Source of the DNA: a virus
IMG/VR virus record: IMGVR_UViG_3300007512_002205
Coordinates: 1-64,000 of that record
Strand: one strand, 5' to 3'
DNA: 64,000 bases
Below, in pieces: positions 1 through 64,000 of the stretch. Positions within the stretch are counted from its first letter, which is position 1, and each line of letters starts with the position of its first letter. The position numbers were made by a program, and so were the translations under genes. The notes below the pieces were generated by a model. That model was not told the DNA's origin, searched no databases, and was given only the letters and a program-made list of their open reading frames with translations.

Positions 1-393
1 GATGTTACCATCTGTCCATATTATATGGATCTCTATACCCTTTTTTCTTGCCCTTCGTACCGTTGCCCAGGTGCCACTTCGCAAAGTTTCTGGATGGGAT
101 GGGATTGCGATCAGCATTTCGCTTCTGTTAACGATGTTTTGATCCCTAACAAGATAATCATATCTCTTTTCTTTTTGATCTCCCTTGCAGAAGGCTCTAT
201 ATTTTCCATTAGTTGGGGGATGAATGTGCGTCTTTATCCCAAACCTCACTGCAATATCATGAGCCATTCGATCTGCGCCAAGACAATCACCGTGGTGAAT
301 CCAATCGGGGCAAACCTCTTTCAGCTTTTCTTTGAGAACCTGTTGTTGTTTTTCTGTTGGTTCTTTTCTACTTCCTGTTATTCCAATATTCAT
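1..393 (-). CDS. SLOG/DprA-like Rossmann-fold protein, 3' end outside window
   Basis: The visible 131 residues have the layout of the SLOG superfamily (DprA/YpsA-like nucleotide or ligand-binding Rossmann folds): ITGSRKEPT at residues 5-13, HGDCLGAD at 34-41, HPP at 58-60, LVRDQNIVNRSEMLIAIP at 81-98 and RSGTWATVRRARKKG near 105-119. Phage members are uncharacterised; the family includes nucleotide hydrolases and sensors of nucleotide-derived ligands. The ATG at 393 overlaps the TGA of the MazG-like gene by four bases, and GGTGA lies just upstream. An in-frame ATG at 405 is an alternative start. The 3' end is cut by the window edge, so full length is unknown. The family call rests on motifs; substrate is not inferable. 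Confidence 0.75.
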   Translation of the reverse strand, partial: MNIGITGSRKEPTEKQQQVLKEKLKEVCPDWIHHGDCLGADRMAHDIAVRFGIKTHIHPPTNGKYRAFCKGDQKEKRYDYLVRDQNIVNRSEMLIAIPSHPETLRSGTWATVRRARKKGIEIHIIWTDGNI

Positions 394-674
394 TCTTTCA
401 CCCATACAGCTTTTTTATTAAAGCCGCCCCTACTTAATTTCTTTTTATGCGCCTCAAAAATAACATCTGACAAAAACATATTGTGCGCTCTTATCATTGC
501 CATAAAAACTTCATATATATCAGCGGCTTCCTCAAGACAAGGATTCTCTTCAAACTCTTGAACTTCTTCCTTCACTTTGTCGATGAGTCGCTGTCTAAAC
601 TCTGCATCGTCCGCAGTATGATACTGTCCCCCTGGGAATAAGTCTGGTATTTTATCTCTTACAAGCTTAGTCAT
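390..674 (-). CDS. MazG/PRA-PH-like nucleotide pyrophosphohydrolase
   Basis: The 94-residue protein begins MTKLVRDKIPDLF, the usual opening of small all-alpha NTP pyrophosphohydrolases annotated as phosphoribosyl-ATP pyrophosphohydrolase-like. It continues with VKEEVQEFEE (about 34-43) and CLEEAADIYEVFMAMIRAH (about 46-64), which supply the acidic EExxE plus ExxD residues that bind magnesium in the MazG fold. The family hydrolyses NTPs or dNTPs to the monophosphate and pyrophosphate. In phages such enzymes are proposed to clean nucleotide pools or lower alarmones; which applies here is unknown. AGGAGG lies upstream of the ATG. It overlaps the SLOG gene by four bases, suggesting translational coupling. 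Confidence 0.8.
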   Translation of the reverse strand: MTKLVRDKIPDLFPGGQYHTADDAEFRQRLIDKVKEEVQEFEENPCLEEAADIYEVFMAMIRAHNMFLSDVIFEAHKKKLSRGGFNKKAVWVKE

Positions 675-786
675 TCAACCACCCTCCTGCCGGCCTTCTA
701 TCTTCAGCCCAGCAATATGTACGATACGCAGCTCTCCATATCAATGTCATTGCCGTTCTATAAACGTATGTTTTTTTAAGATTCAT
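667..786 (-). CDS. Small ORF, 39 residues
   Basis: This short ORF fills the only gap between its neighbours. The ATG overlaps the TGA of the upstream cysteine-rich secreted protein gene (ATGA), GGAGA sits about six bases upstream, and the stop lies inside the start of the MazG-like gene. The product (begins MNLKKTYVYRTAMTLIWR) is basic and aromatic, with Trp and Tyr clusters and no recognised domain. Evidence is position, coupling and ribosome binding site only, so it could be a leader that couples translation of the downstream gene rather than a functional protein. Confidence 0.45.
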   Translation of the reverse strand: MNLKKTYVYRTAMTLIWRAAYRTYCWAEDRRPAGGWLND

Positions 787-965
787 TTTTTATCTCCACA
801 TTTGCAAGTCATACTATACGTCCCGTCATAACACTTGAACTTCCCAAAAGAGCAGCCAACGATACCACCATGATGTGAACAACAGCCCTTCGCAGAGGCA
901 ACAGGTGCCGATGAACAAGAGAACAACAACAGTGCCGCAAATATAATCAATTTTTTAATACTCAT
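783..965 (-). CDS. Small cysteine-rich secreted or lipoprotein (GCCSHHGG motif)
   Basis: The product is 60 residues. Residues 1-25 form a signal peptide (MSIKK, then a hydrophobic stretch, then LLFSCSS, which could be a lipobox with Cys17, or SPI cleavage after VASA). The mature part carries GCCSHHGGIVGC and CYDGTYSMTCKCGD. This Cys/His pattern recurs in small exported bacterial proteins and as a C-terminal module on exported enzymes; function is unknown, and metal binding or disulfides are plausible. The ATG at 965 is chosen over a longer upstream start because the signal peptide starts there and AAGGA lies upstream. It overlaps the preceding gene by 11 bases. Confidence 0.65.
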   Translation of the reverse strand: MSIKKLIIFAALLLFSCSSAPVASAKGCCSHHGGIVGCSFGKFKCYDGTYSMTCKCGDKK

Positions 966-1308
966 TTGCAATATCCTTTTCGCAATCCTTACAAAGCGAA
1001 GCTGTTGGTGTCGGAACAGACATACAAACAGGGCAACTGCCAAAGTACATTGGATCGACTTTAAACTCGTCGCCGACAGAACTAAACTCCAACCTTCTTA
1101 CACCTCTCAGTTTTATTTTAAACGCGCTTTCGCGTTCAAGCACATCTACAACACCTTGAAGTCTTTTGACCTCTTTTTTGAGTCTTTCAATTTCAGACAC
1201 AGCATCATCACAAACAACCGCTGTCCATATCTTCTCTTTCTTGGAAAAATACCGTTGTTGTCTGGCAACCGCTTTGAGGTCCACAATGATATCCTTCTTG
1301 TCACTCAT
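955..1308 (-). CDS. Coiled-coil protein with C-terminal CxxC pairs
   Basis: The 117-residue product has a predicted coiled coil in the middle (VSEIERLKKEVKRLQG then VDVLERES) and a C-terminal segment with CPVC and CKDC separated by about 14 residues, a possible zinc-binding knuckle. No family is recognised. The ATG at 1308 follows GGGGGTG and overlaps the end of the upstream membrane protein gene by eight bases; a longer reading from 1362 would run over that gene and is rejected. It belongs to a run of small accessory genes downstream of the helicase. Confidence 0.6.
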   Translation of the reverse strand: MSDKKDIIVDLKAVARQQRYFSKKEKIWTAVVCDDAVSEIERLKKEVKRLQGVVDVLERESAFKIKLRGVRRLEFSSVGDEFKVDPMYFGSCPVCMSVPTPTASLCKDCEKDIANEY

Positions 1309-1528
1309 TTTCACCCCCCAACCAATCTTTTGGATGCCAGACGCCATCCTTAAAACAAACACAGTGCTTTACTTCGCTGAAGTTTATCTTAGTGTGGGGA
1401 TCTGGCATACATATTTCTGCACACTTAACGGACCAATCCGCATCTCTTTTTATGAGGAACCCGCTTCCAATAAGTATCGCACTAATAAACAGCACAAGAA
1501 ACACTGGCACAACATAATCACTCTTCAT
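1301..1528 (-). CDS. Small single-pass membrane protein
   Basis: The 75-residue protein has one hydrophobic segment near residues 7-27 followed by a Lys/Arg pair and a polar tail with four cysteines (VKCAEIC, HCVC). It is probably an inner-membrane protein with its Cys-rich tail outside, by the positive-inside rule, but topology is inferred. The ATG at 1528 is chosen because GGAGGTGAT is placed ideally upstream; the helicase stop lies just inside the gene, overlapping 11 bases. No function is assigned. Confidence 0.55.
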   Translation of the reverse strand: MKSDYVVPVFLVLFISAILIGSGFLIKRDADWSVKCAEICMPDPHTKINFSEVKHCVCFKDGVWHPKDWLGGENE

Positions 1529-2903
1529 CCTTATCACCTCCATTCTTTTTGAAATCTTTATATAATTCTTTGATACGATTCTTTTGTTTCTTCAAAGCAT
1601 TCTCTTTTATGTCTTCAACTGTTTCACCTGTTGGTTCAAGAACCTCAATCCTAATTGAGGCTGTGTCCATGAAAACAGGATACACCAAGCCATCAGGACC
1701 GTTACGATTTTTCGCAATGAAAACACGACCACCATTGGCGTTCTTATCTTCAATTGTTCTCGACAGTGTGAGAATAAGATCGGCAACATAACACTTGCTA
1801 AATGCTTCTGCAATGCTTTCCATTGTAATAACTTCAGCATTGAGGCCGGATCTGTTTGTCTGTGAAGCCGTCCACACAGGGCACTCAAGTTCCTGTGCGA
1901 TGCCTCTCAAATCCTCATAGATTGTCTCAAGTTCCATGCGTTTTTCACGGTACACCTTGATCGGTCTTAACAGATCGCCATAATCAACAATGACAAGATC
2001 AACATCGTGGTTGATATTCTTGAGTTTTTCAAGATGATTTCTCAACGTTGCTGTTGTCGCCTTCTTTGTTGGATATTCCTTGATAATAAGCTTGTCTTTG
2101 TACTTCTTAACTTCATCGAACACATCTTCTTTAAATGTAAACAAATCTTTCAAAGAATAGTTTGTCAAACACGCATCGTAACGTGTTCCGATAACAGTTT
2201 CACTGAGTTCCATTGTATAATGAACAATGGATTTGCCCGCCTTCAATGCAGCGGCACCAAGATGAACAAGGGCCATAGATTTACCTGCTCCTGTTGGAGC
2301 AATGACAACGCCAAGTTCTCCCTTGCCATGACCACCCTTTGTCAGCTTATCAACAAGATCCCAGCCTGTTGTGATGGGGTTTCTCGACTTCATCATATAT
2401 CTCTGCTCAAAGTCTTTGATGTAATCATAGCCTATATCGTTGTTCATGCCGAGTTTGAGTGCTTCCCCGATGAGGGAACTGATTTCATCAAACGAAGCCT
2501 TCTGAAGCAATTGTGCGGACTTTATGAGGGCAGTCTTGAGCTTCTGCTTCTTGCAAAAGTCAAGCGCCGTCTCTTTGATGAACATTTCATCTTCAATCGC
2601 CTTGTTCGCAAGGCATCTCGCAAAATATTCACGCACCATTTTTTGTGTTGCTTCGTTTTCATCGTCAAGATCTGCACGCAACATCGTGATCATTGCTGAA
2701 TCTGACGGGTGTGTGCTATATTTGTCTTTATAATCGAGCAGTTTCAAAACAAAAACTTGCAGATGTTTCAGTTCAAGAAAGTTAACATCAAGAACCTCTC
2801 GAAATTGATCGCAAAAAGGGCGATCCTGATACATAATGTGAACAAGCTTCTCTTGAAAGAGCTTTCCAAAACGTGAAAAATCAACCTTTTGGTCGAAGTC
2901 CAT
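1518..2903 (-). CDS. DnaB-like replicative helicase (T4 gp41-type)
   Basis: The 461-residue product is a hexameric SF4 helicase of the DnaB/gp41 type, expected to unwind the fork 5' to 3' using NTP and to recruit primase. Residues 1-150 form a helical N-terminal domain; the RecA-like core starts near 175. Walker A is APTGAGKS at 202-209, Walker B is LVIVDYGDLL at 303-312, and TASQTNRSG at 345-353 matches DnaB motif 4. Length fits the family. A consensus sigma70 promoter lies directly upstream, and GGAGG precedes the ATG, so it is probably transcribed early. The primase partner is encoded at 47061-48020. Confidence 0.92.
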   Translation of the reverse strand: MDFDQKVDFSRFGKLFQEKLVHIMYQDRPFCDQFREVLDVNFLELKHLQVFVLKLLDYKDKYSTHPSDSAMITMLRADLDDENEATQKMVREYFARCLANKAIEDEMFIKETALDFCKKQKLKTALIKSAQLLQKASFDEISSLIGEALKLGMNNDIGYDYIKDFEQRYMMKSRNPITTGWDLVDKLTKGGHGKGELGVVIAPTGAGKSMALVHLGAAALKAGKSIVHYTMELSETVIGTRYDACLTNYSLKDLFTFKEDVFDEVKKYKDKLIIKEYPTKKATTATLRNHLEKLKNINHDVDLVIVDYGDLLRPIKVYREKRMELETIYEDLRGIAQELECPVWTASQTNRSGLNAEVITMESIAEAFSKCYVADLILTLSRTIEDKNANGGRVFIAKNRNGPDGLVYPVFMDTASIRIEVLEPTGETVEDIKENALKKQKNRIKELYKDFKKNGGDKDEE

Positions 2904-2926
2904 TATCTCCCTCCTGTGTGTTGGAT

Positions 2927-2955
2927 ATTATACTGAATCTGAGTGTTCTAGTCAA
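2927..2955 (-). promoter_or_regulatory. sigma70 promoter for the helicase gene
   Basis: On the minus strand TTGACT (2955-2950) and TATAAT (2932-2927) are separated by exactly 17 bases. The -35 box overlaps the stop codon of the exonuclease gene. The likely transcription start is about 15 bases before the helicase ribosome binding site. Recognition by host RNA polymerase is inferred from consensus. Confidence 0.85.
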
Positions 2956-3926
2956 GACGATCTGAATGGTGTCTTGTTGTATGAAATGTTTTGCAAATTT
3001 GCGAACATGCCTGTCCAGTTGTACTGGGCGATCCCGTCAAGGATCATCATTTTTGTAATTTGTGTCTTGTTAAGATCGAACGGATACTTTGACAGCAAAT
3101 TTCTGATTTTCATTCTCACCCCACCAGATACAAGAGGTGAATATAACTGCACAATCTTATAGTTCTCTTTGATTTTCTCTTCCTGTTCAACAATCTTATC
3201 AAAGAGTTTCAGCTTGCCTTCATAGTCCTTGCAAAACTGAACAATGTCTGTGATTGTCTTTGTGTCCTCTTCGATGAAGAGGGGGATCTTCTTTGCAAGG
3301 GTTGTGAACCCTGCCCCACGGATACCCTCAACATTATCGCTCTTATCGCCAACAATCGCCTTTGCCAATGCAAAGTTTGTTGGGTGAATTTTAAAATCTT
3401 CAACAAGAGTTTTTCTTGAGACAAACTTCTTTTGAATAGGGCGGTAAATGATTGTCTCTTCATCGGCCAACTGGAAAAAATCTTTGTCGCTTGACACAAT
3501 AACTTTTTCCCATCCGGGATACTCTTTTATAACAGATGCAATGATATCATCAGCTTCGATACCATCAAAGATGAACTGTGTCAGTGGCATGTTACTCAGG
3601 TATTCAATAAGGTGTGTCTGCTGCCACAGTTTGTTTTCATCTTCCTGTTCAGGTGTTAGCTGGACTTCTCTTCTGTTAAACCGCATTGGTTTGCGGCCCT
3701 CTTTATAACCACTGCTCATTGCTCGTCGTTTCTGTGACCCTCCGGGGCCATCCCAACAAACAATAATATGGTCTGGTCGTATCTCTCTTAAAAAGACTTG
3801 CATTGTTTTTAAAAAACCAACAACACCCCCGACAGGTAAGCCGTTGGGGGTGAGTGTGGGATTTACAATAAGTGATCTGTAGTAGCTATTGAGGCCATCT
3901 ATAATCAGTACTCTATTCTTTTTCAT
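2952..3926 (-). CDS. 5'-3' exonuclease / flap endonuclease (T4 RNase H-like)
   Basis: The 324-residue product has the acidic metal-binding residues of the FEN/5'-nuclease family: LIIDGLN (7-13), VCWDG (56-60), arginine/lysine-rich YKEGRK (74-79), EADD (124-127), SSDKDFFQL (145-153) and GDKSDNVEGIRGAG (193-206), the last being the helix-hairpin-helix approach. The role is removal of RNA primers and flaps on the lagging strand, working with SSB, ligase and polymerase encoded nearby. The ATG at 3926 follows AAGGA; an upstream in-frame start near 4040 would overlap the GC-rich cassette and adds no family sequence. It overlaps the preceding small gene by 14 bases. Confidence 0.9.
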   Translation of the reverse strand: MKKNRVLIIDGLNSYYRSLIVNPTLTPNGLPVGGVVGFLKTMQVFLREIRPDHIIVCWDGPGGSQKRRAMSSGYKEGRKPMRFNRREVQLTPEQEDENKLWQQTHLIEYLSNMPLTQFIFDGIEADDIIASVIKEYPGWEKVIVSSDKDFFQLADEETIIYRPIQKKFVSRKTLVEDFKIHPTNFALAKAIVGDKSDNVEGIRGAGFTTLAKKIPLFIEEDTKTITDIVQFCKDYEGKLKLFDKIVEQEEKIKENYKIVQLYSPLVSGGVRMKIRNLLSKYPFDLNKTQITKMMILDGIAQYNWTGMFANLQNISYNKTPFRSS

Positions 3927-4074
3927 TTTGTTCCTTTTGTTTTTCTGGGTCGAGTGTGCGGACGATGGCTTCGTGGGCTGCGTCCATGAGATTCTCGCAC
4001 CGTGCTGCGGAGCATTTGGTTGGCTCCAAGAGTCGCTCAACGATGTCCATCTGCTCGATCTCAGTCGGTTTCAT
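3913..4074 (-). CDS. Small acidic protein in GC-rich cassette
   Basis: The 53-residue product starts MKPTEIEQMDIVERLLEPT and is mostly helical and charged, with two cysteines (KCSAARC). No family is recognised. The ATG at 4074 is preferred because the longer reading from 4119 overlaps the zinc-ribbon gene more deeply. The 5' part is GC-rich like the cassette upstream, while its 3' end drops to the AT-rich phage composition, so one cassette boundary lies within or just after this gene. Confidence 0.5.
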   Translation of the reverse strand: MKPTEIEQMDIVERLLEPTKCSAARCENLMDAAHEAIVRTLDPEKQKEQNEKE

Positions 4075-4297
4075 CTCGGGCCTCCCGTGGCGGGTATGGG
4101 ATGGACGCCAGCGGCGCATCGTAGTTGCAATCAGCGTTGCAGCAGTAGACCGACAAGGCGGCGGGTGCGTAGTACAGCGTGCGGTTTCGATAGGGGTATT
4201 TCAGCTTGCTGCCGTCTGCCTCGATGGCATTGCTGGTCATCATGGCCGAGACGACAGGACCACCGCAGCGCGGGCATCGTGGGTGCTCACCCATCAC
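4061..4297 (-). CDS. Zinc-ribbon protein in GC-rich cassette
   Basis: The 78-residue protein has two Cys pairs that would form a zinc ribbon: CPRCGG near residues 8-13 and YCCNADCNY near 51-59. The region between them is polar with several tyrosines. Two adjacent ATGs (4297 and 4294) are possible starts; the second overlaps the stop of the upstream Imm5-like gene. The codon use is GC-rich, unlike the replication genes around it. Specific function is unknown; a short DNA- or protein-binding adaptor is only a guess. Confidence 0.55.
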   Translation of the reverse strand: MMGEHPRCPRCGGPVVSAMMTSNAIEADGSKLKYPYRNRTLYYAPAALSVYCCNADCNYDAPLASIPYPPREARDETD

Positions 4298-4779
4298 TCA
4301 CCTCCCAGCGCAGGCGGGTCGGGAAAATGCCGGCGCACGATGTCGGCGCACTGGGCGTGCGTCTCTGCGCGGGCGGCGGCGGCGGCATCGGCGGCATAGG
4401 CGGCGGCATAGGCGGCATCGGCGGCGGCATAGGCGGCATCGGCGGCGGCATAGGCGGCGGCATAGGCTGCCCGCACATCCCGCAGTGACACCCCGTCGTC
4501 ACCGCGAGCCCACGCCCTGGCAGTCTCGATCGCTCGCCTCGGTCGTTCCTCACCCTCCGGTACATGCACCAGCGCCAGCTCCGCGCAGTCGCACGCGGCC
4601 AGCACCAGTGTCCGGTGGTCACCGCCAGAATGACCGAGCAGCCACAGCATCCAGTCGCCGCGCTGGCAGTCGCGCCACGCCCGTGTGGGACTCCGGCGTC
4701 GGCCGAGCCATTCCACGGCAGCGGGACACGGGGTCTGCTGGGCGGTGGTTTCGATCTGACGTGTCAGTTTGCTAGTCAT
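4294..4779 (-). CDS. Imm5-like putative immunity protein with Ala-Tyr-Ala-Asp repeats
   Basis: The 161-residue product follows the pattern of the phage and bacterial Imm5-like proteins: CPAAVEWLG, then CQRGDWMLWLLGH, then TLVLAACDCAELALVHVPEGEERP, AIETARAWARG, an alanine-rich repeat stretch of AAYAA and AADAA blocks, and a closing CADIVRRHFPDP. The family is named from association with polymorphic-toxin immunity genes; its role in phages is not established. The ATG at 4779 has GGAGG six bases upstream and follows the coiled-coil gene with an 8-base overlap. Base composition is much more GC-rich than the phage backbone, pointing to recent acquisition. Confidence 0.75.
   Translation of the reverse strand: MTSKLTRQIETTAQQTPCPAAVEWLGRRRSPTRAWRDCQRGDWMLWLLGHSGGDHRTLVLAACDCAELALVHVPEGEERPRRAIETARAWARGDDGVSLRDVRAAYAAAYAAADAAYAAADAAYAAAYAADAAAAARAETHAQCADIVRRHFPDPPALGGE
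4372..4470 (-). repeat. GCC/GCT-rich short tandem repeats encoding AAYAA/AADAA blocks
   Basis: Imperfect tandem units built from GGCGGCATA and GGCGGCATC (plus-strand view) encode the alanine repeat of the Imm5-like protein. Similar repeats are common in this family, so they probably vary in number by slippage; variation here is not shown. Confidence 0.7.
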
Positions 4780-5017
4780 CTCGGGCCTCCAGCGTGGCGT
4801 CTGCCGCAGTCGGCGGAACGCGACCGCACACATAGCAGGTGCCGTCAGCGTGCAGTTCGCCGCCAAAGTGGCGGCAGGGCTCGTCGTCATTACAGGCGCT
4901 GATAACCTGCTGTCGCCAGCGCCGGTTTGCCGCCTCGATGACGCGCAACTTCGCGATCTCAGCCTGCGCCCGGTCAAGGGCGTCGGCGAGGTTCAACATT
5001 TCAATATCATTCTTCAT
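4772..5017 (-). CDS. Coiled-coil plus Cys/His protein in GC-rich cassette
   Basis: The 81-residue product has an N-terminal helix (MLNLADALDRAQAEIAKLR) predicted as coiled coil and a C-terminal Cys/His cluster: CNDDEPCRHFGG then CYVCGRVPP, plausibly binding one zinc. This arrangement recurs in small phage proteins of unknown function. The ATG overlaps the cyclotransferase stop by four bases (ATGA). Its start lies near the upstream edge of the GC-rich cassette: composition changes sharply near base 5020. Confidence 0.55.
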   Translation of the reverse strand: MKNDIEMLNLADALDRAQAEIAKLRVIEAANRRWRQQVISACNDDEPCRHFGGELHADGTCYVCGRVPPTAADATLEARDD

Positions 5018-5487
5018 TTAAGCCCTCTTTCTTTGGCATATTGTCGCCAGTCACCAGATTCAATTTTAATTCCCATAATCCGATCTCTTGGAACAAGATA
5101 CATCCAAGCTTCCATATTGTTTTCAAGGGGCACCTTGATTCTTTCATAAAAATTTGGATGCCCTTCAAGCTGATCAAGAGAAATCATCGCTTCGATATCG
5201 ACATCGTAAACTTCACCTTTTATTGGAACACCAGACTTGTCTTTGCTTGCTGCTGGGAAGTAACCAAGATCCTTCATAATGAAATTGTCTTTTGTAAAAG
5301 TTTCTTCAACAAATTTTGCTTCTTCATGTTCCATAAGGCCATGGTTTCCCATCCCGCTCATCAAAGAACCATAGACAAAAACAAGATTTTGTCGCTCCAA
5401 GTCCTCATCGTAACCGAGAAGCCATTCTTCATATTCGTCATCGTCCATTTCCTCATAACCGTCGTCCCAAATATAATCCTCACTCAT
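5014..5487 (-). CDS. Gamma-glutamylcyclotransferase-like (AIG2/GGCT fold)
   Basis: The 157-residue protein has an acidic N-terminal extension rich in Asp/Glu/Tyr (about residues 1-34), then the GGCT signature VFVYGSLMSGMGNH near 36-49, which forms the substrate-binding loop, followed by GEVYDVD and LDQLEGHPNFYERI typical of the fold. The family converts gamma-glutamyl peptides to 5-oxoproline or acts on gamma-glutamylamines; the substrate of phage members is unknown. The ATG at 5487 follows AAGGAG. The reading upstream of it in the same frame overlaps a separate small basic gene and is rejected as coding. Confidence 0.8.
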   Translation of the reverse strand: MSEDYIWDDGYEEMDDDEYEEWLLGYDEDLERQNLVFVYGSLMSGMGNHGLMEHEEAKFVEETFTKDNFIMKDLGYFPAASKDKSGVPIKGEVYDVDIEAMISLDQLEGHPNFYERIKVPLENNMEAWMYLVPRDRIMGIKIESGDWRQYAKERGLK

Positions 5488-5509
5488 GGCTTCTCCTTGG
5501 GGTATACAT

Positions 5510-5650
5510 TTATTTGCCTTGTCCCTTATACCTCTTTTTATATAGCTTGCTCTTCTTATTGTGGGCGTATTTGGAAAATTTTCCATTGCCCTGTCTTGTC
5601 TTTTTACTTTTCGTTTCACTCCTCTTTGAAGAGTTTTTCTTGCTGGCCAT
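5510..5650 (-). CDS. Small highly basic protein, 46 residues
   Basis: This unlisted short gene sits between ligase and the cyclotransferase. It starts MASKKNSSKRSETKSKKTRQ and ends KKRYKGQGK, with about 40 percent Lys plus Arg. Its ATG overlaps the ligase TAA by one base (TAATG) and AAGGAGG lies upstream. Short Lys/Arg-rich proteins of this kind occur in other T4-like phages, without known function; nucleic-acid binding is plausible from charge alone. Confidence 0.6.
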   Translation of the reverse strand: MASKKNSSKRSETKSKKTRQGNGKFSKYAHNKKSKLYKKRYKGQGK

Positions 5651-6744
5651 TACTTGTCCTCCTTAATTCGGATTGCTTTGCCAATTGGGAAACGTGGAAT
5701 GTTGTCCTCACTCTTCCCAAAGAATCGCACTGTGAGTTGTTTACCATAAAAACTTTCTGCTGATTTGAGCCAATCTTTTCGTTGTTCCATTGTTCCCTCG
5801 GGAACAACCTGAAATTGTTGGCCATCTATTGTCTCGCATGTCCAAATCACAGCGTCTATCATCTTGCCTTTGCCATTGGTGCTACCAACAATTGTGAATT
5901 CTTCATCATCAAAGTTTTTGAATTTCAACAAGTCTCTGCTTCTATGTCCAAGCTTATATTTGCCATCATCAAGTCTGATGATGAGTCCTTCATAACCCTT
6001 CTTGATATAATAAGCCTGCATATCAAAGACCTCTTCTTCAGAAATCACTGTTCCTGTTTTTATAGGAAAGATATATTCGCAATCATTCAAGGTTTCCTCA
6101 AAGACATCATCGATTGTGTCTTTACGAGCTGACCATGTATCATCCAATTTCTTGAGGTCAACAACATCATAAACATAGAATTTCAATTCAATGCTTTCCG
6201 GCCTGTTCTTTTTTACGAGCCTCATGAAAAGCTGAAACGGCATTCCATGAATATAAAGCTCCCCATCCAATACGATATTTTTTGGAAGACCTTTTTGATC
6301 AAGTTCGCTTGCGATATGAGGAACATTATATGGTTTACCACCACGACTCATAAGAGCAATCTTGCCGTCTTTCCAATATGCAAGGCAACGAACGCCATCA
6401 AGTTTTGGTTGAGTATCAACAGGGTAGGTGAGTTTTTTCTTTTTGGGATCCCACTTATGGGCAAGCATAGGGCTCAGTCTCACTGTTCCTTTCTTTGCAA
6501 CAGACGAAGCGTAGCCTTTATCTTGCTTCTTTTTTGCAATAGACTTTGCTTCAAGTTCTGCCTGTTCTTCAGGCAGTGTCTCGTTGGCCTTTCCAATGTT
6601 TTTGCCAACAGCTTTCTTCTCAGAGATCTGTGTCTTGCCATCGAGCAAACCATGCTCTGTATAAATTGAGTCTTCTTCTGTCCAAATTGACCAGACCCTT
6701 GTCTTTCCTTTTGAATCAGTTTTATAAAGTGTTATCTTATTCAT
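5650..6744 (-). CDS. ATP-dependent DNA ligase with N-terminal WGR-like domain
   Basis: The 364-residue enzyme seals nicks using ATP. Nucleotidyltransferase motifs are complete: motif I QPKLDGVR with adenylated Lys114, MSRGG at 132-136, motif III LDGE at 159-162, IIIa FYVYD at 189-193, IV YEGLIIR at 251-257 and V LLKFKNF at 272-278. A C-terminal OB fold follows, ending with RFFGKSEDNIPRFPIGKAIR. Residues 1-75 resemble a WGR domain (VWSIWTEEDSIYTEHGLLDGK), a nucleic-acid binding module seen on some phage ligases. It probably seals Okazaki fragments after the flap nuclease. It overlaps a small coiled-coil gene by eight bases. Confidence 0.92.
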   Translation of the reverse strand: MNKITLYKTDSKGKTRVWSIWTEEDSIYTEHGLLDGKTQISEKKAVGKNIGKANETLPEEQAELEAKSIAKKKQDKGYASSVAKKGTVRLSPMLAHKWDPKKKKLTYPVDTQPKLDGVRCLAYWKDGKIALMSRGGKPYNVPHIASELDQKGLPKNIVLDGELYIHGMPFQLFMRLVKKNRPESIELKFYVYDVVDLKKLDDTWSARKDTIDDVFEETLNDCEYIFPIKTGTVISEEEVFDMQAYYIKKGYEGLIIRLDDGKYKLGHRSRDLLKFKNFDDEEFTIVGSTNGKGKMIDAVIWTCETIDGQQFQVVPEGTMEQRKDWLKSAESFYGKQLTVRFFGKSEDNIPRFPIGKAIRIKEDK

Positions 6745-6892
6745 TGTTTTCCTTTAGTGCCTCTCTCAATATATCATCTGCCCAGGCGCTATCATCAGCC
6801 TCCAATGCGGCCTTGATGCCTTCTCGGAGACGTTTAATCTCTGCCTGCAATTTTTCAATCGTCTGATCCTGATCAAGCACCGTTTTATTCAT
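6737..6892 (-). CDS. Small coiled-coil protein between UvsX and ligase
   Basis: The 51-residue protein is almost entirely one predicted helix (TVLDQDQTIEKLQAEIKRL with heptad spacing) followed by an acidic tail. No family is recognised. Two adjacent ATGs exist (6895 and 6892); both lie inside the 3' end of the recombinase gene, and no strong ribosome binding site is seen, so translation may depend on coupling. Its stop overlaps the ligase start. Confidence 0.5.
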   Translation of the reverse strand: MNKTVLDQDQTIEKLQAEIKRLREGIKAALEADDSAWADDILREALKENNE

Positions 6893-8045
6893 CATCGCGT
6901 ACAGACTCGGCACCACTCTCCTCCTTGTCGACATCGTAAAACAACTCAGCATTGCCTGTTTTATCGTCAAACTTTTGAATTACTTCTTCGTCCATCACGT
7001 TCATTACTTCTTTCTTGAAATCTTTATCTTTCAATAGTGTAAGCCATTGCTTTGACTGGAACCTCTTTTCTTTTCCATCTCTGAACATGAGAGTATACCA
7101 CGAACCAGCAAGCTTCAACCTCTCTGAGTTCTTGATTGCTTCGAACCAAGACTCTTCATCACGGACTGCAACGTCGTCTGTTCCCCAGAGAATCTTGAAG
7201 GCGCATGTTCTTCCGTCTGTTCCAAAGCGCGACTTCTTAATCTTTGCCTTAACCTCGGAACCAATTCTGAAGCCTGCTTCGTTCGTTAGATAGCTTGCTT
7301 TTGATTTTCTATTCGTCAACCAAATTCTTAGTGAATATGAATAGTTCAAAGCTTTGCCGCCCGGTGTCGTATACGGTTCAATCATTGCTTGAATTCTTTG
7401 TGCGTTATCCTTCGGAATGAAGGTCTTCAGTTGATTCAGGCAGAGCAGCGTTGACCTTGTGTTTGCAAGCAGTTGGATAATCTTTGTCATTCCCTTTGCA
7501 AACACACGCGCCTTGACACCAACAGATGAATTGGGGTTGAAGTCTCCTTCAACGTCAGACACCGCTGGTGTCATCGCAATGGAATCCCATACAAAGAGCA
7601 TAGGACTTCCACTGTTTGCCAATAAATCTTCAATAGTTTCAAGAACAAATTCAACAGACGCTGCTTGAACGTATAGCAAATTTTCGATATCGCAACCAGT
7701 GTTTTTAAGAAACTCCGTATCAATTGCAGACTCTGCGTCAAAATATACAACATCTACCCCTCTCTCTTGTGCGTTCTTTGCGATTTGTGCGGCCATATAA
7801 CTCTTGCCTGTCGCTTCAAGCCCTGCGAGTTCAACAACTTTCCCCATGGGAATGCCGGCCAATTTTCCACGACAGATAATCGAATCAAGCCAACGTGAGC
7901 CTGTGGATATCCAATCATAAACATCTGTCGGATTCTTTTTTGTGAGATCATAAGCAACGTCGATGCCAGCCTTCTTGTTCACAAGCTTTCTCATCTCAGC
8001 AATTGACAAACGACCTTCTGCTTTCACTTTCTTTTTCTTTGCCAT
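6885..8045 (-). CDS. uvsX: UvsX/RecA-like recombinase
   Basis: The 386-residue product is a RecA-family strand-exchange protein. Walker A is GLEATGKS (75-82), FDAES at 102-106 matches the catalytic-Glu strand, Walker B is MLFVWDS (149-155), and LNQLKTFIP then PGGKALNY cover the L2 and core regions. A Lys-rich N-terminus and acidic C-terminus match UvsX proteins. It would load on SSB-covered DNA to start recombination-dependent replication together with the Mre11-Rad50 fusion. The ATG at 8045 follows AAGGAG. The gene lies just after a strong hairpin downstream of SSB, which may set the SSB to UvsX ratio. Confidence 0.92.
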   Translation of the reverse strand: MAKKKKVKAEGRLSIAEMRKLVNKKAGIDVAYDLTKKNPTDVYDWISTGSRWLDSIICRGKLAGIPMGKVVELAGLEATGKSYMAAQIAKNAQERGVDVVYFDAESAIDTEFLKNTGCDIENLLYVQAASVEFVLETIEDLLANSGSPMLFVWDSIAMTPAVSDVEGDFNPNSSVGVKARVFAKGMTKIIQLLANTRSTLLCLNQLKTFIPKDNAQRIQAMIEPYTTPGGKALNYSYSLRIWLTNRKSKASYLTNEAGFRIGSEVKAKIKKSRFGTDGRTCAFKILWGTDDVAVRDEESWFEAIKNSERLKLAGSWYTLMFRDGKEKRFQSKQWLTLLKDKDFKKEVMNVMDEEVIQKFDDKTGNAELFYDVDKEESGAESVRDDE

Positions 8046-8060
8046 GACTTCTCCTTTATG

Positions 8061-8092
8061 ATGGAGGGGGAGGCAAAAGCCTCCCCCTCCAT
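8061..8092 (-). other. Perfect 14-bp hairpin between SSB and UvsX genes
   Basis: Arms ATGGAGGGGGAGGC and GCCTCCCCCTCCAT pair perfectly around an AAAA (TTTT on the minus strand) loop. No U-tract follows on the coding strand, so it is not a classic Rho-independent terminator; it may block 3' decay of the SSB mRNA or attenuate read-through to uvsX. Confidence 0.8.
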
Positions 8093-8112
8093 TTCGCAAC
8101 CCTCTGATTTAC

Positions 8113-8859
8113 TTAAGCACCAAGCAAGTCCTTAAAAGTATCTTCCACTGATTGTGGCTGATCCATCGGAATGTTCTGAGTTTCTGGCTCATCACCTCCT
8201 TCAGACTCAGAATTGCTTCCAAGCAGGTACTCATCAAGAATTGTCGCGACCTCATCAGATGTGCGTCGAACATTCAGTGACTCAAAATCAGGTTCAAAAT
8301 CAAGAATCTTGCCTCTGATCTTATCATCAACAGAAACTGGTGTTGACTTGCGCTTCGGAGTGGCCTTTGTTTTCAAGTAAGAACCACCGTCCTTATAACG
8401 CTTGATGGTGAGATCTGTTCCTGTATCAGGGTGTGACAAATCACCATAGTCGGGGTCCATGAAATAACCCATCAGTTCTGCATAGACTGTCGGACTATAA
8501 CCCCAATATTTTACACCGTCTTCCTCTTCACCACGCTTGACAGCAATAGAGAAGAACCGCTGCTTTGCAACGATCTTCGACGCTTCCTTCTTACTCTCAT
8601 CACTTCCTTCATTGTAAAGTTTTGAGGTGAAGTCACAAATGGCACACTTGTCACCAAAATTTCTCTTGGGACAAAGCACAGACCCCTTGTCAAGAACTCT
8701 GTAGTGAACGTAATAACTTCGGAAGGGATCTCCATCCGGTGTCGGAACCAAACGAATGACCGCTGTTCCATTTTCAGGAAGTTTCAGGTACTTGCTTCCG
8801 CCGCTATTCTTGTTTTGTAAATCGTTGTATCGTTGTTTAAGTTTTTCCATGTTTAACAT
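8113..8859 (-). CDS. Single-stranded DNA-binding protein (T4 gp32-like)
   Basis: The 248-residue protein matches gp32-type SSBs: an N-terminal basic/Asn-rich region (MEKLKQRYNDLQNK), the core strand KLPENGTAVIRLVPTPDGDPF, a zinc-binding segment with C63, C72 and C75 (CPKRNFGDKCAIC), and an acidic C-terminal tail ending DTFKDLLGA that would recruit partners such as UvsX and primase. The ATG at 8859 lies nine bases after AAGGAG; an internal ATG at 8850 is possible. A consensus promoter precedes it and a stable hairpin follows, both in line with high expression. Confidence 0.88.
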   Translation of the reverse strand: MLNMEKLKQRYNDLQNKNSGGSKYLKLPENGTAVIRLVPTPDGDPFRSYYVHYRVLDKGSVLCPKRNFGDKCAICDFTSKLYNEGSDESKKEASKIVAKQRFFSIAVKRGEEEDGVKYWGYSPTVYAELMGYFMDPDYGDLSHPDTGTDLTIKRYKDGGSYLKTKATPKRKSTPVSVDDKIRGKILDFEPDFESLNVRRTSDEVATILDEYLLGSNSESEGGDEPETQNIPMDQPQSVEDTFKDLLGA

Positions 8860-8905
8860 AAATTTTTGCTCCTTGTCGCCCGTAAGGGCGTGTTTGAATG
8901 CCCAC

Positions 8906-8934
8906 ACTATACCAAACTTTTGGGTAAGTGTCAA
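8906..8934 (-). promoter_or_regulatory. sigma70 promoter for the SSB gene
   Basis: TTGACA (8934-8929) and TATAGT (8911-8906) on the minus strand are separated by 17 bases. The -35 box begins four bases after the stop codon of the FtsZ-like gene. It is the strongest consensus promoter noticed in the window. Confidence 0.88.
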
Positions 8935-8937
8935 GGG

Positions 8938-9768
8938 CTAATCTTGAATAAAGTTGGTAAAAGCGTAAATATAAACGTATCTTTCGCGATAATCTGTTGG
9001 CACAATTTTATACGAAACACATAGGTCATCATCGTTCTTGGCCAATACCCTTCGAACATCTCCGAAAATAAACTTTCGACCCTCAAGTTCCTCAGAGGGG
9101 ACAGCAAATCCATACTGCTTTTCACGAATGTTCTCAAAAGGAAAGAAATAGTTTTCTTCTTCGCTCTCAATATTACACATTCCAATGGTTGCAATCCTGG
9201 ATATTTCTTTTGGTTCAACAAACTCACCGGCAACCGAATCTGTATTTACGACATAATCTCTCATCAAAATTGCTGAACTTATCACGTCATTTATTCTTCT
9301 ATTGTAGTCCATTATGGACAGGTCTTCAAGAGTTTTCTCTATCTTCTTGTTATCAAAGAGAACCATGTTGCTCAACAAACCTGAACGTGAAAACTCTTGA
9401 AGGATTTTGAACGTTGCCCTGGCTTTCAGTCTTTGGTCCTCAGAACAAAGATCGAGGTCTGGTCTGATATAGAAAACAGTTATGTCCTTCTTTTTCAATT
9501 GCTCCAACAAAACAAGCGTGCTCCCCGTCACGTCACCACCACCAGCAAGGATAAAATATACCTTCCCCTCCAGCTCTGTGAATTCAGATACAAAAGGTGT
9601 GTTTTCCTCATAAGCCCTGAACGACTCTTGCTTGCCAAGAAGCACAGTTCCGGGGCCATCAAGGGATCCTTCCGCATCGATTAAAAGAACTTTATAGTTG
9701 GCGGTGTCAAAGAGGAATTTTGTTGCAATAGCGCACCCGGCATGTCCCAAACCAATAACATTAATCAT
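8938..9768 (-). CDS. Divergent FtsZ/tubulin-like GTPase
   Basis: The 276-residue product has the layout of the tubulin/FtsZ GTPase domain. VIGLGHAGCAIA (4-15) matches the first glycine loop, LLIDAEGSL (28-36) the next strand-loop, and ILAGGGDVTGST (73-84) the tubulin signature loop, usually GGGTGTG or GGGTGSG, here with two residues between the glycine triplet and TGS. TVFYIRPDL, a long helix, VLFDN (136-140) and DYNRRINDVI near 154-163 match the following guanine-binding segments. It is shorter than bacterial FtsZ or PhuZ (about 315-400) and lacks a long C-terminal tail. It overlaps the polymerase gene by eight bases. Whether it polymerises, binds GTP or positions phage DNA is unknown. Confidence 0.7.
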   Translation of the reverse strand: MINVIGLGHAGCAIATKFLFDTANYKVLLIDAEGSLDGPGTVLLGKQESFRAYEENTPFVSEFTELEGKVYFILAGGGDVTGSTLVLLEQLKKKDITVFYIRPDLDLCSEDQRLKARATFKILQEFSRSGLLSNMVLFDNKKIEKTLEDLSIMDYNRRINDVISSAILMRDYVVNTDSVAGEFVEPKEISRIATIGMCNIESEEENYFFPFENIREKQYGFAVPSEELEGRKFIFGDVRRVLAKNDDDLCVSYKIVPTDYRERYVYIYAFTNFIQD

Positions 9769-10945
9769 ATCTTTTCATACTCCCATAATTTTTGCCGACA
9801 CTCACATTTGCTTTGAATTTCCCAAGCTCTGTTTCCTCGAAAGTTTTGATGAGTTCTTTTAAGGTCCCCGTATCTTCAACAGAGAAGTCAAGAACGATTG
9901 AATCGTGGACCATGAATGCAACAAAAGACTTCTTCTTTGCAAGCATCTCATCGACCTTTATAACCTGACGCATAAAGTTGTCACTCGCTGTACTCTGCAC
10001 GATGTTGTTGAAGGCACACCGATCATCCGACTCAATGGTCCTTCCAAAGACTGTGGTGACGCTCTGGCCATCGAAAAACTTTTGGATGACCTTGGGCCTA
10101 TCATAAAACTTCTCAAGCAGCTCGTCATTTCGTCCAACGTCATAGAACCATGTGAATATATTCTTCTTTGCCTGATCTCTTGTCAGGCCATTCTTGAATA
10201 AATTCTTTCGGTTCCATTCATGAATGTCAGAGTGTGGTTGCTCCTGCCCCGCAAGAGAACAAAAGACTCTCAGTTCGTTGGCGTTGAAATCTAGCTCAAC
10301 AAACCTGTCATTCTTTGGGATTATAGCCTTTCGAACCTTTTTGTCGAGGTTTAAAATTGGAAAACTTCCACGTTCAGTTACCAGCCTACCTGTTTTTGTC
10401 CCTTCAATCACATACTTTATGTACTTGCTCAAATCCCTTGACCCTTTGTAAAACTTAAGGACTTGTTTATCGGCAAGCTCCCCTTTCAAAGAATCTCTAT
10501 TCAAAGAGATTTCCTGTTCTGAAATCCTTGTAATGAGTTTGCTCAAGCTTAACAAAAGATCGTAATCTTTTGGTCTTTCATGGGTTTCAAGTACATGTCC
10601 AACAATTTCATTTTTAAGAGTGAAGTACTCCTTTAAAAACCTCTCTGGGACAAGATCGTAAAAACAATGCTCATTCAGTGAAATTTTTGAAATCCTAAAT
10701 GACTTAATGAAAGCTTTCATTCTGTTACAGGAGTCTTCCCAATCCTCTTCAAGTCTCTCAGGGCAAACATCACTAAGGGTTTTGCCCAAACAATAAAGCT
10801 TAACGTACTCAACCCCAGGGAAGTCTGAATTTTTGGTGAACTCCCACGTCGCAGACAGCCCATCAGGGATGTCATCCATGTATATTTCGCCATCAGCGAA
10901 TATACCAACACATTCGTTTTTTGAATCCATTGTACTGAAAATCAT
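9761..10945 (-). CDS. Short family A DNA polymerase
   Basis: The 394-residue product carries the pol A polymerase motifs: GTKTGRL (182-188), motif A VELDFNANELR (216-226), motif B RDQAKKNIFTWFYDVG (256-271), GRTI then AFNNIVQSTASDNF (301-324) and motif C FMVHDSIVL (344-352), which keeps the catalytic His-Asp with Ser where Glu is usual. Thumb-like sequence precedes motif A. No 3'-5' exonuclease motifs are visible in the first 170 residues, so proofreading must be absent or encoded elsewhere. T4 itself uses a family B enzyme. The start overlaps the preceding stop (TAATG); MDSKNEC at 10930 is an alternative. Confidence 0.88.
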   Translation of the reverse strand: MIFSTMDSKNECVGIFADGEIYMDDIPDGLSATWEFTKNSDFPGVEYVKLYCLGKTLSDVCPERLEEDWEDSCNRMKAFIKSFRISKISLNEHCFYDLVPERFLKEYFTLKNEIVGHVLETHERPKDYDLLLSLSKLITRISEQEISLNRDSLKGELADKQVLKFYKGSRDLSKYIKYVIEGTKTGRLVTERGSFPILNLDKKVRKAIIPKNDRFVELDFNANELRVFCSLAGQEQPHSDIHEWNRKNLFKNGLTRDQAKKNIFTWFYDVGRNDELLEKFYDRPKVIQKFFDGQSVTTVFGRTIESDDRCAFNNIVQSTASDNFMRQVIKVDEMLAKKKSFVAFMVHDSIVLDFSVEDTGTLKELIKTFEETELGKFKANVSVGKNYGSMKRYD

Positions 10946-12237
10946 TAGAACCCTAGAAAGCTTTTCTTATTGGCCGTCAATTCCGGCTTGATTATAGTAC
11001 CAGATCCCTGCTTCCGACGCAAGTTAATGTTGTTCAGCGAATCATATCGGGCAGCTAAGGTCCCCAAATTATAGTTAATGTATTTCAGAGCTTTATTGAG
11101 CCCCTCTTTCTCTTTTTTGACAGATCGATACGTCTTCAAGATATGAAGAAATGATGTTTCATGAAACTTTTGTCTTTGAAGAGTTAATTTCGCATTGATT
11201 TCCACCTGTCTTACCTTGTAAAAAAAGTTTAAAAAGAACACTGCTGGATCTTCAATCTCGATTGGTGGACGCTCGTTCACTTTTTTGATGATGTTGCCAC
11301 AAACACCATCAGAGCCAATGAATTCGTAATAAAACGGTGCAATGTTCTTGAACGCATTATACATTGTCTCAACAATCGAACGAAACTCTGCAAAATAGTC
11401 CTCTTTTCCACCATCAAAAGCCCCAAACAAAGGGTAGTAGTACAAGCCAAATATCGATTGATACATTTCAACAGGATTGTCTGGTATCTTTATGTATCGC
11501 GAAATATAAGGAAGGGCCTTCTCCGACCTTATGTCGAACACAAGCCTCCAGGGCATTCCTTTATCAAGTTTAAAGCCGAACTCGACACAACGCTTACAAA
11601 AGAACTCAAAGTTTGGATCTCCCATGAATTCTTGTCGTATAGAATCATCCCCTTCATCAAGATCAAAGAGATCAATAACCATCCCCGTTGACAATGATGA
11701 TGCGTCTGGTCCTTCATGAAAGCTTACTCTCGACATAGGAATTTCTGTGTCTCTTATATAAGACAAGAGGACCTTGAGAAAATCATCAAAGTTCTTTATC
11801 TGATTTGAGTGCTGAACGGGGATCAGCCTGTCTCCGAGGAGTCCAAAGTAAAACTCGTCAATGTGTCCACCATAAAAAGAGTTTGAGCTTTCCCACGCTC
11901 TTTTTGGAACAAGGTCGTTTGTGAAAAACTTTGAATTGGGGTTAATCACGCCGGATCGAAACTCTGATTCGTATTTTGTTCTTAAATCGTCAAAAGCATC
12001 GGTCACAAAATCCAAACAAGCAAGCATCTCAGGATCTCCAATGCGAGATAAATATTTCAACCTACTTTCCCGAACAAGAATGACATCACCTTCCGTGTCA
12101 ACTTTGCCATAATACGGAATCTCTTTCCAAAGATCGATTTGTGTTCTTTTCGTTGGAAAAGCTTCGTTAAATTCTTCTCTTTCATTGAAGAATTCTTTTG
12201 GCCCGACACCATTTTTCGCTGTTGATATAAGAGCCAT
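10945..12237 (-). CDS. Conserved-looking protein of unknown function (probably virion-associated)
   Basis: The 430-residue protein has no recognised domain. It is soluble, rich in aromatic residues, with notable stretches YYGKVDTEGDVILVRES (42-58), GMPWRLVFDIRSEK near 248-261 and a basic C-terminal helix (SVKKEKEGLNKALKYINYN). I recall similar MPWRLV-type segments in large structural proteins of marine myoviruses, but this is recollection, not a search result. It is encoded immediately downstream of the 900-residue protein (three-base gap) and upstream of the polymerase, at the junction of baseplate and replication genes. The ATG follows GAGGG at about nine bases. Confidence 0.6.
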   Translation of the reverse strand: MALISTAKNGVGPKEFFNEREEFNEAFPTKRTQIDLWKEIPYYGKVDTEGDVILVRESRLKYLSRIGDPEMLACLDFVTDAFDDLRTKYESEFRSGVINPNSKFFTNDLVPKRAWESSNSFYGGHIDEFYFGLLGDRLIPVQHSNQIKNFDDFLKVLLSYIRDTEIPMSRVSFHEGPDASSLSTGMVIDLFDLDEGDDSIRQEFMGDPNFEFFCKRCVEFGFKLDKGMPWRLVFDIRSEKALPYISRYIKIPDNPVEMYQSIFGLYYYPLFGAFDGGKEDYFAEFRSIVETMYNAFKNIAPFYYEFIGSDGVCGNIIKKVNERPPIEIEDPAVFFLNFFYKVRQVEINAKLTLQRQKFHETSFLHILKTYRSVKKEKEGLNKALKYINYNLGTLAARYDSLNNINLRRKQGSGTIIKPELTANKKSFLGF

Positions 12238-12240
12238 GGA

Positions 12241-14943
12241 TTATAGTCCCTCTGAAGAGTCTTTCACCTTCTCCGCAACAGAGCCTGCTTTTTGCTTTTC
12301 TTTTGCAGGTTGTGATTTCTTTTTGATTTCTGGTTTTGTCTCTTTTGTTAGACCAAGACGTTTAAGGACGTTTGGATCGTTTTCAAAAGAATCCTTTATG
12401 TAAGATAGTGGATCGTACCACACAAAATCTTTGAGTTTTTCTGTTGTTTTGTTATCCCCAGCAACAGCTTTGTTCTTCTTTTCCTTCACATCTTCAGGGT
12501 TGTGAATCCACATGCCCTCTATTGATGTCTCATAACTCCCGTTGGCATCAATGACATCTGTTGTGTTGTGAATACCATAATATCCAACAATACCAGGATC
12601 GTATGCCCCAACAATTCCAAGAGGGTTTGCTGGGACTGCGAAATAGCCGCCTTTAAAAAACAAATTGCTTCCAAACATTTTAGCGTTTGCGGTATAAGTG
12701 TATTTCAAAACCGTGGCAGCCGAATCTGATCTCGTCTGATCCCACAAAGCCTTTCTTAAACCCGGCATATCTTCTGAAGAGAAGTCCATAGACTTCAAAA
12801 CTCCGTTTGCTGCACCGATCTTTAAATGTGGAATTCCGTTTGCTGCATCCCTTGATTCATTAAAGTTCTTCAGCGACCCAACAGACACGCTAAGGTATGG
12901 ATTCACTATTTTTGACATCGCGTTTGTTACTTGGTGATAATACACCAAAGATTTGACATCTCTTATTCCCAAAGTGTTTGGTGCATGGCAAATATTCAAA
13001 AGCTTTTTAAATGTTCCACGATGAGAACTCTTATAGACCTCAAATAAAAGATCTCTACTCGGCTTTGAATCGATATACAGCAACGTCCTTTTAACAGGGC
13101 CAATGTTACTCTTGCTAAGGATTGTAGAATTGTTATACACAGCGGCTGGGATGAGCTTGTCTGTGATGTCGTTCATGAAGTCAATAAAGGAATACTCAAC
13201 TCTTTGAGCTTTGATTGCATTTTCATAATACCATTTTTGGAACGTTTTCACTTCAATAAGAACGTCCCCAATGTTCAAAGAGTACTCTCTATTAAATGAA
13301 CGACCAATCATGTTCCCAAGGCCAACAAAAGGAACTTTCTTTCTCTCTTCTACTGGCAACAGATCAAGCACGGCACCAACAAGAGCCCTCAATGGAAAGA
13401 ACATTGTGTGACCGTATTCTTTTCCCTTTTGAAACCCAACCGGAGTATTAAACGTTGTGCGAAACATTTTCAATGCCGCTTCTCTTGCGCCACTCACAGC
13501 TTTCACACGTTCTGCCGGTGTCAAATTTGCAAGTTTGTTTGTGGTTTTTGAAAAATCAAAATCTTCAAGTCGATATTCGTTGTGAATCTTTGCCAAGCGA
13601 AGGAACTCCCTATCTTTCGTACCTTTCTTAGGGACAACAAGGTGAAGGTTCCCATCAACGGTGAACACGGGATCATCATCCTTCTCTTCTTCTTTCGATT
13701 CAAAAGAGATCATGAACATTTGATATTTTGCAATCAAATAATTGATAAACATCTCAGAATCTTTTGGAGCCAACAATTTTCTCAGAGCCTGAACCTGTTT
13801 TGACAGCTCTCTCTGTTCGTCAACCAACTCTTTCATTTTTTTATCTTTTTTCTTTGAGTTCTTTTTGGCATCGGAACCTTTTTTGCCGACCTCAATGATT
13901 CCCTTCTTCTTAGATGCCTGCCCTTCTTTATTCAACTCTTTGTTTATCTCTTCAAGTCTCTTTTTGCCGCCGAGATAGCTCTTTGCTGCATCTCGTGTGC
14001 TCTTGTTTTTTATTGTAGCCTCCATAAGAGCAGGGTTCCCAACGATAGCTGTATCTCCTTCAGAAAAAAGATCGGCCTCTGCTGACAAGAAGTATTCAAC
14101 CCCCAATTTAACCGAACCATCCTGATCAAAACTGAAGTTGTGTCCTCCGTATCTCAATGGGAATCTTTTTCTCTCTCTTAATTCAATTGCTCTTCGAAAC
14201 TCTGATGGGATTATTGAAGCGTCAACGTCCTTATTAACTCCCCAACCATATTCTAAAAGGATCTGCTCCGTCTTAGAAGGTAATGAACCGATTAGTTTGA
14301 TGAAACTAAATGGCTTATCTGCTGGAAGTTTTGAATGAGGGCGTTCTCTTGTCAGGATATTTATACTTTGAAAATAAAACCTTGCACTTACATTGACGAC
14401 CTTCAAATACGCATACGTTGAAAAATCTCTCTTGACGGTTATCCCTTCAATGCCCGCACCATCACCTCTCGAAAATCTGTTTCCGGTTATGTCTTTTATA
14501 TTTGTTTTGATTTCAAATGGAAGTGGGATTTCGGTCCAGTTTTTGTCCTCTGCTTTCTTTTTGAAACGATAAATGAATCGCATTCTTGGATAAAGAACAG
14601 CAAGTTGTGATTCGTCAATGTTTGAAAAAAACTGAACGTAGTCCTTGTACTTGACCTTTTCAAATTTTGAATCTCTTGATGACAAAACTGTCGATTCGAA
14701 CTCGTCATGATGATAAGGGTTCAATGAAAACATTTGCTCATCTTTAATCACCCTCTTGCGATTTATATCTTTTAGAAGGTCAGGGCTTATGTTGAACTCT
14801 TTTGCAACAACGGGATCAATGTTTGGGTGATATAGAACCTGGGCAAGGGTGTCTGTGCTTTTGATTTGACTTGTCAAAAAGTCTGTCACCCACCCCTGCG
14901 GGTTTAAATTCTCATGTGGAAAAAATATCTTAATATTACTCAT
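12241..14943 (-). CDS. Large putative baseplate or virion protein
   Basis: The 900-residue protein is not recognised by motif. It contains a strongly charged Lys/Glu-rich coiled-coil region near residues 310-400 (ASKKKGIIEVGKKGSDAKKN and following), flanked by two beta-rich parts, and a C-terminal Lys/Glu/Pro tail (KPEIKKKSQPAKEKQKAGS). No transmembrane segment or signal peptide is visible. It lies 11 bases downstream of the gp53-like baseplate gene, so a baseplate or tail-hub role is inferred from neighbourhood only. Ribosome binding site is weak (AAGG at a distance). Confidence 0.6.
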   Translation of the reverse strand: MSNIKIFFPHENLNPQGWVTDFLTSQIKSTDTLAQVLYHPNIDPVVAKEFNISPDLLKDINRKRVIKDEQMFSLNPYHHDEFESTVLSSRDSKFEKVKYKDYVQFFSNIDESQLAVLYPRMRFIYRFKKKAEDKNWTEIPLPFEIKTNIKDITGNRFSRGDGAGIEGITVKRDFSTYAYLKVVNVSARFYFQSINILTRERPHSKLPADKPFSFIKLIGSLPSKTEQILLEYGWGVNKDVDASIIPSEFRRAIELRERKRFPLRYGGHNFSFDQDGSVKLGVEYFLSAEADLFSEGDTAIVGNPALMEATIKNKSTRDAAKSYLGGKKRLEEINKELNKEGQASKKKGIIEVGKKGSDAKKNSKKKDKKMKELVDEQRELSKQVQALRKLLAPKDSEMFINYLIAKYQMFMISFESKEEEKDDDPVFTVDGNLHLVVPKKGTKDREFLRLAKIHNEYRLEDFDFSKTTNKLANLTPAERVKAVSGAREAALKMFRTTFNTPVGFQKGKEYGHTMFFPLRALVGAVLDLLPVEERKKVPFVGLGNMIGRSFNREYSLNIGDVLIEVKTFQKWYYENAIKAQRVEYSFIDFMNDITDKLIPAAVYNNSTILSKSNIGPVKRTLLYIDSKPSRDLLFEVYKSSHRGTFKKLLNICHAPNTLGIRDVKSLVYYHQVTNAMSKIVNPYLSVSVGSLKNFNESRDAANGIPHLKIGAANGVLKSMDFSSEDMPGLRKALWDQTRSDSAATVLKYTYTANAKMFGSNLFFKGGYFAVPANPLGIVGAYDPGIVGYYGIHNTTDVIDANGSYETSIEGMWIHNPEDVKEKKNKAVAGDNKTTEKLKDFVWYDPLSYIKDSFENDPNVLKRLGLTKETKPEIKKKSQPAKEKQKAGSVAEKVKDSSEGL

Positions 14944-14954
14944 GCGTTAAAACC

Positions 14955-15299
14955 TTATAGACCATAGAGGTTCAAAACTTCTTCAAGCGGTAATGGAATC
15001 TGTATTCTGTCTCCAACCTGAACATGGTGCTCTGTTGGGGCCTTGTTGAAATAAGCGATCACCCACCAATATTGAGGATCTCCATAGTATTGATTGGCAA
15101 GTTTGTAAAACCTATGGCCAAGTCCCCAAAAGACATCAACAGTTCGAAGCTCCTTTAGCTCCTCAAAAGACGGATATGTTAATTCATTAGTTGGCATTTG
15201 AACGAGGCCATTCTTATGAACCCTCTTCTTGAAAATCTTACTATACCCCTCATCAACATTGTTTATGAAATCCACGGTTTTATATCTTGAAACTGCCAT
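14955..15299 (-). CDS. gp53-like baseplate wedge protein with LysM-type domain
   Basis: The 114-residue protein has the gp53/LysM arrangement: RFYKLANQYYGDPQYWWVIA near 63-82, then HHVQVGDRIQIPLPLEEVL near 91-109. In T4, gp53 is a baseplate wedge subunit that locks wedges into the hexagonal baseplate; LysM-like folds in tail proteins commonly bridge baseplate parts. Length is shorter than T4 gp53 (196) but usual for LysM tail proteins. The gene sits directly after the gp48/54-like gene (five-base gap). Confidence 0.75.
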   Translation of the reverse strand: MAVSRYKTVDFINNVDEGYSKIFKKRVHKNGLVQMPTNELTYPSFEELKELRTVDVFWGLGHRFYKLANQYYGDPQYWWVIAYFNKAPTEHHVQVGDRIQIPLPLEEVLNLYGL

Positions 15300-15304
15300 A
15301 ATTA

Positions 15305-16114
15305 TTATTTCCCCAACACCTTCTCAAGCTTGGCTGATTTGGGATTCTCCTTCTTTCTCTTGACATCGTTGTCGTTGTCTTGAGCCTGCCCTTTGCTGCC
15401 CTTCTGGCTAAAGAAGGCAGGGTTATCTGATGTGAATGTGTCTGTTTTGTATGGAAACTGTTGTTTCGTATTAAATCTATAGTCGTCACCACTTCGAACC
15501 CAACCAACCTCATCCTCATGAAGGATATCGAAATTAATTGAAATCTCATAAGCTTTTGGAATTAAAAAACCGCGACCGTTTTTTGCAACAACATGAACGC
15601 CAACTGTTTTAATTTTGTGATCGACTGTTATCCCACCACCAAGATAACCAAGAAGGCCAAGTTTGTTGTTTCGCGGACTACAGATAAGATTTCCAAACTT
15701 GATTCGCACCAAAGGGGGGCTATTGATGATGTATGTTCCAAACTCTTCACCGTATTTTTCATAAGTCGGATAAAGACCTTTGGCCAATTCTGATAATTGT
15801 TTTAAAACCTGATTTGAATTAATCTCATTGAACGTTGGAAGGCCAAGTGTGAACGTTATCTTCCTCGTTGTTCTTTGGAATACAGGGATGTTGTCCATTC
15901 GACCATAGACAGGAACCTGATTATAGGCTGAGTTGAAAGCGTCTTTCAAATCTGAAATGTAAGCAGGGAACACAAGCGGCGGTGCCTTATCCCTCGTTGG
16001 AAACGTTATGATAATATTTGAAAAAGGATAACGTGAAGCAAGTTGTGTCTCTGCTGGCAAAGCATGTGCTGACAACAACGCTAACTGAACATCTCCTGCT
16101 AAAACTTCTGGCAT
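15305..16114 (-). CDS. gp48/gp54-like tail-tube initiator baseplate protein
   Basis: The 269-residue product resembles T4 gp48/gp54-type proteins that cap the baseplate and start tail tube polymerisation. Supporting segments are FGTYIINSPPLVRIKFGNLIC near 125-145, GLLGYLGGGITVDHKIKTVG near 153-172 and IPKAYEISINFDILHEDEVGW near 185-205, the closing strand-helix pattern typical of tube-fold initiators. The last 40 residues are Lys-rich and probably disordered. It lies between the tape measure and gp53-like genes, where this function is expected. GGGAGA precedes the ATG. Confidence 0.7.
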   Translation of the reverse strand: MPEVLAGDVQLALLSAHALPAETQLASRYPFSNIIITFPTRDKAPPLVFPAYISDLKDAFNSAYNQVPVYGRMDNIPVFQRTTRKITFTLGLPTFNEINSNQVLKQLSELAKGLYPTYEKYGEEFGTYIINSPPLVRIKFGNLICSPRNNKLGLLGYLGGGITVDHKIKTVGVHVVAKNGRGFLIPKAYEISINFDILHEDEVGWVRSGDDYRFNTKQQFPYKTDTFTSDNPAFFSQKGSKGQAQDNDNDVKRKKENPKSAKLEKVLGK

Positions 16115-16125
16115 CTCTTTCTCCC

Positions 16126-17739
16126 TTATTTAATACCTGACATTGTTGATTTCTTATTCAGAGTCATATCTAATCTCGCAAGCATCTTGGCAACTTCTTG
16201 GTTGTTTTTGTTGCTTTCTTTTATTACTTCCAAGATTCTACTGTTGAATTCTTTTCTCTCTGTTTCTGCCTTAACCCCTAAAAAGCCACCCTCATCTTTC
16301 ACTTTTGTTGTTTCTGCCTTAACCCCTAAAAAGCCACCCTCATCTTTCACTTTTGTTGTTGGCCCCACAAGTTCACCCATCACCTTGCCGCCTTTATCAG
16401 CGGCCCTTGCTACTGTTGAAACTGCCGCTGTTGAAAACCTTTCAACGTTGGCCCCTCTCATGCGTTCTGCCATTGCCTTATCTGCACGCCTTGTAAACTG
16501 TTCATAAAGCAACGAGGCTTTTTGAAGACCTTCAACTTGCTGCCTATGCATTGTTTCTTTTGAGACTCGTTCTATTGCACCCTTATCCATTGTTACCATA
16601 TCATCGGGTGTTGCAAGTTTTCCTCTGCCTTTTCTATGAATCTGCCGACCAACACCTTCTGCTGTTTCAGGATTCAGCATCTTCATAACCTCACCAGACT
16701 GAACTCCCAACGCTTTTGAGATGTCTCCAATGATTGCTCTTTGCCCTTCTCTTCCAAATTTTGACAGACCACCTTTGGCCGCGCCGACTTGTCTAATCAT
16801 ATATGCAGCTCTTTCCGATTGGGTCATGCCCATAAGTTTTGTCGGATCAATTCCTGAACCCAACTGGCTCAAAAGCATGTTCAGCTTTCCACCTGCTTTC
16901 ATACCTTCCATGGTGTCATATTTCTGAACCATGTCTGTCAACTTGCTAATACTCATACCAGAACGCTGTGAAGCTGCTTGCATTTTTGTGAATTCTTTTG
17001 TTGCGTATTCAAGAGAACCTTCTCCGACACTTGTATTAAATCTATCAATGTTTTCTGCGAAAGAAGAAAAGACTTTATTAACACTTTGACCTGTTTCTTT
17101 TGAAAATTTTATCAACGTAGCAGACAAGGTTTTTGTTCTGTCTATGCCTTTTTCAAAACCAGTTGTTAGTTTGTTTGTTACCTTAATAACGTTTTCTGTT
17201 GAAACGCCATACTGATTTAATACCGTTGCGTTTTTCAAGAACCCTTCTCGATGTTTCGGAAAATCTCTCGACAAGTAAACGTTCAGACTATCTGAAAACA
17301 TAAGAGATGTCTTCGTTAACTCCTTATTTGTTCCGCCATACTTATGAAGTCTATGGGTTAATTTGTTTATTTCTTGCTGATATAGTCTTGCCTCCCTTAT
17401 TGGAATTCCAAACGTATTTTGCATTGCAATACGGTTCTTTCCATTCTCAGAAGCAAGTTTTTGTATTATTTGTAGGAGTCCCCTTGTGGTATTCATCGCC
17501 ACATTCCAGAACTGCCCTGTCATAATTTCAGATAAATTCGTAGCAGACTTTACAACGCCAGTAACGCTTCCATCTAAGTCCGCAAAGTCCATTGCGAGGT
17601 CCTTTACTTGATTTGGTTTTTCAACAAACCCTCCAACAAGATTTTTAAGGACGCCACTCACGCTTTTGCTCTTAGAAACCGCAGCACTTACAGCAGGATC
17701 CCCAGATATCGCAGCAACAAGATCAGCTATATCAGCCAT
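16126..17739 (-). CDS. Tail tape measure protein (T4 gp29-like position)
   Basis: The 537-residue protein is mostly helical, without signal peptide, and lies between the tail chaperone genes and baseplate genes, where the tape measure is encoded. It sets tail length and is probably ejected into the host. Sequence includes Gly/Ala/Met-rich helices in the middle (MLLSQLGSGIDPTKLMGM, MIRQVGAAKGGLSKFG). Near residues 460-495 a 16-residue unit TTKVKDEGGFLGVKAE is exactly duplicated. T4 gp29 has 590 residues, so length is comparable. The start follows AGAGGTG. A candidate late promoter motif ends 14 bases upstream of the ATG. Confidence 0.75.
   Translation of the reverse strand: MADIADLVAAISGDPAVSAAVSKSKSVSGVLKNLVGGFVEKPNQVKDLAMDFADLDGSVTGVVKSATNLSEIMTGQFWNVAMNTTRGLLQIIQKLASENGKNRIAMQNTFGIPIREARLYQQEINKLTHRLHKYGGTNKELTKTSLMFSDSLNVYLSRDFPKHREGFLKNATVLNQYGVSTENVIKVTNKLTTGFEKGIDRTKTLSATLIKFSKETGQSVNKVFSSFAENIDRFNTSVGEGSLEYATKEFTKMQAASQRSGMSISKLTDMVQKYDTMEGMKAGGKLNMLLSQLGSGIDPTKLMGMTQSERAAYMIRQVGAAKGGLSKFGREGQRAIIGDISKALGVQSGEVMKMLNPETAEGVGRQIHRKGRGKLATPDDMVTMDKGAIERVSKETMHRQQVEGLQKASLLYEQFTRRADKAMAERMRGANVERFSTAAVSTVARAADKGGKVMGELVGPTTKVKDEGGFLGVKAETTKVKDEGGFLGVKAETERKEFNSRILEVIKESNKNNQEVAKMLARLDMTLNKKSTMSGIK
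16262..16357 (-). repeat. Two exact 48-bp tandem copies in the tape measure gene
   Basis: Bases 16262-16309 and 16310-16357 are identical 48-mers, adding 16 residues in frame. Perfect identity at the DNA level implies a recent duplication or active homogenisation. Confidence 0.95.
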
Positions 17740-17753
17740 TTAAATCACCTCTT

Positions 17754-17766
17754 CGATTATAAATAG
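17754..17766 (-). promoter_or_regulatory. Candidate late promoter motif upstream of tape measure
   Basis: CTATTTATAATCG on the minus strand, 14 bases upstream of the ATG. It is one of five copies of a CTATTTATNWTAG-like motif near late genes. The plus strand reads TATAAATAG, identical to the T4 late box in inverse orientation. Confidence 0.5.
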
Positions 17767-17777
17767 AAACAAGATGA

Positions 17778-17960
17778 TTATTTACCCTCTTTGTGCATCT
17801 CTTCAAGGATCAGATCTCTCAAAGGAATAGGAAGATTGTACGCCTCAGAGAACCCCCAGTTTCCACGGACATTCATCATGAGCAAGCCTTTATAGCAGTT
17901 GTTTAAATGTTCAATTGTCAGGCCAAAAAAAGTTCCGAGTAATCGGCGCACCCCCTTCAT
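17778..17960 (-). CDS. Putative frameshift extension of gp26-like tail chaperone (T part)
   Basis: This 60-residue reading frame overlaps the last 50 bases of the gp26-like gene in another frame and ends 38 bases before the tape measure gene. Its conserved-looking part, GNWGFSEAYNLPIPLRDLIL, follows the shared slippery tract. The nominal ATG at 17960 has no convincing ribosome binding site, so translation by frameshift at the T7 run (17931-17925) is more likely, giving the upstream protein an extension of about 48 residues. The layout matches gpG/gpGT tail chaperones located before tape measure genes. A separately initiated small protein remains possible. Confidence 0.6.
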   Translation of the reverse strand: MKGVRRLLGTFFGLTIEHLNNCYKGLLMMNVRGNWGFSEAYNLPIPLRDLILEEMHKEGK

Positions 17961-18762
17961 TCAAATGTCCACATTTTTTGTTTTCACACTCAAATGAAAC
18001 AACCAGTTGAAAATCTGGCATTTGCCTATCATAAATTTTTCTGAGTTGCCTGGATTCAAAAATCGACATCGTTGTGATGAAGCTTGCAACGAGACTGAAC
18101 TCTGTTTTGCCGTCCACCGACACAATCATGCGGCGATATCTGGTTGTAACCTCTTCTTCGGGGAGTCCTTTCTGAACTCTGCGCCCAATGGAATCCTCAA
18201 TGGCTTTTTCGTCTTCCCCAGTTAAAAGCTTCATTTCAACACGGGCCTTTCTAAGTGGGGATTCAACAAAGAAAGTCCCTCTTTCTGTGTATTCTACACC
18301 ATCATCTTCAGGAAGCTTTTTCATGTGCTTTTCTGAACTTAGGTCCACCATTGCTGTCGCCTCTTTCCCGCACTTTGAACACTCAAGCGGGACTTCATAC
18401 TTATCACCATAAGCATTTTTTCTTGCATTAACAATTATGGCGTTTCGATCTCCCGTTAACAACGTTGATGGATCAATTCTTTTGTCGACAAAAAGACTGT
18501 GAATGAGGCGATCCATTGTCAAGCCTTGTTCTGATAGACTTGGACTCAAAAGAATGTCTTCTTCTCTTGTTGTCATATATTTGATTTCAACGTTTCCTTT
18601 TCGATGAAGAGGGTGTTCTTTTGGATAAAACATTCCTCTCGATGGAAGCTCAACAAAGTCTGTTGGGATTCGATATTGAGATGTGTCTTGTTGCATCTCT
18701 TTATTGATGTTATATTTTGGTTGTTCGACTGGTTTTTGAAACCGATCTTCGTTGTTTCTCAT
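17911..18762 (-). CDS. gp26-like baseplate hub / tail chaperone protein (T4_baseplate family)
   Basis: The 283-residue product matches the T4 gp26-type family: FVELPSRGMFYPKEHPL (36-52), KYMTTREEDILLSPS near 62-76, a LLTGDRNAIIVNARKNAYGD segment near 100-119 and a zinc-like CSKCGKEA near 127-134, then a second CENKKCGH near the C-terminus. In T4, gp26 is annotated as a baseplate hub assembly factor. The gene stands between tube and tape measure genes and carries an overlapping frame at its end, so a tail assembly chaperone role like gpG is suggested by inference. The ATG is preceded by GAGGAAAC. Confidence 0.75.
   Translation of the reverse strand: MRNNEDRFQKPVEQPKYNINKEMQQDTSQYRIPTDFVELPSRGMFYPKEHPLHRKGNVEIKYMTTREEDILLSPSLSEQGLTMDRLIHSLFVDKRIDPSTLLTGDRNAIIVNARKNAYGDKYEVPLECSKCGKEATAMVDLSSEKHMKKLPEDDGVEYTERGTFFVESPLRKARVEMKLLTGEDEKAIEDSIGRRVQKGLPEEEVTTRYRRMIVSVDGKTEFSLVASFITTMSIFESRQLRKIYDRQMPDFQLVVSFECENKKCGHLNEGGAPITRNFFWPDN
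17925..17931 (-). promoter_or_regulatory. Candidate programmed frameshift slippery site (T7)
   Basis: In the gp26-like frame the codons are AAC TTT TTT TGG; the extension frame reads TTT TTT GGC CTG. A -2 slip or a +1 slip on seven T residues joins the two. Position is six codons before the upstream stop. Confidence 0.55.
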
Positions 18763-18773
18763 GTTTCCTCTTA

Positions 18774-19400
18774 TTAGAAGTTAATTGTGAAGCTGCCACC
18801 CTGACCAGAAACTCCTTTATAAAGGAATTCTGCCCAATCGTATGTTATTGTGGCACTAATTGTTGTCAAGGCATCTCCATCATACTTAAGCGCGCTTGGA
18901 GTAACGTCTGTGAACATGGGGTTGTGAAGTTTCCACGATTCATGAACACTTCCGTCTTCACTTAGCGATTCAATTATCACAACACCGGCTGCCAATGTTA
19001 AGTTTTCTTTGGAAAGAAAACGTTCTTCTGTTGATTCTGCATTGTGTGGTTGTGTATACCCGATGTCAAACAACTTGCTCATCATATTTGACATAACAGA
19101 GCCAAAAGCTGCTGGGGTGTAGATTTCATGCATTGTGACTTTTACAGGATTCCAAACCACGCTCTTTGGGAACCTTAATGTGTGTCCCAAAAGGACCTCT
19201 TCTTGAACATCAATTTTATAACTTGGGCGATCGGCGCTTGTCATAAACGCCGCTGGTATTCCGTCCAATCTCAAAAGAAAACGATGCTCTTGTTGAGCAT
19301 CCATGAACATATCCCTTGAAAACAAGGGGGCTTGTTTAATTTCTTTTCTTTTTAAAAGTCTTGAAACAATTGAGGGTGGTTCAAATCCAAATATTGGCAT
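18774..19400 (-). CDS. Tail tube protein, gp19-like (paralogue 2)
   Basis: The 208-residue protein belongs to the T4 gp19-like tube family: EHRFLLRLDGIPAAFMTSAD near 38-57, GHTLRFPKSVVWNPVKVTMHE near 72-92, HESWKLHNPMFTDV near 153-166 and ISATITYDWAEF near 181-192. These line up with the neighbouring 173-residue tube protein, for example LRLxxIPxA, ESWKLHN versus ETWKLHN, and SYDWADI versus TYDWAEF. It has an N-terminal extension of about 30 residues not present in the other copy. One paralogue is probably the main tube subunit and the other a tube-end or minor subunit; which is which cannot be told. Confidence 0.8.
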   Translation of the reverse strand: MPIFGFEPPSIVSRLLKRKEIKQAPLFSRDMFMDAQQEHRFLLRLDGIPAAFMTSADRPSYKIDVQEEVLLGHTLRFPKSVVWNPVKVTMHEIYTPAAFGSVMSNMMSKLFDIGYTQPHNAESTEERFLSKENLTLAAGVVIIESLSEDGSVHESWKLHNPMFTDVTPSALKYDGDALTTISATITYDWAEFLYKGVSGQGGSFTINF

Positions 19401-19407
19401 CTCTTAT

Positions 19408-19929
19408 TTATACAATGTCTGCCCAGTCATACGAAAGCACCAATGTAAGATTAAGAAGTGTTTCGTCTGTGTAGCTTGCCTCGTCAAAATCAATGTCCTT
19501 GACCCATGCATTGTGAAGTTTCCATGTTTCAACAGTGATTCCTTCCGAATCAATTGTCTCAATCGTAACAAGACCAAGGCTGTTCACAGCGCTTCTCTTC
19601 GAAAGAGTCTTTCGAAGATAGTTTTCATCTGAAGCGTTGGGGCTGAAATCTCCTGGCAAAACATAACCCGCTCCACGAACAACATCGAGCAACCTCTTTG
19701 AGGCATCAAGATCAACAAGATCGACAAGTTTGATTGTGATGTCGTTCCATGTAACCTGTCCTGGGAATTTAAAAGTGTGAACAAGGAATTTGTGATTCGC
19801 TGCATCTGATATCGTCATTTTTGGTCTGTTCGTCGATACAATCACAGCGACTGGGATATCAGCCAATCTCAAAATAAATTCATATTTACGCTTAGGCTCT
19901 GCTTGTGGCGACCAAATTGGTGTAGGCAT
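19408..19929 (-). CDS. Tail tube protein, gp19-like (paralogue 1)
   Basis: The 173-residue product has the size of T4 gp19 (163). Core strands are RKYEFILRLADIPVAVIVST near 14-33, HTFKFPGQVTWNDITIKLVD near 50-69, VTVETWKLHNAWVKDIDFD near 130-148, and LNLTLVLSYDWADIV at the end. It lies directly after the sheath gene, in the T4 order sheath-tube, and seven bases before the second tube paralogue. AAGGAGAG lies upstream of the ATG. It is the better candidate for the major tube subunit on length and position. Confidence 0.82.
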   Translation of the reverse strand: MPTPIWSPQAEPKRKYEFILRLADIPVAVIVSTNRPKMTISDAANHKFLVHTFKFPGQVTWNDITIKLVDLVDLDASKRLLDVVRGAGYVLPGDFSPNASDENYLRKTLSKRSAVNSLGLVTIETIDSEGITVETWKLHNAWVKDIDFDEASYTDETLLNLTLVLSYDWADIV

Positions 19930-19958
19930 CTATTGTACTCTCCTTGTTATAACTAGAC

Positions 19959-22900
19959 TCAATCTGAGAAACTAGCTCCTGTGTTGGTGATAAAGAAATC
20001 AATTGCGATAAATTCAATCGCCCGCGCCGGCTTCAAGAAAACCTTCGCATACATGATATTCTGATCGATCAAATCAGGTGTCGTTGTCGATTCATCCAAA
20101 ATGAGTCGATAATCTGTCAAACCAAATCTTGCTTTGACATCTGCCAAGAACGGTTCGGCCTGACTTGTGAACCTATTCCATGTATCCTGGACGTTTTGGT
20201 CAAACAAAACCGTATTTGCAATTCGTGTAATCCCTCTCTTCAAGAAAATAAGGAGTCTTCGAACGTTAATGCGATCAAGCGCACTTGCTTGTGCTGCCAA
20301 AGTCTTCTGACCAAAGATTACAACACCCTCGTTCGGGAATGAGGCAATCGGGTTAAGATTAACCGCGTAAAGGTCATCACGATCATCAGCAAACAACTTC
20401 AGGGCGACATTGTTCACAGGCAAGCCTGCAACACCGCTTGACAAACCACCACGATTGAAGCCTGCTGGCGCAAACCATGGAGCCTGAACTCTATCTGTAT
20501 AGGCCATTGCACCAATTGCGGCAATTGATGGTGGCATCCAGATATTTTTGTTGCTCACAGAGTCGCGGACCTGAACCCATGGGTAGTAGGCCGCACCATA
20601 ACTTGAGTTATATTTGTTGTCTCTGTGGTCCAACTGTGCATCGGAAACATCACCCATAGACAAAGCCAATGAGCTGTCATACAGATACTCATGCGGTGGG
20701 ATATATCCCTTGTCGACATCAATAATCGCCAAAGCGTCTGCACGCTCTTCTGTGTTTGTTATGAGAGACTTGTTCAAGCTCACATTTGTCAAACCCGGAA
20801 TGGCAACAATGTTGTACTCTGCAACTTCAGGATTCTTCACGGCATCAATCGCTCTTCGCAGAGTGAAGTACTGCTGGTCATTAAGCAGTGTTGGTGAAGA
20901 ATTAAACCCTTGGTTGCTCAGTGGATCTGAATCTTTGATGTCGAATCCGTCTGTTCCGCCATAGAATGGTGAAATAAGGTTTCCAAGTCCAAGAACCAAC
21001 GGCGCTTTATATGAAGCCTGAACGTTGCTTCTGTCTGGGAAATCGCTTGGCAGTGTTCCCGTTGCAGTGATTGAGAACCCAATATTTCTTGAAGCGGTTG
21101 AATAAACAATTGTTCCAAGGCCCTTTGAGCCGCTCTCGTAATCAAGATCGAGGATATTATCTGCACCTGCATACGCAAGGTTGTCAAGGGAGACAATCCA
21201 CTGATACTTTGTGTAATTATCGGGGTCGTGATTCGAAATCCCATTTGGCTTCGCACGCAAAAGATCTCTTACGTCTTCCTTAAACGTGTTTGTTCCATCA
21301 GGCGTCGGCTGAACTCCCCAGTGTGCAATCTTCGGAGTGCTCAACGTCGATGTTGTTGAACGAATTGGCGCTTCAGGGAATACGATTCTCAACGGCGGAA
21401 TGTAAGAAGCTCCTGTGATAACAGTTACAGCGTTGCTCGCAGCAATGTCTGTTCCAAGTTCAACCATTCGTCTTCCTGCATTTGCATTTTCAGAGTCTTG
21501 GAACGATCTTGCATCAAACTCGCCATTATTACGGACATAAACGTCCTTATATTTTGTAGGACCTGTGAAACCAAACGGAACATGTGTCGGATCAAAACCC
21601 GCTTCGTATTCAGGGTTCACCTCAACACGAACATACTTTGAACGATTCTGGTATGAACCATATTCAATTGTACGCTTTCTCACAGAGTCCCAATCAGTGT
21701 ACTTGTCACCAATCTTATTGAGAATGAAGTTTTCAGAGTTCCTATTGAGATTGCACTGCGTGAACTTCTCAACGATTTTTTGATTATCATCGGTATCTTC
21801 CAGTTTTCTCACGACAACATCAAATGTACCATAAGGATCAACATCCTCATTCTTTGAAAACTGGATGTTTGTCACGGCAATCTTAAGGTTGTTCTGTATC
21901 CACTCACCAGTGTCAAGCCCGACAAATCTGAACAGTTTCTTTGCAGTACCATCTGCAAAGAATGAACCTGTTGTCGAATTGAAACTTGAGGCATCTGTGC
22001 TTAAATGCTGTGTGAAGAACCAGCCCGTCTTCGGAAGAGAGTTGCTTTGCAACGCTCTTCTCTGATTGACACTGTGATTCAACGCATTTAAAGCGTTTGC
22101 CAAGCCAAGGACAACACCAACTTGCGTTCCTGTTTCTTGACCTGTCGACGCTGTGAAGTAATTTGCGTCATTGTATGTGTTTTCAAATGTCTCACCAAGG
22201 AAATACTTAACAAGACCACTATCAGAGTCTTTTCGATTAAGAAGTGTTGGGTCTGTGTTAAACACCTTGCGGATAAAGTTTCCTTTGTCTTTATTTAGAC
22301 TGAATTTCAGCTTGGTATCTTCAATCTCAGGATTGTAAGGAAGATCTGACGAACCTGAGAACTGCATTGTGAAGTTACCATTTGTATCACTTACAATAAA
22401 ATGGCTTGTTCCCGCACCAACCTTATTCTGTGTTCCGGCAGATGCTGTTCCATATAATGAACCTGACAAGATCGGAGCGCCTTCACTCATATACCAAACG
22501 GCTGCAAGTGAGCCTGAAAGTGCGGCAGCCTGGCCGGCACTCGATGATGGGAACACAAAGAGGCCATAAGCTCCACCAGTATTACCCTGGCCGTCGATTG
22601 CACCAGTTTTCCAACCTGCTTTTCCTGCGTCGGTTGTTGCTTTGCTGTCTGCATCACCAAGAACTCTCATGTATGAACAGACTTCACCATTTTTCAACCA
22701 TGCCTGAACAGCATACGGGCCATACATTGGGGAAGTAAAGTTTCCATCACGCCATACATCGTTATTTTCGCCACCAGCAACGGGTTCACCAAAGATCTCA
22801 ACAAACTCGGAAAACGAGCTTATCTTGACTGGCTTAAAAGCTGGTCCTCTGCGGGCACGACCAATAATTAGTGGACCAACGGCTTCCGGCCTTGCCGGGA

Positions 22901-22973
22901 TTTGTGACCGATCGATCTCAAGAATCTTGATACCTGGGGATATAAATTTAAAGTTCTTTGCTGATTCTGCCAT
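19959..22973 (-). CDS. Contractile tail sheath protein (gp18-like)
   Basis: The 1004-residue protein starts with sheath-type sequence: FISPGIKILEIDRSQIPARP (10-29), GPLIIGRARRGPAFKPVKI (33-51) and a DVWRDGNF segment; it ends with the conserved C-terminal domain, including WNRFTSQAEPFLADVKARFG, YRLILDESTTTPDLIDQN and KPARAIEFIAIDFFITNTG. These end segments form the inner ring that contacts the tube. It is clearly longer than T4 gp18 (659), with the extra length in the middle, where variable outer domains insert in this family. A candidate late motif lies 29 bases upstream, and GGGAG precedes the ATG. Confidence 0.93.
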   Translation of the reverse strand: MAESAKNFKFISPGIKILEIDRSQIPARPEAVGPLIIGRARRGPAFKPVKISSFSEFVEIFGEPVAGGENNDVWRDGNFTSPMYGPYAVQAWLKNGEVCSYMRVLGDADSKATTDAGKAGWKTGAIDGQGNTGGAYGLFVFPSSSAGQAAALSGSLAAVWYMSEGAPILSGSLYGTASAGTQNKVGAGTSHFIVSDTNGNFTMQFSGSSDLPYNPEIEDTKLKFSLNKDKGNFIRKVFNTDPTLLNRKDSDSGLVKYFLGETFENTYNDANYFTASTGQETGTQVGVVLGLANALNALNHSVNQRRALQSNSLPKTGWFFTQHLSTDASSFNSTTGSFFADGTAKKLFRFVGLDTGEWIQNNLKIAVTNIQFSKNEDVDPYGTFDVVVRKLEDTDDNQKIVEKFTQCNLNRNSENFILNKIGDKYTDWDSVRKRTIEYGSYQNRSKYVRVEVNPEYEAGFDPTHVPFGFTGPTKYKDVYVRNNGEFDARSFQDSENANAGRRMVELGTDIAASNAVTVITGASYIPPLRIVFPEAPIRSTTSTLSTPKIAHWGVQPTPDGTNTFKEDVRDLLRAKPNGISNHDPDNYTKYQWIVSLDNLAYAGADNILDLDYESGSKGLGTIVYSTASRNIGFSITATGTLPSDFPDRSNVQASYKAPLVLGLGNLISPFYGGTDGFDIKDSDPLSNQGFNSSPTLLNDQQYFTLRRAIDAVKNPEVAEYNIVAIPGLTNVSLNKSLITNTEERADALAIIDVDKGYIPPHEYLYDSSLALSMGDVSDAQLDHRDNKYNSSYGAAYYPWVQVRDSVSNKNIWMPPSIAAIGAMAYTDRVQAPWFAPAGFNRGGLSSGVAGLPVNNVALKLFADDRDDLYAVNLNPIASFPNEGVVIFGQKTLAAQASALDRINVRRLLIFLKRGITRIANTVLFDQNVQDTWNRFTSQAEPFLADVKARFGLTDYRLILDESTTTPDLIDQNIMYAKVFLKPARAIEFIAIDFFITNTGASFSD

Positions 22974-23002
22974 TCTATTTTGCTCCCAAGAATAGGTGTT
23001 TA

Positions 23003-23015
23003 CTATGATAAATAG
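23003..23015 (-). promoter_or_regulatory. Candidate late promoter motif upstream of sheath
   Basis: CTATTTATCATAG on the minus strand, ending 29 bases before the sheath ATG, in the 62-base intergenic gap. Same motif as at four other late genes. Confidence 0.55.
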
Positions 23016-23035
23016 TTTGCAAATTACCTAAAGTC

Positions 23036-23866
23036 TTATGACCGGAACGGTTCATCGTTTGAATTCAGGATATTTTCATCCCCGACAATAACTCGCTCTC
23101 TTTGAAAACGAAGTTGCACAGTGTTTTCTCTTATAACAACGTTTGGTTTAACTTGGTTTTCGCCATCACTTGAAACGAAACCAAGTACTTTTACTGTAAT
23201 GTCGGAACTATATTTCTTTTCTGCTTCACCAAGAGAAGCTGCGTTCACCTCAAGAGAAGAGCTTGGTTCAATAAACGCTTCATAACGAAAACCATCATGT
23301 TTTATAATGATTCTGTTGATTCCACCTGTCACTGTGTGAAATGGAGTTAAAAGCTCGTTAAGCTGTTGGAGGTATTCTGTCCTCAACTTAATCTTATACG
23401 TCATGTCGAGATAAACAGGGTACGGAATTGAAACATGTTGATAAACGATCTTATTGTTTTTATAAGGGAAATTATATTGTCCATGAACACGTCTTGCATC
23501 AGCATTCGCGAAGTTTCTCGTCTTAACCTGATTGATTCTTTTTGCGAATGTTATCGCACCACCCCTAAAATCATTAACCGGCCTCACGTTTGCAGGTATT
23601 GGTCTTTTATCCGCGCTTGTTTTGTCCACTATTGTTCTCTCAACAGTGATGACCGGCAACACAATTGAATCTGCGCGAATTTCACGAAGCTCTTGGTTCA
23701 TTTTGACGTGAAACGCTCTCTCTGCTGAAATCCAAAGAACGGGTGTTTCCTTAAAACCTTTGTTTGTCGTGGTCCCAAGCTTGAGTTCTTTCGTCAACCA
23801 ATTAAACAAAGCGGAATCAACCGTTTCAATGGTCGAGGGTCTTGTGTTTATAATTCTTCTCGTCAT
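23036..23866 (-). CDS. gp15-like tail sheath stabiliser / tail completion protein
   Basis: The 276-residue product has the size of T4 gp15 (272). Matching segments are KETPVLWISAERAFHVKMN near 39-57, GAITFAKRINQVKTRNFAN near 101-119, the loop VHGQYNFPYKNNKIVYQH, and SIPYPVYLDMTYKIKLRTEY near 146-165 followed by QQLNELLTPFHT, which resembles the helix typical of this family. gp15 caps the tail tube and sheath at the head-proximal end and joins the neck. It lies between the neck genes and the sheath gene, as expected. Family assignment is by pattern and position. Confidence 0.65.
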   Translation of the reverse strand: MTRRIINTRPSTIETVDSALFNWLTKELKLGTTTNKGFKETPVLWISAERAFHVKMNQELREIRADSIVLPVITVERTIVDKTSADKRPIPANVRPVNDFRGGAITFAKRINQVKTRNFANADARRVHGQYNFPYKNNKIVYQHVSIPYPVYLDMTYKIKLRTEYLQQLNELLTPFHTVTGGINRIIIKHDGFRYEAFIEPSSSLEVNAASLGEAEKKYSSDITVKVLGFVSSDGENQVKPNVVIRENTVQLRFQRERVIVGDENILNSNDEPFRS

Positions 23867-23872
23867 ACTTCA

Positions 23873-24355
23873 TTATCCCGCATTAAACTTGCCATCCCGC
23901 GCTCTGATGCACTTCGCTGAAATTTCAAATCTTTGTGTTGGCTTTCCAAATAGCTGCTTTGGTTCACTTAAAGTAACGATTTCATAATATATCTCGCCAT
24001 ACTGAACAAAGTCTCCTTCCCGAACAAACAGGTTTTGATCTTCTGTTAGGCGTCTTTTGTGAAAATGGACGGTTATTGAAGATTTTTTATCCACACCGAT
24101 TTCTGCTGTTTCCGTTCCATATTCATCCAGTGAAACAAGGGCGTAAACTCTGATAGGGCTGAGGTATGTCTTTTCAATCGCCTCCCCATAAACAGGGTGG
24201 TAGTTTGTCTTTTCAATACTTAATGGAAAATATAAAACTGTCTGCCCAACGACTCCTTCAATCACCTCATCGTTAACTTGTTTAACATAGTCAACCTCTT
24301 GTTTGTTTATAAACAAGGATGGTGGCGGATGATCCGGTGTTTTAAAAGTTCCCAT
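23873..24355 (-). CDS. Putative neck / head closure protein (gp14-like position)
   Basis: The 160-residue protein is beta-rich. Its C-terminal half VREGDFVQYGEIYYEIVTL followed by EPKQLFGKPTQRFEISAKC resembles head-closure or neck proteins that sit between connector and tail. It lies between the gp13-like and gp15-like genes, matching the T4 order 13-14-15, but is shorter than T4 gp14 (256). I assign it by neighbourhood and the GDFVxYGxxYYEI pattern. Confidence 0.5.
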   Translation of the reverse strand: MGTFKTPDHPPPSLFINKQEVDYVKQVNDEVIEGVVGQTVLYFPLSIEKTNYHPVYGEAIEKTYLSPIRVYALVSLDEYGTETAEIGVDKKSSITVHFHKRRLTEDQNLFVREGDFVQYGEIYYEIVTLSEPKQLFGKPTQRFEISAKCIRARDGKFNAG

Positions 24356-24358
24356 CTG

Positions 24359-25606
24359 TTACCCCACAAAGATTGGCAGTGGCGCTGCTCTTAAGGCATC
24401 CTTTGTTTTGTCTGCCATATCAGCATTCGTTTCTGTTATCTTGCTGTACGTCAGTTCATCAAGGATTTCTTTGAGTTCGTCTCTCAAAGCTTTTTGTTCT
24501 TCTTTGGCACTCGATATAAGTTCCGCACCGTTTTGAGTAACCGAATCTCCTGGGATGGGGATCGTCCCGAAACGACTTCGAACAAGGCCAAGCGTCTCTT
24601 TAACAAGTGCAAGAGTATATCTTCGAACCCACTGCTTCCCAATAGCGTTGATATTGTTATATGGAATATTTGCAAATGGCAACGTGTTCATGTTGTTTAC
24701 GCCACGACCGCCTCTTTGGCGATCATCCTCTTCAACCCACGCATCCTGCGGAATATAAAACCTTAAAAAGAATTTGTCCGGTGAGTGTGTTCCCGGTGTT
24801 GGGAACAATCTCAACCTGTTGTTCACAATATCATATGAATAATGTGAAATTCTTGTATACAAACTGTCTTCGTAAGCCATGGCTTGCAGTTTGTTCTGCC
24901 AAGCAGGCACAACCTCATATGAAGATTCATCACTATACTGACCATAGTCATGAAGGTTTCCAATAACGTTCAGTGCTCCATAGTATGCAAAGAACCTCCA
25001 CATGGATCTTGGTGTCCGATAATACATGTCACGAATAACAATCTTTTTATTCCCAATATCAAGATTTTTATTCGAACTTGAAATAAGAGTCTGAAGGTCA
25101 TAATCTTGTTGGCTCGCTGTCGGTGAAAATGATGCTGAATAATAGCGAACTTCGCCTCCAACAGAAGCCTCTTTACCAAGACCCTTGCCAACACGCATTG
25201 GTTGTGGCATTTCAAATCTTGGATAGCGAAGCTCAACACTTGCTGAAACGAGGCTTTCCGTGCTTATGACTTGTCCTCGGTGATCAAAGCTTGCTGTTGT
25301 GTTTCCAAGCATCACAGGTAAAGCGTTCTTTGATTGGTGAACGTTGATTATGTATGAGTATTCAAGAACGGCCTCTTCATATGCGGCATAAACATTTTCA
25401 TTCTTGATTTCGATACCAAGGCTATCGCCTCCAAGTTTCTTGTATGTGTATGCAACCTGCTCTGCTGCACCGCTTAAAAAATAATTGTTCCCCGAATAAA
25501 CTGAAAACGGAAATGAAAAGTTTCCTGCTTGCGCTGGTGTTGCAGACGCCGATAGCAATATCGCTGATGTTTTGCTTGTTGGGTCCAGGCTTGTCAAACA
25601 ACTCAT
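24359..25606 (-). CDS. Neck / head-tail connector protein (gp13-like position)
   Basis: The 415-residue product includes a beta-rich centre and a helical C-terminal third (KQWVRRYTLALVKETLGLVR near 327-346, then SRFGTIPIPG and KEEQKALRDELKEILDELTY). The latter pattern recurs in myovirus neck or adaptor proteins. It has Ser/Ala-rich N-terminal 40 residues without a clear signal peptide. The order scaffold, capsid, this gene, gp14-like, gp15-like and sheath supports a gp13 role. A candidate late motif lies 21 bases upstream of the ATG. Function is inferred, no catalytic motif. Confidence 0.6.
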   Translation of the reverse strand: MSCLTSLDPTSKTSAILLSASATPAQAGNFSFPFSVYSGNNYFLSGAAEQVAYTYKKLGGDSLGIEIKNENVYAAYEEAVLEYSYIINVHQSKNALPVMLGNTTASFDHRGQVISTESLVSASVELRYPRFEMPQPMRVGKGLGKEASVGGEVRYYSASFSPTASQQDYDLQTLISSSNKNLDIGNKKIVIRDMYYRTPRSMWRFFAYYGALNVIGNLHDYGQYSDESSYEVVPAWQNKLQAMAYEDSLYTRISHYSYDIVNNRLRLFPTPGTHSPDKFFLRFYIPQDAWVEEDDRQRGGRGVNNMNTLPFANIPYNNINAIGKQWVRRYTLALVKETLGLVRSRFGTIPIPGDSVTQNGAELISSAKEEQKALRDELKEILDELTYSKITETNADMADKTKDALRAAPLPIFVG

Positions 25607-25627
25607 TTATGGTATACCCTCTCTTTG

Positions 25628-25640
25628 CTAAAATAAATAG
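25628..25640 (-). promoter_or_regulatory. Candidate late promoter motif upstream of neck gene
   Basis: CTATTTATTTTAG on the minus strand, ending 21 bases before the neck gene ATG, in a 42-base gap. Confidence 0.5.
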
Positions 25641-25648
25641 TTGTGAGA

Positions 25649-26812
25649 TTACCCTTTGAACAGAGTTATGACAATACCTCTTCTTTTGGCTGACTCTTGA
25701 AGTTGGGGATCATCTATGGTTCTACCGTTGGCGATTCCTTTTAGTCGTATCAAATAACGATTTTTTGGCATAGGCGCACCCCATAACCACCATTCCTTAG
25801 TGCCGTCTGCATATGCAACGGCTGGGCCGTCTTCACGGTGAAGTTTGTCGTTTATATACCATCGCTTTTCGCCGTCTGCATATTCACAAGCTGGGCCGTC
25901 TTCACGGTGTAAAGCATTGTTTTTAAAAAACTCTATATCACCGCGATAATGATCGCGTCTGATGTAAACATCTCCATCTTCTTCTACCCTCGCCACCTGT
26001 TCATAACTGCTTATAGGGTGTTCATTTATGTAATACTCGCCGAAATCTTCAAACAATTCACTTTTTTTAAAAAAATCATTCAATATCACATGATCATCTG
26101 TGTCTCTATAGTTCCCACCAACGAGTTCAAGAGCATTGTCGTTTGGAAGCCTTTCTTTGAACAAAGATTGTTGGTTTTGCCACGCCCATTTCGTCACCTC
26201 TTCTAAGAAATTGGGATATGCCCTTGGATACGTCCTCTTTTCTGGGGCTATAAAGCTTATGTTTTCATCCACATCCCTGAATACTCTCAAGCGAATCCTC
26301 GCAATAGGTGAAATCCCTTCAATCCCACGATCGCGATCTTTAAAAATTTCGTTTGAATCAAGATCAATTTTTTCAAAATCATCAGAGCTTACAAGATAAG
26401 CCAAAACTCCTTGTGCAGCAGCTTCATCCATTGCACAAATAAAATAATTACCTTGTGGCCCATGACAGCTACCAATGCTTGCTTCTGGATGGTCTGACAT
26501 TCTCATAACGTCAACCGGGTGTCTTGAAAAGATTATTGCATGTGTTGTGCTGCCCAGGTCTTTTGCGCCTGCCATAACTTTTTGTGAAATCTTGTTCCAG
26601 TGATCGAGATACAGCTTAATAGTCGACGAATCATGCATATCGGCAATTTGATGAGCGCCAAACACGGCATTAACAACAACTTCTTCATTCTTTCGATAGA
26701 CATCGTATAAAGCTTTTGACCCTTCTACATGTTTTCTGTCTTCTTCGGCAGAATAAAAAGTTTGGCGTAAGTATTGTGCATATTCACTATAAGAGTCTTC
26801 TAGGCGCTTCAT
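25649..26812 (-). CDS. Unknown protein with C-terminal LHREDGPA repeats
   Basis: The product is 387 residues from the ATG at 26812; a GTG at 26908 would add 32 residues but overlaps the upstream gene by 62 bases and lacks a good ribosome binding site. Residues 1-270 form an unrecognised domain (includes HAIIFSRHPVDVMRMS and SIGSCHGPQGNYFICAMDE, with a Ser-Cys-His cluster that could be catalytic or metal binding). Near residues 300-350 two MORN-like repeats occur: NNALHREDGPACEYADG and NDKLHREDGPAVAYADG, each followed by an aromatic W/Y strand. Such repeats are common in phage proteins of unknown function. It lies just downstream of the capsid terminator. Confidence 0.6.
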   Translation of the reverse strand: MKRLEDSYSEYAQYLRQTFYSAEEDRKHVEGSKALYDVYRKNEEVVVNAVFGAHQIADMHDSSTIKLYLDHWNKISQKVMAGAKDLGSTTHAIIFSRHPVDVMRMSDHPEASIGSCHGPQGNYFICAMDEAAAQGVLAYLVSSDDFEKIDLDSNEIFKDRDRGIEGISPIARIRLRVFRDVDENISFIAPEKRTYPRAYPNFLEEVTKWAWQNQQSLFKERLPNDNALELVGGNYRDTDDHVILNDFFKKSELFEDFGEYYINEHPISSYEQVARVEEDGDVYIRRDHYRGDIEFFKNNALHREDGPACEYADGEKRWYINDKLHREDGPAVAYADGTKEWWLWGAPMPKNRYLIRLKGIANGRTIDDPQLQESAKRRGIVITLFKG

Positions 26813-26846
26813 AAGCCTGACCAGCTTATTGAGATATTTGCCAATT

Positions 26847-27113
26847 TTAAGTACCTTCTTTTGTTGACCGCCTTTTTTTGTTTGAACCGTTTTTTGAGAT
26901 CTTACCACTTTTAAGGTCTACATCAAACCCGATAAACTCAAGAAGATTAACCATACGACGGATTCTTACGTCTTCACCTTTGAATGGTATGGCAACACGC
27001 CACTTTCCATTGAAAGCTTTTTCGTAATTTCGCTCTTTGATCCCCAATTCAAGAAACTTTTGAGCTTTCTTATATTCTTTTTCTTCAATTTCAACGATAA
27101 CTTTTGGCATCAT
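26847..27113 (-). CDS. Small basic protein of unknown function
   Basis: The 88-residue protein has an alpha/beta pattern (KVIVEIEEKEYKKAQKFLEL, then WRVAIPFKGEDVRIRRMVNL) and a very basic tail (KNGSNKKRRSTKEG). No family is recognised. Two adjacent ATGs open the frame, with no clear ribosome binding site, and the gene follows the capsid terminator, so its expression may be low or read-through dependent. Confidence 0.5.
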   Translation of the reverse strand: MMPKVIVEIEEKEYKKAQKFLELGIKERNYEKAFNGKWRVAIPFKGEDVRIRRMVNLLEFIGFDVDLKSGKISKNGSNKKRRSTKEGT

Positions 27114-27130
27114 AGTAACTAGAATATCAT

Positions 27131-27171
27131 AAAAGGAAACGACCTTGGCGAACCAAGGTCGTTTCTTTTTT
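27131..27171 (-). terminator. Rho-independent terminator after the capsid gene (UUCG loop)
   Basis: Stem GAAACGACCTTGG (27136-27148) pairs fully with 27153-27165; on the minus strand the loop is TTCG and CTTTTATG follows. On the plus strand CTTTTTT follows, so it could act in both directions. A 13-bp stem with a UUCG loop is extremely stable. It would end the head-gene transcript after the major capsid gene. Confidence 0.85.
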
Positions 27172-27191
27172 AGCTTATGCTAAGTCTTGGC

Positions 27192-28931
27192 TTATACCAA
27201 GTCTCGAACAATAACCAGACCGTACATATCAGGTCGAACCATCTTCTTGGCGTATCTGGTCATCACGCCCTTACGGGGCACGAAGTCTTCAACACCGAAG
27301 ATTGTTGGTGTGGTCTGTAGCGGCACATAAGGTGCGTATACATATCCACTCTCCAGGAACGAGCTTCCCTTACGTCCAATCAGGATAACGTTACGCATGA
27401 AGTAAGGATTGACGAACACGTCCCACTTGCGTGAGAGTGTACCAACCTTTACCGCACCCGCTGACGAACCCTTCATTTCTTCAAGGTTAACTGTCGCACG
27501 GAAACCGCTTGTCATCTCAAGGATGCTTGCCACTTCTGGTGAACACACGAGGAAGTTTGCACCTCCGCGCAATGTCTTTCTGTGGATACGAGCGGACGCA
27601 TCATTAACTGTTTCCAGCAATGTTTCGTACCACTTGCTCACGTCACCAGTGTAGTCAGGTGGTGCCGTCGCTGATGTGATATCAGCACCGGATTCTCTGT
27701 TCAGGAACTTGCCAGGGTGGCGTGACCAGTACAGAGTTGCACCTGTTGCCTTCTTCACCAGATCCTCAAGGATCTCTTGATCGATTTCCAGAGCAATCTG
27801 CTCTGACAGGATCGATGTAAGCTCAACCTCGGCATCGAGATTGTGATAGGCATTCAGGTCCTGAGCAAGCTCGGGAGTCCATTTCGCCTTAAGCTTCTTG
27901 GAGATCGCTGTGACCGACAGTGAGTCGACCTTGATATCGATTTCAGGAATGAAGTCAACATCGCGATCGCCATCGCTTTCCTGTGTCGCCTCTTCAAGAC
28001 CCCAGATTTCACGACCGGCAACCGCACCAAGTGCATGAGCACCCGCTGTGGCGAACTTGTCGTCAATTGGGAAGTGAAGGTTGTTAACCGCAGCGAGTGA
28101 CGCAGAGAGGTCATCAACAGTTTCTGAACCTGTTGCAGCAAGCACCATAAGGACCTTGCTTGTGTCAACGGTGTCATCCTTTGTTAGACGACGTACCTGA
28201 GTTCCGCCCTGTTTTTCATCACCGGAAATGTTACCGGAAATCGCAACGTAGTTATCAGCGTTCCACTGATTTGATGTCAGGTTGGCCTTTGAGAAGATAC
28301 CGACAGCAACATTTGTGCTGTTCGCTACCAAGTCAGGGTCATACTGAATCAGTTTATCACCAAGAGCCGTATACGCGGCAGTTCCTGACCATGTTGAACC
28401 AGCCGAGGCTGACGCGACAACAGCAACAGAAACACCTGTACTCGATGTTGGTGAAGAGTAAGCGTTGTTCAAGTTGTAGAAACTCTTTTCAGCATTGTCA
28501 TTGGATAGTGAGATACCACCAGTGAGCTGCTGACCAACAACACCGCCACCATACAGTGACTCGCCAGCAACGCTGCCTTTCAAACGTGTGTTTGTAAAGG
28601 TGAAGTCTAGGAAAAAGATTAGTCCTGACGGCAAACTCATGGGTTGCACGGAGACTAATTCATTCGCGATTAGACCACCAAATACTCGACGCACGATCGG
28701 AAAAGCCACGCTGGCAAAGCCTTCAACATCGCCACCACTCATAGTGGAAGCTTCGCGAAGTAGCTGCTTTGCTTGGTTTTCGAGCAATAAGCTCATGTTA
28801 ACTCTATCTCGCTCCGTACCGATACTCTCCAAAAGACCAGTGTTTTCCCACTTCTTTACCAAAGCGGAACTTTCCTTTCTGAGATCTCGTTCTACGATAT
28901 CGCGAGTTAATGCTTCAACGATTGTAGCCAT
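27192..28931 (-). CDS. Major capsid protein (gp23-like)
   Basis: The 579-residue protein resembles T4 gp23 (521): a charged helical N-terminus expected to be removed by the prohead protease, NMSLLLENQAKQLLREAST near 45-63, then FASVAFPIVRRVFGGLIANE near 71-90 and LVSVQPMSLPSGLIFFLDF near 91-109, the classic E-loop-adjacent segment of gp23 proteins. The C-terminal part has NPYFMRNVILIGRKGSSF and VYAPYVPLQTTPTIFG, typical P-domain sequence. It follows the scaffold gene by 15 bases, with AAGGAGGA upstream, and ends at a strong terminator. Its GC content appears slightly higher than its neighbours, consistent with strong translational selection. Confidence 0.93.
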   Translation of the reverse strand: MATIVEALTRDIVERDLRKESSALVKKWENTGLLESIGTERDRVNMSLLLENQAKQLLREASTMSGGDVEGFASVAFPIVRRVFGGLIANELVSVQPMSLPSGLIFFLDFTFTNTRLKGSVAGESLYGGGVVGQQLTGGISLSNDNAEKSFYNLNNAYSSPTSSTGVSVAVVASASAGSTWSGTAAYTALGDKLIQYDPDLVANSTNVAVGIFSKANLTSNQWNADNYVAISGNISGDEKQGGTQVRRLTKDDTVDTSKVLMVLAATGSETVDDLSASLAAVNNLHFPIDDKFATAGAHALGAVAGREIWGLEEATQESDGDRDVDFIPEIDIKVDSLSVTAISKKLKAKWTPELAQDLNAYHNLDAEVELTSILSEQIALEIDQEILEDLVKKATGATLYWSRHPGKFLNRESGADITSATAPPDYTGDVSKWYETLLETVNDASARIHRKTLRGGANFLVCSPEVASILEMTSGFRATVNLEEMKGSSAGAVKVGTLSRKWDVFVNPYFMRNVILIGRKGSSFLESGYVYAPYVPLQTTPTIFGVEDFVPRKGVMTRYAKKMVRPDMYGLVIVRDLV

Positions 28932-28946
28932 AATTTTCTTTCCTCC

Positions 28947-30263
28947 TTAATTTATTCCAGCTAAACGTTTCATCTTTTCCCTAAAGGGATCGGAATCTTT
29001 TTTGTTTTCTGCTCTATTAGCTTTAATGAGCAAAGGAGAAGATTTTCGTGTAATAGCCTCGCTTAGTGATTTGGGGTGTCTCTTTTTGCCACCCTCCACC
29101 GTGCTTTTGAGAGTCTCATAGACAATCTTCGTTTCCTTAATTGAACGGGACTTGTTGATGTTCTCGACAATTTTATCTTTTTGCCGCTCATTCAACGAGG
29201 CATCAGTCAATGTCCTGTTCGTGTATAACAACTTGGCGTTAGCCAATTGTGATTCTGCAAATTTCTGTTTCATCTGTTCAAATACCTTCGCAGCGTTACT
29301 ATTAACTAGTGCGGCGTTTTCGTATTTGTCCTTGTATTCTTTAATTTTTCCACTTAAAGCCTTATTTACGGTTTCAAGTCGCTTATTTAGTTCTTTTTGG
29401 TTGCCAACTTCTTTATTGGCTTTTTCTTTTGTTTTCTTAACCTTGTCTTCAAGTTCTGCAACTTCTTCAACAAGTTCTGCCAACATAAGATTTATGTGAT
29501 CTTGTTCTGAAATCGAGCCAAAGGGGTTGCCTTCCTTGGCAAAGTTGTAATCAACTTTTACGCCTTCAGCAACACAATTGCCTTTGCATTTTTCAGATTT
29601 CTTCTTGCAAATGCAATCTTTCTTGCCGCACTCTTCGCACTTTTCCCCATTTTTTGGAATGAGCTTGTCTTCATCAACGTTTTCTTCTTCATAGATGGGG
29701 TCAATGATCTCTTCCTCATCACCAATGAAGCTTCCAAGGGCATCAACCAAGCTGTCTTCGCCCTCTTCTTCTCCAAAAGAAAGAGCTTCTGCCAACTCTG
29801 TTAAAAGCTCATCGTCGATTTCAACTGATTCGTTTGTTTCTTTTCTTTTTGTTGGACCAGCCCCAGGATCGATTTCATATTCAGAAAGAGAATCGAGGCT
29901 GATCTCAATAAGTTGTTCGTCATCAGGATAGGCTGTCTTTCCAACATTCTCGCCATTCAAAAAAGCATACTCAATCTGCGTTGGGATTGTGTCGTTATCT
30001 GTTTCGGTTGCAGCGAAATCAACAGGTGTCTGCGGTGCTGGTGGAACTCCAGCCTCTTCCCCCGTCATATCGCCACCGGCCATGGGATCTTCCATGCCCA
30101 TATCTTCGCCCAAAGCGGCACCAAGATCTTGTTCTAAAAGAACGTCCATTTTCTTTTTTACTTCATCAGAAAAACGTTCAACAACATCTTGCTGGGCGGC
30201 TTTAAGGGCCGCCTCCTTTAATTCTTTTGCATCTATAATTGCTTGTTCTAACATGGAAGGCAT
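28947..30263 (-). CDS. Prohead scaffold protein (gp22-like)
   Basis: The 438-residue protein is acidic and helical with a long coiled coil (residues about 255-345), low-complexity acidic regions, and a C-terminal basic segment ending DPFREKMKRLAGIN, which matches the C-terminal capsid-binding end of gp22-type scaffolds. It contains an unusual Cys-rich insert near residues 200-228 (CEECGKKDCICKKK, CKGNC), perhaps metal binding, not usual in T4 gp22. Order protease, scaffold, capsid equals T4. A candidate late motif lies 24 bases upstream. Confidence 0.82.
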   Translation of the reverse strand: MPSMLEQAIIDAKELKEAALKAAQQDVVERFSDEVKKKMDVLLEQDLGAALGEDMGMEDPMAGGDMTGEEAGVPPAPQTPVDFAATETDNDTIPTQIEYAFLNGENVGKTAYPDDEQLIEISLDSLSEYEIDPGAGPTKRKETNESVEIDDELLTELAEALSFGEEEGEDSLVDALGSFIGDEEEIIDPIYEEENVDEDKLIPKNGEKCEECGKKDCICKKKSEKCKGNCVAEGVKVDYNFAKEGNPFGSISEQDHINLMLAELVEEVAELEDKVKKTKEKANKEVGNQKELNKRLETVNKALSGKIKEYKDKYENAALVNSNAAKVFEQMKQKFAESQLANAKLLYTNRTLTDASLNERQKDKIVENINKSRSIKETKIVYETLKSTVEGGKKRHPKSLSEAITRKSSPLLIKANRAENKKDSDPFREKMKRLAGIN

Positions 30264-30287
30264 ATTTCAGCTCCTGATACTAAATTG

Positions 30288-30300
30288 CTAATATAAATAG
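30288..30300 (-). promoter_or_regulatory. Candidate late promoter motif upstream of scaffold
   Basis: CTATTTATATTAG on the minus strand, ending 24 bases before the scaffold ATG. Would drive scaffold and capsid transcription as a unit ending at the 27131-27171 terminator. Confidence 0.55.
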
Positions 30301-30345
30301 TATCCTGAAATAGTAAATTCGCACTTCACATTTTAAAGTGGGTGA

Positions 30346-30768
30346 TTACACATTAGAAGTCATAACAGAGCCTGACCAATTGTTGTGCCATGAGCCTGTT
30401 TCAATGCCTGTGAGTCCCGCAATGACACTCGCTGTCACCTCGACAGTGTGACCTGCAAGATAAACACTGCCGACTCTCCAATCCGCCGTGTACGACTCGC
30501 CATCATCAAGGGTGAAATAGTAATTGCTGCCTGTTAAACCGTTGGAACTAAAAGCAACTCTCAGTTTCGCTCCTGATACGCCGCCATCATTACGAACCGT
30601 AACAAACTTAGAGACATAGGGGAATTTAACTTGTGTTGGTGTACTTGGATCTGATGCGCTCTGCACCAACAAAGAAGACGTAATAAACGGAATGCCGCTT
30701 AACTGATACTGACCGACACTTTGAATACCGCTTTTGTGTCTTGTAAAATGTTTGTCTGTTAATGCCAT
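30346..30768 (-). CDS. Putative capsid-associated beta-rich protein
   Basis: The 140-residue protein is beta-rich with Gly/Ser/Thr loops: YQLSGIPFITSSLLVQSAS near 21-39, KFPYVSKFVTVRNDGGV near 48-64, and NYYFTLDDGESYTADWRVG near 82-100. No signal peptide or enzyme motif. Placement between the bS21 and scaffold genes and a beta-sandwich composition suggest a head decoration or fibre protein. GAGGAAGAG lies upstream of the ATG. Function is inferred from context only. Confidence 0.5.
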   Translation of the reverse strand: MALTDKHFTRHKSGIQSVGQYQLSGIPFITSSLLVQSASDPSTPTQVKFPYVSKFVTVRNDGGVSGAKLRVAFSSNGLTGSNYYFTLDDGESYTADWRVGSVYLAGHTVEVTASVIAGLTGIETGSWHNNWSGSVMTSNV

Positions 30769-30783
30769 ATTCTTCTCTTCCTC

Positions 30784-31002
30784 TTATTGTTGTTGTTGCT
30801 GTTGGCGCTTTGCAGCATTTCTTATTTTTCTTTTCTTTTCTCTTCGACGTTTAACAGAAGGTTTTTCATAATACATTCGTGCTCGATAGTCTTCAAGAAT
30901 CCTTTCGTTTTTGACCTTCTTCATAAACTTACGAATAAGGCGATAAGCATCGTTATTGTTGTAACGATCGACAACGTTTACATTGACTGCTCGTTTACCC
31001 AT
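30784..31002 (-). CDS. rpsU: Viral ribosomal protein bS21
   Basis: The 72-residue basic protein matches bacterial small-subunit protein bS21: VNVVDRYNNNDAYRLIRKF aligns with the N-terminal strand-helix, KVKNERILEDYRARMYYEKP with the central EVRRREFYEKP region, and SVKRRREKKRKIRNAAKR with the basic C-terminal helix; it ends in six glutamines. bS21 contacts the 16S rRNA near the anti-Shine-Dalgarno sequence and helps initiation. Viral bS21 genes are known from uncultivated phages. Here it is embedded in the head module and its ATG overlaps the upstream gene by eight bases with GGGGGTAA upstream, so it would be made with late proteins. Virions could also carry it. Confidence 0.85.
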   Translation of the reverse strand: MGKRAVNVNVVDRYNNNDAYRLIRKFMKKVKNERILEDYRARMYYEKPSVKRRREKKRKIRNAAKRQQQQQQ

Positions 31003-31477
31003 TCTTCTTTACCCCCGCTTTGCGTGCCCAATTTTGGGAACCCGGTATCGCCATAACGTTCAAACCCTCGCTCATAAGCATTTTAGCTGCCTCTTCATCA
31101 ATGTGTGGCGGAATGGAAGTGTCTGCGGGCTCTTCAAGGGGTGCTGTGCCCTCAAACATTGAAGCAACTGACGGACTTGAAAAAGAAAGTTGAGGGGCTG
31201 CTGCTTCTGGTGTCTCTTCCACTGAACCTCTTCCAACTTCTTCAAGCATTTGTCGTCTCATTTGATCAAAATCTGATTTTGGCCCCGGTTCAGCTCCTTG
31301 AGGAAACGATGGTTTGTGACGAGGGGCTTCTTTTACAGCGGGCTTTCTTTGGACACCGCCAAGACCCTTTGCGACCTCAGTGATCATACCGGAAATGACA
31401 CCCTCTTCAATAAGAAGTTCATAAAGACATTCTTTGATAATCTTTTTAAAGAACTTTTTTGTATCCTTACTTTTCAT
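30995..31477 (-). CDS. Unknown protein in head module
   Basis: The 160-residue product has a basic helical N-terminus (KKFFKKIIKECLYELLIEEG), a Pro/Glu/Ser-rich probably disordered middle, and a short C-terminal helix with HIDEEAAKMLMSEGL. No family is recognised. It overlaps the protease gene by 11 bases and the bS21 gene by eight. It may be a prohead core component by position, comparable in place to T4 gp68, but without sequence support. Confidence 0.5.
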   Translation of the reverse strand: MKSKDTKKFFKKIIKECLYELLIEEGVISGMITEVAKGLGGVQRKPAVKEAPRHKPSFPQGAEPGPKSDFDQMRRQMLEEVGRGSVEETPEAAAPQLSFSSPSVASMFEGTAPLEEPADTSIPPHIDEEAAKMLMSEGLNVMAIPGSQNWARKAGVKKNG

Positions 31478-32084
31478 TTTTAACCTCTGTCAAGATGTCG
31501 TTGATCGCTCTATTAATCTTGTCTGCCTTTGAATAAATATCGTTTGGAATTTTTCCTTCAGCAATCATGAAGGCTCCCGGCGTCGAAGGTTCTGAAACAA
31601 GATCGAAACAAACAAGCTGGAAGTCGTCTTGAACCATCGTTTTGCCACTCTCTTCCTTCGTTGAACCAACACCCCTTGAGCTGATTCCGTATTTAATATT
31701 GTTTCGCCTGAGTTCTTTTGCGATACGTCCTTGGGGAGTATCAAGCAATTTAATCTTTCCGACAACATCATTGCCACGCATTTCAATATGGGTTACAACA
31801 TGTGAAACTTTTTCAAGTTCGACAATTGCAGACTCGGGGTGATCGAGTTGTCCCAACGCCCTGTTCTCTCGAACAAGCTTTTTATAGTTTTCAACCTCTC
31901 TTTCAAGAATATTCTTTGGATAAATGCGGCCATTGCCATTTTCAGTATCGGCTTTCTGCATAATACCTGACATTATGACTTCTTCGCCGGAACTTACTTT
32001 TTCTTTTTCCTCTTCCGTCAAAAGACCATATTCGTCTTCTGTCGTCAACTCAAGGAATTCTGTTAAAAGAAACTTCTTATCCAT
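31467..32084 (-). CDS. Prohead core protease (gp21-like)
   Basis: The 205-residue protein fits the T4 gp21 serine protease family: NGNGRIYPKNIL (49-60), GQLDHPES with catalytic His82, VSHVVTHIEMRGNDVVGKIK (93-112), GRIAKELRR, and YGISSRGVGS with the nucleophilic Ser at 135 or 136, then LVCFDLVSEPSTPGAF. Members cleave scaffold and capsid proteins after a Glu during head maturation. The ATG at 32084 overlaps the preceding stop; an upstream GTG would add four residues. Length agrees with T4 gp21 (212). Confidence 0.9.
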   Translation of the reverse strand: MDKKFLLTEFLELTTEDEYGLLTEEEKEKVSSGEEVIMSGIMQKADTENGNGRIYPKNILEREVENYKKLVRENRALGQLDHPESAIVELEKVSHVVTHIEMRGNDVVGKIKLLDTPQGRIAKELRRNNIKYGISSRGVGSTKEESGKTMVQDDFQLVCFDLVSEPSTPGAFMIAEGKIPNDIYSKADKINRAINDILTEVKNEK

Positions 32085-32283
32085 TTTGCATTCCACCCAT
32101 CAATGACAAAACCTCTTCAGGCGTCTTTCCAGCCAACATCTTCATAAGAAGCTCATCTTTTGCTGCTGGATCCATTTTTCCAACAACTCCTTGCATTTCA
32201 TTATTGGGCTGAAAAGAAGAACCGAGTTGTTCACGAATGATCTCTCGTAGCCTTTTCACCGAAATTGTAACCTTGTCTGCCAT
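32077..32283 (-). CDS. Small prohead-core-like protein
   Basis: The 68-residue protein is helical and amphipathic (VTISVKRLREIIREQLG, then AKDELLMKMLAGKTPEEVLS). It lies directly before the protease gene, where T4 has the small core genes 67 and 68; no sequence similarity is claimed. It follows a 74-base leader with repeats and a hairpin, and AGGAG precedes its ATG. It may be cleaved after LGSSF-type or Glu sites, which cannot be judged. Confidence 0.5.
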   Translation of the reverse strand: MADKVTISVKRLREIIREQLGSSFQPNNEMQGVVGKMDPAAKDELLMKMLAGKTPEEVLSLMGGMQNG

Positions 32284-32357
32284 TTTAATCTCCTGCGGGC
32301 GTTACCCGCGCGCCTATACAACCTTTCCTACACAACCTTGGTGGCTGAAGGAACCAT
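32284..32357 (-). promoter_or_regulatory. Leader with 13-base direct repeats and RBS-proximal hairpin
   Basis: The coding strand contains AAGGTTGTGTAGG and AAGGTTGTATAGG (32339-32327 and 32325-32313), a period of 14 with one mismatch, then a hairpin GCGGG...CCCGC (32309-32295) directly before AGGAG. No consensus promoter is seen. It could be a binding site for a translational or transcriptional regulator. Confidence 0.4.
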
Positions 32358-32663
32358 CTAATCGTCGCAACTGTATTCATTTTCAACCTCCAGTTTCAAT
32401 CCATTGTCGTCAAACAACGAACAAAGGATATATGATGTCCCCGAACTCAGAAGCCCCAACAGTATTGGAGTCCCCCAATCTAGCTCAAAAGTAATTAGTC
32501 TTGAAAAGAAAGAAAAACCGTAAACAATCAGGCCCGCCCAAAATCCCACACACATTGGACACTTAAAGAATCGATGCTTTGGACGAATCTTATCAAAAAT
32601 TTTCCCGTAGCATAAAATCAGTGTCAATCCATAACACATTAAAATAAAATATAGGAGTGTCAT
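32358..32663 (-). CDS. Multi-pass membrane protein with CPMC motif
   Basis: The 101-residue product has three hydrophobic segments: residues 1-20, 39-58 (VGFWAGLIVYGFSFFSRLI) and 65-85. FFKCPMCVGFWAGL between the first two resembles DUF1360-like small membrane proteins that share CxxCxGFW. Function is unknown; placement in the head module is odd for a membrane protein, though T4 assembles proheads on the inner membrane. The ATG at 32663 overlaps the upstream TGA (TGATG). Confidence 0.55.
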   Translation of the reverse strand: MTLLYFILMCYGLTLILCYGKIFDKIRPKHRFFKCPMCVGFWAGLIVYGFSFFSRLITFELDWGTPILLGLLSSGTSYILCSLFDDNGLKLEVENEYSCDD

Positions 32664-33118
32664 CACAGCTCTTCTTCAAGTTCTTTGTATTTTTGTTTTA
32701 CCATATCGGTGCTGTTATGTGTTAGGTGGACCTTGCCATTTGTAGGATTTAGAACCACTCGGCTATATCCACCATCTGAAAGATAAAAGATGTGTAGTGG
32801 GCCTTCTGCAAGTTCTTTGTACGCTTGCTCGTGTTTTAAAACTTTATTATCGTGCTTGCCTGTCAAAGCCAAGTCAAGGTCCTCAAGGGCTCGAAACAAT
32901 TTCTCATCGTTAACCGTATCAAAATAACCATCGATATCATCATTCATCAATAAATTATGAAGTACAACAATCTGACCCTTAATGTACGCCAAGGGGTTTG
33001 CTTCCGGCGAATCCATACTTCCGGTTTTACCATCATCGTGGGTAGCCGGATCTGCTGTTGAAGGAGTGTTATCCTCCTGTTCTGTGATAAATTGCTGCCA
33101 CTTCTTTAAATAACTCAT
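32663..33118 (-). CDS. Unknown protein in head module (151 residues)
   Basis: The protein begins MSYLKKWQQFITEQEDNTP, where ITE resembles the gp21 cleavage consensus (Leu/Ile-x-Glu), followed by a disordered acidic stretch, a helix NPLAYIKGQIVVLHNLLMND and a C-terminal beta segment IFYLSDGGYSRVVLNPTNGK. This build suggests a prohead component trimmed by the protease, by inference. It overlaps the membrane protein start and sits two bases after the preceding stop. Confidence 0.5.
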   Translation of the reverse strand: MSYLKKWQQFITEQEDNTPSTADPATHDDGKTGSMDSPEANPLAYIKGQIVVLHNLLMNDDIDGYFDTVNDEKLFRALEDLDLALTGKHDNKVLKHEQAYKELAEGPLHIFYLSDGGYSRVVLNPTNGKVHLTHNSTDMVKQKYKELEEEL

Positions 33119-33120
33119 GA

Positions 33121-33726
33121 TTAAATCCTATAAAGAATTCCGTATGGTTTATAAAGAGGATCAATTGTTCCCTTCTTTTCACCCTGTGGAACTTCACCGT
33201 ATTCTGTCGAATCTTCGGCACCGGGCTCAATGTACATCTCTTCGACTTCATCGAGATACTCATCGTATGTCATGTACTTCTCTTTATCGTTCTCAACGAA
33301 TCTTTTTGTGACAAGAAGAACGACCTGCAACGCATCAACTTCTTCGTTAACAGGGTAAAAGGCTTCCAATGAGCCATATACACCACCACTTCTTATGCTG
33401 TCAACAACAATGGCTCCCTTCTGAGCTAAGAAGTCAAAGTATCTTTTTTGTGCTGCATAAACTGCGGTACTCTTATTGGTCTTTGGCAATGTCAAAATCT
33501 TATTCTTAAACGGGATAAGCGTTATATCAATCTGTGGGTGATCATATATTATAATATTGCCATCGAGAGTCTTTCTCGCATTGAGTTTGACCTTGAGAAA
33601 TTCTCCCATGATCGTAACAACGATATCAGGCTCACCCTTTTCTTCCCCCGGAAGAACATCATCCTCTGGAAAGTCGAAACCTGCGGCTTCAACCGCTTCT
33701 TTGCCAATTTGTACTTCAATAGTCAT
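33121..33726 (-). CDS. Unknown structural-module protein (201 residues)
   Basis: The protein has an alpha/beta start (IMGEFLKVKLNARKTLDGNI), a central stretch IDITLIPFKNKILTLPKTNK and a GGVYGSLEAFYPV turn, then an acidic C-terminus. No family or catalytic motif is seen. Its ATG overlaps the stop of the previous gene by one base (TAATG). Located between portal and protease genes, it is probably involved in head assembly or packaged, by position only. Confidence 0.5.
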   Translation of the reverse strand: MTIEVQIGKEAVEAAGFDFPEDDVLPGEEKGEPDIVVTIMGEFLKVKLNARKTLDGNIIIYDHPQIDITLIPFKNKILTLPKTNKSTAVYAAQKRYFDFLAQKGAIVVDSIRSGGVYGSLEAFYPVNEEVDALQVVLLVTKRFVENDKEKYMTYDEYLDEVEEMYIEPGAEDSTEYGEVPQGEKKGTIDPLYKPYGILYRI

Positions 33727-34541
33727 TAACTTTGTAATTCCTTAACGAGTTGTTGCATTTTGAGTATCAATACAAAATCTTTCTTTTGATACTCTTGTTT
33801 TTCTTGATACTCCTTCAAGCACTGGACTACTTTTTTTGCTCCTTCCAGCATTCCTTCATCTTCTTGTAATTCTTTTATGTCATAAGATGATTCAATAGAC
33901 TCTTTAATCCTGTTAAACTCTTCATTCAAAAACACTTTGAACTCGACATCTTTTGTGCCGGAACTAACAAACAGGTTTATCAGTCTCTTTTGTTCTGGCA
34001 AAAACGAATCGTATTTCTTATTAAAGTTTCTCACAAAGGAAGCAAGCACCATATTGTCAACAAGAACCGTCTCTTGCCTCTTCTTTGTTTTAATCACCAT
34101 GTTTTCAAGGATTTTCTTTTCAAGGATTATTCGCCCCTTAATTGAGCCCTTATCGTTGAAAATCTGATATATCGTTGCAAGCTCTTTGTAGTTTGGGACA
34201 TAATTTGAAAACACATTTGGGGACAAAACTCTATTAACCTTGGCGATGAGCCGACTCTGTGTCTTATAAACTTCGTTATCTCCGAATGTCGAATACACTC
34301 TTCGAACTTCATAAAGAATTTTTTCTGCATCCAGGGGATTAACTTCTTTTGCTTCCAAAATGGTTTTATATAAGGCAAGTTCTTTTCCGAGAATGGCATC
34401 CTTGTTGAAAAACTCTTTGACAAGAGACATTGAGATCTCTTTCTTGTGTTCGTCCCCATCAATTGTTGCCTTCACAAGCTCTCTGATTAACGCTTCATAC
34501 AAAAAAGCAGTGTTTCTCTTTTTATTGTGTTTAAATTTCAT
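33726..34541 (-). CDS. Unknown helical protein downstream of portal
   Basis: The 271-residue protein starts MKFKHNKKRNTAFLYEALIR, is almost wholly helical with high Lys/Glu content, and ends in a Gln/Lys-rich helix. I recall this KHNKKRNTAxxYEALI opening from proteins next to the portal gene in other marine T4-like phages, without a function. The ATG at 34541 overlaps the portal 3' end by 11 bases; a longer upstream reading would run antiphase through the portal gene and is rejected. Confidence 0.6.
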   Translation of the reverse strand: MKFKHNKKRNTAFLYEALIRELVKATIDGDEHKKEISMSLVKEFFNKDAILGKELALYKTILEAKEVNPLDAEKILYEVRRVYSTFGDNEVYKTQSRLIAKVNRVLSPNVFSNYVPNYKELATIYQIFNDKGSIKGRIILEKKILENMVIKTKKRQETVLVDNMVLASFVRNFNKKYDSFLPEQKRLINLFVSSGTKDVEFKVFLNEEFNRIKESIESSYDIKELQEDEGMLEGAKKVVQCLKEYQEKQEYQKKDFVLILKMQQLVKELQS

Positions 34542-36534
34542 CTTTATCTGACTCCACTGTTTCCAAAACCTCATCGACCTCTTTTTGATACTCATGGATG
34601 TCTCTTTCCAATTTCTCAAAAATCTTTTCCTTTGACTCATAAAGGCCAAGTCCTATCCTATCTAATTCTCTTTTTCCTGGGTGGCTTGAGCCTTGCTTCT
34701 TTCCTGTTAATGCCGCAGCGTTCTTTCTTCGCGGCCCCATGCCACGCCTCTTGTCTGTGGCAACGGGTTTATACCTCTTGCCCTTGGCGGAACGTGTTGT
34801 ATACGAACCATCACTAAACTGCGTAAACATAGGAACTGGCCCCTTGAACGCTGAACCTTTTTGGGTGTCCTTCTTCGCTGGTGCTCCAGCCGGTGGCCCC
34901 ATTGGGGCTTCTCCTGGTGCGGCCAATAACGGGGTCTTTTCCTCTGGTCCTGACGGAGCGACAGGCTCTTCCATGCCCATATCAGCATCAAGTGCGCCCT
35001 CTCCTTCGGGCGCAGCGAGATCCATTGGGGGCGCACCACCACCGGGTGCCCCTCCTTCACCACCAGCAGCAAACCCTGGTTCTTGTGCCATTGCTTCAAG
35101 TTGAAGGTCAATCTTCTGATCGTAGAACCGCTCATACTGATTACGAACGAATTCATCATCTGTGAGATTGAACACGTTTCTTGAAACCCATGGACGGCTA
35201 AAGCCTGAATTTGTCGCTTGTCCCGCAACCTCAAACTTTGTTCTCCAATGTTCAAGCTCTTGTATCTGGGCCAATTTCGATGGGTTGTTAAGTTTCAGTT
35301 TGAAGGACATAATGTCTTCACCGCGATAACCCAAAGTGAAAAGGTGAACGATTGCAATCTTTTCAAGCTCTGCAATGACAGATCTTTGAAGCCTCTGAAT
35401 GGTTCTTGAAAAACGAATGTCCTTTTGAGATAATGTTGTCTTGTCCTCATTTCCTGCGTCCTTGCCCATCGAAAGATATGCTTCAGGAATCTTAATGGCT
35501 GCAAACAAATTATTTTTTAAATATTGAATGTCATCAATCTGTGTTGTGTTTTGTCCACCCGGAAGAGCGGTAATTTCTGTTGCTGAGTTTTCACCACGAA
35601 CTGGCAAAAAGATGTTTTCTTCAACACTCAATGGGTTATAACGAAGATCGACGCGCCCTGTATCAGGATCAACAACCGAGTGCCTTCTTGTTGATGTTAT
35701 AACTTTTTCAATAAACTGTGGAACATCTTCAGGCGCAATGCCTCCAACATCAATTTTGTAAATCAACCGCTCTGGCGATCTGATGATACGATATGACATC
35801 ATTGCGTCTTCCATCATTGTCAATTGTCGCCAAATACGTCTCGCTGGTTCAAGAACACTTGTTCCATACGGAGCGTACTTGTCATTTCCAAGAATTCGGA
35901 AATGAGCCAACTGCCAGTTCTCAAAGGTTAGGCCACCGGCATTCCACTGGAATTGGATATAGTTGGGGTTCTCTTTATCTTCTCCCTCAAGGCGTTCAAC
36001 TTCTTGAGTCGGCAAGCTGATAACAGACTTCACACCAATATCTTCATTGAGATCCAGATAAAGAAAAAAATCGCCATATTTACATAGCGATCTGCACCAT
36101 CCGTATAAGTTGTGTTCAATATTCAACACGTTGTAAAAGAGCGTGTTTAATATGCCTGAAATCTCTTCGTTGGGGCATTCAACATTGAGAATTGGGGCGT
36201 AAATACTATGGGTTGTCATCTCGTCTGCATAAATATCGATGGCAGACGCAAGGATTGGATAATATTCCATTTGATCAAAATCACCGTAGCGTTCGCCACG
36301 GTTGTGTTGATTCATCACCGTTGATTGCAAGTTCTCAAACGGATTATAAGCAGACCTCTTAAAATCCAAACCTGCCAATGATCTAAATCTATTGGCGTAT
36401 TTGTCAAGTTGACGCTTTTTTAGCTTTCTCGGAGTCTGTGCATCATAATTGACAATCGGACCTGAAAATAGTCTTGTCAGCCGTTTAAACAACGGGGATA
36501 ATTCATTCTTTGGATTCTTTTTCTTGTCTACCAT
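34531..36534 (-). CDS. Portal vertex protein (gp20-like)
   Basis: The 667-residue protein matches T4 gp20: a basic N-terminus, RGERYGDFDQMEYYPILASAID with the conserved aromatic pair (residues 78-99), DEMTTHSIYAPILNVECPN, WCRSLCKYGDFFLYLDL near 155-171, LAHFRILGNDKYAPYGTSVLEPARR and SPERLIYKIDVGGI. The clip/crown region follows, including RFSRTIQRLQRSVIAELEKI. The C-terminal 170 residues are a Pro/Gly/Ala-rich, low-complexity extension (GGEGGAPGGGAPPMDL) not in T4 gp20 (524 residues). The dodecameric ring forms the DNA channel and docks terminase, encoded three bases upstream. Confidence 0.93.
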   Translation of the reverse strand: MVDKKKNPKNELSPLFKRLTRLFSGPIVNYDAQTPRKLKKRQLDKYANRFRSLAGLDFKRSAYNPFENLQSTVMNQHNRGERYGDFDQMEYYPILASAIDIYADEMTTHSIYAPILNVECPNEEISGILNTLFYNVLNIEHNLYGWCRSLCKYGDFFLYLDLNEDIGVKSVISLPTQEVERLEGEDKENPNYIQFQWNAGGLTFENWQLAHFRILGNDKYAPYGTSVLEPARRIWRQLTMMEDAMMSYRIIRSPERLIYKIDVGGIAPEDVPQFIEKVITSTRRHSVVDPDTGRVDLRYNPLSVEENIFLPVRGENSATEITALPGGQNTTQIDDIQYLKNNLFAAIKIPEAYLSMGKDAGNEDKTTLSQKDIRFSRTIQRLQRSVIAELEKIAIVHLFTLGYRGEDIMSFKLKLNNPSKLAQIQELEHWRTKFEVAGQATNSGFSRPWVSRNVFNLTDDEFVRNQYERFYDQKIDLQLEAMAQEPGFAAGGEGGAPGGGAPPMDLAAPEGEGALDADMGMEEPVAPSGPEEKTPLLAAPGEAPMGPPAGAPAKKDTQKGSAFKGPVPMFTQFSDGSYTTRSAKGKRYKPVATDKRRGMGPRRKNAAALTGKKQGSSHPGKRELDRIGLGLYESKEKIFEKLERDIHEYQKEVDEVLETVESDKDEI

Positions 36535-36537
36535 TTG

Positions 36538-38124
36538 TTAACCCATTATGACCCAATCGTGGCCTATGTAATCTTGTTTTGCTTTTTGATAAGCTCGTTC
36601 TCGTTTCGGATTATATCCGTGCATCCCTTGGATTCTTGTATCAAACGTCCTCGATGTTAAGGAAATTGAATCAAGAATAGCTTTCTTGTACTGCATTGTT
36701 TTTCGGCTCTCAATAAGGATGGTGTCTTTGATCCAGCAAGCCATAGCGGCGGGTATCATAAGATCGTCGTTCTTGCCCTTCAACGCTTCTGGTTTGCCGT
36801 TGTTCCAAATGAACGTGTCCATTTCGTTTGCCAACCTTATTGAATTGATTGTAACTTGCTTGTTCCTGACATATTCTTCAAGCTTCGCAAGAGACAAGGT
36901 TCTCAATGTATGACCCATGCGGAAACCAGGGACAACACTTGAGTTTCCTTCTGCTGCGTGAGGCTCAACATAATCGTTTCCAGTCTTCTTTGAGAAGTAT
37001 AGGTTGGGATATTCCATTCTTTGAAGGTCTTGCAGCACTGCCCAACCAATCGTGTTGTTTTCCATTGCAACCATACAAAAACCATACTCTTTCCCAGCAT
37101 TAAAAACAACGTGTGCAAATAAGTCTGTGCCCACCTGCCCTCTATACTCTGCAACTTGTTCCATGGATTCGACATCAAATATATGGAACGTTGAATAGTC
37201 TGCACCATCGCCCCGCGCTACATCTGAAATAAGGAAGTAGTTTCTGCTTGGATCATACGATTTCCAAATCCAATAATTTCTATCCACTCCTGACCTGTAC
37301 ATTGGATCGATCGTCGCTTTCTTAACTCGTTGAATATCTTCGGGGTCAATAAATGTGTCGCCTGACAAGTTGAAGTTGCATTCATATTCCTGTGCGATAA
37401 AGGCTCTCGAAAGGTTCTTTGTCTCTTTATCAAACCATTTCTTGTCTCGGTTTGGATGAACATACCATGGAAGCTCGACGATGTTGAATTCGTTGGTTTT
37501 TTCAAGGGCTCCCATGCAAGTCTCATGAAACCAGTTGCCAACACCTTTCGGAGTCGAAAGCGCAATGCACGCGCCACCTTCAGCAAGTGTTGGATACAAA
37601 GAACCCCACTTCTCAGCAAACTTCTCAACGATTGCGGCTTCGTCAACAACAAGCAATGAAAGAGCATCTGAACGTCCTGCATCCATACTGGTTGAAAGGG
37701 CTTCAATTCCCGACTCGTTGTCAAGGAACAACATTGAAGAGTTGTTTGTGTCGGCTGCTGCAATCGCTCTAAGCCATGAAGGTAAGTGTTTGTACATATA
37801 TTTAACTTTCTTTACAAGGTTCGCCGCTGTTCTTTGTTTGGTTGCCACGGTGATAACATTCTTTGCCTCATGAAACAGAATTAACCACAAAACATAACCA
37901 GCCGTTGCTGTTGATAATCCGAGCTGTCTTGACTTCAGAACAATATTAAATCTATGGTCAACAAAGTCTTTCAAAACCTCTTCTTGGAATGGATAAAGAT
38001 CAAACGGAATTGGACCTCTTGTTGGGTGAACAATCCTGCCATAATTGTTCAGGAAATAAGCCGGGTCCCTGCCACACTTAAATCTTTCAAGTCTCTGTTC
38101 TTTTTTAGTAAGCCTGTAGCCCAT
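36538..38124 (-). CDS. Terminase large subunit (gp17-like)
   Basis: The 528-residue packaging ATPase-nuclease has an adenine/Q-like YPFQEEVL (44-51), Walker A KSRQLGLST (64-72), Walker B SLLVVDEAA (156-164) with catalytic Glu162, coupling motif ALSTPKG (188-194), and a C-terminal RNase H-type nuclease: FLISDVARGDGAD with Asp301, MVAMENNTIG with Glu355, and GKNDDLMIPAAMA near 450-462 for the third acidic residue. Size fits T4 gp17 (610). No small terminase gene is recognised in the neighbourhood. The start overlaps no gene; ribosome binding site is weak. Confidence 0.94.
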   Translation of the reverse strand: MGYRLTKKEQRLERFKCGRDPAYFLNNYGRIVHPTRGPIPFDLYPFQEEVLKDFVDHRFNIVLKSRQLGLSTATAGYVLWLILFHEAKNVITVATKQRTAANLVKKVKYMYKHLPSWLRAIAAADTNNSSMLFLDNESGIEALSTSMDAGRSDALSLLVVDEAAIVEKFAEKWGSLYPTLAEGGACIALSTPKGVGNWFHETCMGALEKTNEFNIVELPWYVHPNRDKKWFDKETKNLSRAFIAQEYECNFNLSGDTFIDPEDIQRVKKATIDPMYRSGVDRNYWIWKSYDPSRNYFLISDVARGDGADYSTFHIFDVESMEQVAEYRGQVGTDLFAHVVFNAGKEYGFCMVAMENNTIGWAVLQDLQRMEYPNLYFSKKTGNDYVEPHAAEGNSSVVPGFRMGHTLRTLSLAKLEEYVRNKQVTINSIRLANEMDTFIWNNGKPEALKGKNDDLMIPAAMACWIKDTILIESRKTMQYKKAILDSISLTSRTFDTRIQGMHGYNPKRERAYQKAKQDYIGHDWVIMG

Positions 38125-38132
38125 TCGGTTTA

Positions 38133-38675
38133 TTACACATCTCGTCTGACATGAGAGCGATACTTGATCTTCTTGTCAAGAGATTCCTTTTTTAAGGTTG
38201 CGTAAAAATTCTTCATATAATCTTCTGCGTCTCTGTGGTCTTCCTTCTCTTCCTTAAGGCCACCAATCTTGTAAACACACGTTGCCCTAACAGAAGTGCG
38301 AATTTTTGAAATTGGCTCAATAAGAACTTCCTCTTCCCCTTCTTTCGTGAGGGTTAGCGTTTGTTTGGTAACTTTCTTATATTCTTTTTTCAAATAAGAA
38401 ACGAGTTCTTTCAACATCATTTTCAATTCGTGAAGATATTTGTCCATACCAACACCGTGAATATCTTCAACACGACACTCTGTATGGTATGTAAGTAGAA
38501 GTTTGCCATTGACAACATTGGCACCAAAACCATCCATGACTCTTTTGTCGGTCATTATGTTACCTTCGGAACGCTTCAGCTTCAGCTTTGGCTTTCCATC
38601 TTCTTCTGTTGCCCCATCATAAGCATTTGCTGCCGCTTGATGAATACCTTGAATTATTTCATACGTTGACGCCAT
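38133..38675 (-). CDS. Unknown conserved-looking protein upstream of terminase
   Basis: The 180-residue protein starts MASTYEIIQGIHQAAANAYDG and includes YHTECRVEDIHGVGMDKYLHELKM with a long C-terminal amphipathic region; no family is recognised. The position immediately before the large terminase is where a small terminase subunit (gp16-like) could be, but length, lack of a clear helix-turn-helix and composition do not let me assign it; I have seen similar openings in other T4-like marine phages beside terminase. It overlaps the Cys-rich protein by 22 bases. Confidence 0.5.
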   Translation of the reverse strand: MASTYEIIQGIHQAAANAYDGATEEDGKPKLKLKRSEGNIMTDKRVMDGFGANVVNGKLLLTYHTECRVEDIHGVGMDKYLHELKMMLKELVSYLKKEYKKVTKQTLTLTKEGEEEVLIEPISKIRTSVRATCVYKIGGLKEEKEDHRDAEDYMKNFYATLKKESLDKKIKYRSHVRRDV

Positions 38676-39010
38676 TTGTCTTCTCTTCCTTCTATGTGAA
38701 TTATGAAGCATTCCTCGCAACAATCATATTTTGTCAAATACAAATCGTTTTTTGCTTCCATACAAAACTTGTTGCAAAGTTTACAAGTTTTGATAGTGCT
38801 CCTATTAAATAGTTTTTTAGAAACCAAAACACCGGACACTTCAATCACTCCGTCTTTTTCATCTTCATGAACAACGTCCTTAAGTTGTTTGAGATATTCT
38901 TTTTCTTTTTCCTCATTCCAATGAATTGAAGGATCGTGAGTTGTCTCCTCACCATACTTCTCTTTAATGGCACGTTCAAGCCCGACAATGAATTCGTCTG
39001 TTCTTTTCAT
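38654..39010 (-). CDS. Cys-rich (zinc-binding type) protein
   Basis: The 118-residue product has an acidic/helical first half (GLERAIKEKYGEETT) and a C-terminal half with two Cys groups: CKLCNKFC near 76-83 and CCEECF near 96-101, spaced as in treble-clef or zinc-ribbon folds. No specific family. The ATG overlaps the preceding gene by four bases (ATGA). It precedes the terminase cluster, so a regulatory or packaging adaptor role is conceivable but unproven. Confidence 0.5.
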   Translation of the reverse strand: MKRTDEFIVGLERAIKEKYGEETTHDPSIHWNEEKEKEYLKQLKDVVHEDEKDGVIEVSGVLVSKKLFNRSTIKTCKLCNKFCMEAKNDLYLTKYDCCEECFIIHIEGREDKWRQRMK

Positions 39011-39309
39011 TTTGTTTTGATGTTCATATCCATATCATCAGGGATAAGTGGTTGATCAAAAATATCCCCAATGATTGAAGACGCAAGATAAAACAACCCT
39101 ATCGACATTGCCGCCCCCAAAGCAACACCTCCAGCAAACCACCATATTTCATTACTCTCTTTTCTTTCAAGATAAACAACCCTCTGTTCCAATTTGGCTA
39201 TTTTTTCGTAATGTATTCTTTGGTCAGCAACAACACTTGGTTTGTTTTGAGCAAACACCGGCAAACTTAAGAAAAGAAGCGCGCCAACAATTGCTATAAA
39301 CTTTTTCAC
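39007..39309 (-). CDS. Secreted/membrane protein with coiled coil
   Basis: The 100-residue product has a signal peptide (MKKFIAIVGALLFLSLPVFAQ, 1-21), a short coiled coil (IAKLEQRVVYLERKE, 37-51) and a transmembrane segment (WFAGGVALGAAMSIGLFYLA, 57-76). It is anchored with the coiled-coil part in the periplasm, by inference. It begins with GTG, overlapping the TGA of the lipoprotein body gene. Such signal-coil-TM proteins appear repeatedly in this part of the window; a role in envelope alteration or lysis is possible. Confidence 0.5.
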   Translation of the reverse strand: MKKFIAIVGALLFLSLPVFAQNKPSVVADQRIHYEKIAKLEQRVVYLERKESNEIWWFAGGVALGAAMSIGLFYLASSIIGDIFDQPLIPDDMDMNIKTK

Positions 39310-41243
39310 TGTGTTGTTAGTTTTCCCTTGGCAGATAAAGATTTCAAAATTGGTGATAGTTTATCTTTACCTGCCTGCATAAACACCTCTACTTGTAAAT
39401 ATCTTGCCACAACATTTTTATTTTTTAAGTCAATGGGAAACTTTTGTGGTGGAAACGGCCCAAGTTGACTTGACCATTTGGCAGACTTAAGTCCCACAAA
39501 GGTGTCTGATGTTCTATATCTTATCTTGACATAAGCTTTCGCTGGGATTGTGAGTGTCGCATCTATGAGTGTCCACACTGTTTTTGTTTTGCTCTCAGCA
39601 ACGGTGCCTCCCCAACCACCATACCCAAACGTATGTGTGTAATGACCTTTGGGGGCGGTGTAGTTGTTTAAGGTATAACCTGTCATGTCTGAATATGTAT
39701 AAGGTGATTTGCCAACAGGGTATTCTCCGATAACCTGCATTGTTTTAGGATCACATTTCGACGCACTGCTCTTACTCTGGTTTACTGCCCAAACATAACC
39801 ATCGTAATCCACAGCGATCCCAACAGGATACCGTGAACCACCAAGAGATATATGCCCTATAAGAGTGTTTGTTGTGACGTTTATCTTAGCAATCCTGCTT
39901 GTGCTATCTAACGCAATATAAGTATGGCCATCATTGCTTGTCGCAACACCTCTCGACCTCTGCCCATGGTTGATAGAAACCCATTGTTTTGTCACGGGAT
40001 TGTATTTTGAAGAATAACTGTTCGTATTCGCAATCCAAATGTTCCCAAACATATCAACATTGATTCCATATGGTGAACCCTTGCTATTTCCATGGGTGCT
40101 CACTTGTTTCGTCTTCGGATCAGCCCTCACAAGTTGTCCGCACCCTCTACCGGAAACCCAAATAACCCCCTTTTGATCAATCACAAGGCCATATGGATTA
40201 CAACCGATTGAAATTGAATTAACAACTGCTCCTGTATCTGGGTGAAGTCTCCACAGTGTTTTCTTATTCCAGCCACCAACCCAAACATAATTGTCTTTAT
40301 CGACACCCGCAGCGCGAATTGTGTTTTCACCGCCATCAGGTTTAACAATGAAACGGACACATTCATCCTGACCATAAGGGAGTGCGTTCGAACCATTTGA
40401 TGTTTCAATTTTTCCATTGCCGTTTTTGTCAGGACATTTCGCAACCTTATTTACAATCTTCATCACCTGTCCGCCAGAACGACAACCGACCCAAACGTCC
40501 CCATTGAGGTCGACAGAGGTTCTTGAAGGTGAACCACAGCTCGCATACCGACCCTCTTCCTTGCCAGTTTTTGTGTTGAGCTTCGAAATAACTTTGGAGC
40601 CAGTTCCGGCAATCCAAATATGATGGAGGTCTATACTCGAATTCTGCTTGTCCAAGATAACATGGCCATTTTTATCAAGATTGACTCCGTTTGAAGAATC
40701 TTTTGAAGGATCAAAGGGTGAACCATAATCTGGTCCCATTTTTTGTTCGACACATGACAGATCACACGTTCCACATGTCGATAAAACACCTTCATCGATC
40801 AACCCATCACAATCATTATCTTTGCCATCGCAAACTTCAGGTGTTGGTAAAGTCTCTCCGTTGCACCCTCCCCAAAACCCACCTTTACAAAGCTGAATTC
40901 CTGCTTGGCAAACACCTTTACCAATCCAACCCTGTTGGCCGGAATAGCAATTCACGGCGACAGCTTTACAACTGCAACCAGGGTGGCTCCCGGTTGTACA
41001 ATCTGGGCACACAGCAGCAAAATTAGGATTGCCGTCATCACAATCAACCCCCATTGGACAATTGACCCCGTAACCATCGTTGTCATTGTCTATGCAGGGA
41101 TCTGGTTTTGGGCCTAAATCTGGTTTAACAATATCTGTTCCTGGCCCCGGTCCTATGCCTCCGATATCTTTACTGGGTTTCTGGACATCTGGCTCTGGAT
41201 AGTTTACGTCTATTGTTCTGAAAGAAACATCCTTGTCTTTCAC
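39306..41243 (-). CDS. MopE-like / beta-propeller extracellular protein (body of frameshifted lipoprotein)
   Basis: The 645-residue frame begins at a GTG with no good ribosome binding site; the frame stays open upstream to 41366. Residues 50-150 carry repeats typical of MopE-like exported proteins: DNDNDGYG, GVDCDDGNP, and PEVCDGKDNDCDGLIDEG, which are calcium-type Asp/Asn motifs rich in cysteine. Residues 200-500 form NHL/Vgb-like propeller blades (repeats such as GVIWVSGRG, GNIWIANTN, GYVWAVNQS). The C-terminal 100 residues look like a beta-sandwich. It is a cargo gene of bacterial type; MopE-like motifs are abundant in Myxococcota. It would need a secretion signal, which is provided only by the upstream frame. 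Confidence 0.65.
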   Translation of the reverse strand: MKDKDVSFRTIDVNYPEPDVQKPSKDIGGIGPGPGTDIVKPDLGPKPDPCIDNDNDGYGVNCPMGVDCDDGNPNFAAVCPDCTTGSHPGCSCKAVAVNCYSGQQGWIGKGVCQAGIQLCKGGFWGGCNGETLPTPEVCDGKDNDCDGLIDEGVLSTCGTCDLSCVEQKMGPDYGSPFDPSKDSSNGVNLDKNGHVILDKQNSSIDLHHIWIAGTGSKVISKLNTKTGKEEGRYASCGSPSRTSVDLNGDVWVGCRSGGQVMKIVNKVAKCPDKNGNGKIETSNGSNALPYGQDECVRFIVKPDGGENTIRAAGVDKDNYVWVGGWNKKTLWRLHPDTGAVVNSISIGCNPYGLVIDQKGVIWVSGRGCGQLVRADPKTKQVSTHGNSKGSPYGINVDMFGNIWIANTNSYSSKYNPVTKQWVSINHGQRSRGVATSNDGHTYIALDSTSRIAKINVTTNTLIGHISLGGSRYPVGIAVDYDGYVWAVNQSKSSASKCDPKTMQVIGEYPVGKSPYTYSDMTGYTLNNYTAPKGHYTHTFGYGGWGGTVAESKTKTVWTLIDATLTIPAKAYVKIRYRTSDTFVGLKSAKWSSQLGPFPPQKFPIDLKNKNVVARYLQVEVFMQAGKDKLSPILKSLSAKGKLTTQ

Positions 41244-41293
41244 AACGTCTTCTTCATATATAGTTGTTTTTGTTGTGTCCTCTGATAAAGAGG

Positions 41294-41446
41294 TTAAATC
41301 ACTTTTCGTTTCGGCTGTGTCTTTATTTGGTTTGATCGTCGTTTCTGGTAAACTAAAACGTCCGCACTACCATAAACAACCGGCTGTTCTGTTCCCGTGT
41401 TTGAACAAGCGAATAAGATCAAACAAATCGGAAACAGTTTATTCAT
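41294..41446 (-). CDS. Lipoprotein signal fragment in another frame of the MopE-like gene
   Basis: This 50-codon frame starts MNKLFPICLILFACSN, a textbook lipoprotein signal with lipobox LFAC, preceded by GAGGA. It overlaps in position with the open upstream extension of the 39306-41243 frame and is related to it by -1 (or +2). The two frames are both open between 41366 and 41294. Joining them would yield a 700-residue lipoprotein with a Thr/Glu/Asp-rich linker. No perfect slippery heptamer is seen in the window, so an indel (natural or sequencing) is more likely than programmed frameshifting. Confidence 0.6.
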   Translation of the reverse strand: MNKLFPICLILFACSNTGTEQPVVYGSADVLVYQKRRSNQIKTQPKRKVI

Positions 41447-42053
41447 TCAGGTTCCTCGGAGTCCCAGTGAACCCTTTTTTCTGTTCTTTGCCGTGGGCAA
41501 GCTTGCTCCAAACTTCTTTTGGCACAACAGCGGTTTTGACATAGCCGCTCTTCCAGCTCGTTTCCCTCTTTATCCTTGATTCCTCTGATTTTTCGACCTT
41601 ATTAATCATCTTCTTAGCATTCTCTAACTTTGGAAAAAAATAATCAAGATCAACGCCCCCTCTGCAATCCCCCTCAAACTTCACCATGTCGGGCTTGACA
41701 ATATTTGGCTCCTCAAACGGGGTCTCGATTTTTGAATTCCGATAAAACAACTTCAGACTCTGAAGAAATAAAATCGTTGCTCCCAAAGTGAGACTAATAA
41801 ACGACTTCAGTTTATAAAACGCAAGCTTGTATATTCGTTTGATTTCTCTCTTTCTCGTAAAAGCTTTGTTCTGAATTGAACGATCGTCATCTGCGACGAA
41901 CCTCTTTTTCTCTACATGAACAAGGACTTTTTCAGCAACGCTCTCATCCTCTTTCAATTCAGAAACAAGAGCTTTCCAATCCTCTTGAACCTCTTTTTCT
42001 TTCTTTTCGCGTGCTTCTCTTGCCAGCTTTATTGCTTTTTCTTCTATTTCCAT
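41439..42053 (-). CDS. Coiled-coil protein with one central membrane segment
   Basis: The 204-residue protein has an N-terminal charged coiled coil (1-50, AIKLAREAREKKEKEVQEDW), a basic stretch, one hydrophobic segment near residues 85-105 (SFISLTLGATILFLQSLKLF), and a polar C-terminal half. Type II-like topology is inferred. No family is recognised. It overlaps the lipoprotein start by eight bases. It is part of a run of membrane-associated genes after the recombination enzyme. Confidence 0.5.
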   Translation of the reverse strand: MEIEEKAIKLAREAREKKEKEVQEDWKALVSELKEDESVAEKVLVHVEKKRFVADDDRSIQNKAFTRKREIKRIYKLAFYKLKSFISLTLGATILFLQSLKLFYRNSKIETPFEEPNIVKPDMVKFEGDCRGGVDLDYFFPKLENAKKMINKVEKSEESRIKRETSWKSGYVKTAVVPKEVWSKLAHGKEQKKGFTGTPRNLNE

Positions 42054-42060
42054 AATACAC

Positions 42061-42522
42061 CTACCTTACAATTTTTGTTGAAATATAAAAAGTTGCCAGC
42101 GCCGAAACGACACCGGCAAAGTACCCCACCGCTCCCCACACCACACCGTTACCCGACGCCTCTACCTTCTTTTCGTATCTTGAAATCTCTTTATTCTTCT
42201 CTGATAGAATGACTTTATACTTTTCTTCTGTCGCTGTTAACGAAATTTTTGCAGACTTGATCAAAAGCTCATGGCGATTTCGTTCTCTTCTTAGCTGCAT
42301 TCTTATGTTAAGTTGGCAACCTTCTTCAGCAAGTTCCCTCTGAGCTGCCATTTCAGCATCTGCATCAAAATCATACAAAAATCCCTCGAATGGGGCCTTC
42401 TGTCCTTTTTTAAGGACAGCCATTCGAGGGACTGCTGAGAGTGTAGCCGGGAACAATAAAAGCATCACAACTGCACTATATTTAATTGTCTTTTGGTTCA
42501 ACCAGTTCAAAACCGAACTCAT
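42061..42522 (-). CDS. Exported coiled-coil protein with C-terminal anchor (possible spanin partner)
   Basis: The 153-residue product has a signal-like hydrophobic segment near residues 16-31 (YSAVVMLLLFPATLSA), then AVLKKGQKAPFEGFLYDFDA, a long coiled coil (MQLRRERNRHELLIKS...EISRYEKKVEA) and a C-terminal transmembrane segment (VGYFAGVVSALATFYI). The KGQKAPFxG motif recurs in exported phage and bacterial coiled-coil proteins. The ATG at 42522 has AAGGAG upstream and overlaps the preceding spanin-like gene by 41 bases, an arrangement typical of overlapping spanin genes, but two membrane segments would be unusual for an outer-membrane spanin. Role uncertain. Confidence 0.5.
   Translation of the reverse strand: MSSVLNWLNQKTIKYSAVVMLLLFPATLSAVPRMAVLKKGQKAPFEGFLYDFDADAEMAAQRELAEEGCQLNIRMQLRRERNRHELLIKSAKISLTATEEKYKVILSEKNKEISRYEKKVEASGNGVVWGAVGYFAGVVSALATFYISTKIVR
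42383..42430 (-). other. Two-stem hairpin inside a coding sequence
   Basis: Outer arms CCCTCGAATGG (42383-42393) and CCATTCGAGGG (42420-42430) pair over 11 bases; inner arms CTGTCCTT and AAGGACAG pair over eight around TTTT, with a six-base bulge GGCCTT. This is far beyond chance for coding DNA. It lies soon after the signal segment of the 42061-42522 gene. Confidence 0.8.
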
Positions 42523-42880
42523 CTGCGATCTCCTTTGCTCTTGCGTTGGGATCAAATTTTGTCTTCTCAAGTATCTCTTTTCGCCTCTCAACGATACTCT
42601 TTTTCAACTCTTTATTTTCCTTTTTATAGATCTCAAGATCCTCATCTACCTTCCTAAGATACTCATTCCAAAGGTTTCTGTGTTTTTCTTTCTCTTCTTT
42701 GTTGATTTCGTCAAGCTCTTTGAGTGTCAAATCTCTTTCCTTTCGAACCTTTTCCAGTGAAGATGCAACACCGCCTCCTTTTCGCTTTATCAAATAAAAG
42801 GCAATGGCTAATGCCCCAACAAAGAGCCCAATGATAACAAACTTGAACTTCACCCAAGCCCTTTTTAGCCACTCAATCAT
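42482..42880 (-). CDS. i-spanin-like type II membrane coiled-coil protein
   Basis: The 132-residue protein has an N-terminal transmembrane anchor (VIIGLFVGALAIAFYLIK, residues 15-32) followed by a long charged coiled coil (VRKERDLTLKELDEINKEEK and onward to about residue 105). This is the build of inner-membrane spanins, which disrupt the outer membrane in Gram-negative hosts. It lies directly after the holin-like gene and its end overlaps the next gene. No endolysin is recognised next to it. The spanin assignment is from topology and context only. Confidence 0.5.
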   Translation of the reverse strand: MIEWLKRAWVKFKFVIIGLFVGALAIAFYLIKRKGGGVASSLEKVRKERDLTLKELDEINKEEKEKHRNLWNEYLRKVDEDLEIYKKENKELKKSIVERRKEILEKTKFDPNARAKEIADEFGFELVEPKDN

Positions 42881-43079
42881 TACTTAACCTACCAACCTTC
42901 CATCGTGTTGCAATATCTGCGAATCCTTCCATTCCAAGATATCCCAAAGAAACGGCAACCCAATGCTCACCTGAGAGAATCCCAAATCCCAAATAAACTG
43001 TCGCAACGATCCACACCATAAATTTCTTTGACACAAATCTGTGAACGTGGCGATCTAAAAATGCTTTTACCCTTGGCAT
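42873..43079 (-). CDS. Holin-like small membrane protein
   Basis: The 68-residue protein has a basic N-terminus (MPRVKAFLDRHVHRFVSKKF) and two hydrophobic stretches (MVWIVATVYLGFGILSG, 21-37, and WVAVSLGYLGMEGFADIA, 40-57) with a basic end. That two-segment pattern, KKFxVWxVATxxLxxG, is typical of small phage holins that permeabilise the inner membrane. It overlaps the spanin-like gene by eight bases. AAGAGGA lies upstream of the ATG. Holin is a reasonable but unproven call. Confidence 0.55.
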   Translation of the reverse strand: MPRVKAFLDRHVHRFVSKKFMVWIVATVYLGFGILSGEHWVAVSLGYLGMEGFADIATRWKVGRLSND

Positions 43080-43093
43080 TATTCTTTTTCCTC

Positions 43094-46000
43094 TTAGACA
43101 TGGGCAAATCCCTCAACGTTGTCAATTTCTACAACATGGTCGACAACATCTTTCAACCCATCTATATGAGTAATTAGAAGTACGACCTTGAAATAACCTT
43201 TTAAAAGTTCAAGTATTTCTGTCATCTTCTCCATATTCTCAGGGTCCAATGCTGTTCCAGGCTCGTCAAGAATAAAAATATTTGATTTTGGCAAATTTGA
43301 AATGTTCAACAAGGCAATACGAATTGCCAAAGCTGCAAGGGTCTTTTCCGCTCCAGAGCCGTTCTCAACAAGCCGCGCACCTGTATCTCCATGTGAGATG
43401 TAAATCTCAAGCTTCCCGCTTTCATCACAAAATTCAACCTGAAAATCTCCAATTGAAGAAAGAACCGCTTTGATCTCTTTATTTATGACCTCAAGGCTGT
43501 TCTTGACAAGTTCATATGATATCCCACTGCCATGAACACACTTAAGGTATTCTTTCAAAGCTGTTGCTTCGCTTACTTGGGTTTCATATTCTTCTTTTCT
43601 TTCCTCAAGCGAACTTAACTCCGCGTTTAACCTACCAGAGTTTTCCAAATACAAACGATAATCATTCTCGCCTTTCTGTTTTTCCTCTTCAAGCGCAGTG
43701 ATCGCCATGGAAATTTCTTTTTCAGAACTGACCGAATCAAAAGTATCACAGAGAACTTCCTGATTGTCGTCATAATATTTTAAATCTCTTTCCAATTTCT
43801 CAATCTTCTTGTCAATACCCTGCAAGAAGTTTTTTCCAACTGCTTTTTGAAGTTTGAGGTTTATATTTTCAGCGGAAACCGTATCGACCTTTTTCTTCAG
43901 CTCGTTATATTTTTCAATATACTTGCCTGTTCTCTCTGGATTAAGGTTTTTTACCTCCTGAATGAGCTGTCGAATGCGTTTTTTAAGTTTCTCTGAGTCG
44001 TTCTGGAGGGCTTCTCTTTTTGAGGCACACTCACTCGCCTCACTTATAAACTTACACAAACCAAGGAACTCAGAACCGCAAGGGATATCTTTCAAAAACC
44101 CCTCTTTCTTTTCACAAGAAGAAATCTCTTCCGAAATCTTCGACTTCTCTGACTTCGTTTCAGATAGCAGGTTTTGTTTTTCCTCAATCTTGTTGAGGTT
44201 TCCTTTGAGAACGTCATAATCAAAACTTGAAATAAACGAACCAGCTTTCCTTAAAAAGGATTCGTTTTCAACAATTTTTTTTCTCAACTCTTCCTGGGCG
44301 TTTATTTTCTTCTTTCTGATGCTGTGCTGGAAGACCAAGCTTGCTTTCACCTTATCATGAGTCAGTTCTGGTAAATCTATGCCCTCAAGCTTCCTTTCCA
44401 CCTCTTCAAGAAGGCGAGTTTTCTCCTTTAAGGCTTCTTCTTGCTTTTCTATTGAACTCTTGACTTTGTAAATGTTTGCTTGGTTTTCAAAAATTTCTTG
44501 TTTCTTATCCTTAATCAAAGCATCAAAAGTGTCTTCTATTCTTGCGAGCAAGGTCTTCGTGAAGTTATAGTCTTTCTTTGCAAGATCATGTTTTTCCTTA
44601 AAGAACCTCAAGTCAAGAAACTTCTCAAGAAGTTCCCTCCTCTTTGTTGAGCCCTCATCGATAAAACAAAAAGCTCCTGTTTGAGATGACATTGATGTCA
44701 TAAGAAAATCTTCCAACGCCCCAAACACCTTACGAATCTCTTGCTCTGTTCTTGCTTTTGTCGTCCCATTCAGAGACTCTCTTTCGCCAGTCTGTTTATC
44801 AACAAAGGAAAAGTCTAACGTTGATTCCGTTTCTTTTGGATTCTTTCTTTTTGACTTCTTATGAACCTTCGAAAGCTTCCTTGAAATCGCATAAGTGCCG
44901 TCATCAGCCTCAATCTCAACGACGCCAGAGCCCTTTTTCTTTGAGTTGTTGATGATGTCATAAGGGCGGCGTACATTCTTAGAAGTATTATTAAAGATTG
45001 TATAAAGTAATGAATCAACAATGCTAGACTTACCACTAAAATTTTTACCAAATATGCCAACAACGCCAACATAACTACCAAAACAAAGAGAGTTGCCTTC
45101 ATCATAATTGAACAGGTTTGACCACTCAAAGTCTTTAATGCTCCACAGAGTTCCTTTCTCAAACCTGTTCTCCTTATTCACCAAAGAGCCGTACTTTTTA
45201 TCTAATTTCAAAACATCTTCGATAAGTTCCTCGTCTTCATCTTGTAAGAAATCCTTGATGAGTTCCTTTTGAGTGGCCTCATCTGAATAACTCTCAAGTT
45301 TCTTGAGTCTTTTCGTGTTCTCCTTATCGTCAACAAGGTTCAAAAAGGAAACCGACTCCGGTTTTATAATAGATTTTATCTCACCAACCTTTTTATTAAG
45401 TATATCAACTGGTAAATTTTGTTTGAAAACGAGTCTCGCTCTTACACCCTTGGGAATATTAAGTTCCTCAACAATAAGGTTCTCATCAACGCCAATTGTA
45501 ATAAAAGGCTTTGGATTCGTTAAAGCAACAAACTCCGTCGTAAATCTGTCTTTGTCTTCAATATCCCAAATAAGATATCCTTTTTCAACCTCTTCACCAA
45601 AGTTCTGCTGAATCAATGAACCTGGATATGCTTTCCTCTTTGAAACAAATTGTCTCTTGTGAATGTCCCCAAGGAAGGTGTAATCATATTGATCAAAAAG
45701 GTTGTCCTCTTTCCCGTGGATCTTCCAGCCCGTATCCGTCAGACACTTACCAACCTGACCATGATACATGGCAAGATTGACCTTTGATTTATCCTTTGGA
45801 GTGAGCCAGCCGTCTGAATCAAAAATTGAAAGAGAATATAACGAAAACCCATCATCAAGATCGACACAGCAAGAGTCCTTCATTAAGTGAAGGTTTTTAT
45901 GCTGCAACGTTGTAACAATAGGAGTTATTGAATCTTGTCGAAAACTGTTCTTCAAATTGCCGTCGTGGTTTCCAAGTATAAGATACGTTGGACAAACGTC

Positions 46001-46204
46001 TGCCAACCCCTTCAAGAAGAAAGAGCACAGCTCAACGAATTCTGGGCTGATTTGTGTCTTCGAATGAGCAATGTCTCCGGTGACAACAACGACATCAACG
46101 TCGTTATTCCCCAAAGAAACGAAAAGTTCCTCGAAAACCTTACGGTATTCTCTATGATATTTGAAATTTCTGATGTGTATGTCAGATAAGTGCGCTATTC
46201 TCAT
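43094..46204 (-). CDS. Fused Mre11-Rad50 (SbcD-SbcC, gp47-gp46) recombination nuclease
   Basis: A single 1036-residue frame encodes both subunits. Residues 1-340 are Mre11/gp47-like phosphodiesterase: HLSDIHI (5-11), VTGDIAHSK (41-49), LILGNHD (75-81), MYHGQVG and LGDIHKRQ supply the metal ligands. Residues about 350-1036 are Rad50/gp46-like: Walker A GIFGKNFSGKSS near 382-393, long coiled coils, a zinc-hook-like apex IPCGSEFLGLCKF near 706-718, signature ENGSGAEKT, Walker B NIFILDEPGTALD near 972-984 and the His switch ITHIDG. In T4 these are separate proteins acting in end resection and degradation of host DNA. The fused form has no apparent linker defect. AAGGAG lies upstream. Confidence 0.9.
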   Translation of the reverse strand: MRIAHLSDIHIRNFKYHREYRKVFEELFVSLGNNDVDVVVVTGDIAHSKTQISPEFVELCSFFLKGLADVCPTYLILGNHDGNLKNSFRQDSITPIVTTLQHKNLHLMKDSCCVDLDDGFSLYSLSIFDSDGWLTPKDKSKVNLAMYHGQVGKCLTDTGWKIHGKEDNLFDQYDYTFLGDIHKRQFVSKRKAYPGSLIQQNFGEEVEKGYLIWDIEDKDRFTTEFVALTNPKPFITIGVDENLIVEELNIPKGVRARLVFKQNLPVDILNKKVGEIKSIIKPESVSFLNLVDDKENTKRLKKLESYSDEATQKELIKDFLQDEDEELIEDVLKLDKKYGSLVNKENRFEKGTLWSIKDFEWSNLFNYDEGNSLCFGSYVGVVGIFGKNFSGKSSIVDSLLYTIFNNTSKNVRRPYDIINNSKKKGSGVVEIEADDGTYAISRKLSKVHKKSKRKNPKETESTLDFSFVDKQTGERESLNGTTKARTEQEIRKVFGALEDFLMTSMSSQTGAFCFIDEGSTKRRELLEKFLDLRFFKEKHDLAKKDYNFTKTLLARIEDTFDALIKDKKQEIFENQANIYKVKSSIEKQEEALKEKTRLLEEVERKLEGIDLPELTHDKVKASLVFQHSIRKKKINAQEELRKKIVENESFLRKAGSFISSFDYDVLKGNLNKIEEKQNLLSETKSEKSKISEEISSCEKKEGFLKDIPCGSEFLGLCKFISEASECASKREALQNDSEKLKKRIRQLIQEVKNLNPERTGKYIEKYNELKKKVDTVSAENINLKLQKAVGKNFLQGIDKKIEKLERDLKYYDDNQEVLCDTFDSVSSEKEISMAITALEEEKQKGENDYRLYLENSGRLNAELSSLEERKEEYETQVSEATALKEYLKCVHGSGISYELVKNSLEVINKEIKAVLSSIGDFQVEFCDESGKLEIYISHGDTGARLVENGSGAEKTLAALAIRIALLNISNLPKSNIFILDEPGTALDPENMEKMTEILELLKGYFKVVLLITHIDGLKDVVDHVVEIDNVEGFAHV

Positions 46205-47048
46205 ATTGTGTGAACTCCTTTTTCCTTCTTTTTATCTCTTGTGTGATAAGTTTATCAAAAACACCATTAATCAAAAACAGATATGTCAGATCGTGCATAC
46301 TAAGTTTCTTAAAAATAGTTCTATAGATATTAAGAGATTCTAAAAAAATTGGATTCGTGAAATCTGCTGACAATTGCCGATAATGAGCTTGAAACATAAG
46401 ATCCAACTCTTCCATGGCATCGCGAATATGTGTAATGCCCTCAACTGTTTCATATTCTGGCTTGTCAATATATTTCGCAAGCCTATCTATCCATCCAAAT
46501 TTAGCCTTTCCACACCTCTCTATACGCAAAATACCTTTCGCCTCGCACTCACGAAAATCCTTGTGATGATAAAAGAACTTATCATCAAGGGCCAGTTGAC
46601 AATTGACAAAATCAAACAAACTCAAAGTTGCCTCTGTGTTTGTGCCACGAAAATCCTTGTGAACAATCTGATATGCGAAATTGTGGTTTTTACTCGGCAT
46701 AAATGTCACCGAATATTTTGAATCTTTCCAACTAGCACCATATCTTACCAACAGATATTCACGGCACTTACGAGCACACCCATCATCTCTTGGGAAAAAA
46801 TCAAGATCAATGAGCTTGCTCGGCTCGGCCTTGGTAAAAAGAGAATTAAGCACTCTTTTGGTCAACTTCTCTTTCTTTGTCCCTTCAAAAACTCTCTGAA
46901 GAGAGCCTTTCTTTATTGACCTTCTCAAAGATCCGCCTGCAAGGCAAGCCCCAAACGATATCATCTGATCAATATCTTCTCTCATCCATGGAACAAGGCC
47001 ATCAAAATACTTCTCCATGAAACGATTTCTGTTAGCTGTAACAATCAT
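46182..47048 (-). CDS. Nucleotidyltransferase-fold protein
   Basis: The 288-residue protein shows ISFGACLAGGSLRRSI near residues 30-45, followed by LIDLDFFPRDDG near 79-90, matching the GGS and DxD metal-binding motifs of the pol-beta-type nucleotidyltransferase fold. The rest is helical with Cys/His but no recognised extension. Similar proteins occur in T4-like phages near the gp46/47 genes with unknown substrate. AAGGAGGAAAA precedes the ATG. It overlaps the Mre11-Rad50 gene start by 23 bases, suggesting coupled translation. Confidence 0.7.
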   Translation of the reverse strand: MIVTANRNRFMEKYFDGLVPWMREDIDQMISFGACLAGGSLRRSIKKGSLQRVFEGTKKEKLTKRVLNSLFTKAEPSKLIDLDFFPRDDGCARKCREYLLVRYGASWKDSKYSVTFMPSKNHNFAYQIVHKDFRGTNTEATLSLFDFVNCQLALDDKFFYHHKDFRECEAKGILRIERCGKAKFGWIDRLAKYIDKPEYETVEGITHIRDAMEELDLMFQAHYRQLSADFTNPIFLESLNIYRTIFKKLSMHDLTYLFLINGVFDKLITQEIKRRKKEFTQYENSALI

Positions 47049-47060
47049 TTTTCCTCCTTA

Positions 47061-48020
47061 TCAGTTGCCACATTCAAATAGTGCGCGATACATCACATAA
47101 GAATCTCGATCTAGTGTAATCGCCTCTCTCTTTGCAATCGCGAATTTTTCATTCGGCATAGAGCCGACATCTTTGTACGGTGAAATGTTTACTTTTTTCA
47201 CCTCAATGTCGTATAGAAGCAATTTGCTTATTAAATCATATGCTTTTTTCTCTGCATCAGCATCGAGAGCAAGCAAAACCCTTGAATCGTTCTTAACGAT
47301 TTTCTGAAAAAGATTTGAATATTCTCCCAGAGACGAACCTAATAACGGAACGGCATTTCTTCCTGCCATAACAGCATCAAAGACGCCCTCAACTATCACT
47401 ATTGTCTCATCAAAATCGACAAACAATTCGTTAAAGATGATATTCTTGCTGATTGGTGGGTTCATATACGATGGGTATTTTGCATCATTATACGCCCTTG
47501 CAACAAAATAGTTCAATGAACCATCTTCCGCGAACGAAGGGATAATGATTCTATCTTCAAATGCCCCTTTTGAACAATAACCCATCTTCCAAAAGACAAC
47601 ATCGTCAAATGAAACATTTCGTTTCTTCAAATAAGCCAAGGGAACCCTCGCTGAGAGCGAGGGTTGTTTCTTTGTTAATGAAATAAATTCCTTTGGTAAC
47701 TTTAAGTAAGAGAATTTTCTCTCGTTCTTTGGTTCTAATAGCTCTGATAATTCATCTGTGAAATCAGACAGGTCAACAGAGTCTTCGAATTTCTTCCACT
47801 CAAACAAATGTGCTGTTGTTCCGTGATTTCGAACAAGCCTTCTTAGCCTTGGCCCGGAATACTCACAGATCCAACATTTAAACTTTCCCTTGGTAATGTT
47901 AACAGATAGCTTCTGTTTATGGTGGTCACACTTCGGACAGAAGTATAGACATTCATCCCCAACCTGACGCGGGATCCCCAATATCTCGCTTAGGATTTCG
48001 AGTTTTCCTCTTCTTGACAT
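47061..48020 (-). CDS. DnaG-type DNA primase (gp61-like)
   Basis: The 319-residue primase has an N-terminal zinc ribbon FCPKCDHH (27-34) and FKCWICEYSG (47-56), a linker, then a TOPRIM catalytic core: FEDRIIIPSF (154-163), VIVEGVFDAV (208-217) and LLALDADAEKKA (249-260), with the acidic residues that bind magnesium, then PYKDVGSM (281-288). It lacks the DnaB-interacting C-terminal domain of bacterial DnaG, as does T4 gp61 (342 residues). It would work with the helicase encoded at 1518-2903. It overlaps the resolvase gene by 31 bases. Confidence 0.9.
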   Translation of the reverse strand: MSRRGKLEILSEILGIPRQVGDECLYFCPKCDHHKQKLSVNITKGKFKCWICEYSGPRLRRLVRNHGTTAHLFEWKKFEDSVDLSDFTDELSELLEPKNERKFSYLKLPKEFISLTKKQPSLSARVPLAYLKKRNVSFDDVVFWKMGYCSKGAFEDRIIIPSFAEDGSLNYFVARAYNDAKYPSYMNPPISKNIIFNELFVDFDETIVIVEGVFDAVMAGRNAVPLLGSSLGEYSNLFQKIVKNDSRVLLALDADAEKKAYDLISKLLLYDIEVKKVNISPYKDVGSMPNEKFAIAKREAITLDRDSYVMYRALFECGN

Positions 48021-48523
48021 AATAAATACCCCGCACGGGCTATAATAACGCTATCTGCCCGGTCAAACTCCCCAGGTTTTGGCGTCCCGTTACGGGTATA
48101 CTTTATATCGAAAAGAGGTTCGTTGTCAAGCACAAATTTCAGAACAATTTCCTTGGCTTTGTCGCCTTTATTGAACTTTATCCCTGCTAATTTTCTTGCT
48201 GACATGGCGTTTACCAACTCCGGATCGGTTTTGAATATCTTTCTACAAATCCAACTTATTACGCCGTTATACCTATTCAACAACTGGATCGTTTTTGCCG
48301 ATGAGAATCCCGACTTAAACATACCAAGTGGCTGTTCGATGTAGACATGTGTTATGTCATAATCCTTTTTAAGCTGTTTCAGATTCTCTTCAACAAAATC
48401 CGCTTTAAGATAAAAGCCTTTGATTTTTCTTGTGTCATATTTCCCACAAAAAAGAAGACAACCCGACTCATCTATTACTGATGCTCCTGTGATGCTTGTA
48501 CTAACATCAAGTCCTAAGATCAT
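47990..48523 (-). CDS. RuvC-like Holliday junction resolvase
   Basis: The 177-residue protein has the RuvC/RNase H fold motifs: ILGLDVSTSITGASV (2-16) with Asp6, HVYIEQPLGMF (59-69) with Glu63, and GEFDRADSVIIARAG (151-165) with Asp154 and Asp157, forming the four-acid metal site. It would resolve branched DNA before packaging; T4 uses a different fold (endonuclease VII). AGGAG precedes the ATG. It opens the run of nucleic-acid enzymes following the structural block. Confidence 0.85.
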   Translation of the reverse strand: MILGLDVSTSITGASVIDESGCLLFCGKYDTRKIKGFYLKADFVEENLKQLKKDYDITHVYIEQPLGMFKSGFSSAKTIQLLNRYNGVISWICRKIFKTDPELVNAMSARKLAGIKFNKGDKAKEIVLKFVLDNEPLFDIKYTRNGTPKPGEFDRADSVIIARAGYLLCQEEENSKS

Positions 48524-48539
48524 TGTTTCTCCTACGAAA

Positions 48540-50567
48540 TCAAAGATCCATTTTTAATTTAAAGGTGTAGCTCTGGTCTGGCTTTTTACGAACAGGATTG
48601 GCCAATGTCGCAATGCCAATAAGGTTTTCCTCTTCATCATAAACACCGATCTTATTTATATAAGTCTGCTGTGAGTATGACTCCGAATGATAATGAGAAG
48701 AAGATATAGTGTTTTTTATTTGAATATCTTCGTTCTCCCAAAACAGTTTCGAACCCGTTGAAAATAGAATTTGATTTCCTTGACTAGCAGAAATATACGA
48801 AAAATTGTTGCTCCAGTTAAGTAAGTTTTTTGGGGCGTGTGCAAACATTGTTATCGTATTTATCTTGTGTGTTCCTTCAAATTCAAGTTCGTATGAAGAT
48901 GAAATGATGTCATTGTATTCCAGGGTATTAGACTTGTATGCTCCAAAATGAATCCATTTTGGTGAATCAGTTACAACGTCTTTTTGTGAATCAATAGGTT
49001 GGATATACGGCTCTGAAATATCTGTGTTCAATGAGTCGCTTCCCGTCAAAACCAAGAACCCCTCATTATACAAAACAAAACCAACTATGCTTCCAGATGT
49101 TGATCCTGTTGTTTGGATCAAAGCACCGTTTTCATTAATGTCTTGAGCCCTTGCTGTCAAATTCCCCGTCACATAAAACTTAAGGTCAACAGACCCCTTC
49201 TTAATCCCTTCATCGTAAAAGATCTTCGGAATACTTATAAGGTTTATACTTGAAGACGGGTGCATTTTGTGTTCAGAAAGAACCTTTGCGCCAACATCAG
49301 GATGTTCAAGGTGGGGTCGCCCCCCACTCAACATCAGATTATCAAAGTTATAAGCTTCACTAAGCGGCTTATAATATTCAATAGTATTCTTTAAGGCCAA
49401 TATTCGATAGACATCAGATGTTTTTGTGTATTCCTCATCGTATGTGACCGTTTCCCCCTCAACCTCTTTCTTGTAAACAAAAACCCTGCTTATTGTCGAA
49501 ACAAGAGGCATCGGAACCTTAACGGAGCCATATAACCCCTCCTCTGTCAATTCAAATTTACCAGGGGCAAACTTTTTTATTCCCCCAACACTGTTGGCAA
49601 AAGCACTCATGGTGATATGGTTTGCGCTTACCTGATCAAAAACGTCTGGATCTGCATCATCACCATCACCCATTCGCCAATAAGACAATATCGAATTTTT
49701 CAAACCCGTTGAAATTTTTGCTAAATCCGGGGGCTTTCCTTGATTGTATAACTCTGACACCTCATCGTCTGTGACGCCCCTTGTCGTCAAAGCAACTTCG
49801 TCAATATAACCGGGAAACGATTTCCCGCCAACAGTACTGTTCCCGACCGAACCTATCAATGGATTAAGTTCTCCAGTCCTTCCGCCTGGGAAATGCCTAT
49901 GCCTTAACATCCTCTCCCCATTGATATAAAATTTTGCATCCGTATCTGAAAAAGATACTGCAACGTGCGACCATTTATTGAACGGAACCACACGCTCATC
50001 CGTCGTATAGCACTGGATTATTTCTCCGTTTGATAAAACTGCATCGGTTCCGATATCAAACCCAAGAGAGCCAACCTTCACATCTGCTTTTTGACCAAAA
50101 GCAATGTTTAGTTTTCCCAATGATGACGATGAGAACATATAGAAAACTTTCTTATTATCTACAAACCCTGAGTTCTGGTTTCCAAGGTGCATGATCCTTG
50201 GGAAAGTACTTGACGAACCCTCAACGGGATAAACCCATGCTGATATTGAATTCCGGCTTTTTAAAAAATCCCCTCCGTCCGCACTTTTTAAAAAATCCCC
50301 TCCGTCCGCACTCTGCGTCTCTTCAATATCGAAAGAGGCAACTGGATTTGAAGCTGTTTTGTCAAACAAGACTGAATATTCTGAATAGGGAAAGCTTAGA
50401 CTTAAATTTCCGCCGACTTGTAAAGCAACAAATCCTTGTTCATTATTCAACTGTCCCTGATCAGAAAGGTTGTTAAGAACAATTCTGTTATTGCTCATTC
50501 TAAAAATATATTTGGGATACGTCTTTAGAACATTCCTGAAGGTTTCATTCTTTTTAAATTTGAACAT
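48540..50567 (-). CDS. Virion protein with LamG/concanavalin-like domain
   Basis: The 675-residue protein has a LamG-type jelly roll near residues 100-265: SISAWVYPVEGSS, WSHVAVSFSDTDAKFYINGE and GYIDEVALTTRGVTDDEVSE, typical of carbohydrate-binding modules in tail fibres. The C-terminal 80 residues (YINKIGVYDEEENLIGIATL and following) parallel the C-terminus of the next upstream protein, suggesting a shared attachment domain. Near residues 88-105 a nine-residue unit SADGGDFLK is exactly duplicated. A receptor-binding or structural role is inferred. AAAGGTGG precedes the ATG. Confidence 0.7.
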   Translation of the reverse strand: MFKFKKNETFRNVLKTYPKYIFRMSNNRIVLNNLSDQGQLNNEQGFVALQVGGNLSLSFPYSEYSVLFDKTASNPVASFDIEETQSADGGDFLKSADGGDFLKSRNSISAWVYPVEGSSSTFPRIMHLGNQNSGFVDNKKVFYMFSSSSLGKLNIAFGQKADVKVGSLGFDIGTDAVLSNGEIIQCYTTDERVVPFNKWSHVAVSFSDTDAKFYINGERMLRHRHFPGGRTGELNPLIGSVGNSTVGGKSFPGYIDEVALTTRGVTDDEVSELYNQGKPPDLAKISTGLKNSILSYWRMGDGDDADPDVFDQVSANHITMSAFANSVGGIKKFAPGKFELTEEGLYGSVKVPMPLVSTISRVFVYKKEVEGETVTYDEEYTKTSDVYRILALKNTIEYYKPLSEAYNFDNLMLSGGRPHLEHPDVGAKVLSEHKMHPSSSINLISIPKIFYDEGIKKGSVDLKFYVTGNLTARAQDINENGALIQTTGSTSGSIVGFVLYNEGFLVLTGSDSLNTDISEPYIQPIDSQKDVVTDSPKWIHFGAYKSNTLEYNDIISSSYELEFEGTHKINTITMFAHAPKNLLNWSNNFSYISASQGNQILFSTGSKLFWENEDIQIKNTISSSHYHSESYSQQTYINKIGVYDEEENLIGIATLANPVRKKPDQSYTFKLKMDL
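50257..50310 (-). repeat. Two exact 27-bp tandem copies in the LamG gene
   Basis: Bases 50257-50283 and 50284-50310 are identical, duplicating nine residues in frame at the edge of the LamG domain. Confidence 0.95.
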
Positions 50568-50581
50568 GGGCCACCTTTAAA

Positions 50582-51655
50582 TCAGAAGTCTGTTCTGACA
50601 CGAATGGTAAGCTCGTCTGCGGCGGTTTTCTTCAAGGGCTCAGATAGTTTTCCTACAGCAAGCAACTCATTGTCCTCGGAATAAAGACCAACTGTTGTAA
50701 CGTATGATATGGGTGAATCCTCATTCTTGTCCTTCACACGCAACTTGCTTGCGGTCACATACGTTGGGTTCGAACTATAGTTGAACTCATTGTGATTTAG
50801 GCGACAGAAATAAACCGTTGAATTAAGCTCGGTTGTGTTGCGGAAACTGATGTTGAAGATTCTTCGACGTACAGCATCTCCTATATCATCGACACTTGAC
50901 GAAATAATCGAATCAGCGATTCTCCGGTAGCCATAGGTTCCCGACGTAAATCTAAATTCGTTATCGTCTACAAAGAATCTGTCAAGGTCAAGAACAGCAA
51001 TACCCGCTTGATAAAACACCAAACCTCTTTCTCTGTTGTTCTCAACCGCGCCTGTGTAAAGGATTCCGTATTCACCAACTGGTGAATTATCAATAAAGCT
51101 CACGGTGTTGCCTGTTGCGGCATAATCACCAATTGTAGCAACATTGTCCATGCTTGCACTGCCACAGCTTGAACCACTTGTTGCAATCTTTAGTTCAAAG
51201 GAGCCTTTTTTAATCTCATCTTTCACAAGCAATCTTGAAAAGTTAATAAACAACGGGTTTGCAATCCAATCCGCTGATGTTGGAGACAACGAGCCGGATA
51301 CGTTGATAGGAATCGCTGAACCTGTTGCATCATACCCAAACAGAAGTTGTGACATTTGAGAATAGATTGCATGTTTGATTTCTTTCTCTTGAGAGCTTGC
51401 TGTTGGTGCCGGCACTGAACCTTCTTTGTGTCCGTATGTGATATCAAAAATGTGGTTCGCTGAAGAACTGGCATAAGGATAATCATACACAGACTGGAAA
51501 TAGCCATGACTATAAAACTTAACGTTTGTGTCATTCGGAAACGTCCCATACGAACCAGACAAAAGCGATCCTGTGATCGGAATTGACTCATGCAATAAAG
51601 TTTTTTGTGTTACTTTATCGTTCTCATCCAAATTCTTAAAAATACTTGTAGCCAT
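50582..51655 (-). CDS. Virion structural protein, paralogous C-terminus with LamG protein
   Basis: The 357-residue beta-rich protein contains DITYGHKEGSVPAPTASSQ near 69-87 and a conserved-looking C-terminus YVTTVGLYSEDNELLAVGKL followed by SEPLKK and a Val/Arg strand. The latter aligns with YINKIGVYDEEENLIGIATL, NPVRKKP of the LamG protein next door. I recall the GLYxxxNELLAVGKLSxPLKK pattern from structural proteins of other myoviruses, so it may be a baseplate or fibre attachment domain. AAAGGA and GGAG precede the ATG. Confidence 0.65.
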   Translation of the reverse strand: MATSIFKNLDENDKVTQKTLLHESIPITGSLLSGSYGTFPNDTNVKFYSHGYFQSVYDYPYASSSANHIFDITYGHKEGSVPAPTASSQEKEIKHAIYSQMSQLLFGYDATGSAIPINVSGSLSPTSADWIANPLFINFSRLLVKDEIKKGSFELKIATSGSSCGSASMDNVATIGDYAATGNTVSFIDNSPVGEYGILYTGAVENNRERGLVFYQAGIAVLDLDRFFVDDNEFRFTSGTYGYRRIADSIISSSVDDIGDAVRRRIFNISFRNTTELNSTVYFCRLNHNEFNYSSNPTYVTASKLRVKDKNEDSPISYVTTVGLYSEDNELLAVGKLSEPLKKTAADELTIRVRTDF

Positions 51656-51670
51656 CTTATTCTCCGTCCT

Positions 51671-52612
51671 TTAAAATTCTGCTATGAAATGAAGCGGAAT
51701 ATTGACCACCCCACCTTGAGTCAAACCCTGAATTCTCAGGTTTGCTGATATTTTCTTCAATGAAACACTTGTACTGTTAAAGTTGGAATCTGACCTTCCG
51801 TACTTATCAAAGAAAAATTGTGCGTTGTTTAACATACTTGAAGCGCCCTTGATGCTGAACTTCAATTGTCTTCCGATTGGCCCGGCGATATTGATCTTTT
51901 CAGCCACGGGTTTTGCTTCGAAGTTATCGGGGTTTGCACCATCAGCCAAGGCCCAAACTCCTGTTCCGTCTGTTGAAATAAATGAGAGGTCGGCTTCAAC
52001 TCCACCCTCCGGTGTGTTAGTCACAACGTGACCAAACCTTGCGTCCATTGCGATTGCAAACTGTGTCTCTTCCAAATCAGTCGGCATAGCCGTTCCTGCA
52101 CCGCCGGCTTCTGCTGTGTCAAAACCCTGTCCAATTTTCAACATCAAGGTGCCCGCTGCCTTAGCTGCTGCGCGCCCATCAATGTACCCATTAACACCGT
52201 TAAAAATTGTATCGTAGTTTGGAAGAGTTGTCCCCCCGGTCAAACTTTCAACCACCTTGTCATTAACCGCAACAATGATCGTGTTCAAAGCTGACAAAGG
52301 AGCTTGTTTCGTGTTCAGTTTAAGAGTTGGTAAGAATAGAAGCTGTTGATTTGGAATGGTTAATAGTTTGTACTTCAAAGCGGCATTGGGCTCGGTTACT
52401 GCTTCCAAAACCGGACTCTTGAGAATATCAAGATCAAAATAAGCACTACCACTTGCGTGACTTGAATTGTACAAAGCGTAATCAATCTCATCATCGCTCA
52501 AAGCAAAACGAGCAACCTTAAAAGCGCCAGCTCCCTCTGCCAAACGTCGCCTTCCTGCTGTTGTAAGCACAGCATCTAAAACAATATCACCACTGTTATC
52601 TAAAAAAGCCAT
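51671..52612 (-). CDS. Virion structural protein (unknown)
   Basis: The 313-residue product begins MAFLDNSGDIVLDAVLTTAG followed by RRRLAEGAGAFKVARFALSDDEIDY, a start shared in my recollection with uncharacterised structural proteins of T4-like marine phages. The rest is beta-rich with Gly/Ala loops and no enzyme motif. AAGGAG precedes the ATG. It neighbours the fibre-like genes and is probably part of the baseplate-fibre system. Confidence 0.6.
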   Translation of the reverse strand: MAFLDNSGDIVLDAVLTTAGRRRLAEGAGAFKVARFALSDDEIDYALYNSSHASGSAYFDLDILKSPVLEAVTEPNAALKYKLLTIPNQQLLFLPTLKLNTKQAPLSALNTIIVAVNDKVVESLTGGTTLPNYDTIFNGVNGYIDGRAAAKAAGTLMLKIGQGFDTAEAGGAGTAMPTDLEETQFAIAMDARFGHVVTNTPEGGVEADLSFISTDGTGVWALADGANPDNFEAKPVAEKINIAGPIGRQLKFSIKGASSMLNNAQFFFDKYGRSDSNFNSTSVSLKKISANLRIQGLTQGGVVNIPLHFIAEF

Positions 52613-52677
52613 TCTAATCTCTCCTTTATCACTATAATTAGTCGATATTTAAAGTTCCAACCCTTCCCCGAACAAAA

Positions 52678-53982
52678 TTATATACCCAAAGAGCCAGTAA
52701 ATATTAATTCGTCCTCCGGTAGTCCTCCTGGCGGGGCAAACTCAAACCCTCCAGCTTCAGGTGAAAGGTGTCCTCCTGGCGGGGCAAACTCAAACCCTCC
52801 AACTTCAGGTGAAAGGTTTAATGAGCCCGTTGCTTCAGGTCTTGGAGCAAATTCTTCTGGATCGATGGCAACACCCTCTGCATCTACCAAATTAGCAACC
52901 TCACTTGCAAGCCCTTGACCAACCCCCGGCAATACCACAAAATCATTTGCAACTTTATTTGCTCTGTTTGTTGCGCCAGTAGCAACGGTTTTAAGATCGC
53001 CCTTTCTCACAGAAGTGCCCTCTCCACTACCGGCAACTCTAACGTTTTTCAGATCCTTTATCATCTGATTCAGGGCTTGTTTATATTCTGCTGCAATTGC
53101 AACAATATCTATGGACCCCTCTGAGCCTACGATTGATTCAAGAAGTTCTACAAAAACAGCACGATACTTCGCAATGTTCTCTTCCCTGGCTGATTGGATC
53201 GAGAACTCTTCTTTTATAGAATCCACCAACCCAGAGAACATCTTCCTTAATTTAATCTCACTTTTAACTGTGATCTGCTCCGACCCTACCACTATCCCAC
53301 GAACAAACGTGTCAAGGGCTCTTTTGATCGCAACCTGTAATGTTTCAAAATCATCTTCAATCGCCGCAAATATGAACCCAACAAGTTCTGCAAACTCACC
53401 CACGCTTACACCATCTTCAAACTGAACCAAAATGTCTTTCATGCCCTCAACAAATTCAGCAATTTCTTCACCTTTAAGCCCTTCCGAGACTAGCGGAGCG
53501 AACGTATCTTTGTTGAATGCGAAGCCTAAGTCCAGTTCAACACCCTCTTTGAAAAAGAGATTCAACCCTTCAAATCCCTCACCAATGTGTTTTGTAAAAT
53601 TTACAATCGTTTGTTTCTTGTAATCGTCAAATGCTTGTTTGGTGTTCAAAATTGTATTTTCTGTTAATAATGATACGTCCTCTGGTCCTCCGAACGTAGA
53701 AAGAAGCTCAACGAGTGTTCCAAGATCTGCTTCAGAAACCTCGTCCTCTTCTATATTTCTTTCAAGTTCTTTATTGAGGAGCGCACCAAACGGCTTCAAG
53801 AGTTCTGGGATATCACTTATCCGCTCTTCGGATAAGAACTCCTCATAGACTTCAAAAACATTACTTCCCAATTTCATCGTTTGAAGGATTTTTCTTGTCC
53901 CCTCTGCTTTAGCGTTTTTCAAAGCCTCTTCATAAAAAGCTTTTCCACTTCGAACGACTTCTTTTGCTTCCTTGATTCCCAT
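52678..53982 (-). CDS. Unknown helical protein with C-terminal Gly/Pro repeats
   Basis: The 434-residue protein is mostly helical and acidic for residues 1-320 (many Phe-containing helices such as LGFAFNKDTFAPLVSEGL), then a flexible tail with two tandem 16-residue units (LSPEVGGFEFAPPGG and LSPEAGGFEFAPPGG). No family is recognised. The ATG directly follows the preceding stop (TAAATG). Position suggests a virion or assembly protein. Confidence 0.5.
   Translation of the reverse strand: MGIKEAKEVVRSGKAFYEEALKNAKAEGTRKILQTMKLGSNVFEVYEEFLSEERISDIPELLKPFGALLNKELERNIEEDEVSEADLGTLVELLSTFGGPEDVSLLTENTILNTKQAFDDYKKQTIVNFTKHIGEGFEGLNLFFKEGVELDLGFAFNKDTFAPLVSEGLKGEEIAEFVEGMKDILVQFEDGVSVGEFAELVGFIFAAIEDDFETLQVAIKRALDTFVRGIVVGSEQITVKSEIKLRKMFSGLVDSIKEEFSIQSAREENIAKYRAVFVELLESIVGSEGSIDIVAIAAEYKQALNQMIKDLKNVRVAGSGEGTSVRKGDLKTVATGATNRANKVANDFVVLPGVGQGLASEVANLVDAEGVAIDPEEFAPRPEATGSLNLSPEVGGFEFAPPGGHLSPEAGGFEFAPPGGLPEDELIFTGSLGI
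52723..52818 (-). repeat. Two near-identical 48-bp tandem copies
   Basis: Bases 52723-52770 and 52771-52818 differ at only two positions. They encode the GGFEFAPPGG tail repeats in frame. Confidence 0.93.
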
Positions 53983-56124
53983 TTATTTTTCCAACGCCTT
54001 TGTAAATTGATCTATAAACGTATTGTAAACCTTGCTATAATTCAAAACTACCGTTTCTTTTGAAGAACTCTTCGTGGCTTTCACCATTTTTTCTGCTTCT
54101 TTTTTGATGCCACCTTCGTTGACTGGCTTCTTATTCATTACCGCACCACCAACAACTCCAGTGATATTACTCTCTAATACTACATTAGGTTTCGATAAAA
54201 TGTTAATCGTTTCGTTTGCAGCTTGTTTAACTTTTGCTTCATCTTCTGTTTTTACACCTTCAATACTTGTCAACCCTGCAAGAACATCCTTGACAAAATT
54301 TATTTGTTGTAATTTCAAATCATCTCCGGGTTTTGTAGGTGGGGGTGGAGGTGGAGGTGGTGTTTCTGCTTTGTTTTCTTCCACTTTATCAAGGACGTTC
54401 CCCTCATTCGACGATTCCTCTTTGCTCTCATCTTTGTTCAACACCGCATTTAAAAGCCCAAGCATACTAATCGCTTTTCCATCAGTTCCTTTTCCTAAAC
54501 CAGCACCTTGTGAAAGAACTGTCTTTACCGACTCTCCGAGTGCTGTTGTTATACCCAAATTTGCTATTCCTAAAATACTCGATTCTCCACTTGCAAAAGG
54601 ATCTTTTCCAGAAAGAATAAGATCAACAGCCTTATCCAGCGCCGTTTTTATTGGAATGTCAGCAATGACCTCTTGAATCCCGCTTCCTTTTGGAGATTCA
54701 AGCCCTTTTGATGTCGCTTTGAAGTTTATATTCAGATCTATTTTTCTCTTAGTTCTCCTCGAACCAACTCTAATTTTAAAGTTTGGCCTATCACTATACA
54801 CCGATTCTGCGCTTGGAACGATTCCAAGGTCAGATTTTTCCACCGCCTCTCCTTCCAAAATATCTTCTCTGTCTACAATAAGCTGTGATAGTGATGGTTC
54901 TATACGAAGTTTTCCTACGAAATTTTTCCGACGAATTGATTTCTTTTTCTGCTTTTTCTTGAAAATTTGAGTTGTTAAATACACAACCCCACCATCATCA
55001 ACCATCTCGACTTCATAAACTTTTGATAAGTGAGACTTGATTCCTGGTGTTTTTGAATTGGTGAAAAAACGATAATACTTCTTTACATTCGGTTTGAGAG
55101 CTTGATCAATAATTGCCGCTCTTTCAGGTAAAATCGGACGCCCACTCTGGAACCCTGTAAGAGGATTATCGGAAACTTCCACAACAAAACTCTTTATGAA
55201 GCTTAGTTGCGTAAAAACCTTCTTTTTCACAGGGCCTGTTTGAGGTTGCAAAAGAATAAGTACTTTGTTGTTTACACCGGCATATGGGTAAAAAGTTACC
55301 AACGGTGGGTATGGTGGGATAAGAGCCTCGTTTACTAAATTCTCTACCTCTTCCTTCTTCAACTCCAATGGCTTATCTTTCTTTATTTTTTCAATAACTT
55401 TTGTTGCTTCTGTCTTAACAACGTCTTTTACCTCTGTAAAAGATTTCGGAGTCGACTTTGGCCCAGTTGAAAGTTCTTCCCCAAGGTTTTTAACTGCATC
55501 GAGCAAATCACCACCCCCCTGATTCTTACCCTCGTTTTTCTTATTGCTATCCCCTTTAGACCCGCCAAGACCACTGTCATTTGCACCGCCACCAAGGCTG
55601 AACAACATTACCTGATCCTTTAAGACGGTTTCCTTGTCTTCCTTTTCTTTCTCCTTTTCCTCATCTGTTTTCAGAGTTGTGGTTGTTGTAATCAGATTCA
55701 TCCCAGGAATAAACAATGGCGGTGGCGGTGGCGGTGGCGGTGGCGGCGGTGGCGGCGGTGGCGGCTTAACGAGCCCCTTCTTAACGCTTCGCGCGCCATT
55801 CTTTCTTTGAAGGAAATCATATCCAGAATCCCTTCTCCCACTCTTTTTCATAAAAAAGATTCTATATGTCCCAGCTTTAATTATTGTTGGGATACCGGCG
55901 AGAACCCTTTGTGGGGGATATGTCCTCACAGAATGAAATGTCGATTTGATTATCAACTTCTTTTCACCGGCTGGCGGCGACTGATCGGATTCAAGCTCAA
56001 GAGCATGACCCTGATCTTTGCTGAAGGGTATGTCCCCAAACAGATTTCCGTCTGCGTTGATTATGATGTTCTTCCAAGACTCACGCCACTCAGCGGTTAA
56101 AATTTTGCCTGTTTCTTCTGCCAT
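53983..56124 (-). CDS. Large virion protein with polyproline tracts
   Basis: The 713-residue protein has a beta-rich N-terminal part (1-110), a run of 16 consecutive prolines at about residues 121-136, a disordered Gly/Lys/Glu-rich region, a beta-rich middle (VTFYPYAGVNNKVLILLQPQ; SFVVEVSDNPLTGFQ), which could be fibronectin-like, and a second tract of eight prolines near 591-598 before a helical end. Function is unknown. Long polyproline needs EF-P for efficient synthesis. A candidate late motif lies 25 bases upstream. It belongs to the baseplate-fibre block by neighbourhood. Confidence 0.6.
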   Translation of the reverse strand: MAEETGKILTAEWRESWKNIIINADGNLFGDIPFSKDQGHALELESDQSPPAGEKKLIIKSTFHSVRTYPPQRVLAGIPTIIKAGTYRIFFMKKSGRRDSGYDFLQRKNGARSVKKGLVKPPPPPPPPPPPPPPPPLFIPGMNLITTTTTLKTDEEKEKEKEDKETVLKDQVMLFSLGGGANDSGLGGSKGDSNKKNEGKNQGGGDLLDAVKNLGEELSTGPKSTPKSFTEVKDVVKTEATKVIEKIKKDKPLELKKEEVENLVNEALIPPYPPLVTFYPYAGVNNKVLILLQPQTGPVKKKVFTQLSFIKSFVVEVSDNPLTGFQSGRPILPERAAIIDQALKPNVKKYYRFFTNSKTPGIKSHLSKVYEVEMVDDGGVVYLTTQIFKKKQKKKSIRRKNFVGKLRIEPSLSQLIVDREDILEGEAVEKSDLGIVPSAESVYSDRPNFKIRVGSRRTKRKIDLNINFKATSKGLESPKGSGIQEVIADIPIKTALDKAVDLILSGKDPFASGESSILGIANLGITTALGESVKTVLSQGAGLGKGTDGKAISMLGLLNAVLNKDESKEESSNEGNVLDKVEENKAETPPPPPPPPTKPGDDLKLQQINFVKDVLAGLTSIEGVKTEDEAKVKQAANETINILSKPNVVLESNITGVVGGAVMNKKPVNEGGIKKEAEKMVKATKSSSKETVVLNYSKVYNTFIDQFTKALEK
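55717..55764 (-). repeat. 48-base CCA/CCG repeat encoding 16 prolines
   Basis: Sixteen codons alternate CCG and CCA with two CCG CCG CCA blocks. Only two of the four Pro codons are used, consistent with expansion by slippage. Confidence 0.9.
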
Positions 56125-56127
56125 GTA

Positions 56128-57795
56128 TTATTTCTCTATGTAAAAATACCTATTATAAATAGGAAGGCTGGTCTTTTCAGTTGGAATAACTCCAAGATCA
56201 TTGTTCAGATAAGGGTTCAGTCTACATAGTATTTTTTGACCCGCTGGGATCTCTTCTATGATTGACTTTTTAAGAGGTGTCCACGCCTCTGCAAAGGTAG
56301 AACTCTGAGCTTCTAAGTACTCTACATTAACAAGGTTCTTGAAATTATTCCAAAGCAAGCCAAACAAAAGAACGTTGCTTCTTATAGGTTCTCCAGCATC
56401 ACTAAATATCAAACTCTGCTCTTCTTTTCGATATTCTCCGTACAAAAATTGCAATTGAATTGGCAAATCATCTATACCCTCTCTCAGCTTCTCAAAAACC
56501 CTTCTGAAAAATAGTCTATCCGAATTGATAAAATTATCCACTTCACGAAGAACGGTTACAAGCATAAGAAGCTTGGCTTTGTTTTTTGAATACACAGCTT
56601 TCTTATCGATTTCTGCGCTCTTTACCTCGACCTCTAAAGACGATTCCATAGCCGCACCCGTTTGCAAACCTGTTGCCACCTGTTGTGTCACTTTGGTTTT
56701 TGGCCGCCTCTTTCCATGAGTAGTCTCAACTGAAAAAGAAGTGGCAGTGCTCATCTCAGATAAGCCAACATTGTGATTGATTCCCGTGTGGCTTATAAGG
56801 CTCGTTTGTAACAAAACATCAACCGTTTCTTGTCGATCTTTTGGTGTTACATCAAAATGAATTCTTTTGTTTGCATTGAGAATATTCAAAAACACTATTG
56901 CGTTTTCAGAAACCTCCTTGTTCAATTCGTTTTTCGCTATTTTGTTAAAAAAGTTGAAATTGGCACTATCAAACAAAGAGCCGTTTACATCAAATTCCCT
57001 CGGAGATAAATGAATTGACTCTCCTGACAAATTGTACCTCTCTTCTTCGGAGGAAACTCTCCCCAGAAACTCTTCCGAAGTAAAAGAAACTATTTCGTCT
57101 GTGGTTATTTCCCTTGGAATAACGTACTCAACCCCATCAAGTTCATTTTCAAAACGAAGTTCCTCTGTGAACAAGTTTTTGAGTATCGCAATGTCATTTG
57201 TTTTTGACTCTTTAAAAACCTCGATTCTCGCCTTTATATTATGAAAAAGTTTATCAAGATTAAATGTTTCATCTCCGGGATAAACAACGTTATATAACTC
57301 AAAAGCAAAATCCTGCATATCTGGTGAAAAGAAATCCTTGTCTACAAAATTTTGAACTGCTATATCGTATGTCACATCTCGATAATAAACCCTTGCCTGT
57401 AGATTGAAATCCTTAAGCTTTCTAGCATCAGTGTATTTTGCCCCACCACTAATCTTCAAAAAAGGGTGGTCTTCGTTGACAAACAAAGTGTTTTCTTGTG
57501 TGTTCTCGACGATAACCGTTTCATCCTTTGAGACAAGCTCCGTCTTTATTGAAAAAATTGCATCTGATAATAGTTCGTCACCTACTCCTTCAAGATCCAG
57601 CATCTCTGGAAACCTGCTTTTGTCCAAAAACAACTGGCGAGTGTCCACATAAAAATAGAAAGCAAAGTTCCCTTCACCATCAAATGTATGGTGCAGTCTT
57701 GAAAAATAAGGCTTATCGTATAAGAGAAAAAGGTTTTTATTTGCCCTAGAGTTTCTGTCTAAATCACCTGAAAACGGGGCAATCGTCAAAGTCAT
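56128..57795 (-). CDS. Large unknown virion protein (555 residues)
   Basis: The protein begins MTLTIAPFSGDLDRNSRANK and has alternating beta and helical regions (FAFYFYVDTRQLFLDKSRF near 44-62; a Ser/Thr/Val segment SEMSTATSFSVETTHGKRR near 346-364). No recognised family or enzyme motif. It lies between two structural-type genes separated by three-base gaps, so a baseplate role is inferred. GAGGA precedes the ATG. A late promoter motif for the next gene lies in its 3' end. Confidence 0.55.
   Translation of the reverse strand: MTLTIAPFSGDLDRNSRANKNLFLLYDKPYFSRLHHTFDGEGNFAFYFYVDTRQLFLDKSRFPEMLDLEGVGDELLSDAIFSIKTELVSKDETVIVENTQENTLFVNEDHPFLKISGGAKYTDARKLKDFNLQARVYYRDVTYDIAVQNFVDKDFFSPDMQDFAFELYNVVYPGDETFNLDKLFHNIKARIEVFKESKTNDIAILKNLFTEELRFENELDGVEYVIPREITTDEIVSFTSEEFLGRVSSEEERYNLSGESIHLSPREFDVNGSLFDSANFNFFNKIAKNELNKEVSENAIVFLNILNANKRIHFDVTPKDRQETVDVLLQTSLISHTGINHNVGLSEMSTATSFSVETTHGKRRPKTKVTQQVATGLQTGAAMESSLEVEVKSAEIDKKAVYSKNKAKLLMLVTVLREVDNFINSDRLFFRRVFEKLREGIDDLPIQLQFLYGEYRKEEQSLIFSDAGEPIRSNVLLFGLLWNNFKNLVNVEYLEAQSSTFAEAWTPLKKSIIEEIPAGQKILCRLNPYLNNDLGVIPTEKTSLPIYNRYFYIEK
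56150..56162 (-). promoter_or_regulatory. Candidate late promoter motif upstream of the polyproline gene
   Basis: CTATTTATAATAG on the minus strand, ending 25 bases before the ATG at 56124 and embedded in the 3' end of the preceding gene; its presence in coding sequence strengthens the case for a functional site. Confidence 0.55.
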
Positions 57796-57798
57796 AAG

Positions 57799-58581
57799 TT
57801 ATTCCTCACAGAAATCATCTTCTTTCAGAGTTTCTGTACCATAAATATTCTTGATTTTGAAAAGGTGTTTTTGTGTTGCAACGTCATCTTCCAAAATATT
57901 AAGGTAGTGTCCGACAAATTCGCTTGAAAACTCTTTATCTGACATTTCCAGTGGCACCAACGAAGCGGTGTTGTTCGAATCATAATTGATCTTGTAGACC
58001 TCGTAATACAACTCCTGCTCTTCTCCCAAATCAAAAGCGTTGTTCTCCTCAAATGTAAAGAGCAAATCGTTTGAATCCTTTTCCAATGTAACCCTTTTCA
58101 TATTCTTGTCAGCGTTGTTCTTGTAATTCTCAGAATATATGTCGTATTTAACTTCAAGATTCAATTGCGGGATTCTTTCAAGGTGAGCTTTCATCTCATC
58201 AGAGGTATTTCCCTTGACCCCTGTTGGGAACGAAATATAACTTCCTGTATCGACAAACCCTTCTTGCATGATCACTTTCCACGAAGGCGCGCTTTGGGTT
58301 AGCGTTGTGACATGTCCAAGCTCGTTGTAAAGCTTCACTGTCGGAACCTCTGTCTTCGCAATGTTTGAACCAACAACTGATGTGATCGCCTTAACTTTAA
58401 GGTCCTTCTTGATTCTTTTAGCTATTTCATTCTGAAGCTCGCCTGAAGCGTTGTCGTAAACAACTTCATCATCAAAAAAGCGATATCCGTAAGGAGCCAA
58501 TTTTCCCTTGGCATACAGTTCTCGCCCTTTCTTTGTCAAAACAAAATCGAGCACCTCTTCTTTTTTGTTGAAGAATTCCAT
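57799..58581 (-). CDS. Virion structural protein (MEFFNKKEEVLDFVLT type)
   Basis: The 260-residue protein starts MEFFNKKEEVLDFVLTKKGR, then ELYAKGKLAPYGYRFFDDEV near 21-40. I recall that starts of the form F(Y)NKKExVxxxxLTxxG with a FFDDDI/V segment are frequent in structural proteins of large marine phages, in the same block as the 1550-residue neighbour. C-terminal half is acidic and beta-rich. AAGGA precedes the ATG; the stop codon of the upstream gene overlaps by one base. Confidence 0.6.
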   Translation of the reverse strand: MEFFNKKEEVLDFVLTKKGRELYAKGKLAPYGYRFFDDEVVYDNASGELQNEIAKRIKKDLKVKAITSVVGSNIAKTEVPTVKLYNELGHVTTLTQSAPSWKVIMQEGFVDTGSYISFPTGVKGNTSDEMKAHLERIPQLNLEVKYDIYSENYKNNADKNMKRVTLEKDSNDLLFTFEENNAFDLGEEQELYYEVYKINYDSNNTASLVPLEMSDKEFSSEFVGHYLNILEDDVATQKHLFKIKNIYGTETLKEDDFCEE

Positions 58582-61500
58582 TATTCCTTAAACCCCAGCC
58601 CAAGCTTTATCCGAGCCATTTCCACCAACGAGAAGAAATCATATGGCCAGTTATAATTGTACTTATACTCTGTTTTATCACTATCCCCGACAAGATCGTT
58701 CATAAACTTACTGTATTTCTTGACCGCCAATTTTTTGGACTTGAAAACTTTAAACCTTAAATTCTTCGGCAAAACCCCTCCAAAACTTTCCAACATTTTT
58801 GGGGAAATTATTTCACCCTTCTTTATGGGGTGTTTAAGTTTAACGGTCTGTTCTTCAGAAACCAAGCCGATCTGCGGCAAGACCCCCTGCCACCACTTAC
58901 CCAAATCATCTTGAGAAAGATTGTGTTTGAAGTCTATGAGGTACATAGCATATGGTGACAAAACCGGATTATATTCAACAGGGTTATCAATTTGGACACT
59001 GGATTCGTCCCGCCTCTTCACAAAGTCAAATTTTGGTGGCAAAACGATCTGCCTTGTTCGCCTGATCATGTCGACAAGGGAGCTGCTCACAATGCTGCCA
59101 GAACCCTCACTTAAGTAAGCCTCTTCGAACTCTACCAAATCCAACTTAAGAAACGACTCTTCGTTATTGTCATCTAAGTAATACGGAATAACAACAACCG
59201 TTTCCCCAATCTCTTTTGTTTTCGCGACTTCTCCAATTCTTCTGTCTTCTTCTGTTATACCAACAGCTTTAAACAGAGATCCTGTTGATCTAATAAGGTT
59301 GGGTCCGACACCAGCCTCATTATCTACCGTTTGTAAAAACAAACCTTCCGTCCTGTTTGTGGGAACTTTCCCATACTGATGCCACAAACCCTTTACAGCC
59401 ATGGTCGGCTCGCTTCCTGTAGTAAGAGGATTCGAATCTATCATATTGATTGCAGGGGATTCCCACTTAGTATGGATATTCCACTTATCGCTTTCAACAG
59501 AGCGCCCAAACAAATTGACACTCGCACTTATCGGCATGAAATTGAAAACGTTATTTGTTTCCATCAAATCATTCGTGAAAAGCAGAGATGAGTGGTTGAT
59601 TATGTCATCAAGTGTAAATTTGCCCTGTATAAATCTATCAGGATCTTGCTGAAACACTCCTGCGGGATCAAAAAGAATCCTAACATAAGCTGTGTTTGAA
59701 GCCTGCCCATTTGCTGTATCATACGGACCAAAGATTCCATAATATGGTGGAACGTGATGAACGTTCGATGATGTAAAATCAGATTGATGCCCAAAATAGT
59801 TTGCAGCATCATGGACTGTCATGTTTTCTGTCTTTCTTATTTTTACATGCCCAATGTATTTTGCGATACCAAAAGATCCTGTTACACTTTCAAATTTCCA
59901 TTCGCTCTCTGGCCTTGACTCAAAGCTAATTGGCTTCCCACCCTCAATAAAAGTATCGACCACAGAAGGATACCAGTTATCTGCCATACGAGTGTATACG
60001 CTATCATTGTCAAGGCCAAACGTCCCTGTTGAATCAACCCGAATTTCAGAATCTGTGTCCGCTATCTCAAGAAGTGAAGATATCTTAAAGAATTCTTTAA
60101 CCGGATCTATTATTGCCTCAAATGGCATCGCTTGACTATCCTTTCTGTATGGGTTGTCAGCGGATATTTCTTTAAGAGCCTCGTGGTCAGCAAAGGTCGT
60201 CGAATCCAATATTGGATAATCAACAGCAAGACCTGATTTGATTGAATTGTAACAGATTCCTGGTGAATAAAACGGTGTTAAAATTGTTCTAAAGTTTGCA
60301 TCGTTACCAGCCAAAGTCGACTTTGCGCTATAAGTGTTCTGAAACTGCTTCGCCAATTGCAGTGTTCTCTGTTGTGGGTAAAACCCATAATACGGTAACA
60401 GTTTTAATAGGCCATCGATTTCAATCTCAACGTGTGCCAATTTAGCATTGTGAGTGTTTATTACATCTTGTGCCCCAATCAAATAATCACTATGTGCATA
60501 TGTTTCCAAAAACGACGATGTTGAAGAAAGCGCAAGTGTGCCTGTGAGTTCAAGTTGGTGAAGATCATCAATGAATTCATCACTACCAGATTTGGCATAC
60601 GCTTCAATGACATTGGAAATATTGTATTCTGGTAAAATTGAATAGCCTTGCCCTTTCAAACGCAGCTCTTCCGAAAAACTCTTATATGTATCAAAAAACG
60701 GTCCAGTGTTCGCGTCACTATGAACGGTATTCTTTGGCAACTCCTCTCCATAAAAACGACCATATCTTGCAGAAATATACAAGGAATCTGGTGTTGGTTC
60801 GAAAGTTCCTGTTATGTCCTGTTGTGAATAGAAAGTGTCATTATCGCCCTGAACAAGCTCGCCGTTTCTACCATCAGATGTTGCGTCCATTGGCCAAACA
60901 CTAAAACCAAGAGGTCCATCCGATTCAAATGGTGATATCCCAAAGGAGTTCGTAATATTTGTAAGCCTGTTGCCTTCGGTCGTTCTCCATGGGAAAAAGA
61001 ATTGCTCACGCTCTCTCGTATTTTTTATAAAAGCCTTTGACTCTCGTGGCCAAATTGTTTCATTGTGCTGTAGAGTCACAAACTTCACAGAGCCGGTGTA
61101 TGATAATGCAATGTTGTTCAGCACAGAATCATCTTTGTTGGACGTTCGCGCGTTCTTTTTCCTAGAAATGTTTATCATCCTATTGGCTGAAGGGTCGTAA
61201 TAGTCTCCAAAAAAATCATAGTTGTTTGTGTGGGTGTATTTTATCGTAACGTTTTCCTTATCAACCTCGATTGTGTGATTTATAGGAAGGAACTTCTTAC
61301 TCACAGGTGGATGAGTCACATCGCAAAGGGCTCCAGATGTCAAACCAGCCTTATTTTGGAACTCTTCAATGTGTTGGTATCTGTTTGTTCTTCTTAGGTT
61401 TCTTGTCGTTGGGTGTTCATATCCACGAATCTGCTTAAACATTGGATGCTGATAGGGGCCATTGAGAGTCAAAAGGTAAGCGTTCAACTTCTCATATTCC

Positions 61501-63233
61501 TCAAGTGTTCCAAGAATATCAACACTTCTTGACTGAACAGTATTTGAACTTGAAAGATCCAATTGCATGATGGTTGTCATTCCGACAAATGGAGTTGAAA
61601 ATCCATCAGCATTTAATTCACTTTCGCTAACAACGGTCAATGCTGGTGTTTCACCATCAGAACTTGTTGTCATCCCATCAAACTGTGCTCTACCATACAA
61701 AAGAGGGTGTGATTTCTCAATCAAAGCTGACGCGGTGATCCAAGCATAACGAATATCGCTCTTCGGAATGGCGTATTGGACAAAATAATTGTCATATTTT
61801 GAGCCTGACAAGTAGGTTGTGTTGGTTAGTGGGCGCAGTTCCTGTACAGGATTGCTGTTGATTTTGTGGAAAGATGCCGTTATCTCTGGGCCTCTGCCAA
61901 TTGCGGCAGAACCAGATCTTAGGCCACCAAACCGATTCGGCAAAGATAAAAGAGTTACAAGTGGTTGTCTTACGGTTAAATTTCTATAGGGCAAAGCACT
62001 ATAAACCGTATATTGGCCAGAAGCGACATCAAGGAATCCACCGTGAGTTTCCGGCGATCCTGGGGCGTCGAACCTTGTCACGATGACGGTCTTGTTGAAT
62101 GAGCTGCTGTGTTCTGCCAAATGTCTTCTTGGCATATCGAAATCCAAAACGCCAGATACAGTCGTCGATTCTCCCTCTTGGATATTGAACCCATTATTGT
62201 CAATAAATGCCAAATTATTGTTGGTGGCTTGAACCACTTGATAGTTTTTATCAAAGTTTCCAATAAAATCAGATGCTGTATGGTATTCAACATTCTTTAT
62301 ATTCACAGCTCTGCGGACGAACTCCTCACTTGAATACTTTGAGAATGGACGATCAACATCTCTTTCGTCAACCCCTGTCGTCCTTCCTTCTCGCACATAA
62401 ACAATTCCGCCTGAAGAGTCGACTCTGAACATTTCCGGTCTTGTCTCTGCTGTGTCTGAACCATCGGAAAGCTTTTGCCTTCTATGAAGGAACCCACCAA
62501 CATGCGTTCTTGTGAACGGGCCTTGAAGTGGTTTTGAATAATCACCATAATAAACGTCGTCGTGGTGCCCTAGCATCTGGACAGGGTGAGACAGGGTGAG
62601 TGCCGTCTGATATCCTTTATTTATGGAACTGCTATATAAAACAAAAGGTAAGATGTTATACCCATGAACCTCTGCATTGTTCAGAACATCGTTGGGAACA
62701 ACGCTAACGACAGTTTTTTCCACATCTTTTGAAGGATAATCTTTTGAGGTGTAAATCTGATCCGAGTCCAAAGTTACATTGTAATAGTCTCCCGTGTCAA
62801 CCGAGAAATACCCTCTGAAATGGTCAGGTGTGTGCCCTTTGTTTTTGTTGAGGCCTCCGACGAAACAACGACTTTTCTTAAGAGAAAGTGTGTAAGGTTT
62901 TCTGTTTAGAAAAGAATAGTCTCTGTTGTAAATCGCATGGATATTAATTCTGCTTTTTACTTCACCAGAGCTGTTTGTCGGAAAACTATTGGCGTTTCTT
63001 TCTGCTCTCAGGTTCCACCAAACATTTGTTCCGGTAGATTCTTTTGATGCGTCATATCGGCGATTTTCATATTTCTTTTCTTCTTCAGAGACAAAAGGCT
63101 TCCCTTCCTCTGTTACATTGTATTTCTTCTCAACGTACTCAGGTGTCTCATGGACAACACCAATCACAGACGGAACGTCATCTACGTTTGTCTGTGGGTG
63201 ATGTTCACTTGAAGGTCTTCCTTTACCTATCAC
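58581..63233 (-). CDS. Very large virion protein (about 1550 residues)
   Basis: The largest gene in the window encodes a mainly beta-rich, Tyr/Asn/Ser-rich protein without signal peptide, coiled coil or enzyme motif. Segments such as NVWWNLRAERNANSFPTNSS near residues 70-90 and FWPRESKAF-like charged stretches punctuate a repetitive beta architecture. The GTG at 63233 is preferred over TTG at 63254 because GAGGAGG lies six bases upstream of it and the overlap with the upstream gene falls to 11 bases. Likely a tail-fibre, baseplate-peripheral or capsid-surface protein; host recognition is conceivable. Confidence 0.65.
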   Translation of the reverse strand: MIGKGRPSSEHHPQTNVDDVPSVIGVVHETPEYVEKKYNVTEEGKPFVSEEEKKYENRRYDASKESTGTNVWWNLRAERNANSFPTNSSGEVKSRINIHAIYNRDYSFLNRKPYTLSLKKSRCFVGGLNKNKGHTPDHFRGYFSVDTGDYYNVTLDSDQIYTSKDYPSKDVEKTVVSVVPNDVLNNAEVHGYNILPFVLYSSSINKGYQTALTLSHPVQMLGHHDDVYYGDYSKPLQGPFTRTHVGGFLHRRQKLSDGSDTAETRPEMFRVDSSGGIVYVREGRTTGVDERDVDRPFSKYSSEEFVRRAVNIKNVEYHTASDFIGNFDKNYQVVQATNNNLAFIDNNGFNIQEGESTTVSGVLDFDMPRRHLAEHSSSFNKTVIVTRFDAPGSPETHGGFLDVASGQYTVYSALPYRNLTVRQPLVTLLSLPNRFGGLRSGSAAIGRGPEITASFHKINSNPVQELRPLTNTTYLSGSKYDNYFVQYAIPKSDIRYAWITASALIEKSHPLLYGRAQFDGMTTSSDGETPALTVVSESELNADGFSTPFVGMTTIMQLDLSSSNTVQSRSVDILGTLEEYEKLNAYLLTLNGPYQHPMFKQIRGYEHPTTRNLRRTNRYQHIEEFQNKAGLTSGALCDVTHPPVSKKFLPINHTIEVDKENVTIKYTHTNNYDFFGDYYDPSANRMINISRKKNARTSNKDDSVLNNIALSYTGSVKFVTLQHNETIWPRESKAFIKNTREREQFFFPWRTTEGNRLTNITNSFGISPFESDGPLGFSVWPMDATSDGRNGELVQGDNDTFYSQQDITGTFEPTPDSLYISARYGRFYGEELPKNTVHSDANTGPFFDTYKSFSEELRLKGQGYSILPEYNISNVIEAYAKSGSDEFIDDLHQLELTGTLALSSTSSFLETYAHSDYLIGAQDVINTHNAKLAHVEIEIDGLLKLLPYYGFYPQQRTLQLAKQFQNTYSAKSTLAGNDANFRTILTPFYSPGICYNSIKSGLAVDYPILDSTTFADHEALKEISADNPYRKDSQAMPFEAIIDPVKEFFKISSLLEIADTDSEIRVDSTGTFGLDNDSVYTRMADNWYPSVVDTFIEGGKPISFESRPESEWKFESVTGSFGIAKYIGHVKIRKTENMTVHDAANYFGHQSDFTSSNVHHVPPYYGIFGPYDTANGQASNTAYVRILFDPAGVFQQDPDRFIQGKFTLDDIINHSSLLFTNDLMETNNVFNFMPISASVNLFGRSVESDKWNIHTKWESPAINMIDSNPLTTGSEPTMAVKGLWHQYGKVPTNRTEGLFLQTVDNEAGVGPNLIRSTGSLFKAVGITEEDRRIGEVAKTKEIGETVVVIPYYLDDNNEESFLKLDLVEFEEAYLSEGSGSIVSSSLVDMIRRTRQIVLPPKFDFVKRRDESSVQIDNPVEYNPVLSPYAMYLIDFKHNLSQDDLGKWWQGVLPQIGLVSEEQTVKLKHPIKKGEIISPKMLESFGGVLPKNLRFKVFKSKKLAVKKYSKFMNDLVGDSDKTEYKYNYNWPYDFFSLVEMARIKLGLGFKE

Positions 63234-64000
63234 TTCCGCCGCCTCCTCGACCAAATGCTATGTCGATATAAAACTTGTTATTGTAATACAAAACCCTGTT
63301 GCGATCCAACGAAGCCACTCTCTTGTTTGGTTTGTCAACAATTGCCCCTTCTTTTTCTTGTGGTCTGTTCGAAGCTTTCCCAACCTTGTTTGTTTTTGTG
63401 AAACCTGCCGATGTTTCTTTTGTTCTGTCTGTATATAATAGTTTTTGCCTATATTTATTTCTCTCAAGAATGTGGTTTTCAATTACAGTGTTGACCTCTT
63501 CCGACGAATCAGCCGATGCGGGGACAAGATTCAACACAACCACATCAAGTGCCGCATCCAACCATTTGTACAATGAAACATACTTGTCTAAATCAGGATC
63601 GTTTTCAATCTTATCAAAAAATAATTGTCTTAAATACTTAAGGCCCTTGTATTCTGTTTCAAAACTGTTGACTGGCTCACCAACAAGGTTGTTAAAATCA
63701 ACAACCGTTGCAAAAAAGTCAAGCATGTTTCTTGAAATGATATCGTACATACTTGATTCAAACGCAAAGTAATATTTGATCGGGCGAGCTTCTCTTATGA
63801 AAACGTCATCTCTTTCAAGGATTTGAATCATGTCAGATGAGTTTAAGTTCTCTGGCATTTGTTGTTTTGAAGTTGGAACAAACTCCACCTTTTTGACATT
63901 TCCGCTTGATGTGAAAAACTTTCCTTGCCCATAATGTTGGATATCTACAAGATCTGAATAATCAATGTATCTCGATGCCAACGCAAGTGAACCAGACGAA
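63223..64000 (-). CDS. Virion structural protein, 5' end outside window
   Basis: The frame is open to the window edge, so the true start is upstream of base 64000 on the minus strand; a TTG at 63981 exists but is not credible as a start. Visible part: SRYIDYSDLVDIQHYGQGKF, IREARPIKYYFAFESSMYD, and YVSLYKWLDAALDVVVLNLV followed by PASADSSEEVNTVIENHILE and RNKYRQKL. I recall the KWLD...LVPASA...VxxHxLERNKY pattern from C-terminal parts of very large structural proteins in marine myoviruses, where sequences like the next gene may be part of the same chain. It ends with a Gly/Arg tail. Confidence 0.6.
   Translation of the reverse strand, partial: SSGSLALASRYIDYSDLVDIQHYGQGKFFTSSGNVKKVEFVPTSKQQMPENLNSSDMIQILERDDVFIREARPIKYYFAFESSMYDIISRNMLDFFATVVDFNNLVGEPVNSFETEYKGLKYLRQLFFDKIENDPDLDKYVSLYKWLDAALDVVVLNLVPASADSSEEVNTVIENHILERNKYRQKLLYTDRTKETSAGFTKTNKVGKASNRPQEKEGAIVDKPNKRVASLDRNRVLYYNNKFYIDIAFGRGGGGSDR

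Follow-up and report, generated by a model that had tools for sequence, protein, structure and literature searches.

A predicted tubulin/FtsZ-superfamily protein of uncultured T4-like phages, encoded in the replication operon between PolA and gp32

The 276-aa protein encoded at positions 8938 to 9768 of the window (the whole stretch of 64,000 nucleotides analyzed here, which is part of a contig of 121 kb) is best explained as a member of a family newly recognized within the tubulin/FtsZ superfamily, one that has so far been seen only in viruses, is fixed in the replication operon of a lineage of T4-like phages, and is proposed to undergo GTP-dependent assembly. A probability of about 55% is assigned to this reading. 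Computation shows the fold, the conserved residues of the nucleotide pocket, purifying selection, and the fixed gene order. The fold as such is not new; a search of libraries and of mostly open-access journal papers yielded neither the family nor its genomic setting nor the loss of the acidic residues of the T7 region.

The gene, its predicted fold, and its relatives

The gene and the structural elements that define the fold are located as follows.

8938 to 9768, minus strand: divergent tubulin/FtsZ-superfamily protein of 276 aa, predicted from the ORF, an AlphaFold2 model (82-member alignment, pLDDT 94.4), and Foldseek
9244 to 9315, minus strand: predicted central helix H7 (residues 152 to 175) with Asn160, from DSSP on the AlphaFold2 model
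8941 to 9198, minus strand: predicted small C-terminal sheet domain (residues 191 to 276) without H11 or a C-terminal tail, from the secondary structure of the model

The ORF starts with ATG and overlaps the ORF of the family A DNA polymerase (PolA) by exactly 8 bases (9761 to 9768) at the stop of the latter, so that the length of 276 residues and the 8-base overlap given in the initial annotation agree with the ORF coordinates. A Shine-Dalgarno-like GGGAG is present upstream of the start; such motifs were found before 20 of the 36 tested genes of the window compared to 17% of random positions. The IMG/VR record IMGVR_UViG_3300008954_000003 (159.6 kb) contains the same sequence, with 99.97 to 99.995% identity over the 32 kb compared. 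Because 81 other homologues could be aligned and the dN/dS values between close pairs of homologues were 0.02 to 0.12, the ORF is real, far beyond chance, and the family is under purifying selection.

An alignment of 82 members (A4), composed of the 81 homologues and the 276-aa protein, was used as input for AlphaFold2 and resulted in a model with a mean pLDDT of 94.4 and a pTM of 0.92. The order of the elements in this model is that of FtsZ: S1-H1-S2, S4-T4-H4-S5-H5-S6-H6, then H7, which is 24 residues long, and a small sheet domain at the C-terminus, with the protein ending 5 residues past the last strand. The two-domain architecture with the central helix H7 joining both domains, a trait of the superfamily, is present. 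In a Foldseek comparison with the PDB, each of the top 50 matches was FtsZ (E values of 3e-13 to 2e-11), with TM-scores of up to 0.77 at an identity of about 11 to 18%. The alignment-based model and this list of matches together decide the fold as that of FtsZ/tubulin, and membership of the protein in the tubulin/FtsZ superfamily is, as judged from the model, almost certain. This is what the initial annotation had proposed, and the structure prediction gave the opposite of the plain Rossmann fold that had been named there as the outcome speaking against it.

Profile comparisons pointed to FtsZ with less force. In hhalign, A4 and an FtsZ alignment were co-linear across T1, T4, T6, and H7 with a P value of 0.0018 and a probability of only 15%, the FtsZ template being shallow, and the Tubulin and ftsZ HMMs gave weak matches in 8 and 7 of the 82 members, respectively. 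A Rossmann dehydrogenase-like protein without kinship to tubulin would be suggested by the NAD-binding TrkA_N domain, which was weakly matched by 19 of the 82 members (best E = 0.00022), and by a match of Pyr_redox_2 to the 276-aa protein (E = 0.061). These weak Rossmann-type matches arise because the first beta-alpha-beta unit is shared, and the confident model possesses the tubulin topology with H7, the 50 best Foldseek matches being FtsZ, which makes this explanation very improbable. The TrkA_N and Pyr_redox matches were set aside as chance or shared-Rossmann hits, as were those to hsdM and phrog_28477 (E = 0.13). A phmmer match to alpha-tubulin (E = 0.086) was not significant, had a T6/H7 register that was off by about six residues, and was not used. 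An AlphaFold2 model of the single sequence (pLDDT 42) and its Foldseek list served as a lead only.

Searches with the single protein did not reveal the family. No match near any cut-off was obtained for the 276-aa protein in Pfam, PHROGs, or NCBIfam, and TIGR00065, the curated FtsZ model, scored 16 bits with a cut-off of 295; the carriers are not annotated for the tubulin-like gene because there is no clear match in the profile libraries. Single-sequence tblastn against INPHARED and single-protein pattern scans of IMG/VR yielded only the same phage or distant relatives of the polymerase or terminase, and tblastn with three family members as queries found nothing in 50,697 phage records. Relatives surfaced only when the exonuclease of the operon was aligned with the exonucleases of Mel-JY01, immuto, and LR756508, which led to 80 IMG/VR loci. 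Fifteen of these carry a homologue of the tubulin-like gene in the slot between PolA and gp32 (14 strong ones and one fragment at a contig end). A 12-member alignment (A3), reached in this way through the exonuclease, then retrieved at least 592 related stretches from IMG/VR, of which the best 80 were fetched. The 81 aligned homologues are 24 to 40% identical to the 276-aa protein.

A pattern scan of 84,980 bacterial and archaeal genomes, which requires the motif VLQEYARSG and is therefore not exhaustive, found no relative. With the A4 profile, no copy was detected in immuto, Mel-JY01, LR756508, RM378, HTVC008M, S-WAM2, DP SC_6, or 201phi2-1, and a search of immuto, Mel-JY01, and LR756508 with Pfam Tubulin gave nothing above the cut-off. 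FtsZ matches also turned up in records labeled "phage"; these appear to be host sequence and were disregarded. In BFVD, the collection of viral models, phage proteins annotated as FtsZ, as cell division protein, and as tubulin are among the best four Foldseek matches. The view that known phage tubulins belong to jumbo phages or plasmid-like prophages, as put forward in the initial annotation, is thus incomplete as a list, since BFVD also holds FtsZ/tubulin-fold proteins of other uncultured tailed phages.

Position in the replication module of the carrier phages

At least 95 sampled contigs from an uncultured group of T4-like phages have the tubulin-like gene in their replication cluster. The following genes surround it in the window.

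10945 to 12237, minus strand: conserved 430-aa protein directly upstream of PolA, without a convincing Pfam or PHROG match; 70 homologous ORFs across the loci sampled
9761 to 10945, minus strand: family A DNA polymerase, PolA, 394 aa (PF00476, DNA_pol_A, E = 2.5e-15)
8113 to 8934, minus strand: gp32-like single-stranded DNA-binding protein (PF08804, E = 2.8e-9; phrog_1192, E = 1.1e-23)
6885 to 8045, minus strand: UvsX/RecA-like recombinase (PF00154, E = 4.9e-36; phrog_97, E = 3.7e-54)
2952 to 4040, minus strand: 5'-3' exonuclease (phrog_107, E = 3.5e-35)
1518 to 2903, minus strand: DnaB-like replicative helicase (phrog_19, E = 1.2e-74)

Both the family A polymerase as neighbor and the T4-like character of the genome, which had been read from the letters before, were confirmed by these matches, the latter by gp32 and the UvsX-like RecA. 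In the 95 sampled IMG/VR loci, PolA was the next recognized gene upstream in 86 cases (eight contig ends and one without) and gp32 the next recognized gene downstream in 92 cases (three contig ends), so that contig ends account for all but one of the 12 exceptions; "next recognized gene" means here that small unassigned ORFs may intervene. UvsX, the exonuclease, and the helicase follow gp32 where the contig is long enough. The slot between PolA and gp32 is a lineage-wide arrangement in the sampled loci, and the adjacency to PolA reported for the window is one instance of it. Adjacency of genes stands for co-expression and co-inheritance, not for a shared complex.

The same order of PolA, an intervening gene, gp32, UvsX, exonuclease, and helicase is found in immuto and LR756508, where the ORFs occupying the slot are unrelated. 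Mel-JY01 has a PolA-like ORF further upstream, and other ORFs lie between it and gp32-UvsX. In a terminase tree, the five carriers included form one clade (96/96) outside these phages and outside the T4-like cyanophages and pelagiphages; this clade adjoins Flavobacterium phage immuto and Microcystis phage Mel-JY01. The longer carrier contigs are 102 to 168 kb in size, and none of them is jumbo-sized.

The fixed position bears on the possibility that the protein is a host-takeover mimic, which copies FtsZ and co-assembles with or caps the FtsZ of the host to stop division during infection. The nearest solved structures are all FtsZ according to Foldseek, and FtsZ-binding phage proteins are known, for instance, Gp0.4 of phage T7 (PMC13423816). 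Host-takeover genes are mobile, unlike the tubulin-like gene, which was never outside the PolA-gp32 slot in the sampled loci, and the identity to FtsZ of only about 11 to 18% makes a matching polymer interface doubtful. Because of the fixed place in the replication operon, such a mimic is less likely and is considered quite improbable.

Some further features of these loci should be mentioned. In two of them, L193 (4230 to 8837) and L192 (644 to 5251), about 2.5 kb of extra sequence is present between PolA and the tubulin-like gene; in most carriers, the two genes overlap or are only a short distance apart. The 394-aa PolA (9761 to 10945, minus strand) appears to be without a proofreading exonuclease domain, and a separate 5'-3' exonuclease is encoded at 2952 to 4040. 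A 900-aa protein without library matches, encoded at 12241 to 14943 (minus strand) between a gp25-like baseplate gene and the gene for the 430-aa protein, has 58 homologous ORFs in the sampled loci and is possibly a baseplate component. An unusual auxiliary gene for a GGACT gamma-glutamyl cyclotransferase (5014 to 5619, minus strand; Pfam E = 3.5e-23) is located just beyond the DNA ligase gene (5650 to 6744) of the replication region. The 1,036-aa ORF at 43094 to 46204 (minus strand) looks like a fusion of a gp47-like metallophosphoesterase (residues 1 to 108) and a gp46/SbcC-like part (residues 293 to 1033), two recombination subunits that T4-like phages such as S-WAM2 encode in separate genes.

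Nucleotide pocket, T7 region, and the end of helix H5

The segments of functional interest were assigned from the A4 alignment and its hhalign register with FtsZ.

9733 to 9753, minus strand: T1 glycine loop GLGHAGC (residues 6 to 12), aligning with IGVGGGGGNAV of Escherichia coli FtsZ
9520 to 9543, minus strand: T4 signature loop GGGDVTGS (residues 76 to 83), equal in length to FtsZ GGGTGTGA in hhalign
9349 to 9351, minus strand: T6 Asn140 at the position of the guanine-binding Asn of FtsZ (E. coli N165) in the hhalign register, 79 of 82 members
9199 to 9243, minus strand: T7 region (residues 176 to 190), without a conserved catalytic acid or NxDxxD by A4 conservation
9379 to 9405, minus strand: end of helix H5, ILQEFSRSG (residues 122 to 130), family motif VLQEYARSG with invariant Q124, R128, and S129

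The glycine loop GLGHAGCA (residues 6 to 13) and the segment AGGGDVTGST (residues 75 to 84) highlighted in the initial annotation are both present. Conservation in T1 is 82/82 for G6, 81/82 for G8, and 78/82 for G11, and in T4, it is 80/82 for G76, 66/82 for G78, 78/82 for S/T81, and 64/82 for G82. An insertion of two extra residues relative to GGGTGTG, as assumed previously, does not exist: GGGDVTGS and FtsZ GGGTGTGA align position by position without a gap, D-V taking the place of T-G. The loop of most relatives is GSGxISGA, and compared to the superfamily signature GGGTG(S/T)G, most members contain GxGxx[ST]G with D-V or x-I instead of T-G. As to the later guanine-binding segments, Asn140 in T6 and Asn160 in H7 align with guanine-binding positions of FtsZ. 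Asn160, aligned by hhalign with N186 of E. coli FtsZ, is kept in 81 of 82 members, so that the T6 Asn and the H7 Asn/Asp, both guanine-binding traits of the superfamily, are present family-wide. As judged from these sequence positions, the nucleotide pocket is largely kept in most members, and the tubulin-like protein is likely to bind GTP.

The T4 loop is weakened in L038, L047/L048, L054, and the members with GASIISGA. Subfamilies with degraded T1/T4 loops, such as GSSLSSIY, are encoded at 4440 to 5321 of L038, 613 to 1473 of L047, 49 to 909 of L048, and 5405 to 6232 of L054. The dN/dS between L047 and L048 is 0.04, indicating purifying selection despite the degraded loops. In the subfamilies with weakened loops, nucleotide binding may be abnormal or lost, and these proteins could be nucleotide-independent versions.

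The aspartate in T7 is the catalytic residue in the phage proteins TubZ and PhuZ (PMC3678025), and the hydrolysis mutant D198A of PhuZ forms filaments at all expression levels (PMC10299810). In the T7 region of the family, the best positions for Asp or Glu are 177 (67% of the members) and 188 (72%), and 7 of the 82 members have an acid at neither; a scan of positions 165 to 192 in A4 found none with Asp or Glu in more than 72% of the members. With no acid reliably retained in T7, the protein is not expected to hydrolyze GTP in the usual way; hydrolysis should be slow or proceed via other residues.

Conservation of the H5 end in A4 is partly circular because members were selected on this motif. 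It was therefore rechecked in A3, the 12 members of which had been reached without using the H5 motif. The pattern in A3 is [VI][LF]Q[EQ][YFM][AST]RS[GNA], again with invariant Q124, R128, and S129, and the mean entropy of the H5 end (0.78 bits) compares to that of T1 (0.77 bits), making the H5 end, together with T1, the most conserved segment of the family. The end of H7 plus T7, with 1.87 versus 1.74 bits for the whole protein, is not conserved. From the fold topology, the H5 end is predicted to be at the pole opposite the nucleotide, which is the same pole as that of T7, and this site would meet the nucleotide of a neighboring subunit or a partner in the replisome.

Proposed function and comparison with known systems

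The tubulin-like protein would bind GTP and associate head to tail, or with a replisome partner, via its conserved poles. The resulting GTP-dependent filaments or oligomers may organize or hold PolA, gp32, UvsX, the helicase, or the replicating DNA. If hydrolysis occurs slowly or by other residues, the invariant R128 and S129 at the predicted pole opposite the nucleotide are candidates, and any filaments should be less dynamic than PhuZ or FtsZ filaments. A polymeric scaffold for replication is suggested tentatively, with somewhat less than even odds. The most specific version, a replication-coupled tubulin that is near-universal in a widespread T4-like lineage of ordinary genome size, assembles with GTP inside the replisome or replication focus, and has its hydrolysis activated by the neighbor through Q-x-x-x-R-S at the H5 end instead of the T7 aspartates, is unlikely in all its details.

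The main rival to a scaffold is a replisome GTP switch that does not form filaments, with a monomeric or dimeric GTP-binding subunit regulating PolA or loading gp32/UvsX, so that the tubulin fold was retained as a nucleotide sensor and cytoskeletal assembly was lost. The fixed position between PolA and gp32, a T7 region without a conserved acid, the minimal C-terminal domain without a tail, and the single strongly conserved patch at the H5 end, possibly a site for binding of a partner, would all agree with such a switch. Retention of the nucleotide pocket in most members argues against it, as does the active site of the superfamily, which is normally completed by the neighboring subunit, and a switch of this kind is regarded as somewhat unlikely.

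In a large group of T4-like phages of ordinary size, the replication operon thus has a gene of the tubulin superfamily as a constant component, which suggests, as an idea open to testing, that a cytoskeletal fold acts directly in phage DNA replication. For the superfamily, this is a natural experiment, with the pocket kept, the catalytic acids of T7 gone, and a different site conserved.

The protein resembles FtsZ in its predicted fold (Foldseek E = 3e-13, TM-score up to 0.77), the glycines of T1 and T4, the T6 Asn, the H7 Asn/Asp position, and the length of T4. It differs from FtsZ by its size of 276 aa versus 383 aa in E. coli FtsZ, by a smaller C-terminal domain, and by having neither the NxDxxD motif in T7 nor a C-terminal peptide. 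Moreover, FtsZ is the cell-division GTPase of bacteria and archaea, whereas the tubulin-like gene is part of a phage replication operon.

PhuZ and the TubZ of phiKZ, from nucleus-forming jumbo phages, are likewise phage-encoded proteins of the superfamily. They possess the catalytic Asp in T7, and their C-terminal helix H11 bears an acidic tail that takes part in assembly (PMC3678025). The protein described here has no conserved T7 Asp and lacks both H11 and the tail. No match of the A4 profile was obtained in the genome of 201phi2-1, which encodes PhuZ, and an hhalign comparison of A4 with this PhuZ was not significant. Unlike those jumbo phages, the longer carrier contigs reach only 102 to 168 kb. 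With the phage and plasmid TubZ of the TubRZC partition systems, the superfamily fold is shared, and the matches obtained with the low-confidence model of the single sequence included TubZ; the tubulin-like gene, however, is flanked by PolA and gp32 instead of partition genes, and its product is devoid of a C-terminal tail.

The carriers resemble the Far-T4 phages, a deep-branching, uncultivated group of T4-like phages from aquatic habitats in which the replication module is separate, and they probably belong to this group or to a close neighbor of it. Neither tubulin nor FtsZ appears in the main text describing the Far-T4 phages (Roux et al. 2015, PMC4360716). A precedent for divergent families within the superfamily is provided by FtsZl1 and FtsZl2, which are cellular proteins with long C-terminal extensions, the elements from T6 to H7 not being confidently identifiable in FtsZl1 (Makarova & Koonin 2010, PMC2875224). 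In contrast to these proteins, the members of the tubulin-like family are short, viral, and have retained T6 and H7.

Follow-up and report, generated by a model that had tools for sequence, protein, structure and literature searches.

A conserved overlap of two frames at a slip site in a probable T4-type tail chaperone gene, with features of a +1 frameshift

The probable T4-type tail chaperone gene found in the stretch of viral DNA analyzed here (64,000 nt, hereafter the window) has a conserved arrangement in which a slip site near its 3′ end is followed by an extension in a second reading frame. We consider it very probable that this one gene gives rise to a short product (G) and a long product (GT) through a +1 frameshift that is helped by stimulatory elements, and that the products serve as chaperones. 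A previous sequence-only reading of the window had proposed such a gpG/gpGT-type pair but omitted the strand; all coordinates of the locus lie on the minus strand. The features of the locus, in window coordinates, are as follows.

18762..17911, minus strand: candidate gp26-like short chaperone form (G), 283 aa, with PF12322 and phrog_150 matches
17931-17925, minus strand: T7 slip run, TTT TTT TGG in the 0 frame
17928-17926, minus strand: putative P-site slip codon, with the single base 17925 passed over
17925-17923, minus strand: 0-frame A-site codon TGG
17924-17922, minus strand: new-frame codon GGC
17924..17778, minus strand: +1-frame extension (T domain), 48 aa plus stop, with two predicted helices
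17958..17960, minus strand: sole ATG upstream of the slip site in the extension frame, a rival start that is not conserved in relatives
17957..17950, minus strand: Shine-Dalgarno (SD)-like element AAGGGGGT (GGAGGT), upstream of the slip site
17946..17935, minus strand: tentative small hairpin, CCGA-TTAC-TCGG, immediately upstream of the slip site
17739..16126, minus strand: tape-measure-like gene, 537 aa, so called by position, the next gene downstream of the extension
18774-19400, minus strand: tail-tube-like gene 1, upstream of the gp26-like gene, with a PF06841 match below the cut-off and a phrog_4542 match
19408-19929, minus strand: tail-tube-like gene 2, upstream of the gp26-like gene, with a PF06841 match below the cut-off and a phrog_4542 match

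Profile searches placed the gp26-like protein in PF12322, the T4_baseplate or gp26-gp51 family, with a match that spans most of its residues (56-269; E 3.5e-13, 50.2 bits against a curated cut-off of 24.5), and in phrog_150 (E 9.8e-17); NCBIfam returned no match. The protein also contains two CxxC-type zinc-ribbon motifs. As had been read from the sequence, the gene ends just after AAC TTT TTT TGG, its last codons being CGG AAC TTT TTT TGG CCT GAC AAT TGA on the minus strand. The overlapping frame, which is +1 relative to gp26 (equivalent to −2), is open from ATG 17960, which immediately follows a stop codon, and closes at 17780-17778; it encodes 60 aa counted from that ATG and 48 aa counted after T7. 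The earlier description of this frame as running 48 residues to just before the tape measure gene was thus confirmed, with the next ORF starting at 17739. However, an open frame of 48 codons arose in 3.4% of dinucleotide resamplings, and the minus strand of the window contains 8 runs of T7 or longer. Since such a frame is not rare by chance, the case rests on relatives. A search of Rfam found no known RNA families within 17700-18800.

The gp26-like gene lies between the tube-like genes and a tape measure gene placed by position, which is the gene order of G/GT-type systems. The two tube-like proteins matched the tail tube family phrog_4542 with E-values of 5.6e-7 and 6.8e-16, and their adjacency (18774-19400 and 19408-19929) may reflect a tube duplication. 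The tape-measure-like protein had no family match of its own in the Pfam and PHROGs profile searches; in immuto, SP-15, and LIS04, the gene at this position is annotated as a tail (length) tape measure. We also observed that the tape-measure-like protein (16126-17739, minus strand) carries a direct repeat of ~16 residues, TTKVKDEGGFLGVKAE, twice, and that an ORF among the tail genes (25649-26908, minus strand, GTG start) has repeated HREDGPA motifs near its end.

Comparison of homologues, which the sequence-only reading had suggested as a check, revealed that both the T-run and the extension are conserved. A protein scan with one query yielded 19 loci, all of which (19/19) agreed with one another in the phase of T7 and in the frame of the extension; they include one near-identical assembly (L001) that differs from the window by 2 mismatches in 8849 bases and has an identical T7. 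An alignment scan yielded at least 600 relatives, 80 of which constitute set A. We then searched with an extension-domain profile built from eight sequences, from which the window and all 80 set-A loci were excluded, and the best match fell in the +1 frame in 81/81 loci (the 80 of set A and the near-identical window copy, the latter with an E-value of 1e-3), with a single stray match in another frame (E 0.93). For further analysis, the 80 set-A loci were combined with 13 distinct earlier loci into a 93-locus set, from which nine near-duplicates among the 19 loci of the single-protein scan were kept out. Moreover, 11 of 17 records were taken, the rest being the same or sister phages, and L215 was left out as too short. 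Among loci from bacterial MAGs, 9/10 had the T domain in the +1 frame and the tenth was truncated before the site; in the more distant clade of SP-15, LIS04, and GXN1, read by eye, the domain is also in the +1 frame. The relatives share what characterizes a G/GT pair, namely, a slip site near the 3′ end and a conserved extension in another frame. The T domain bears some likeness to DUF6760 (PF20546), which 14 of 24 extensions of relatives matched at E ≤ 1 (best E 1.7e-4); the same profile scan gave no match for the window's own extension.

In all 93 loci, the final slip codon was TTT or CTT and the next base was T or C. Specifically, we found TTT TTT TGG in 73 loci, TTT TTT TAC in 8, TTT CTT TGG in 5, TTC TTT TGG in 3, TTC CTT TGG in 2, and TTT TTT CGG and AAC TTT CTA in 1 each. 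In set A, the A-site codon was TGG in 78/80 loci, compared to 17 of 21,075 codons (0.08%) elsewhere in the set-A genes, an excess that selection for a slow A-site codon would produce.

Next, we examined candidate stimulators around this site. An SD-like 8-mer (duplex energy of −6 or lower) was present upstream in 70/78 distinct loci, with its start mostly at −23, −30, or −33; in 38 of these 70 loci, it began 23 nt before the slip hexamer. Within the 42 nt upstream, Glu codons that precede Val were GAG in 54 cases and GAA in 1, versus 35 and 72 elsewhere (Fisher p 9.5e-18), and the SD-like energy fell below the synonymous-randomization null (mean z −1.59), although these and the other synonymous and enrichment tests reported here are inflated because the loci share ancestry. 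These comparisons make strong synonymous selection on the SD-like element a well-supported, if sequence-based, conclusion. With respect to the hairpin, stems of ≥5 bp that end ≤6 nt from the slip site occurred in 29/78 loci, compared to 8.3 ± 2.5 under the synonymous null (maximum of 16 in 200 runs), and folding relative to the same kind of null had a mean z of −1.42 over 86 distinct sequences. A constant gap between the SD-like element and the hairpin was not found (7.3 versus 12.4 nt); rather, an SD-like element located farther away accompanied longer stems (5.74 versus 4.58 bp, p 9e-4). However, 27/78 loci lacked any stem of at least 4 bp, the hairpin of the window itself (MFE −4.1) was no stronger than the synonymous null (p 0.38), and covariation between hairpin columns was weak, with the best pair reaching z 3.33 where permutation gave at most 3.13 (100 runs) and few other pairs standing out. 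For these reasons, a stimulatory role of the hairpin appears only partly supported.

The site resembles that of prfB (RF2), whose +1 site is CUU-UGA-C and whose SD-like element lies ~3 nt before the slip codon. Both have a YTT P-site codon followed by T together with an upstream SD-like element, the CTT-TGG-C variant of the phage sites is one base apart from CUU-UGA-C, and the P-site tRNA can re-pair one base downstream in 93/93 loci. In contrast to prfB, the A site holds TGG, TAC, CGG, or CTA and no stop codon, and the SD-like element is located about 20 nt upstream of the slip codon, and a hairpin often separates the two.

From this arrangement, we infer that the shift takes place and that only a fraction of ribosomes make it. 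The majority would terminate at 17911 and release the short gp26-like chaperone (G), while a minority, with tRNA-Phe on the TTT that precedes TGG, would slip one base forward (TTT-T) and then read GGC. The +1 slip would add the 48-residue T domain and thereby produce the long form (GT). Likely stimulators are the rare TGG codon, the upstream SD-like element, and, in part of the relatives, the small hairpin at the mRNA exit side. If the lambda gpG/gpGT analogy holds, the tape-measure protein would be coated by many copies of G and few of GT, with T recruiting tail-tube subunits.

Other branches of the gp26 family show related arrangements. In a cyanophage-type set (80 of 276 relatives), all 80 loci had a T TTT TTC site with the domain in the −1 frame; the SD-like element started 15-17 nt upstream in 41/52 distinct sequences. 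In S-PM2, the annotated "gp51" (L034:1191-1364) is the −1 extension of gp26, and ORFs labeled "baseplate hub assembly catalyst" at these coordinates and in two other records (L198:3214-3375 and L203:3193-3372) likewise appear to be −1 extensions and not free genes. By eye, we read −1 sites in the Straboviridae ValKK3, avDM12, and S13; in Astolliot, phiN3, and N34; and in RAS14, XacN1, LR756511, Phosso, and Atu_ph07, and saw no clear slip site at the gp26 end of phiMAM1. As deposited, IME-SM1 (L197) breaks the −1 rule, with gp26 continuing in frame and the T domain in another frame; its gp26 end has one T fewer (GATTTTTCGG), which may be an error or a real variant. In Cygsa01 and BX-1 (L199 and L201; Ackermannviridae), a TAATG at the gp26/T junction suggests that reinitiation has replaced frameshifting.

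T4 itself has two genes and, unlike the window, no T-run at the end of gp26. PF12322 covers residues 1-206 of gp26 and 1-201 of gp51, and a profile of the cyanophage −1 extension matched residues 209-245 of T4 gp51, in a tiny target set, with no above-threshold match to T4 gp26, gp27, gp28, or gp29. RB43 is similar, with one gene resembling gp51 and a second that is gp26-like. A gp26-family profile, of which the tested sequences were themselves part, detected a single copy per genome in 13 frameshift genomes but two in T4. Similarly, the record to which the window belongs (G000; 121,143 bases and possibly incomplete) has one gp26-like copy and not the two-gene arrangement. In an unrooted tree of 50 rows, the window belonged to a +1 clade comprising 22 rows (support 100/99). 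SP-15, LIS04, and GXN1 formed a second +1 clade, adjacent to a −1 clade of large phages, and gp51 of T4 grouped with that of RB43 (100/97). The three states require at least four changes on this tree, with starred branches alone forcing fewer (1 for +1 and 2 for −1). These patterns suggest that frameshifting is the common state across the gp26 family and that the two genes of T4 are a later replacement by duplication, the ancestral state being an inference because the tree has no root.

Two further records extend these observations. L217, from a bacterial genome, contains a PF12322 protein (L217:871-1626; E 2.3e-9) with an in-frame DUF6760 (E 1.4e-6), so that, unlike in the window, the long form needs no frameshift; the gene comes right after a gp19-type tube gene (L217:344-850) in a contractile-injection-like locus. 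In L216, a short cysteine-motif protein without a T4_baseplate match (L216:823-1194, minus strand) lies downstream of a tube-like ORF and is followed by a separate DUF6760 stretch (L216:647-811, minus strand).

Several alternatives to a +1 ribosomal shift were weighed against these data. Pairing on T7 would equally permit a −2 ribosomal shift, for which the tail gene of phage Mu is a precedent according to the relevant passage of a review (PMC5009743), or slippage of RNA polymerase on the T-run, and LIS04 and SP-15, taken alone, are compatible with either direction. However, the run is broken in 11/93 loci (TTTCTTTGG, TTCTTTTGG, TTCCTTTGG, and AACTTTCTA; TTC-TTT-T, TTC-CTT-T, TTT-CTT-T, and AAC-TTT-C), which represent seven set-A lineages with a mutual gp26 identity of at most about 52%, plus L021 and L022. 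Because re-pairing in these variants works at +1 only, and is kept throughout, we prefer +1 and reject the −2 shift and transcript slippage, which fail there and seem very improbable; of the "−2 or +1 slip on T7" proposed earlier, it is the +1 option that stands. A homopolymer assembly error or a decaying fused gene has a negligible probability: T7 is indeed a homopolymer run, and IME-SM1 differs by one T at a −1 site, but two assemblies (the window and L001) agree and the frame relation is the same in all 93 +1-type loci examined, even where there is no run. The T domain might instead be a separate small protein with an independent or coupled start, at ATG 17960 or by termination-reinitiation. 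Since that ATG is present, the window alone cannot settle the matter, and the earlier statement that the frame "cannot start well" has to be corrected for this codon; what backs it is the absence of an evident ribosome site at 17960 and the relatives in which start codons are missing altogether. In relatives, annotators list the extension as separate ORFs, some in-frame ATG occurs in 43/93 loci, and the TAATG overlap of Cygsa01 and BX-1 would allow coupling. Nevertheless, 50/93 loci have no ATG in the extension frame, and the ATGs that do occur are scattered, with no position common to most loci (the commonest are 7 nt and 10 nt past the gp26 stop, in 16 and 9 loci). Between the opening of the frame and 30 nt past the gp26 stop, 12/93 loci lack ATG, GTG, and TTG altogether, as do the extensions of 18/80 loci in the −1 clade, while in L002 and L019 a stop precedes T7 by 8 nt and no start follows until 103 nt after the T7 start. 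An independent start would, furthermore, make conservation of the slip site needless. Reinitiation was rejected as a general explanation, although possible in Cygsa01 and BX-1, and we regard a separate T protein as quite improbable.

The frameshift could also be real while gp26 and GT act as something other than tape-measure chaperones, e.g., a minor structural component of the baseplate hub, a reading that we consider unlikely. PF12322 and PHROGs label the family as baseplate or baseplate hub, and some T4 genetic work, as summarized in one part of PMC3004832, places gp26 in the hub; yet the same part of that paper counts both gp26 and gp51 among the hub assembly chaperones, with gp51 not in the particle, and papers that cite Vladimirov et al. 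(2022) credit that study with identifying the T4-like chaperone. The gene order and two-form design, moreover, match lambda. The fused protein of the window, modeled from residue 46 on and including T, had a pLDDT of 88 and a pTM of 0.77, with the T domain predicted at lower confidence as two helices (238-253 and 267-279 in the numbering of the fusion). Sequence comparison found no meaningful PDB relatives, and a Foldseek search of the PDB with this model gave no match at E ≤ 0.001, only unrelated ones. In a second fold comparison, 3FGX (Z 5.2) ranked ahead of the HK97 chaperone 2OB9 (Z 4.9, rmsd 4.3, 95 aligned) and the next structure (3.3), although a Z near 5 can reflect a common arrangement; both top structures are termed tail chaperones in the pertinent text of PMC9603447. 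We take the modeled likeness to HK97 gp13-like tail chaperones as suggestive, not decisive. Taken together, the gpG/gpGT-type reading is supported by the tube and tape-measure gene order, by the in-frame domain of T4 gp51, by the single gp26-like copy in each of the 13 frameshift genomes versus two in T4, and weakly by fold.

The previously proposed idea that gp26-like proteins are the T4-type chaperones likewise gains support, but it is not new, having already been put forward by Vladimirov et al. (2022), according to the papers that cite it. Per the passages that describe that study, its chaperones come in short and long forms, with polyT −1 slip sites in some: according to the PRFect paper, some T4-like phages have both a short gene and a longer, fused one, and the Adele paper refers to the study for −1 signals of the polyT kind in chaperone genes of T4-like phages. 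The protein family is the same as here (PF12322), and the title of the 2022 study makes the case for a mechanism different from frameshifting. A 2016 NAR review (PMC5009743), in the section concerned, describes G-T frameshifting as widespread "except T4." The systems attributed to Vladimirov et al. shift −1 at T TTT TTC, whereas the window's clade would shift +1 at YTT-TGG. Like lambda gpG/gpGT, the window has the gene just before the tape measure, a shift near the 3′ end, and a short and a long form, but the lambda shift is −1. In the Mu tail gene, the new frame is also +1 relative to the short gene, although given as −2, and in the haloarchaeal HSTV-2 (an archaeal myovirus) a +1 shift is described as very likely, a likeness in the direction of the new frame (both per the corresponding entries of PMC5009743). 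Thus, the chaperone identity, the two-gene form, and the −1 sites are known or likely known, while the +1 variant with a YTT-TGG signal in a T4-type chaperone appears to be new, in that the open-access literature searched did not describe any +1 shift for gp26-type genes, which is not proof of absence.

More broadly, we put forward only tentatively, as a possibility with less than even chances, that these sites form a large, as yet undescribed viral class of +1 recoding (YUU-UGG-C, a far-upstream SD, and a hairpin between), within a family that switched several times between +1, −1, and duplication and in which T4 is the derived exception. If so, the recoding hairpin would fold at the mRNA exit and either set the spacing or push the ribosome forward, and the class would serve a big T4-related clade (at least 600 relatives, 93 of them examined) in making its chaperone pair. 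Apart from this possibility, the loci provide many natural variants of one +1 site, with which the bacterial rules for +1 shifting (A-site codon, SD distance, and upstream hairpin) become directly testable, and they correct how short ORFs labeled "gp51" or hypothetical are read, probably across hundreds of phage genomes.
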